Shown here one piece after another: positions 1-22,070 of a stretch of 22,070 nucleotides of DNA. Below the pieces are notes generated by a model, which saw only the letters and a program-made list of their open reading frames with translations, ran no database searches and had not been told where the DNA came from. Numbering within the stretch: position 1 is the stretch's first letter; every line of letters starts with the position of its first letter. Position numbers and translations under genes: made by a program. The stretch comes from a virus. The DNA lies in the IMG/VR virus record IMGVR_UViG_3300011116_000748, positions 1 to 22,070 of that record; one strand, written 5' to 3'.

Positions 1-2
1 AT

Positions 3-269
3 AATTTTTTAACAACAGAGTGGAGATCCGTTAAATACGTGGTTACACTAAGCAAGACTGGTTCAAACAAGTACTACACAACAGAGTTAACCATAGTTCC
101 TGATTCTACAAATGTAAATGTCAGTGGATATGGAACAGTAGACAATGATGGGAATATTGGCACCGTTAGCGTCTCTATGGCAGGAACGACAGTTTCACTA
201 ACTATAGTTCCTGTGGGTGGGCAGACCCCGATTACCTTACGCTACATGCGTACTGGTTTAAAGGCTTAA
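3..269 (+). CDS. Tail fibre / structural protein, C-terminal fragment (5' end outside window)
   Basis: The reading frame is open to the left edge of the window, so this is most likely the 3' end of a larger gene. A GTG at 39 could give a 76-residue protein, but the residues before it (TEWRSVKYVV) belong to the same domain. The fragment matches the end of the next gene: a SAAKYIVQM-like strand against RSVKYVVTL, then a TE-containing strand, a Y-D/G turn, an LGT/IGT strand and a closing beta strand. I infer a shared beta-rich C-terminal cap used on more than one fibre protein. The next gene starts 15 nt downstream and is probably co-transcribed. The virion role is inferred from this similarity and the neighbours; the domain has no name I can assign with certainty. 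Confidence 0.7.
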   Translation, partial: NFLTTEWRSVKYVVTLSKTGSNKYYTTELTIVPDSTNVNVSGYGTVDNDGNIGTVSVSMAGTTVSLTIVPVGGQTPITLRYMRTGLKA

Positions 270-284
270 CCAAGGAGATAATAA

Positions 285-2411
285 ATGGCAACAATAACAA
301 AAGATTTTAGAGTAAAGGCTGGATTAGTAGTTGAGGGAGCAACCGCAACCGTTGAAGGCTATGATATTCTTACAAAGAAGATTGTAGATGCAAAAGGTGA
401 TCTACTAGTTGGTACTGCAGATAATGCAGTATCTAGACTTGCTGCTGGAACAAACGCATATGTTCTCACAGCAGATTCAAATGAAGCAACAGGTCTTAAG
501 TGGGCAGCCCCAGCAGCAGTTGGAACATTCGATACAAGCATTGTTTTTGAAGGCGCTACAGCAGATGCCTATGAGACAACTCTTGCAGTTGTTGATCCAA
601 CAGCAGACCGCACAATTACACTTCCAGACGTAACGGGTACAGTAGTTACAACTGGTGATACTGGTACAGTTTCAGCAACAATGCTTGCTTCAGATTCAGT
701 AACTACAGCAAAGATTACAAACGCTAATGTAACAGCAGCAAAACTTGCTTCAGATTCTGTAGAAACAGCAAAAATTGTTGATGCTAACGTAACAGCAGCA
801 AAATTGGCTGCAGATTCAGTTACAACTGCAAAGATTGTTGATTCAAATGTTACAGCAGCAAAGTTGGCATCAGATTCAGTAACAACTGCAAAGATTCTAG
901 ATGCTAACGTAACAGATGCAAAACTTGCTTCAAACTCAGTTACAAATGCTAAGATTGCAGACAGTGCAGTAGATACAGCAGAGATTGCTGCAAGTGCAGT
1001 AACTGCAGCAAAACTTGCTACAGATGCAGTTGAAACATTAAAGATTAAAGATGCAAATGTAACTGCTGCTAAGTTGGCTTCTGATTCTGTAACTACAGCA
1101 AAAATTCTTGATTCTAATGTAACTACAGCAAAAATAGCAGACTCTGCAGTAACTTCAGCAAAGATTGCTAACGATACAATTGTAAATGCTGACATTAATA
1201 CTGCAGCAGCAATTGATCAATCAAAGATCGCAAACCTTACAACAGACCTTTCTAATAAACTAGCACTTGCTGGTGGAACAATGTCTGGCGCAATTGCAAT
1301 GGGTACAAACAAGATCACAGGTCTTGGAGATCCAACATCTGCACAAGATGCAGCAACTAAGAACTATGTAGATACAACAGTTCAAGGTATTGATTGGAAG
1401 GCATCTGTACGGGCAGCAACAACTGCTGCAGTAACACTTGCATCTGATCTTGAAAATGGAGACACTCTTGATGGTGTAACTCTTGCTACTGGAGATCGTA
1501 TTCTTGTTAAGGATCAGGCAACTGGTTCAGAAAATGGTATCTATGTAGTTAAGGCATCTGGTGCTCCAGATCGTTCAACTGATGCAGATACAGGGGCAGA
1601 AGTAACTGCAAACTTTGCGGTATTTGTAGAGCAAGGAACAGCAAATGCTGACTCAGGCTTTACACTAACAAATAACGGTTCAGTTACAATTGGTACTACA
1701 GCACTTGTCTTTACACAGTTTACTGGTCTTGGACAAATTGTTGCTGGTACAGGATTGGACAAGACTGGAAACACTCTTGATATTGATTCAACAGTAGTAA
1801 CATTAACTGGAACTCAGATTCTTACAAATAAGACACTGACATCACCAACATTAACAACTCCTGCTCTTGGAACTCCAGCATCAGGTGTTATGACAAATGT
1901 AACTGGTCTTCCAGTGTCAACTGGTATTTCAGGACTTGGAACTGGCGTAGCAACATTCCTTGCTACACCATCTTCTGCAAACCTTGCATCAGCATTAACT
2001 GATGAGTCAGGTTCTTCAACAGTAGCATTTACTAATAGCCCAACATTTGTTACACCAACACTTGGTGCAGCAGCAGCAACAAGCATTGCTTTTGCAGATG
2101 CTCTTGTTGGTTCTGCTCTAGCAACTGCTGGAACATCAGCAACTACAATTGATACATGGTCAGCAAGTACATACTCTGCTGCTAAGTACATTGTTCAAAT
2201 GAAAAAGGGTAATGACATTGAAGTAATTGAAATGCTTGTTGCAGTTAATGGAACTAACGATGTTTATGTAACAGAGTACGCTGATGTACAAAGCAATGGC
2301 GAACTAGGAACAACAAATGCAGTTTATTCTGCAGGAAATGTTCTTCTTCAGGTAACTGGAGCAGCATCAGGAACTGATGTTAAAGTTCACAAGATTTATA
2401 TCGAAGCATAA
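285..2411 (+). CDS. Repeat-rich tail fibre protein, 708 aa
   Basis: Likely a trimeric fibre or receptor-binding protein of the virion. The start ATG has a strong AAGGAG site at 272-277. In order: a short N-terminal segment (MATITKDFRVKAGL) repeated in the next gene and probably a docking region; a beta unit at about residues 90-132 ending [16 protein letters not shown], which also occurs three times in the fibre gene at 2932; about eight imperfect 20-residue repeats of the type ANVTAAKLASDSVTTAKI (about 133-303), a likely extended shaft; a GGTMSG...ATKNYVD module (from about 330) common in phage fibres; an [12 protein letters not shown]...[13 protein letters not shown] block shared with the fibre at 2932; and a C-terminal cap shared with the upstream fragment. 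Composition is very rich in Ala, Thr, Ser and Val with almost no Cys. Structural role is well supported; the receptor is unknown. Confidence 0.88.
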   Translation: MATITKDFRVKAGLVVEGATATVEGYDILTKKIVDAKGDLLVGTADNAVSRLAAGTNAYVLTADSNEATGLKWAAPAAVGTFDTSIVFEGATADAYETTLAVVDPTADRTITLPDVTGTVVTTGDTGTVSATMLASDSVTTAKITNANVTAAKLASDSVETAKIVDANVTAAKLAADSVTTAKIVDSNVTAAKLASDSVTTAKILDANVTDAKLASNSVTNAKIADSAVDTAEIAASAVTAAKLATDAVETLKIKDANVTAAKLASDSVTTAKILDSNVTTAKIADSAVTSAKIANDTIVNADINTAAAIDQSKIANLTTDLSNKLALAGGTMSGAIAMGTNKITGLGDPTSAQDAATKNYVDTTVQGIDWKASVRAATTAAVTLASDLENGDTLDGVTLATGDRILVKDQATGSENGIYVVKASGAPDRSTDADTGAEVTANFAVFVEQGTANADSGFTLTNNGSVTIGTTALVFTQFTGLGQIVAGTGLDKTGNTLDIDSTVVTLTGTQILTNKTLTSPTLTTPALGTPASGVMTNVTGLPVSTGISGLGTGVATFLATPSSANLASALTDESGSSTVAFTNSPTFVTPTLGAAAATSIAFADALVGSALATAGTSATTIDTWSASTYSAAKYIVQMKKGNDIEVIEMLVAVNGTNDVYVTEYADVQSNGELGTTNAVYSAGNVLLQVTGAASGTDVKVHKIYIEA
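681..1196 (+). repeat. Imperfect 60-bp tandem repeats in the fibre shaft
   Basis: About eight degenerate copies of a 60-nt unit encode a 20-residue period (NVTAAKLASDSVTTAKI plus a linker). Codons at synonymous positions differ between copies (gct/gca, act/aca), so the array is old or selected at protein level rather than freshly amplified. It lies wholly in frame inside the 708-residue fibre gene. Confidence 0.85.
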
Positions 2412-2430
2412 TTAGAGACGGGAGTCAACT

Positions 2431-2889
2431 GTGGCAACACTTAATAAAGACTTTAAAGTAAAGCATGGGCTAAACGTAGCCGAAGGCGGTACTTTTGGAT
2501 CAACTGTCACAGTTGCCACTCCTACAGAAAATGCACACGCAACAACAAAACTTTATGTAGATACAATATCGGCTTCATCAGCAGTAACAGTTGGAGCAAC
2601 CGCTCCAGCATCACCATCTAATGGAAATTTATGGTTTGATACGACAACTGAAAGAGTTTATGTTTACTATGGTTCTGCCTGGATTGCTATGGCTACCCTT
2701 GCAGATGCAGAGGTTTTACAAGAGCATATTCACGATACGGCTATTGGCGGAACAGGACAAATTGCAACTACTTTTGTAGATGCAGGATATTATTACGACG
2801 CAGGAAATCTTATTAGTGCTGGATTTTATAATACCGATACTTTTGATGCCACATATAATGGTGGTACATCAACAGAAGTTTATAATTAA
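2431..2889 (+). CDS. Short fibre-like structural protein, 152 aa
   Basis: Begins at a GTG with GGGAG at 2420-2424, 19 nt after the long fibre gene. Its first residues (MATLNKDFKVKHGLNV) copy the opening of that fibre (MATITKDFRVKAGLVV), so both probably attach to the same virion partner. A TKLYVDT segment near residues 38-45 resembles the ATKNYVDT module of the long fibre. The middle reads NGNLWFDTTTERVYVYYGSAWI (split here as NGNLWFDTTTER then VYVYYGSAWI), a small beta unit seen in many phage fibres, where a displayed parameter is followed by 'G.W'. The C-terminal third is rich in Tyr, Gly, Asp and Asn. It could be an accessory fibre, a fibre connector, or a remnant of a longer fibre that lost its shaft. 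Virion role inferred from the shared N-terminus. Confidence 0.75.
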   Translation: MATLNKDFKVKHGLNVAEGGTFGSTVTVATPTENAHATTKLYVDTISASSAVTVGATAPASPSNGNLWFDTTTERVYVYYGSAWIAMATLADAEVLQEHIHDTAIGGTGQIATTFVDAGYYYDAGNLISAGFYNTDTFDATYNGGTSTEVYN

Positions 2890-2896
2890 AATCTGA

Positions 2897-2902
2897 TATA
2901 AT
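2897..2902 (+). promoter_or_regulatory. Extended -10 promoter (TGA-TATAAT)
   Basis: A perfect TATAAT preceded by TGA sits in the only spacer before the 697-residue fibre gene, with 29 nt between it and the ATG. No TTGACA-like -35 is visible about 17 nt upstream. One of nine similar sites in the window. Confidence 0.6.
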
Positions 2903-2931
2903 ATGACTATACACCAATGGAGGAGTAAATA

Positions 2932-5025
2932 ATGGCAACAAGAATGCAACAGCGTAGAGGTACTGCAGCGCAGTGGATCTCTACAAACAGTGGTAATGGT
3001 CCAATCCTCAATGCTGGTGAAATCGGCTGGGAGTCAGATACTAATAAATTTAAAATTGGTGATGGCACAAATACCTGGGCAGCACTTGATTATTTTGCTG
3101 ACATTAACTCAACAGTCAACCCAGCATTTGGTTCAAGCATCACATTTGAAGGTACTACAGATAACGCATACGAAACAACTCTTCAGGTAACAGACCCAAC
3201 GGCTGATCGTACAATTACACTTCCAAACGTAACAGGAACAGTTATTACAACTGGAAACCTTTCAGACATTACAGACATTGGAGTATTTACTTCAACAATC
3301 GTAATGGAAGGCTCATCAGCAGATGCCTATGAACTTACTCTTTCAGCAGGAAACCCTACGGCTGATCGTACAATTACTTTCCCTGACTCAACAGGAACAG
3401 TTGCCCTAATAGAAGATCTTAACTCATCTCTTGGAACTGTTCTTGAGACATCAGATCTTTCAGTTACAGTTGCAGAACTTAATATTTCAGGAAATCTACT
3501 TGTTCCTAGTGCATCTATTATTCTTGAAGGTACTGGAGCAGATGACGCAAACGAGACAACTTTAACTGTTACAAACCCAACTGCTGATCGTACAATTACA
3601 TTTCAAGATGCAACAGGAACAGTAGTTCTTAGAGATTCAACAGACACTCTTACAAATAAGTCAATTTCACTTGGCTCAAACACAGTCACATCAACACTTG
3701 CTCAGTTAAATACTGCAGTATCTGATGCTGACGTAGCCTCTCTTGCAGGTACTGAAACACTCACAAATAAAACAGTTAATTTAACTTCAAATACACTTAC
3801 TGGAACAAAAGCACAATTTAATACTGCAATGTCAGATGCAGATTTTGCTACACTTGCAGGAACAGAAACTTTAACAAATAAGACTTTAACATCTCCAGCA
3901 ATTAATACACCTACTGGAATTACAAAGACAGATGTTGGTCTTGCAAATGTTGATAATACAACAGATGCAAATAAGCCAGTATCAACTGCAACACAGACAG
4001 CACTTGACCTTAAGGCAAATCTTTCTGGACCAGCATTAACTGGAACTACTACAGCAGTTAATTTAACAGTCTCTGGAGATTTAACGGTAAATGGAACAAC
4101 AACAAATATTAACTCAACAAACCTTGTAGTAGAAGATAAAAACATTGTTCTTGGAGATGCAGCAAGCCCAACAGATACAACTGCTGATGGTGGCGGTATC
4201 ACATTAAAGGGAGCAACAGATAAGACATTTAACTGGGTAGACGCTACAGATGCTTGGACTTCATCAGAACACATTAACCTTGCTTCTGGAAAGGCAATAT
4301 ACCTAAATGGTACATTACAAACTGCTGCAACAGAAACCCTTACAAATAAAACAGTTGCTTTAGGTTCAAATACAGTATCAGGAACTCTAGCACAATTTAA
4401 TACCGCAGTTACAGATGCTGACTTTGCATCTTTAGCGGGTACAGAAACTTTAACCAATAAAACTTTAACTAGTCCAGTATTAACTACTCCAGCACTAGGA
4501 ACACCAGCATCTGGAACACTTACAAATGCTACAGGTCTTCCACTAGCAACTGGTATTTCAGGTTTTGGTACAGGGGTAGCAACATTTTTAGCAACACCTT
4601 CATCATCAAACCTTCTGTCAGCAATAACAGATGAAACTGGAACTGGATCTCTTGTATTTTCTACAAGCCCAACACTTGCTACACCTATTATTACACAGGC
4701 TCAGGCAACTCCATCTTTTACTTCTAATGCTTATACACTAGTTTCTGGAGATGCTGGTAAATTGCTTCTTGCTTCTAACTCAACAACAGCAGGAACAGTA
4801 AGTATACCAACAGATGCAACCACTAACTTTGCAGTTGGAACTGTGATTACTATTCTTCAAACTGGCTCTGGTCAGTTAACAATTCAAGCAGCATCATCTG
4901 GAACTACTACTCTTACATCAACTGGAGCAACTGCTGCTTCACCAAAGTGTAGAGTACAAAACTCTGCTATTACAATTGTAAAAACAGCAGCAAATACTTG
5001 GTACGCAATGGGAGATCTTTCATAA
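2932..5025 (+). CDS. Tail fibre protein with MTD-like N-terminal module, 697 aa
   Basis: A second large fibre or receptor-binding protein. The ATG has the strong site GGAGGAG at 2919-2925. Residues 1-55 ([11 protein letters not shown]...[21 protein letters not shown]) form the small module seen at the N-terminus of many phage fibres and of the major tropism determinant. Three beta units ending PTADRTIT follow (about 67-110, 121-160, 195-235), related to the single copy in the fibre at 285. Next are repeats around ETLTNKT.....[18 protein letters not shown], a [11 protein letters not shown]...SDxLK-like helical neck variant ([11 protein letters not shown]), the PALGTPASG...[13 protein letters not shown] block and a C-terminal beta domain ending [10 protein letters not shown]. 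It is Ala/Thr/Ser-rich. Its stop overlaps the next start (TAATG). Role well supported by architecture; the target is unknown. Confidence 0.88.
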
Positions 5026-5810
5026 TGAGAATACTTGGGGTTGTATCATCATCTGCAAAAGGCGCTCCTGGAGCACCAACTATTGGAACAGCAACAGATG
5101 TTGGAACAGGACGTGCATTCAACAACGGTTCTGCAACAGTAACATTTACTGCTGGATCTGGAGCGGTAGCAACATCATTTACTGCAACATCTAGTCCAGG
5201 TGGATATACAGGAACTGGAGTATCTTCACCAATTACAGTAACAGGATTACAGTCTAATACTGCTTATACATTTACAGTAACTGGAACAAATGCATCTGGA
5301 ACTGGTTTAGCATCTGCTGCTTCTAATTCTATTACTGCTACTACGGTTCCAGCAACAATGTCCGCACCAACACCAACTGCTGGTGTTAATTCAAACTCTA
5401 TTGCTTTTACCGCCCCAGCAAATGGTGGATCTGCAATTACATCATTTACAGTTACTGGCAGTGATGCTACTACTGGATCAGGTGCTACTTCTCCAATTAC
5501 TATTGCTGATACTGGTGGAACTTCTCAAACTTATACAATTACGGCAACAAATGCAAATGGAACATCGGCTGCCTCTCCTGCATCTGGGTCTATTACTACT
5601 TTATCACCATTCTTCCCTCCATTCTTCCCGCCGTTTTTTCCATTCTTTCCTCCATTCTTCCCTCCATACTTCCCTAATTTCTATGCTTGCGGATGTCAGG
5701 TTTTCTCTACATATTGTGATGGATCTTCCCTTAGAGGAGTTAGATGGGATCCATGTAGTGGTGCGCCACAGGGTCAGGGCTGTAGCCAACCTAATTTTGG
5801 GCCGTGCTAA
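5025..5810 (+). CDS. Two-Fn3-domain protein with Phe/Pro-rich spacer and Cys-rich tail, 261 aa
   Basis: Starts at the ATG in a TAATG overlap with the fibre gene; GGGAG lies at 5010-5014. An ATG at 4998 would add nine residues but lies inside the fibre gene. Residues 18-107 and 108-193 are two fibronectin type III-like beta domains (TVTFTAGSG...SPITVTGL..NTAYTFTVTGTNASGTG, here split: SPITVTGL, NTAYTFTVTGTN), common on phage virions. Residues 195-217 are almost pure Phe and Pro in FFPP units. The last 40 residues hold six Cys (222, 224, 231, 244, 253, 261) and end on Cys. No signal peptide is seen. I infer a surface or tail adhesin whose aromatic/proline segment and cystines are exposed or packed in the particle. 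The Pro-rich part lies 0.7 kb upstream of six prolyl-hydroxylase-like genes, a suggestive but unproven link. Confidence 0.75.
   Translation: MRILGVVSSSAKGAPGAPTIGTATDVGTGRAFNNGSATVTFTAGSGAVATSFTATSSPGGYTGTGVSSPITVTGLQSNTAYTFTVTGTNASGTGLASAASNSITATTVPATMSAPTPTAGVNSNSIAFTAPANGGSAITSFTVTGSDATTGSGATSPITIADTGGTSQTYTITATNANGTSAASPASGSITTLSPFFPPFFPPFFPFFPPFFPPYFPNFYACGCQVFSTYCDGSSLRGVRWDPCSGAPQGQGCSQPNFGPC
5607..5675 (+). repeat. FFPP-encoding repeat
   Basis: Twenty-three codons, P195 to P217 of the Fn3 protein, encode only Phe and Pro apart from one Tyr. FFPP recurs at a four-residue step with one shortened unit. Codons vary (ttc/ttt, cct/cca/ccg), so the protein sequence rather than the DNA appears to be maintained. 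Confidence 0.9.
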
Positions 5811-5815
5811 TATGA

Positions 5816-5821
5816 TATACT
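5816..5821 (+). promoter_or_regulatory. Extended -10 promoter (TGA-TATACT)
   Basis: TATACT preceded by TGA, just after the Fn3 gene stop. Exactly 20 nt separate it from the next ATG, the same gap as at two other promoters in the window. No clear -35. Confidence 0.55.
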
Positions 5822-5841
5822 TTAATAAAGGAGAAAAATAA

Positions 5842-6216
5842 ATGGCTACTTCTATAGTGGTGTATGTTGGTGACGAAATAGTTGCGACTGTTACACTTCC
5901 AAGTAATCCAATTTCATTTTACCAAAAAATACTTGATGCTGTTAAGAACAACCCAACAATGGTTGATATAACAAATATGGAAAATTATCCAGTTGAAGGT
6001 ATGAGATTTGAAAATAATGTTTTTATTGAAACAGAAGAACTTAAGTTTATAAATAATCCAGGTCTATCTAACTCAACTACTTTTGCATTTGTTGTTGATG
6101 GTATTTATGTTGCTACTGAAGGTTTTGACACTTCAGAAAGCCCAATGTTTATATCAGCGTACCAAAGTAATCCAAGATTTGAAGTTTTAGAAAATGTTGA
6201 AAGTATTTATTTTTAA
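5842..6216 (+). CDS. Small protein of unknown function with an internal duplication, 124 aa
   Basis: Starts at ATG with AAAGGAG at 5827-5833 and its own -10 element. I do not recognise a named family. The two halves resemble each other: VGDEIVATVTL...FYQKILDAVKNNPTMVDITN near residues 9-47 (VGDEIVATVTL, then NNPTMVDITN) and VVDGIYVATEGF...MFISAYQSNPRFEVLEN near 83-119 (VVDGIYVATEGF, then QSNPRFEVLEN). Each half has a beta hairpin, a helix, then NP plus a beta strand. Short acidic proteins of this 'VVDGE-A...QSNP' style occur in phage structural regions, so a small virion or chaperone protein is possible. It has no catalytic motif, no membrane segment and no Cys. It precedes the zinc-binding-type gene by 27 nt and is probably co-transcribed with it. 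Confidence 0.7.
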   Translation: MATSIVVYVGDEIVATVTLPSNPISFYQKILDAVKNNPTMVDITNMENYPVEGMRFENNVFIETEELKFINNPGLSNSTTFAFVVDGIYVATEGFDTSESPMFISAYQSNPRFEVLENVESIYF

Positions 6217-6243
6217 TAAATAAAAAATGGGGGATGCTTTAAA

Positions 6244-6504
6244 GTGAGTGAAGATAAATCACCATGGCAAAAATACAAAGATAATATTGAAGAATATAAA
6301 AAAAATTTAGGCGATACAAGACCCTGGGATTTAATAAATCCAAATGTAGAAAAGTCTTCTGAAGAAGAAGCCTCAAGAAGGTTTGAAATATGCAGATCTT
6401 GTCCTGAATTAACAAAACGCACAGAGCAGTGCAAAAAATGTGGATGTTTTATGGCGGGTAAGGTTAGAATAAAAAAATCTTCTTGTCCTATAGGTAAATG
6501 GTAA
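6244..6504 (+). CDS. Small six-cysteine zinc-binding-type protein, 86 aa
   Basis: Starts at GTG with a GGGGG tract at 6229-6233. The N-terminal half is charged and helical. The C-terminal half carries Cys50, Cys53, Cys63, Cys66, Cys68 and Cys81 in RFEICRSCPEL...QCKKCGCFM...SCPIGKW. I recall small phage proteins with the same CxxC...CxxCGCFM...CPxGKW pattern, of unknown function, some near 2-oxoglutarate oxygenase genes. The Cys spacing fits binding of one or two metal ions, probably zinc. It could contact nucleic acid, act as an adaptor or, given its place directly before six iron enzymes, assist a metalloenzyme; none of this is shown. It has no promoter of its own that I can see and probably shares the one at 5816. 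Confidence 0.8.
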   Translation: MSEDKSPWQKYKDNIEEYKKNLGDTRPWDLINPNVEKSSEEEASRRFEICRSCPELTKRTEQCKKCGCFMAGKVRIKKSSCPIGKW

Positions 6505-6509
6505 GATGG

Positions 6510-6515
6510 TATAAT
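6510..6515 (+). promoter_or_regulatory. Extended -10 promoter (TGG-TATAAT)
   Basis: Perfect TATAAT preceded by TGG, lying just after the stop of the zinc-binding-type gene. Exactly 20 nt separate it from the ATG of the first oxygenase. No -35 match is visible at 16-19 nt upstream. Confidence 0.65.
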
Positions 6516-6535
6516 AAATATAGAATGGGGGCTAT

Positions 6536-7243
6536 ATGTATAATGCAGAAGAAAATCCTTGGTTTACAAAAGACAGATCCGAGTCTATATCAAAAAGAAT
6601 AGATAGAGTATTCAATGACATAGATGTGTTCAACCCAGCACTTGGGTTAAATATTTATAAAAATGCTATAAATAAAGAGGATATCTCTTGGATTATTGAT
6701 ACTCTTGAAAATAATCTTTCTAACGGGGCAGAGTATTCATGGAAGGAAGCACAGGTAACAAATTCTAATCAACCAATTAAGGCTGCAAGAGACTGTTCAG
6801 ATTTTAAGTTTAGCAATAGAACATTAGGTTCAAAAAATGACTCAAACAAAGATTTATTTGATGTTTATGATAAAACATATAACATTGTAAAAAAGTGTGT
6901 TGATGACTATGCATCTTATTGGGGAATTGGTGTTGTTTATTATGAAGCATTTAATTTTGTAAAGTACGAAGGCGAAGGCCAAGAGTTTAAAATACATGCA
7001 GACCATGGACCACACTACAATACTACAGTTTCAATAGTTGTCTACCTTAATGATGATTATAAGGGTGGAGAATTATATTTTCCAAGACTTGATAAACTTA
7101 CATACGCTCCCAAAGCAGGAGATATTGCAATATTTCCATCTAACTATATATATGAACACGCATCATTGCCAATGAAATCTGGAATTAAATATTGTGTAGT
7201 TATTATGTCAGACATAAATCTTTTAGGTCATTCAGGAAAATAA
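6536..7243 (+). CDS. 2-oxoglutarate/Fe(II) oxygenase 1 (prolyl-4-hydroxylase-like), 235 aa
   Basis: A non-haem iron dioxygenase that would couple oxidative decarboxylation of 2-oxoglutarate to hydroxylation of an unknown substrate. The double-stranded beta-helix core is clear: His154-Ala-Asp156 and distal His208 form the iron triad, and Lys218, ten residues after the distal His, is at the 2-oxoglutarate carboxylate position. Between them lies the family signature VVYLNDDYKGGELYFP and the PKAGDIAIFPSN strand. The N-terminal 130 residues hold WKEAQ and a RDCSDFKF segment shared only with the next oxygenase, so the two form a sub-pair. The start ATG follows a GGGGG tract (6527-6531). Every Arg codon I checked is AGA, unlike the CGT-rich reductase gene downstream. 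Family assignment is sure; substrate is not. Confidence 0.95.
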   Translation: MYNAEENPWFTKDRSESISKRIDRVFNDIDVFNPALGLNIYKNAINKEDISWIIDTLENNLSNGAEYSWKEAQVTNSNQPIKAARDCSDFKFSNRTLGSKNDSNKDLFDVYDKTYNIVKKCVDDYASYWGIGVVYYEAFNFVKYEGEGQEFKIHADHGPHYNTTVSIVVYLNDDYKGGELYFPRLDKLTYAPKAGDIAIFPSNYIYEHASLPMKSGIKYCVVIMSDINLLGHSGK

Positions 7244-7249
7244 ATAATG

Positions 7250-7255
7250 TATAAT
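7250..7255 (+). promoter_or_regulatory. -10 element (TATAAT)
   Basis: TATAAT with ATG immediately before it, so the TGN extension is displaced by one base. It is 20 nt before the proposed TTG start of the second oxygenase, matching the gap at 5816 and 6510. Confidence 0.5.
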
Positions 7256-7275
7256 AAAAATAAAAGGGGATTAAA

Positions 7276-7944
7276 TTGAATACAGAAAATAATGCAAAAC
7301 AGCCTTGGAGCAGTTATGAAGAAATATCTCCAGGGATATTTGTTTATCATGATGTTTTGCCAAAAGAACTAGACCTTATAAATAGACTTGAATCAGTTTT
7401 AAGTAACAATGCAAAATACGCTTGGCAAGAAGCCTTTGTTGGGTATAGACAAAGAATGCCAGAATACAGAGACTGCGTTGACTTTAAATTTAAAAAAACA
7501 GATATGCAATATGATAAGTCTGAAGAATCTATAAAACTTCAAGAGATTTGGCAAGATTGTTTTGATAGACAAAGTTTAGCGGTACAGGATTATTGTCACA
7601 AATTTAATATAAATGGTTTAAAATATTGGGAAGCATTCAACTTTATTAAATATGAAAAAGGACACCACTTTATGGAACATCATGACCATGGGTTTTCATA
7701 TAACTGTACTGTTTCACTTGTTGCATATTTAAATGATGATTTTGAAGGTGGAGAACTTTTCTTTAGACTGCAAGGAATAAACTATATTCCAAAAGCAGGA
7801 GATGTTGTTTTATTTCCTTCTAATTTTATGTATCCTCACCAAGCAAAGGTTGTTCATTCTGGAACAAAATATTCATTAGTTACAATGCTTGACTATAGTG
7901 AAAAGTTTCATACTCCTGAAATGTATAAAGAAACTGGATCTTAA
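7276..7944 (+). CDS. 2-oxoglutarate/Fe(II) oxygenase 2 (prolyl-4-hydroxylase-like), 222 aa
   Basis: Same enzyme type as the gene before it and plainly its duplicate: shared RDC.DFKF, YWEAFNFIKYE, DHG..YN.TVS, YLNDDFEGGEL, PKAGDV..FPSN and SGTKYS segments. Iron ligands are His135, Asp137 and His188; Lys198 takes the 2-oxoglutarate anchor position. The cluster HHDHG around the first ligand is unusually His-rich. The start is a TTG with GGGGA at 7266-7270; no ATG occurs until residue 61, the N-terminal sequence aligns with its paralogue, and the TTG keeps the 20-nt promoter gap, so TTG is preferred. The stop overlaps the next ATG (TAATG), implying translational coupling with the unknown protein that follows. 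Substrate unknown. Confidence 0.94.
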   Translation: MNTENNAKQPWSSYEEISPGIFVYHDVLPKELDLINRLESVLSNNAKYAWQEAFVGYRQRMPEYRDCVDFKFKKTDMQYDKSEESIKLQEIWQDCFDRQSLAVQDYCHKFNINGLKYWEAFNFIKYEKGHHFMEHHDHGFSYNCTVSLVAYLNDDFEGGELFFRLQGINYIPKAGDVVLFPSNFMYPHQAKVVHSGTKYSLVTMLDYSEKFHTPEMYKETGS

Positions 7945-8657
7945 TGTCAGTTATAAAGTGTTATAAAAAAACACAAATAACACTAGATATTGCTCCAATG
8001 TCTATTAAAAGAGACTGGATGGATGAAACTCCACAAGGACATGCATATAGATGCCATCCAGTAACCTCTGCCAATGTTATTGGCTGGAACATCTCTTGCC
8101 CAATAGATGTAAGTTTTATTTGGAACGGTATAAATGATACAAGTGCAAATAATGTAACGATATTAGAAGGTGAACAATTTACTCAAACAGGAAGAGGACA
8201 ATCTACTGTTAGTTTTAATACAAGGTTTATGTTAAGAACAGATAGCCATATGAGCGTTCTTACAATTAATCCACAAAACTATTTTAATCCTGATATAGAA
8301 GTGGTATCTTCTTTAATTTCAACATCTTTTTTAGATACAGACTTTCCATTAGCAATTAAATGCAAAACAGCAAATAAAAAAATAGTTATTAAAGCAGGAA
8401 CTCCAATAGCAACAATAATACCGATATCTCTAACCTCTTTACAAAATGAATCTGTGGAGATGTTTAACTTTGAACCCACACAAGAATATTTTGAAAAGTT
8501 AAGGTCATATGGTGAAGCAGCACAAAAGATTAATCAATCTGGAGAATGGACTGACTGGTATAGAAATGCAGTAAATGAAAAAGGAGAGACTATTGGATCT
8601 CATGAAGTAAAAAACTTAAAACTTAGCGTAATCGATAATACAGGTAAAATAAAATGA
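7944..8657 (+). CDS. Unknown protein, possibly DUF6065-like, 237 aa
   Basis: No catalytic signature recognised. The sequence looks like a compact beta fold: CHPVTSANVIGWNISCPIDVSFIWNG near residues 37-62 (key parts CHPVTSANVIGW and CPIDVSFIWNG), a region of alternating strands, then KAGTPIATIIPISL near 150-165 and a helical charged tail. The 'N..GW.I..P.D..F.W' and 'GTPIA...P' pattern is one I associate with the uncharacterised family DUF6065, but I could not search to confirm. The next gene has the same order of elements (ILTTGYNLLTPCDIEFF, then PAGTPYAQLLPF), so the two are probably ancient duplicates. Start and stop both overlap neighbours, so it is translated with the oxygenases. It may be a partner, carrier or substrate-binding protein for them; this is inference. 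Confidence 0.7.
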   Translation: MSVIKCYKKTQITLDIAPMSIKRDWMDETPQGHAYRCHPVTSANVIGWNISCPIDVSFIWNGINDTSANNVTILEGEQFTQTGRGQSTVSFNTRFMLRTDSHMSVLTINPQNYFNPDIEVVSSLISTSFLDTDFPLAIKCKTANKKIVIKAGTPIATIIPISLTSLQNESVEMFNFEPTQEYFEKLRSYGEAAQKINQSGEWTDWYRNAVNEKGETIGSHEVKNLKLSVIDNTGKIK

Positions 8658-9379
8658 AAGTAATTAAATTTATAAGTAATAGACCTTGGCTAACAAAAGA
8701 AAGCAAGTCAAAGCCAGAACCTGTTTCAAAGACAATTCCAGAATGGTATAGCGATGCTGATAGATTTGCAAAAATGGCAGATGGACAGTATTGGGTTGGT
8801 CCAGATAGTGGCAAAATTCCTACATGGAAGGCTTGTCCAGCAATTCTTGATATTCTAACAACTGGATATAATCTTTTAACTCCATGCGACATAGAGTTTT
8901 TTTTAGATAGTGCTGGTCAAATCGATGTAAATATTAAAGATCCATTATATAAAGATTTTGTTACAAAAAGAACACCTATGCCACAATTTTATCACCCAGA
9001 AGGATATTATGAGTACCATTTTGCATGGATGCCTGACTGGGCAGTGAGCGTTCCAGATGGATATAGCGTATTATATGTATCTCCATTTAATAGGTATGAT
9101 CTTCCGTTTATGACTGTATCGGGAATTATTGATAACGATAAAGTAAAATTACCTGGATCCTTTCCATTTTTTATAAGACATGGGTGGACTGGAATACTTC
9201 CAGCAGGAACTCCATATGCCCAACTTCTTCCATTTTTAAGAGAAAACTGGAAATCTGAAATAGACATTCCAACGGTATCAGAAATGACAAAACACAATAT
9301 GGATAATAGCAAAAGGTATCGTGTTCCAAATGGTGGGGTTTATAAAAAAGAAGTCTGGACAAGAAGAATATATGAATGA
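8654..9379 (+). CDS. Unknown protein related to its upstream neighbour, 241 aa
   Basis: Starts in an ATGA overlap with the previous gene. Visible features: an N-terminal KTIPEWYSDADRF segment, WKACPAILDILTTGYNLLTPCDIEFF split by a turn (parts WKACPAILD and GYNLLTPCDIEFF), an EYHFAWMPDWAV segment, PDGYSVLYVSPFNRYDLPF, a SGIIDNDKVKLPGSFPFF region with a short hydrophobic run, and PAGTPYAQLLPFLRENWKSE near the end. Similar proteins with 'IPEWW', 'CP...D...TGY...P.D' and 'GTP.AQ..PF.R..WK' occur in phage metagenomes and cyanophages as far as I recall, without known role. The fold is predicted all-beta and rich in aromatic residues, compatible with a jelly-roll or cupin, but no metal-binding HxD or HxH motif is evident. 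Function unknown; co-expression with the oxygenases is the only clue. Confidence 0.7.
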   Translation: MKVIKFISNRPWLTKESKSKPEPVSKTIPEWYSDADRFAKMADGQYWVGPDSGKIPTWKACPAILDILTTGYNLLTPCDIEFFLDSAGQIDVNIKDPLYKDFVTKRTPMPQFYHPEGYYEYHFAWMPDWAVSVPDGYSVLYVSPFNRYDLPFMTVSGIIDNDKVKLPGSFPFFIRHGWTGILPAGTPYAQLLPFLRENWKSEIDIPTVSEMTKHNMDNSKRYRVPNGGVYKKEVWTRRIYE

Positions 9380-9386
9380 GAAATGG

Positions 9387-9392
9387 TATAAT
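9387..9392 (+). promoter_or_regulatory. Extended -10 promoter (TGG-TATAAT), leaderless start
   Basis: TATAAT preceded by TGG; the favoured ATG of the next gene begins only 7 nt after the last T, where transcription would start. This implies a leaderless mRNA for the longest oxygenase operon. Confidence 0.6.
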
Positions 9393-9398
9393 AAAAAT

Positions 9399-10064
9399 AT
9401 GACAGAAGAAATTCAAAATAAAAATATGGTTAAATTTGGTTCTATAACACCACCTGGGTTTTTTGGATCAGACCCAAAACATATTCAGGCTAGAGAAAAC
9501 TTTATGACAAAAGAAGAACATGAGTTTTTATTAGATGCTGCAAAAAAAATAACAATCTGGGATGTAACTGAAACACACTACAATGAAGACGGGGTTGTTA
9601 CATACGACTCAGATTATTGGAAAGATAGGGTAGCAACTGCTCCAACTTTAAATAAATTAGATCCTAAAATATCTATTATTATTGCAAATATGGTTAAAAG
9701 ATTTAAAAAAGATGTAGATACTTATTTTGAAGTAGATGCTAAAGAAACAAGTCCAGCAATTGTAAGATGGCTTCCAGGACAACTGCAGATGCCACATGCT
9801 GATAAACAACTGTCTAATGGAGAACCAAATGATTTTCCTTGGTTTGATCTAGCAGGATTGTTTTATCTTAATGATGATTATGAAGGTGGAGAATTATATT
9901 TTCCAAATCAAGGAATTGAGTTTAAGCCAAAGCCAGGAGCAGCATATTTTTTCCCAGGCGACTTAAACTATGTTCATGGAGTTCGTGAAATTACTAGTGG
10001 TATTAGATATGTAATTCCATTCTTTTGGACAATTCAAAAACATACTGGAAGTAGGCAACCATAA
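9399..10064 (+). CDS. 2-oxoglutarate/Fe(II) oxygenase 3 (prolyl-4-hydroxylase-like), 221 aa
   Basis: Third member of the oxygenase set. Iron ligands are His133, Asp135 and His193; Arg203 replaces the Lys of the first two at the 2-oxoglutarate site. Signature segments are PGQLQMPHADKQ, LFYLNDDYEGGELYFP, KPKPGAAYFFPGD and SGIRYVIPFFW. The substrate lid between the first ligands and the core strand (LSNGEPNDFPWFD) differs from oxygenases 1 and 2, suggesting another substrate or site. The ATG at 9399 has no Shine-Dalgarno sequence but sits where a transcript from the TATAAT at 9387 would begin, so a leaderless start is proposed. Upstream in-frame ATGs at 9321 and 9372 lie in the previous gene or upstream of the promoter. 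The next gene follows after 1 nt. Confidence 0.93.
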   Translation: MTEEIQNKNMVKFGSITPPGFFGSDPKHIQARENFMTKEEHEFLLDAAKKITIWDVTETHYNEDGVVTYDSDYWKDRVATAPTLNKLDPKISIIIANMVKRFKKDVDTYFEVDAKETSPAIVRWLPGQLQMPHADKQLSNGEPNDFPWFDLAGLFYLNDDYEGGELYFPNQGIEFKPKPGAAYFFPGDLNYVHGVREITSGIRYVIPFFWTIQKHTGSRQP

Positions 10065-10065
10065 A

Positions 10066-10812
10066 ATGAATCTAAATAATAAAAATAGAATAACAAAAGA
10101 TATTGTTGTTTATGAAAACTTTATTGATGCAGAAACTGCTGCAAAACTTGTAAAAGTTTTAGATAAGCATGTAGAAGTTGGAACAATATCCTGGATGCCA
10201 ATATCTTTTTATGAGTCTTATTCTTCAGTATTGCCAGAAGATAATGATGAGCATGTTATTAGCGAAGGCTTGCCAAGCGATATATTTTCACAAATGAAAA
10301 AAGGAATTATTGATGCTGTTGCAAGTGTTCATGATCTTGACCCAAAAATAATTTCTCAAATTGGATATCACACACAAAAGTGGGAGCCAGGAGCATATGC
10401 AAGAAAGCATTCCGACAATACAGACGAACATGGTCACTCTGGTGCTTTTACAAGAAGTAGATACGCAGCCTTTCTATATTTAAATGATGACTTTGAAGGT
10501 GGAATGTTGAAATTTCCAGACCAAAAAATAAGTTTAAAGCCTAAAGTTGGAATGCTTGCTGCATTTGACGGGGGATTTAACAATATGCATGAAGTAACTC
10601 TTATTACCAATGGCGTTAGATATACTATTGGTTCTTTCTGGGATGACAGAGAAGAAGATGCATATCCACAAGAATTAAGAGATGCTTGGGCAGAAGAAAT
10701 GAAAAAAATTAGAGATGCACAAAAAATTGAAAAAGAAGAATGGCAAGAAATTATAAAAGAAGGATATAAACTTGACATGAACGGCAATAGATATAAGATA
10801 GAAGATTTGTAA
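10066..10812 (+). CDS. 2-oxoglutarate/Fe(II) oxygenase 4 with C-terminal helical extension, 248 aa
   Basis: Fourth oxygenase. Iron ligands are His115, Asp117 and His175, with Arg185 at the 2-oxoglutarate position. Core motifs: WEPGAYARKHSDN, AFLYLNDDFEGGMLKFP (Met replaces the usual Glu of GGEL), KPKVGMLAAFDGG and NGVRYTIGSFW. The insert after the first ligands (TDEHGHSGAFTRSR) is rich in His and polar residues. After the catalytic core come about 55 highly charged residues, probably a long helix, absent from the other five; it could mediate oligomerisation or binding to a partner. It starts 1 nt after the preceding stop with only a weak ribosome site, so translational coupling is likely. Substrate unknown. 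Confidence 0.93.
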   Translation: MNLNNKNRITKDIVVYENFIDAETAAKLVKVLDKHVEVGTISWMPISFYESYSSVLPEDNDEHVISEGLPSDIFSQMKKGIIDAVASVHDLDPKIISQIGYHTQKWEPGAYARKHSDNTDEHGHSGAFTRSRYAAFLYLNDDFEGGMLKFPDQKISLKPKVGMLAAFDGGFNNMHEVTLITNGVRYTIGSFWDDREEDAYPQELRDAWAEEMKKIRDAQKIEKEEWQEIIKEGYKLDMNGNRYKIEDL

Positions 10813-10814
10813 AA

Positions 10815-11492
10815 ATGTCTAATATCTTAAAAGAACAATTAAAAAAAAATAACTTTGATATTGAAGAAATTTTTAGTGATGTTCTTTTAGTAGAAAATTT
10901 TTTATCTGAAAAAGAAATATCAGAAATATTTAGCATTATTAACAAAACTACAGAAGAGTCTTGGTCTATAGAATACCATGCAAATCTAAAATCTTTTTGT
11001 ATAGAAAAGTTTGGAAGAGATGATGTAGAAAATTTAGTTGAAGAAGGAAAATTTGAAATAACTCAAAATTGGAAAGATAAAAATCTTAATATCCATAATG
11101 AGGATATTCATAAAGAAATATATAAAAGGTTAAACGATTTATTATTAAAGTCAAATGATAACTTAGAGTTAAGTGGTTTTGCAACTATACAAAGAATGCA
11201 AGAGGGTATTGAGTTAAAGTGTCATACAGATCAAGACACAGACCCCTCAATATGCTATGCAACAATTCTTTATCTTAATGATGAATATTCCGATGGAGAG
11301 TTATTTTTTAAAAATATAGATTTAACTTTAAAGCCAAAAAAGGGATCATTAATAATTTTTCCAGGAACAGAAAAATATCATCATGGAGTCAAGCCAGTTG
11401 GTAAAGGGCCAACAAGGTATGTTTTAGTTGGATTTATTAAAGAAAAAGATTTTTATCAAAAAAACAAATACAAAGGAAATGGAGAAAGATAA
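10815..11492 (+). CDS. 2-oxoglutarate/Fe(II) oxygenase 5 (prolyl-4-hydroxylase-like), 225 aa
   Basis: Fifth oxygenase, the most divergent around the core strand. Iron ligands are His137, Asp139 and His190 (the second His of YHHG), with Arg201 as the 2-oxoglutarate anchor. Core motifs are QEGIELKCHTDQD, ATILYLNDEYSDGELFF (SDGEL where the others have GGEL or GGML), KPKKGSLIIFPGTEKYHHG and PTRYVLVGF. The N-terminal 110 residues are helical, highly Lys/Glu/Asn-rich and AT-rich. The gene starts 2 nt after oxygenase 4 and its stop overlaps the next ATG (TAATG). All catalytic residues are present, so it should be active; substrate unknown. Confidence 0.93.
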   Translation: MSNILKEQLKKNNFDIEEIFSDVLLVENFLSEKEISEIFSIINKTTEESWSIEYHANLKSFCIEKFGRDDVENLVEEGKFEITQNWKDKNLNIHNEDIHKEIYKRLNDLLLKSNDNLELSGFATIQRMQEGIELKCHTDQDTDPSICYATILYLNDEYSDGELFFKNIDLTLKPKKGSLIIFPGTEKYHHGVKPVGKGPTRYVLVGFIKEKDFYQKNKYKGNGER

Positions 11493-12178
11493 TGAATAAA
11501 ACAATTTTAGAGGAAAAAGTATACTACTATGAAGATGGTGTAAAAAACTTTGACCAACTAATGAAAACTATTAGTGAATTAGATGAACTAAATAACAATG
11601 AACGCTGGGAAAATTGGACATCATCTGGCGATAAAAAATTTATATATGGACAAACCAAAACATTTGATTTAAACCAAATAGAAAGAATGGATGAACCATA
11701 TAAGGAAAAAATGTATTATATTTATAAAACAATTATGGATTCTTTTTATGAAGTTTGCAAAGACTATGCAGAATCAATAGGCGATAAAGATGAGCCAAGA
11801 CTGTTTCCAGTATTTAATATTAAAAAATATGATGTTGGTATAGGAATGGGAGCACATTTTGATCAACTTGATGGAGACAAAACATTAAGATATTCTTTAA
11901 CTATGTATTTAAATGATGATTTTGACGGAGGAGAGATTTCATTTGTTTTGTCAGACTATGATGGTGTTTCTAAAAAACCACCCTCAGATTTAAACTATAA
12001 TGTTGCTGTAGCAAAAAATCAAATTGATTTTGGAATAAAGCCAAAAGCAGGAAGTATTTTGATTTTCCCATCTGCAGCACCATATTATCATACTGCTCAT
12101 ATTGTAAAAAATAATTTTAAATATATGATCCCAGGACACTGGATTCACAACGGTATGGAATTAAATCAAGGAATGTAA
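11492..12178 (+). CDS. 2-oxoglutarate/Fe(II) oxygenase 6 (prolyl-4-hydroxylase-like), 228 aa
   Basis: Sixth oxygenase. Iron ligands are His122, Asp124 and His200; Lys210 occupies the anchor position, as in oxygenases 1 and 2. Core motifs: GMGAHFDQLDGDK, LTMYLNDDFDGGEISFV, KPKAGSILIFPSAAPYYH and FKYMIPGHW. An insertion of roughly 25 residues (about 154-180) between the GGE strand and the PKAG strand, where the others have a short turn, enlarges the active-site rim. His203 is a second nearby His, but the ten-residue spacing to Lys210 picks His200 as ligand. The ATG overlaps the previous stop and has GGAG at 11481-11484. Substrate unknown. Confidence 0.93.
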   Translation: MNKTILEEKVYYYEDGVKNFDQLMKTISELDELNNNERWENWTSSGDKKFIYGQTKTFDLNQIERMDEPYKEKMYYIYKTIMDSFYEVCKDYAESIGDKDEPRLFPVFNIKKYDVGIGMGAHFDQLDGDKTLRYSLTMYLNDDFDGGEISFVLSDYDGVSKKPPSDLNYNVAVAKNQIDFGIKPKAGSILIFPSAAPYYHTAHIVKNNFKYMIPGHWIHNGMELNQGM

Positions 12179-12183
12179 AATTA

Positions 12184-12852
12184 ATGAAAACTGCAATAGT
12201 AACTGGAGCAAGCAAAGGTGTGGGGCTGGCAACAGTTAAAAGGCTATCTGAAAATGGCTATAGGGTCATTGCAGTTTCAAGAAATCTATCAGAAGTCTCT
12301 AAACTAGAATCAGAGACTGTTGAGGTTTATCAATTAGACATTACAGACTTTAAAGCAATAAAGTTATTTTTTGAAAAATATAAAGATATCACTTTAGACC
12401 TTTTAGTAAATAATGCTGGGGGTGGGGCTGGACCCACTTACATTATTAATGAGACTCCAGAAAACTTTAGAAAAGCCTATGATATAAATGTAACTGGCCC
12501 CATGTATCTGTCTCAACTGTTTGTTCCATGTATGCAAAAATCTGAATCTGCAACCATAATTTTTGTAACTTCTTTTGGTGGCAAGATTGCATACCGTGGT
12601 GGTGGAAACTATACTAATGCTAAGCGTGGTCAAAGAGGATTGATAGATACAATGAGGCTAGAGTTTCCGCAATATAACATTAAAATAACTGAAGTTTGTC
12701 CAGCAACAATAGATACGCAAGAAGAAAAAAGAGATCAAGCATTAACTGCTGAAGACCTTGCAGAAGCAATTTTTTGGGTTGGATCATTGCCAAGTCATTT
12801 AAACATAAACCAAATAGAAATGTGTCATGTTAGTAGCAGTAAGTATGGATAG
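12184..12852 (+). CDS. Short-chain dehydrogenase/reductase (SDR), 222 aa
   Basis: A classical SDR: Rossmann fold with TGASKGVG (residues 7-14), LLVNNAG (73-79), Asn102, Ser130, and the catalytic pair Tyr143 and Lys147 (YTNAK). Arg33 at the end of the second strand (AVSRN) suggests NADP(H) preference. It is somewhat shorter than the usual 240-260 residues because the substrate-binding C-terminal region is trimmed; the CPATIDT segment after the fifth strand matches the usual PG..T lid. It would interconvert an alcohol and a carbonyl. It lies 5 nt after oxygenase 6 as the last gene of that operon, so it may act on a hydroxylated product, or on a sugar or nucleotide precursor. The reaction cannot be named from sequence. 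Confidence 0.92.
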   Translation: MKTAIVTGASKGVGLATVKRLSENGYRVIAVSRNLSEVSKLESETVEVYQLDITDFKAIKLFFEKYKDITLDLLVNNAGGGAGPTYIINETPENFRKAYDINVTGPMYLSQLFVPCMQKSESATIIFVTSFGGKIAYRGGGNYTNAKRGQRGLIDTMRLEFPQYNIKITEVCPATIDTQEEKRDQALTAEDLAEAIFWVGSLPSHLNINQIEMCHVSSSKYG

Positions 12853-12881
12853 ACAACCTTTGTTTATCTAAAGTGCTAACC

Positions 12882-12906
12882 CTTAAGGATACATCTATAC
12901 CTTAAG
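12882..12906. other. Inverted repeat CTTAAGG/CCTTAAG
   Basis: CTTAAGG at 12882-12888 pairs with CCTTAAG at 12900-12906 across an 11-nt loop, between the SDR stop and the reductase promoter. A third CTTAAG is at 12942-12947. A run of five Ts follows about 10 nt after the stem, so this may be a weak terminator or an operator. AT-rich and only seven pairs long. Confidence 0.35.
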
Positions 12907-12937
12907 TTTAAGCATGTTTTTATTCTTTAAATCATGA

Positions 12938-12943
12938 TATACT
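12938..12943 (+). promoter_or_regulatory. Extended -10 promoter (TGA-TATACT) of the ribonucleotide reductase gene
   Basis: TATACT preceded by TGA, the same form as at 5816. It is 58 nt before the reductase ATG, the longest leader in the window. No -35 seen. The last bases overlap the third CTTAAG, which could be an operator. Confidence 0.55.
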
Positions 12944-12950
12944 TAAGACC

Positions 12951-12969
12951 ACTTTGTAAAACTCAAAGT
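12951..12969 (+). promoter_or_regulatory. 5'-end stem-loop in reductase leader
   Basis: ACTTTG (12951-12956) pairs with CAAAGT (12964-12969) around a 7-nt loop. It begins where transcripts from the TATACT at 12938 should start, so the mRNA would carry a hairpin at its extreme 5' end, possibly protecting it. The ribosome site (GAAAGG, 12989-12994) is left free. Confidence 0.4.
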
Positions 12970-13001
12970 ACTCATCTAAATTTGCTTAGAAAGGTAAATA
13001 A

Positions 13002-15032
13002 ATGTCAGAAGTTTTTTCGTTTCGTCTATCAGAAGAATTTGTAAATAAATATAATAATGTTCCAGCACCATTTGGATTTTCAGATGCTGGATCTAACTCA
13101 TTAGGAGAGATTACATTTATTCGTACATATTCTCGCATGAAAGAAGACGGCACAAAGGAACGTTGGCATGAAGTTTGTCGTCGTGTTATTGAGGGTATGT
13201 ATTCAGTACAGAAGAATCATGCTAAAGATAATCGTTTACCTTGGAATGATAACAAGGCTCAGAAGTCTGCACAAGAAGCCTTTCAAAGAATGTTTGAATT
13301 AAAGTGGACACCACCAGGACGTGGACTATGGGCTTTCGGTACTCCTATGACCATGGAAAAGCGTAACTCTGCAGCCCTACAAAATTGTGCAATGGTATCA
13401 ACAAGAGACATTGATCGCAACGACCCTGGTGCTTTATTTGCTTGGGTAATGGATGCATTAATGCTGGGTATTGGAGTTGGATTTGATACCCTTGGACAAG
13501 ACAAACAAATGTCTATATATGCACCTACTGAGCCAGCATCTATTTATGAAATCCCAGATACTCGTGAAGGATGGGTTGAATCAGTTCGTTTTTTAATTAA
13601 CTCATTTCTTCGCCAAAATCAACCTATTCAAGAGTTTACCTACGATCTTATCCGTCCTCTAGGAGCCCCAATTAAGGGCTTTGGAGGGGTAGCAAGCGGT
13701 CCAGCACCACTTATTGATCTCCATACACGTATTCGCAATGTAATTGGCTCTAGGGCAGGAGAACTATTAGATAGCCGTGCAATTGTAGATATTGTAAATC
13801 TTATTGGTACTTGTGTTGTTTCTGGAAATGTTCGTCGTTCTGCAACTCTTGCACTTGGAACACCAGAAGATGAAGGTTTTATTAATCTTAAGAATCCAGA
13901 AGTATTTCCAGACCGTAACTCCTACGATCCAACAAAACCAGGATGGGCTTGGATGTCAAACAATTCTATATCAGCAACAGTTGGAACAAAATATGAAGAC
14001 TATGTAGATTTAATTGCAGATAATGGAGAGCCAGGTTTTATTTGGCTAGATGTTGCCAGAGAGTACGGTAGATTAAAAGATGCACCAGATTATAAAGATT
14101 CCAGAATCATGGGATTCAATCCTTGTGCGGAGCAGCCATTAGAATCATACGAACTTTGCACACTTGTAGAGGTGCACTTAAATCGTCATGAATCTAAGGA
14201 GGACTTCCTCAAGACATTGAAGTTTGCATATCTTTATGGAAAAACTGTAACACTGATGCCAACACATTGGCAGCAAACAAACGGTATTATGCAAAGAAAC
14301 CGTCGTATTGGAACATCGCTCACTGGGATTGCTTCTTTTGCTGATAACAGTGGACTTCCAGCATTACGTGAATGGATGGATGAAGGGTATCAAAAAATTC
14401 GTCACTATGACCACAAGTATTCTGAGTGGCTATGTGTTCGTGAGTCAGTTCGTGTAACTACAGTCAAGCCTTCAGGATCTGTATCACTTCTCTCTGGAGC
14501 AACTCCTGGAGTTCACTGGGGTCCTGGAGGGGAATTCTATCTTCGTGCTATTCGTTTTGGCAATACTGATCCAATGATGCATTTATTTAAAGCAGCGGGG
14601 TATAAGATTGAAGATGACCTTGTATCAGCAAACACATCAGTTGTATATTTCCCAGTAGCATCTGGACACAAACGTGCAGAAAAACAAGTAAGCCTATTTG
14701 AAAAAATTGGACTTGCTGCAACTGCTCAAAAGTATTGGTCTGATAACGGTGTTTCTGTAACTTTGTCATTTAATAAAGAAGAAGAGACAAAGTTTATTGC
14801 ACCAGCACTTAATATGTATGAAGGACAGTTAAAGGCTGTTTCATTCTTACCAATGGGTAATAAGACTTATCCGCAGCAACCATATACTGAGATTTCAAGA
14901 GAGGCGTATAATGCCTATGTTGGAACAATTGGAAAGATTGATTGGTCTGCAATTTATGACGGTAAAGATAATTTAGATGCTGAGTCTGAAAAATATTGTT
15001 CAACTGATGCTTGCGAGATTAAATTATATTAA
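13002..15032 (+). CDS. nrdJ: Class II adenosylcobalamin-dependent ribonucleoside-triphosphate reductase, monomeric type, 676 aa
   Basis: Reduces ribonucleoside triphosphates to deoxyribonucleotides for phage DNA synthesis, using adenosylcobalamin as radical source. It matches the Lactobacillus leichmannii RTPR type. Cys129 (QNCAM) and Cys386 (ELCTLVE) would form the redox pair; Cys375 and Glu377 in NPCAEQPLE are the thiyl-radical Cys and catalytic Glu, keeping the same 11-residue step to the second Cys as in RTPR; the C-terminal Cys666 and Cys671 are the shuttle pair that passes electrons from thioredoxin. A TVKPSGSVSLLSG segment is the usual phosphate-binding loop. Length is slightly below the 739 residues of RTPR. 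No intein or frameshift is visible. Arginine codons are mainly CGT/CGC, unlike the oxygenase genes. Start ATG has GAAAGG upstream. It depends on host or environmental cobalamin. Confidence 0.96.
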   Translation: MSEVFSFRLSEEFVNKYNNVPAPFGFSDAGSNSLGEITFIRTYSRMKEDGTKERWHEVCRRVIEGMYSVQKNHAKDNRLPWNDNKAQKSAQEAFQRMFELKWTPPGRGLWAFGTPMTMEKRNSAALQNCAMVSTRDIDRNDPGALFAWVMDALMLGIGVGFDTLGQDKQMSIYAPTEPASIYEIPDTREGWVESVRFLINSFLRQNQPIQEFTYDLIRPLGAPIKGFGGVASGPAPLIDLHTRIRNVIGSRAGELLDSRAIVDIVNLIGTCVVSGNVRRSATLALGTPEDEGFINLKNPEVFPDRNSYDPTKPGWAWMSNNSISATVGTKYEDYVDLIADNGEPGFIWLDVAREYGRLKDAPDYKDSRIMGFNPCAEQPLESYELCTLVEVHLNRHESKEDFLKTLKFAYLYGKTVTLMPTHWQQTNGIMQRNRRIGTSLTGIASFADNSGLPALREWMDEGYQKIRHYDHKYSEWLCVRESVRVTTVKPSGSVSLLSGATPGVHWGPGGEFYLRAIRFGNTDPMMHLFKAAGYKIEDDLVSANTSVVYFPVASGHKRAEKQVSLFEKIGLAATAQKYWSDNGVSVTLSFNKEEETKFIAPALNMYEGQLKAVSFLPMGNKTYPQQPYTEISREAYNAYVGTIGKIDWSAIYDGKDNLDAESEKYCSTDACEIKLY

Positions 15033-15044
15033 GACGTATCCTGC

Positions 15045-15050
15045 TATAAT
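15045..15050 (+). promoter_or_regulatory. Extended -10 promoter (TGC-TATAAT)
   Basis: Perfect TATAAT preceded by TGC in the 35-nt gap after the reductase gene, 17 nt before the ATG of the LamG protein. No clear -35. Confidence 0.6.
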
Positions 15051-15067
15051 AAGGGGATAGGAGAGTA

Positions 15068-18000
15068 ATGTCTAGCCCATCAAATTTATACGCAGAAAAG
15101 GTTTTTAGTGAACACCCAATGGCTCTTTGGGCACTAGACGATAAACTTGACTACGTTAGCCTTATTTCAGAAGCGCAAAGAAATATACTTACACTTTGGG
15201 ATGAAACAGGCTGTACTCTTTCAGCAGGTACTGGATTAACAGGTGAGCCATTTCTAGATAGTTACACTACAAAAGTTAGTTGTAGCATACCAGTTGGGGC
15301 TACAAATGAGGCTATTTTAAAAAGCCCAGAAATAATGAATTTTCAAGATCTAGACTTAGAACTTGGAACATTTTGTATTGGAACACATTTTTATTCTGGA
15401 AGCGTTTATCTGGAGTCAGTTTCTATAGGGTATGAGTATACAGATACAACAACTTCACAGGTTGTGCAAAACTTAAAAACTTTTAATACCTCAATATCAA
15501 ATCAGTGGGGTTTTATATCTGAGACATTTGAAATACCAAACGAAAATACAAACTTTAAAGTAGTTATAAAGATAGTTACAAATACTGGTGGAGACAATAT
15601 AAATGACTATGAGTTTTATTTTAATGGAATATCTTTAGGTCAGTGGTCTGAAGAATTTAACGTAGTATCTTTAGGTGTATACCCAGAAAGTTTTCCAGCA
15701 GAAATTGAATTAACTACAGGTAGCAGCGTAATTCCAGCACCAGCATATGGAATATCTTCTGATACTGGGTATTATCTTGTAAATGATAATTCTTTGGTGG
15801 CAAAAAATACTGGAGTTCCTTTGGTTTTTGGTGCATCAAATGTTACAAAACTATCGCCTAATATAGATGGAGACCCTTCGTTTATATTTCCTGGTAAAGG
15901 ATTTTTACATGAAAATGGAAGACATAGTGATTACACTGTAGAGTTTTGGGCAAGAATAAACTCAGACTCTAATGACCCTAAAAGAATTTTTGGACCAATC
16001 GCAAGTGAGGATGGACTTTATGTAGAAGGTGGATTCTTAACTCTTTTAATTGGTGGTAAGTTTAGTTCTCATTTTGTTGGAGAATGGTTTAGACCAATGC
16101 TAATCCATATCAGGTTAATTACTGATAATGCTACAGTATTGATTAATGGAGAACAAGTAATATCATTAGACTTTGTTACATCAAACATATCTTTGCCAGA
16201 AATAACTGAAGAAGATTGGCTTGGATTTTATGCTTATACCAATGTAAATCCAATAGAGATTGACTGTGTAGCCATCTACTCATATCAAGTTGCAAATGTT
16301 GTAGCAAAAAGAAGATACGTATACGGTCAGGGTGTGGGATCATCAGAAAGTATTGATTCTGCCTTTAGTGGAACTTCTGCATTTATAGATTATTCTTTTG
16401 CAGATTACACAGCAAATTATAACTACCCAGATTTTGCACAGTGGCAACAAGGATCATTTGACAATCTATCAACAACTGCAACTGCGTTAACAACCCCACA
16501 ATATTCCTTGCCAACAATATTTACTGGAACAAAAACATTGCAAGAACTATACGATGACTCAGATAATATATATCAAAACCTTACTAGTGGATACCTGGGC
16601 ACAGATAGTCACTTTATATCCTTAAACCCAAACTCAACTTGGAATAATGATGGTGCATACATTAACTTTGGAAACTTTAATATTTTAAATTCACAAGTTG
16701 CATGTTTGTATGGAGTCTTTCAAGCAAATAACCAGGGCAGTGGAGGAGATGAAGACGAAGAGGTATTATTTAAAATATATAACCAAAGCACAGGAAACTA
16801 TTTTTCTATTAATGTAGATGGGTTGGATGTTGTATATTCTTTGTATTACTCAGGGACATCTCAAGAAATATATCGTACAGATGAGTTTGAAGTTGGAGAA
16901 CTTTTTGCTGCTGGAATTAATATTCAGACACTTGTAAATACATTTGGTGGAAATCTTGCAACATTCTTTGGTAATCAAAACTCCCTAAGCCTTTATGTTG
17001 GTGGAGATAACTCTGGATCTAAAACCTTTAGAGGCTACATCTTTTCTATTGGATTTTCAACAGAGTTAAACTCAAACTTAATATCCAGTTATTTTGATGA
17101 TAATGGAATTGCTATTATTGATACATATGTGGGTAGTGGAGTTGAGTCATCTGAAAATGCACTAGCACTATTATCACATACGGCAAGTTATACTCTTTTG
17201 CCAACATATGCTTATGGAAGTTTGTTCTTAGATATTGGAGTTTCTGGATACTGGGAAGACTATATGCCACTATCTTATTTTGGACAATATGTTCAAAACG
17301 ATGTTGGAAATTCTTTTTATGATTTAGATTTTTTACAGTTTAATATTGGATACCCATCACCATCAAGCCTACTTGAATCAGAAACAACGGGGTCTTGGAC
17401 ATATGAAGAACTATCTAGTTTATATTCACTTCCGACTCAAAGAACATATCAACAGTTGGACAACTCCCTGCTTACTGGCTGGAACAATTACCAAGATCTT
17501 AAAGAAAAAGCATTAAAGTATTATGAGTATAATACTGAGAGTTCAGCAATTAGAAGTTATGTTACCTTTCAATATATTACTGATGGAGCAAACCTATCAC
17601 AAGATAATTTTACAACAACCATTCCTGCAAAAGAAAATGCAGTAGTTGATGTTTCTGACTATTCTTCTTGGTCAACTACAAAATTTGAGGTTGTTGACAA
17701 TACAATAATTTATCCAAGAAAAGACGTTGACTTTAATAGTTTAGCAATTGTTTATCATCTTGATTTTAATATTCGTGGAATACTAACAAAACCAATACTA
17801 TTAAGAAAACTTGAACTTGCATCACAAGCATTAAACGATAATTCATTTAATCCCATAGGAACAAGGTTTGGAACAGACCTATTTCCATATAAACGCTCTG
17901 GGCTATACTATGATTATAAATCAAATAACCCGTTTAGTATTTATAAGGGAAGCACCCCATACCTATACATGAACAGAACATCTGGAATACAGGTTCGTGG

Positions 18001-18712
18001 AGATTTTGACTCAAACTTTGATCGTGGAATTTCAATGCCAATTAATCAGTCTCTTGCAGAAAATTATAGAGTAAGCGCAATGCAGTCTTGGATAAGATAT
18101 GATCAAGAATCATTTACAGTAACCCCAATTCCTTTATTTGAAATAAAGCATAAGGCAGATACTATTGTTTTCTTTGTTGTAGCAAATGATGAAACTGGTC
18201 AGCGTGGTAGGGTTTATGCTAAAAATAAATCAGACAACTCAGATTTTCAGGGGATATCTTATTATCTTAATGGAACACTTGTAAGAGAACCAGTATTAAC
18301 AATTAAGGAATGGTCAGCGCTTGGGGTTAATTTTGCAGAAGCCGTAAACTTTGACCTATTCATAGGATCAATTAACCTAAATAGTCCAGCGTTGTTTAAT
18401 AATGTTGCATACTACCAAGCCAACAACCTTCAGCAATTACAGTCTAAAATTAATAGGCCATGGCTCAAGGTTAAGCAAGATGGCGCTACAAGTATAAATT
18501 GGTCTTACTGGCTAAATAACTACACTTGGGAAGGCGTTCTAGTTATTTCTGCCTCAGCCCTATATGGAGTTAACGCTCAAGATGTATATAAAACCTACAT
18601 TGGAACTAATAAAATTATCATTGATGACGAAGAAGGAATGATTTTTGACGCAGATAAGATGAAAATCTATAATGACACAACATGGTCAGTATCTGTTGGA
18701 TCACCAGTGTAA
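15068..18712 (+). CDS. Large LamG / concanavalin A-like structural protein, 1214 aa
   Basis: The largest gene here, almost surely a virion protein. ATG has AGGAG at 15059-15063. The start (YAEKVFSEHPMALWALDD) is the usual lead-in of phage LamG proteins. Jelly-roll-like regions: about residues 285-420 (SDYTVEFWARI ... INGEQVISLDF ... EIDCVAIYSYQV), about 545-670 (LYGVFQANNQ ... FRGYIFSIGFST) and about 1005-1120 (MQSWIRYDQESF ... NFDLFIGSINLNSPALFNN). Between them are Tyr/Ser/Asn-rich stretches. There is no signal peptide or coiled coil. LamG domains bind sugars or proteins, so a tail-tip, baseplate or head-surface adhesin is plausible. It sits directly before the portal module rather than with the tail fibres, so a head or neck position is also possible. 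It ends 18 nt before the next gene, with a promoter between. Confidence 0.8.
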   Translation: MSSPSNLYAEKVFSEHPMALWALDDKLDYVSLISEAQRNILTLWDETGCTLSAGTGLTGEPFLDSYTTKVSCSIPVGATNEAILKSPEIMNFQDLDLELGTFCIGTHFYSGSVYLESVSIGYEYTDTTTSQVVQNLKTFNTSISNQWGFISETFEIPNENTNFKVVIKIVTNTGGDNINDYEFYFNGISLGQWSEEFNVVSLGVYPESFPAEIELTTGSSVIPAPAYGISSDTGYYLVNDNSLVAKNTGVPLVFGASNVTKLSPNIDGDPSFIFPGKGFLHENGRHSDYTVEFWARINSDSNDPKRIFGPIASEDGLYVEGGFLTLLIGGKFSSHFVGEWFRPMLIHIRLITDNATVLINGEQVISLDFVTSNISLPEITEEDWLGFYAYTNVNPIEIDCVAIYSYQVANVVAKRRYVYGQGVGSSESIDSAFSGTSAFIDYSFADYTANYNYPDFAQWQQGSFDNLSTTATALTTPQYSLPTIFTGTKTLQELYDDSDNIYQNLTSGYLGTDSHFISLNPNSTWNNDGAYINFGNFNILNSQVACLYGVFQANNQGSGGDEDEEVLFKIYNQSTGNYFSINVDGLDVVYSLYYSGTSQEIYRTDEFEVGELFAAGINIQTLVNTFGGNLATFFGNQNSLSLYVGGDNSGSKTFRGYIFSIGFSTELNSNLISSYFDDNGIAIIDTYVGSGVESSENALALLSHTASYTLLPTYAYGSLFLDIGVSGYWEDYMPLSYFGQYVQNDVGNSFYDLDFLQFNIGYPSPSSLLESETTGSWTYEELSSLYSLPTQRTYQQLDNSLLTGWNNYQDLKEKALKYYEYNTESSAIRSYVTFQYITDGANLSQDNFTTTIPAKENAVVDVSDYSSWSTTKFEVVDNTIIYPRKDVDFNSLAIVYHLDFNIRGILTKPILLRKLELASQALNDNSFNPIGTRFGTDLFPYKRSGLYYDYKSNNPFSIYKGSTPYLYMNRTSGIQVRGDFDSNFDRGISMPINQSLAENYRVSAMQSWIRYDQESFTVTPIPLFEIKHKADTIVFFVVANDETGQRGRVYAKNKSDNSDFQGISYYLNGTLVREPVLTIKEWSALGVNFAEAVNFDLFIGSINLNSPALFNNVAYYQANNLQQLQSKINRPWLKVKQDGATSINWSYWLNNYTWEGVLVISASALYGVNAQDVYKTYIGTNKIIIDDEEGMIFDADKMKIYNDTTWSVSVGSPV

Positions 18713-18717
18713 TCTGG

Positions 18718-18723
18718 TATACT
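18718..18723 (+). promoter_or_regulatory. Extended -10 promoter (TGG-TATACT), leaderless start
   Basis: TATACT preceded by TGG; an ATG begins 8 nt after the last T, at the expected transcription start. A weak TTGGAT at 18696-18701 is 16 nt upstream. Drives the small unknown gene and probably the portal. Confidence 0.55.
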
Positions 18724-18730
18724 TGTGGTT

Positions 18731-19129
18731 ATGGATTCTTTATTTAGCCCAAAAACTGGCAAACCAATTGTTGAAAATGTAAGACGTAAGGTCATTGATA
18801 AGCATTATGACTGGGGTCTTTACGTATACAAGAAATCAAACGGAAAGTGGTTTACTGACGGCACTGGGTCTGTATTAAACATTCCCTCTCAAAAGGGTGA
18901 CATCTCTCAAATTGCAAAACTTAAACAGGCTGCAATCTTTAATGGCGATGAAGGAGATGGAACATGCGTATTTGTTCCAGGATTAACTAGAATATCTGAA
19001 GAAGAATATTCAGAACAAAAAGATAGAATGAGACAAGGTTTAATTCCAAATGTTAATGACTTAGGCGCAATAGCCGATGCACAGAAAACATTAAAAACAC
19101 ATGGAAGGGATGCGTACGAAAGTGACTGA
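18731..19129 (+). CDS. Unknown small protein before the portal gene, 132 aa
   Basis: Not a family I recognise. ATG at 18731 is preferred over the GTG at 18725 because it coincides with the predicted transcription start of the promoter at 18718, giving a leaderless message; no ribosome site is present for either. The N-terminal half has a DWGLYVYKKSNGKWFTDGTG beta region; the middle contains GDEGDGTCVFVPGL; the C-terminal third is helical with LIPNVNDLGAIADAQKTLKT. It is charged, soluble and lacks membrane segments. Its place directly upstream of and overlapping the portal suggests a packaging or head-assembly role, perhaps a small-terminase-like or head-joining factor, but no motif supports a choice. 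Confidence 0.72.
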   Translation: MDSLFSPKTGKPIVENVRRKVIDKHYDWGLYVYKKSNGKWFTDGTGSVLNIPSQKGDISQIAKLKQAAIFNGDEGDGTCVFVPGLTRISEEEYSEQKDRMRQGLIPNVNDLGAIADAQKTLKTHGRDAYESD

Positions 19130-20726
19130 TGATGATAACTTCCAGTATGTTAGGGCAAGCCTAAATACTCAAGAACAAGAAGAAAATCAATTTAAAACAA
19201 ACGACCCATTTAATAAAAATTGGGAAGAACTAAAAGAATACACAGGATTAGATCAAAACTTTCGTCGCCGTGTAGCAAGACAAGTTAATAAGGCAATAAC
19301 TCCAAATGAAGCATATCTAGACTCTGCAAATGCAACTCCATCTGGAGTAGATGCTGGATCAAAGGCTCTTAATCCTGGAACGGTATATAGAAATGGATAC
19401 GGTCTATTTGACGTAATCACACCACCATACAATATGTATGAACTTGCAAACTTTTATGATACATGTTTTTCAAACCATGCTGCTATTGATGCAAAGGTAG
19501 AAAACATTGTAGGTCTTGGTTATAGGTTTGATGTTACAGATAGAACTTCCCTAAGACTAGAAACTTCAGAAGATGAAGGCGCAACTGGAAGAGCAAGAAG
19601 CAGAATTGAAAGAGCCAAGATTGAACTTCGTGATTGGCTAGAGAATCTTAATGACGATGATAGTTTTACAAAGATCATGGAAAAAGTTTACACAGATGTT
19701 GAAGCAACTGGTAATGGATTTATTGAAGTTGGTAGAACCATTAAGGGTGAGATTGGATATATTGGTCATATTCCAGCAACTACGGTTCGTGTTCGTAGAC
19801 TTAATGATGGCTACCTTCAAATTATTGGTCAGGCTGTTGTTTACTTCAGAAATTTTGGTGCAACCAATCCAAATCCAGTAACAGCCGATGGCCGTGCAAA
19901 TGAAATTATTCACCTTAAGTCATACTCTCCATTAAATACTTATTATGGAATTCCAGATATTGTTTCTGCAATGCCGTCGCTAATTGGTGATCAACTAGCA
20001 TCAAGATATAACATTGATTATTTTGAAAACAAGGCTGTCCCACGATATATTATTACTCTAAAGGGTGCAAAACTTTCTGGTGATGCTGAAGATAAGATGT
20101 TTAGATTCCTTCAGACTGGCTTAAAGTCTCAGTCACATAGAACTTTATATATTCCACTTCCTGGAGATACAGATCAAAATAAGGTTGAGTTTAAAATGGA
20201 GCCAATTGAAAACGGTATTCAAGATGGATCTTTCAAGGAGTATCGTAAACAAAATCGTGATGACATTCTCATTGCCCATCAAGTTCCTATATCTAAACTT
20301 GGTGGCTCAGAGTCTGGTTTAGCAGCAGCACTCTCCCAAGATCGTACATTTAAAGAGCAGGTTGCCAGACCAGCACAACATCATTTAGAAAAAGTTGTTA
20401 ATAAGATTATTAAAGAAAAGACAGATGTTCTTGAACTTAAATTTAATGAACTAACCTTGACAGATGAGATTGCTCAATCTCAAATTCTTGAAAGACTTGT
20501 TAAAACTCAGATCATGATGCCAAATGAGGCTCGTCAGGCTCTTGATTTGCCACAACGTAAAGATGGAGATGCTCCATTTGTAATGACTCCAAGACAGGCT
20601 ACAGATGCTGCTGCAAATCTTTCTGGTAATAGAGCAAGAGATGCACAAAGAACAAATAATAATTCTGACTCCCCAAGTACAGTTACAGGACGTAATCCTG
20701 CAGGTGAGGGTAGATCATCTCAATAA
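19101..20726 (+). CDS. Phage portal protein, HK97/PBSX type, up to 541 aa
   Basis: The dodecameric portal ring through which DNA enters and leaves the capsid. Features: a helical N-terminus with DQNFRRRVARQ; VITPPYNMYELANFYD and CFSNHAAIDAKVENIVGLGY typical of the portal wing; TGNGFIEVGRT and HIPATTVRVRR; the hallmark EIIHLKSYSPLNTYYGIPD followed by the SLIGDQLASRYNIDYFENKA helix; then SGLAAALSQDRTFKEQVARP and a crown tail that is Asn/Ser-rich and disordered. Length is normal. Start is uncertain: ATG 19101 overlaps the previous gene by 29 nt, ATG 19110 and GTG 19122 are alternatives; GTG 19122 has GGAAGGGA upstream (19103-19110) and overlaps only 8 nt, so it may be the true start. Mixed CGT and AGA arginine codons. 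The protease gene follows, the standard head-module order. Confidence 0.92.
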   Translation: MEGMRTKVTDDDNFQYVRASLNTQEQEENQFKTNDPFNKNWEELKEYTGLDQNFRRRVARQVNKAITPNEAYLDSANATPSGVDAGSKALNPGTVYRNGYGLFDVITPPYNMYELANFYDTCFSNHAAIDAKVENIVGLGYRFDVTDRTSLRLETSEDEGATGRARSRIERAKIELRDWLENLNDDDSFTKIMEKVYTDVEATGNGFIEVGRTIKGEIGYIGHIPATTVRVRRLNDGYLQIIGQAVVYFRNFGATNPNPVTADGRANEIIHLKSYSPLNTYYGIPDIVSAMPSLIGDQLASRYNIDYFENKAVPRYIITLKGAKLSGDAEDKMFRFLQTGLKSQSHRTLYIPLPGDTDQNKVEFKMEPIENGIQDGSFKEYRKQNRDDILIAHQVPISKLGGSESGLAAALSQDRTFKEQVARPAQHHLEKVVNKIIKEKTDVLELKFNELTLTDEIAQSQILERLVKTQIMMPNEARQALDLPQRKDGDAPFVMTPRQATDAAANLSGNRARDAQRTNNNSDSPSTVTGRNPAGEGRSSQ

Positions 20727-20751
20727 TTGAGAAATCTAATAAAACATTTGG

Positions 20752-20757
20752 TATAAT
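20752..20757 (+). promoter_or_regulatory. Extended -10 promoter (TGG-TATAAT) of the protease-scaffold gene
   Basis: TATAAT preceded by TGG, with TTGAGA at 20727-20732 (five of six matches to TTGACA, 19-nt spacer): the best -35 in the window. The ATG at 20756 overlaps the hexamer, so the ATG at 20768 is the more likely start. Confidence 0.6.
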
Positions 20758-20767
20758 GGATTCTGAT

Positions 20768-22066
20768 ATGATAATAAACAAGGCAAATTGGACAACAGAC
20801 AAGGATAGCCTACGTCTGTCAATGCCTATTGGTAAGGTAGACGTAGAACGCCGTATGGTTTCTGGTTTTGCATCTTTAGATAATATTGACAAGCAGGATG
20901 ATATTGTTACAGCAGAGGCAAGTGTTCAAGCATTTAAAAATTTCAAGGGTAACCTAAGAGAAATGCATCAACCATCAGCAGTAGGCAAGATGGTTTCATT
21001 TAAAGAAGACCGCTACTTTGACCCAAATTCAAAGAAGTTTTATAACGGAGTTTATGTATCTGCTTATGTTTCAAAGGGTGCACAAGATGCCTGGGAAAAA
21101 GTCCTAGATGGCACGTATAGTGGTTTTTCTATTGGTGGCAATATTAAGGTTTGGGACGATGCATATAATGCAGACCTAGACAAGTCAATTCGCATTATTA
21201 AAGACTATGATCTTTATGAATTATCACTAGTTGATAGCCCAGCAAATCAATTTGCAAGCATTATTTCTGTTGAAAAGGTAAATGGTCAGAATGTTCTAAC
21301 TGGAACATCTGCAGACACTGTTATTGAAAATGTTTTTTATGATTCTGAAAACGGTATCGTATTAGTGTCTGACTCAGAAGCAGAAGCAAGCCCAGTCAGT
21401 GGTAAGAATATGGAAAACATTGGTTTCGTAGAAAAGAATGATGAAGAAAAAGCAAACATGATAAAGTTCTTAGTTGATAGTGCTAAAGGCATTAGTACAA
21501 TTAAGATTACCAAGGAGGTAAATAAAATGACAGAAACAACAGAAGCAGTATTAGATGCTGTAGTTGAAAATGTTGAAATTACTCCAGAGGCACAGCCAGC
21601 AGAAGTAGAAACTCCTGCAGTCGTTGACGAAGCACCAGCAGATCTTGCTGTTGCAAAATCAGATGATGGTGGTGCAGTTCCTTCTGCTCTAGTAGTAGAA
21701 GAAGAGAGCGTTGTTCCAGAAGTTGAAGCCGAACTTGCTGTAGCAAAGTCAGATGAGTCAGTTGCAGATGCAATTGCTGAAATCAAGAACTCTCTTACTA
21801 ATGCCTTTGGCGATCTCGCTACAACCATTAAGTCTCTTAATGAGCAGGTTGCAGCACTTAACAAGTCCGTTGACGATGTGTCTACAGAAGTAACACAGGT
21901 CAAGGGTCAGTTCAATGAGTTTGGAAAGAGAGTAGATGCCGTTGAGCAAGATACCGCTTTCCGCAAGTCTGGCGATCTAGGCGAGATCGTGCAGTTTGAG
22001 CCTGTAAAGGTTCAGAAATCCCTATGGGGCGGACGTTTCCTCAAAAATTCCGACCTATTTAATTAA
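20768..22066 (+). CDS. Prohead maturation protease fused to scaffold domain, 432 aa
   Basis: A capsid maturation serine protease that cleaves scaffold and capsid proteins inside the prohead, fused to a scaffold. Residues 20-190 match the HK97 U35/XkdF-type fold: VSGFASLDNIDKQDDIVT, His67 in REMHQPSAVGKM as catalytic His, Ser121 in YSGFSIGGNI as nucleophile, and the typical YELSLVDSPANQFA segment. Residues about 254-350 are an acidic Glu/Val/Ala/Pro-rich linker in which LAVAKSD occurs twice; about 340-410 is a predicted coiled coil (IAEIKNSLTNAFGDLATTIK and following). The C-terminus (SLWGGRFLKNSDLFN) may bind the capsid protein. The ATG at 20768 is chosen because ATG 20756 overlaps the promoter; the mRNA would be leaderless or nearly so. 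An internal start produces the scaffold alone. The capsid gene should follow outside the window. Confidence 0.9.
   Translation: MIINKANWTTDKDSLRLSMPIGKVDVERRMVSGFASLDNIDKQDDIVTAEASVQAFKNFKGNLREMHQPSAVGKMVSFKEDRYFDPNSKKFYNGVYVSAYVSKGAQDAWEKVLDGTYSGFSIGGNIKVWDDAYNADLDKSIRIIKDYDLYELSLVDSPANQFASIISVEKVNGQNVLTGTSADTVIENVFYDSENGIVLVSDSEAEASPVSGKNMENIGFVEKNDEEKANMIKFLVDSAKGISTIKITKEVNKMTETTEAVLDAVVENVEITPEAQPAEVETPAVVDEAPADLAVAKSDDGGAVPSALVVEEESVVPEVEAELAVAKSDESVADAIAEIKNSLTNAFGDLATTIKSLNEQVAALNKSVDDVSTEVTQVKGQFNEFGKRVDAVEQDTAFRKSGDLGEIVQFEPVKVQKSLWGGRFLKNSDLFN
21512..21518 (+). promoter_or_regulatory. Strong internal Shine-Dalgarno (AAGGAGG)
   Basis: The best ribosome binding site in the window lies inside the protease-scaffold gene, 8 nt before an in-frame ATG at 21527. 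Such a site within a coding region points to internal initiation of a shorter scaffold protein. Confidence 0.75.
21527..22066 (+). CDS. Nested scaffold protein from an internal in-frame start, 179 aa
   Basis: Same frame and stop as the protease-scaffold gene, starting at its residue 254 (MTETTEAVLDAVV). It is preceded by AAGGAGG with an 8-nt spacer. The product would lack the protease domain and consist of the acidic Pro/Ala/Val-rich linker, the coiled coil and the capsid-facing C-terminus, the composition expected for a scaffold. The arrangement mirrors known nested protease/scaffold pairs such as lambda C and Nu3, where the shorter, more abundant product is the assembly scaffold and the longer one carries the protease into the prohead. 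The boundary falls between the protease fold and the linker, which supports the call. Expression is predicted, not shown. Confidence 0.7.
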   Translation: MTETTEAVLDAVVENVEITPEAQPAEVETPAVVDEAPADLAVAKSDDGGAVPSALVVEEESVVPEVEAELAVAKSDESVADAIAEIKNSLTNAFGDLATTIKSLNEQVAALNKSVDDVSTEVTQVKGQFNEFGKRVDAVEQDTAFRKSGDLGEIVQFEPVKVQKSLWGGRFLKNSDLFN

Positions 22067-22070
22067 CAAT

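Follow-up and report, generated by a model that had tools for sequence, protein, structure and literature searches.

A swappable block of prolyl-hydroxylase-like enzymes and its putative Phe-Pro repeat substrate among phage tail genes

Background

Oxygenases dependent on 2-oxoglutarate (2OG) and Fe(II) are found in aquatic phages, where they have been proposed to act on the 2OG pool, in DNA repair or in auxiliary metabolism. An algal virus supplies another example, vCPH of PBCV-1, a viral prolyl 4-hydroxylase (PDB entry 5c5t) reportedly described by Eriksson et al. in 1999, for which peptides that contain proline have been proposed as substrates. PBCV-1 virions yielded no detectable hydroxyproline (PMC7019647). 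In the Chlamydomonas prolyl 4-hydroxylase (P4H) system, the enzyme modifies repetitive proline tracts, which form extracellular rods (PMC11015965). For collagen-like phage tail fibres, prolyl hydroxylation is stated to be absent (PMC3368898). A cyanophage genome can encode as many as five 2OG-Fe(II) oxygenases (PMC3037559), so that several such enzymes in one phage are not in themselves a novelty; an initial annotation of the DNA considered here had noted that single oxygenases are common in aquatic phages.

Here a stretch of viral DNA of 22,070 nucleotides (IMG/VR record IMGVR_UViG_3300011116_000748; termed here the window) is analysed, in which six such genes lie beside a tail protein that ends in a phenylalanine-proline repeat. 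The analysis suggests that certain phages, whose hosts appear to be aquatic actinobacteria, use a swappable block of at least six enzymes resembling prolyl hydroxylases to finish their own receptor-binding tip chemically. No published description of this cassette was found, nor any papers for DUF6065 (the family of one of its proteins) or for the motif FFPPFFPP.

Results

Six conserved oxygenases

Six open reading frames within positions 6536-12178 match PF13640 at 33-52 bits, against a Pfam cut-off of 27. All features described here lie on the + strand. OX1 (6536..7243) bears the iron ligands H154xD156 and H208, followed by K218; OX2 (7276..7944), OX3 (9399..10064), OX4 (10066..10812), OX5 (10815..11492) and OX6 (11492..12178) are each identified by profile match, triad and ortholog clade. 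(For OX3, ATG 9399 is, judging from the sequence, a more likely start than GTG 9321.) In each protein the distal His follows the HxD motif by 52-78 residues and is itself followed, 10-11 residues later, by a basic residue, namely Lys in OX1, OX2 and OX6 and Arg in OX3, OX4 and OX5. Profile matches and motif positions bear out the six 2OG/Fe(II) oxygenases, with complete triads and basic residues, that had been proposed from the letters alone. This HxD..H..K/R arrangement is kept in 120/120 sampled related enzymes. Identity between paralogs is about 25-47% over partial stretches only, the exception being OX1 and OX2 (42% over 199 aa), and the six genes fall into six collinear ortholog clades. 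Together with the conserved neighbourhood described below, these clades agree with the earlier suggestion that the enzymes are active-looking, non-redundant parts of a dedicated modification system.

Structure modelling among the oxygenases covered OX1, for which AlphaFold2 gave a model with pLDDT 92.7. It scores Z of about 20-21 against structures of PHD and of bacterial and algal P4H; for the algal P4H bound to (Ser-Pro)5 the values are Z 20.6 and an rmsd of 2.2 over 177 residues. (The PDB contains a disproportionate number of PHD2 structures.) The best PDB matches for the oxygenase family profile are likewise P4H and prolyl 3-hydroxylase. OX1 is modelled with a prolyl-hydroxylase fold of the P4H/PHD type, its closest matches being protein prolyl hydroxylases, and the predicted fold is an ordinary one, not the collapsed active site that would have spoken against the reading of the initial annotation. 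Likeness of fold does not, however, fix the substrate.

The FFPP tail protein

Just upstream of the oxygenases and the small genes that precede them lies a gene (5022..5810) for a fibronectin type III (FN3) tail protein (fn3 E 7e-7), whose start overlaps the end of TF2, among tail-fibre genes. The protein ends in PFFPPFFPPFFPFFPPFFPPYFP; its FFPP tract, PFFPPFFPPFFPFFPPFFPPYFPNFY, is encoded at 5607..5684. The residue pairs that precede Pro in such tracts are 2363 FF, 256 YF, 17 HF, 7 WF and 0 FY, and all four Pro codons are used; the repeat is thus constrained at the protein level. Many FFPP proteins, the window's included, also have a Cys-rich end, and others do not. From its position the FFPP protein is a putative receptor-binding tail-tip protein.

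Two small genes separate it from OX1: one (5842..6216) that occurs only in near relatives and matches no PHROG, and one (6244..6504) for a DUF6171-like protein with four clustered cysteines (PF19668 E 4e-7). A similar DUF6171-like frame is present in 39 loci, often between the FFPP gene and OX1, and in some loci is placed elsewhere and on the opposite strand.

Borders of the cassette

The left border is TF2 (2932..5025), a tail-fibre gene with a major tropism determinant N-terminal domain (PF18454 Mtd_N E 2e-9; tail PHROGs); the right border is a ribonucleotide reductase (RNR) gene (13002..15032), putatively of class II as its sequence is read. In six cassette-negative relatives TF2 is followed directly by RNR, and the block running from the FFPP gene to a short-chain dehydrogenase (SDR; 12184..12852; PF00106 E 6e-41) is inserted cleanly between them. 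RNR was considered as a member of the cassette and rejected because it is retained where the cassette is absent; TF1 and TF2 are also still present there. The functional unit begins not at 6536, where the initial annotation had placed it, but with the FFPP gene at 5022, which that annotation did not include. The dehydrogenase that the annotation had named is an SDR; as it is missing from several relatives, it is an optional member.

Linkage of the repeat to the oxygenases

The FFPP tract and the oxygenases are linked. An FFPP tract lies upstream of the oxygenases in 57/57 loci anchored on the DUF6065 protein (U1, below) that have enough upstream sequence. Conversely, among loci found by the FFPP DNA pattern alone and having at least 3 kb downstream, 67/76 have oxygenases, 65 of these within 3 kb, as compared with 1/46 composition-matched control loci (p about 4e-23, uncorrected for relatedness). 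The control pattern, AAR/GGN, overlaps FFPP on the opposite strand, and the control was therefore restricted to loci without an FFPP open reading frame; its single positive locus bears an FFPP tract cut by the contig end. The genes thus occur not independently of one another, as might have told against a dedicated system, but in a strongly conserved neighbourhood. There are also FFPP proteins, chiefly long fibres in which the tract is internal, whose contigs (28-38 kb fragments) have no PF13640 gene. The number of oxygenases correlates weakly with tract length (rho 0.41, p 0.014, uncorrected for relatedness), and no conclusion is drawn from this correlation.

Such linkage might reflect mere shared ancestry or the hitch-hiking of neighbours, inasmuch as the sampled loci include many relatives, which makes raw locus counts non-independent. 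Among phages chosen by their portal protein alone, however, the FFPP motif coincides exactly with arrays of five or more oxygenases, both being present in 6/23 and both absent from 17/23, varying together among phages with portal identity of 78-95%; and on the portal tree 7/7 independent presence/absence contrasts agree (p=0.016). This final test used informative negatives only, L209, L230, L231, L271 and others being omitted because too little sequence lies upstream of their portal. An earlier 24-row test, in which any oxygenase was counted instead of at least five, gave p=0.06 because L251, which lacks FFPP, has two divergent oxygenases; L251 has another Pro-Phe repeat, SPFGFTPFGFSP. The pairing is also kept where the tract stands behind unrelated N-terminal domains, and on large contigs in which no portal of the window's type was detected. 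Hitch-hiking is thus already disfavoured, and its probability is slight indeed.

U1 and U2, and a possible role in DNA modification

Between OX2 and OX3 are U1 (7944..8657) and U2 (8654..9379; PHROG 7084). The two proteins that had been described as paired and unknown are homologs of each other, U1 belonging to DUF6065 (PF19541 E 5e-33; 114.9 bits, cut-off 26.6). In a model with pLDDT 94.7, residues 1-177 of U1 match dUTPases of the trimeric class at the level of the monomer fold (Z 11, Foldseek E 7.5e-5), yet in Pfam, where U1 matches DUF6065, no dUTPase family matches at E up to 1. Bacterial DUF6065 genes occur in 25/398 genomes of one phylum, and the flanking sequence visible there, roughly 1.5 kb on each side, shows no oxygenase, so that bacterial genome context leaves U1 unexplained. 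Neither U1 (by tblastn) nor the whole window (by megablast) matched cultured phages.

A nucleotide-related role for U1 and U2 is possible. Combined with the adjoining RNR, with halovirus relatives of U2 that adjoin thymidylate synthase, and with Naegleria TET, a weak match in profile comparison, the dUTPase-like fold invites the explanation that TET/JBP-like oxygenases make or alter modified nucleotides in DNA. But RNR persists without the cassette; the two proteins that touch the Tet_JBP profile fall far below its cut-off (best 13.1 bits, cut-off 34.9); the structures nearest to OX1 belong to protein prolyl hydroxylases; and the block has a tail-fibre gene as its border and follows a tail protein in its distribution. 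DNA hypermodification is, on this evidence, very improbable.

Discussion

On the strength of gene linkage we infer that the neighbouring FN3 protein, with its C-terminal [F/Y]-F-P-(P) repeats, is the substrate, and that OX1-OX6 probably make up the enzymatic part of an exchangeable cassette for tail-tip maturation, hydroxylating the FFPP tract of that protein. The initial annotation, supported in its reading of a dedicated system, had missed this likely substrate. During infection the enzymes would use O2, Fe(II) and 2OG to hydroxylate different positions of the tract; proline would be the most likely target of at least some of them, giving 4- or 3-hydroxyproline, and others might act on aromatic residues or flanking positions. 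U1 and U2, with their dUTPase-like fold, would serve as partner proteins, and the SDR, along with the glycosyltransferase-like proteins of some relatives, may elaborate the new hydroxyls. The tail would thereby bear, at the end that binds the receptor, a stiff and soluble rod of hydroxylated protein.

Why a tract made of two residue types should need six different enzymes is not obvious, and some of them may target other parts of the tail. Indeed, given that the cassette sits among tail genes, that many FFPP proteins have a Cys-rich end and that some cassettes encode putative glycosyltransferase-like proteins, all of the oxygenases could act on TF1 or TF2, the Cys-rich tip or a virion glycan, the FFPP protein being a co-inherited structural partner. 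This is unlikely but deserves consideration: TF1 and TF2 outlast the cassette, whereas the constant companion of the enzymes is the FFPP tract, whatever N-terminal domain it follows and whether or not the protein has a Cys-rich end. Improbable, too, is a role in host metabolism, in which the oxygenases would use small molecules or drain 2OG. Modulation of 2OG has been proposed for multiple cyanophage oxygenases (PMC3037559), and cassettes often include an SDR; but a 2OG sink would not be expected to keep six collinear and specialised paralogs conserved, to coincide exactly with a tail protein or to have folds closest to those of enzymes that act on prolines in proteins.

Hydroxylation of the FFPP tract may be extended, tentatively and with somewhat less than even confidence, to a multi-step oxidative maturation of the adhesin, in which the six oxygenases and their dUTPase-fold partners successively hydroxylate both prolines and phenylalanines of an FFPP rod. 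If so, phages would possess a post-translational chemistry and a material for receptor binding that are not known from them, and the rod cassette would be exchanged as one unit against other tail tips. More generally, co-inheritance of a defined candidate substrate with a defined enzyme set renders the role of phage oxygenases testable. Should tract hydroxylation be correct, the tail tips of these phages would resemble plant hydroxyproline-rich proteins in being heavily hydroxylated, which would run against a published claim that the prolyl hydroxylases required for collagen are missing from bacteria and viruses; the cassette would also offer a compact set of enzymes with which to modify repeats of aromatic residues and proline.

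Among known systems, PBCV-1 vCPH is likewise a virus-encoded 2OG oxygenase of P4H fold, and is matched by the OX1 model; it is, however, one algal-virus enzyme, whereas here at least six paralogs accompany a dedicated repeat protein in phages. The Chlamydomonas P4H (PDB 3gze, 2jig), solved with (Ser-Pro)5, is the top-ranked Foldseek match of OX1, but its system of hydroxyproline-rich glycoproteins is eukaryotic and has neither an FFPP repeat nor a multi-gene cassette. Cyanophage 2OG-Fe(II) oxygenases (PHROG 61; T4-GC 104/240/412/611) share superfamily and PHROG with the window's enzymes, yet are at best about 30-39% identical to them and have been assigned other proposed roles. Collagen-like phage tail-fibre proteins, finally, also place a Pro-rich repeat in the tail, but theirs is Gly-X-Y.

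Oxygenase cassette and its orthologs

The window, 22,070 bases long, is an entire IMG/VR record. Profile searches find six ORFs (OX1 to OX6) between 6536 and 12178 that match the 2OG/Fe(II) oxygenase family PF13640, all above the Pfam cut-off, and each encodes the HxD motif, the distal His and, 10-11 residues further, a Lys or Arg. The cassette, which also includes U1 (7944-8657; DUF6065) and its homolog U2 (8654-9379; PHROG 7084), runs head to tail, with overlaps of 1-4 bases at OX2/U1, U1/U2 and OX5/OX6; downstream of OX6 follow a short-chain dehydrogenase (SDR) gene and then a ribonucleotide reductase gene (RNR). The initial annotation--six oxygenases with intact triads, a dehydrogenase and paired proteins--described the region accurately. 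Between RNR and the portal region lies a 1214-residue protein (15068-18712), retained with or without the cassette, for which neither Pfam nor PHROG yields a match.

Using U1 as the query, 80 viral loci were retrieved, and on contigs of sufficient length these share the gene order OX1-(U2)-OX2-U1-(U2)-OX3-(extra)-OX4-OX5-OX6, usually followed by SDR and, in close relatives, by RNR; the neighborhood sought in other phages is conserved. Among 36 distinct cassettes complete from the FFPP gene (described below) to RNR, the number of oxygenases ranges from 4 to 9, and in some relatives TauD-type or JmjC/cupin-type proteins have been added. In a phylogeny covering 17 cassettes and 120 oxygenases (triad and basic residue being intact in every enzyme), six supported clades, OX1 to OX6 (SH-aLRT 95-100), occur in the same order in nearly all phages, besides an optional seventh oxygenase; this was a quick tree with long branches, so that how the clades connect at depth is uncertain, while the clades themselves are clear. 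Judged from these sequences, OX1 to OX6 are old, specialized paralogs and not redundant copies; that they are not redundant had been argued initially.

Structure prediction for OX1, likewise suggested at the outset, gave a high-confidence model (pLDDT 92.7) with an ordinary prolyl-hydroxylase fold: its best structural matches are protein prolyl hydroxylases, namely PHD2, a bacterial P4H, PBCV-1 vCPH and an algal P4H, the last also in its complex with (Ser-Pro)5. Searching the PDB by sequence profile ranks B. anthracis P4H, prolyl 3-hydroxylase 1 and PKHD-type hydroxylases highest.

A Phe-Pro tail protein linked to the oxygenases

Directly upstream of the oxygenases is the FFPP gene (5022-5810), whose start overlaps the stop codon of the preceding tail-fibre gene (product with an Mtd domain at its N-terminus). 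It encodes an FN3 protein ending in PFFPPFFPPFFPFFPPFFPPYFPNF and a Cys-rich stretch. In relatives the FFPP tract reaches 144 residues, almost solely F and P. The residues preceding Pro are FF (2363), YF (256), HF (17) and WF (7), never FY; repeats grow by slippage, and these counts are not independent. The full sets of Pro (four) and Phe (two) codons are used. This position-specific constraint, together with the mixed codon usage, points to selection on the repeat as protein. In three loci (L115, L116 and L161) the FFPP protein runs on into what by eye is a Hint/intein-like domain, suggesting self-processing of the tail protein.

Every one of the 57 U1-anchored loci whose contig extends 1.5 kb or more beyond the first oxygenase on the upstream side has the FFPP protein. 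In the reverse direction, viral contigs were scanned with a DNA pattern for FFPPFFPPFF alone, yielding 76 loci that have an FFPP ORF followed by 3 kb or more of sequence; oxygenases occur in 67 of these (within 3 kb in 65) and U1/U2 in 58. Whole-record searches of two subsets, picked mostly for short flanks, find PF13640 in 31/41 and 35/42. By comparison, among 46 control loci that were caught by a composition-matched pattern and have no FFPP ORF, one has oxygenases, and there the contig end truncates a YFPP/FFPP tract. Exceptions to the linkage are long fibres in which the FFPP tract is internal; no PF13640 match was found on their 28-38 kb contigs. The FFPPFFPPFF pattern, run over 257 Gb of bacterial and archaeal genome sequence, matches 17 contigs, mostly in apparent chance frames; four have long tracts, with an N-terminus that by eye is PASTA-like in three and FN3-like in one, and all four have oxygenase or DUF6065-type genes close by (in one case a weak U2-like match only). 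Binning of phage contigs with bacteria may account for these four.

Co-gain and co-loss among portal relatives

To distinguish linkage from shared ancestry, phages were picked by portal similarity alone. Among 23 such records, each at least about 17 kb long, six have the FFPP motif, and the same six have at least five PF13640 genes; the remaining 17 have none, bar one record with a single match. On a portal tree, seven independent contrasts were all concordant for FFPP and the oxygenase array (7/7, p=0.016), where cassette-bearing records picked by FFPP or U1 had been added and, some cassette-negative records being short upstream of the portal, informative negatives only were kept. In six cassette-negative relatives the tail-fibre genes TF1-TF2 are followed directly by RNR; in cassette-positive phages the entire FFPP-to-SDR block sits at exactly this TF2/RNR junction.

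The negative with two divergent oxygenases (L251) has another Pro-Phe repeat, SPFGFTPFGFSP; in its record (L337, reverse-complement 666-1931) such a repeat, SFTPFGFSPFGFAPAPFGFSPFGFTPFGFSP, belongs to an FN3 protein with a Hint-like C-terminal region, which is perhaps a second type of substrate. In some negatives (L330 and L333; e.g., L333 4760-5854) FN3 proteins encoded elsewhere end in long glycine-rich stretches (VVAGGGGGG...). These may serve as alternative tips for receptor binding, so that FFPP may represent one tip type among several.

Of the related records searched (16, most of them large), 10 encode WhiB, and portal similarity to Streptomyces phages is about 45%; the host is likely actinobacterial.

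Accessory proteins

The U1 model has a dUTPase-like fold (pLDDT 94.7, Z 11), and Pfam gives no dUTPase family match. In two portal relatives, U1/U2 relatives adjoin Cys-rich tail proteins in records without a PF13640 match, which suggests that U1 and U2 may be partners of tail-tip proteins. Halovirus U2 homologs (L478 5827-6717; Halorubrum tailed phage 7) adjoin the genes for DNA polymerase and thymidylate synthase, a hint that this dUTPase-like family has nucleotide-related origins, and U1/U2 may have a nucleotide role. In or beside one FFPP cassette (L339, reverse-complement) are what by eye are two glycosyltransferase-like proteins and an FkbM-like methyltransferase (5284-6093, 12358-13089 and 13090-13803), which could glycosylate hydroxylated residues; another cassette adjoins a protein with a radical-SAM-like CxxxCxxC motif (L166 9171-10184, minus strand).

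Interpretation and relation to known systems

The observed linkage, borders and enzyme type are best explained by a cassette for tail-tip maturation, whose oxygenases would hydroxylate the FFPP tract of the neighboring tail-tip protein; the substrate, residue and virion location are what we infer. Why six enzymes should be needed is a puzzle. No paper with the string FFPPFFPP or DUF6065 was found in open-licence full text. A 2012 paper stated that the prolyl hydroxylases needed for collagen are absent from bacteria and viruses (PMC3368898), and for the single P4H of PBCV-1 no role is known (PMC7019647). Multiple 2OG oxygenases are already known from cyanophages, with up to five per genome, but the roles proposed there differ from tail-tip maturation (PMC3037559). 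The chemistry belongs to a known kind; the phage cassette, the repeat and the number of enzymes are, as far as could be checked, new.
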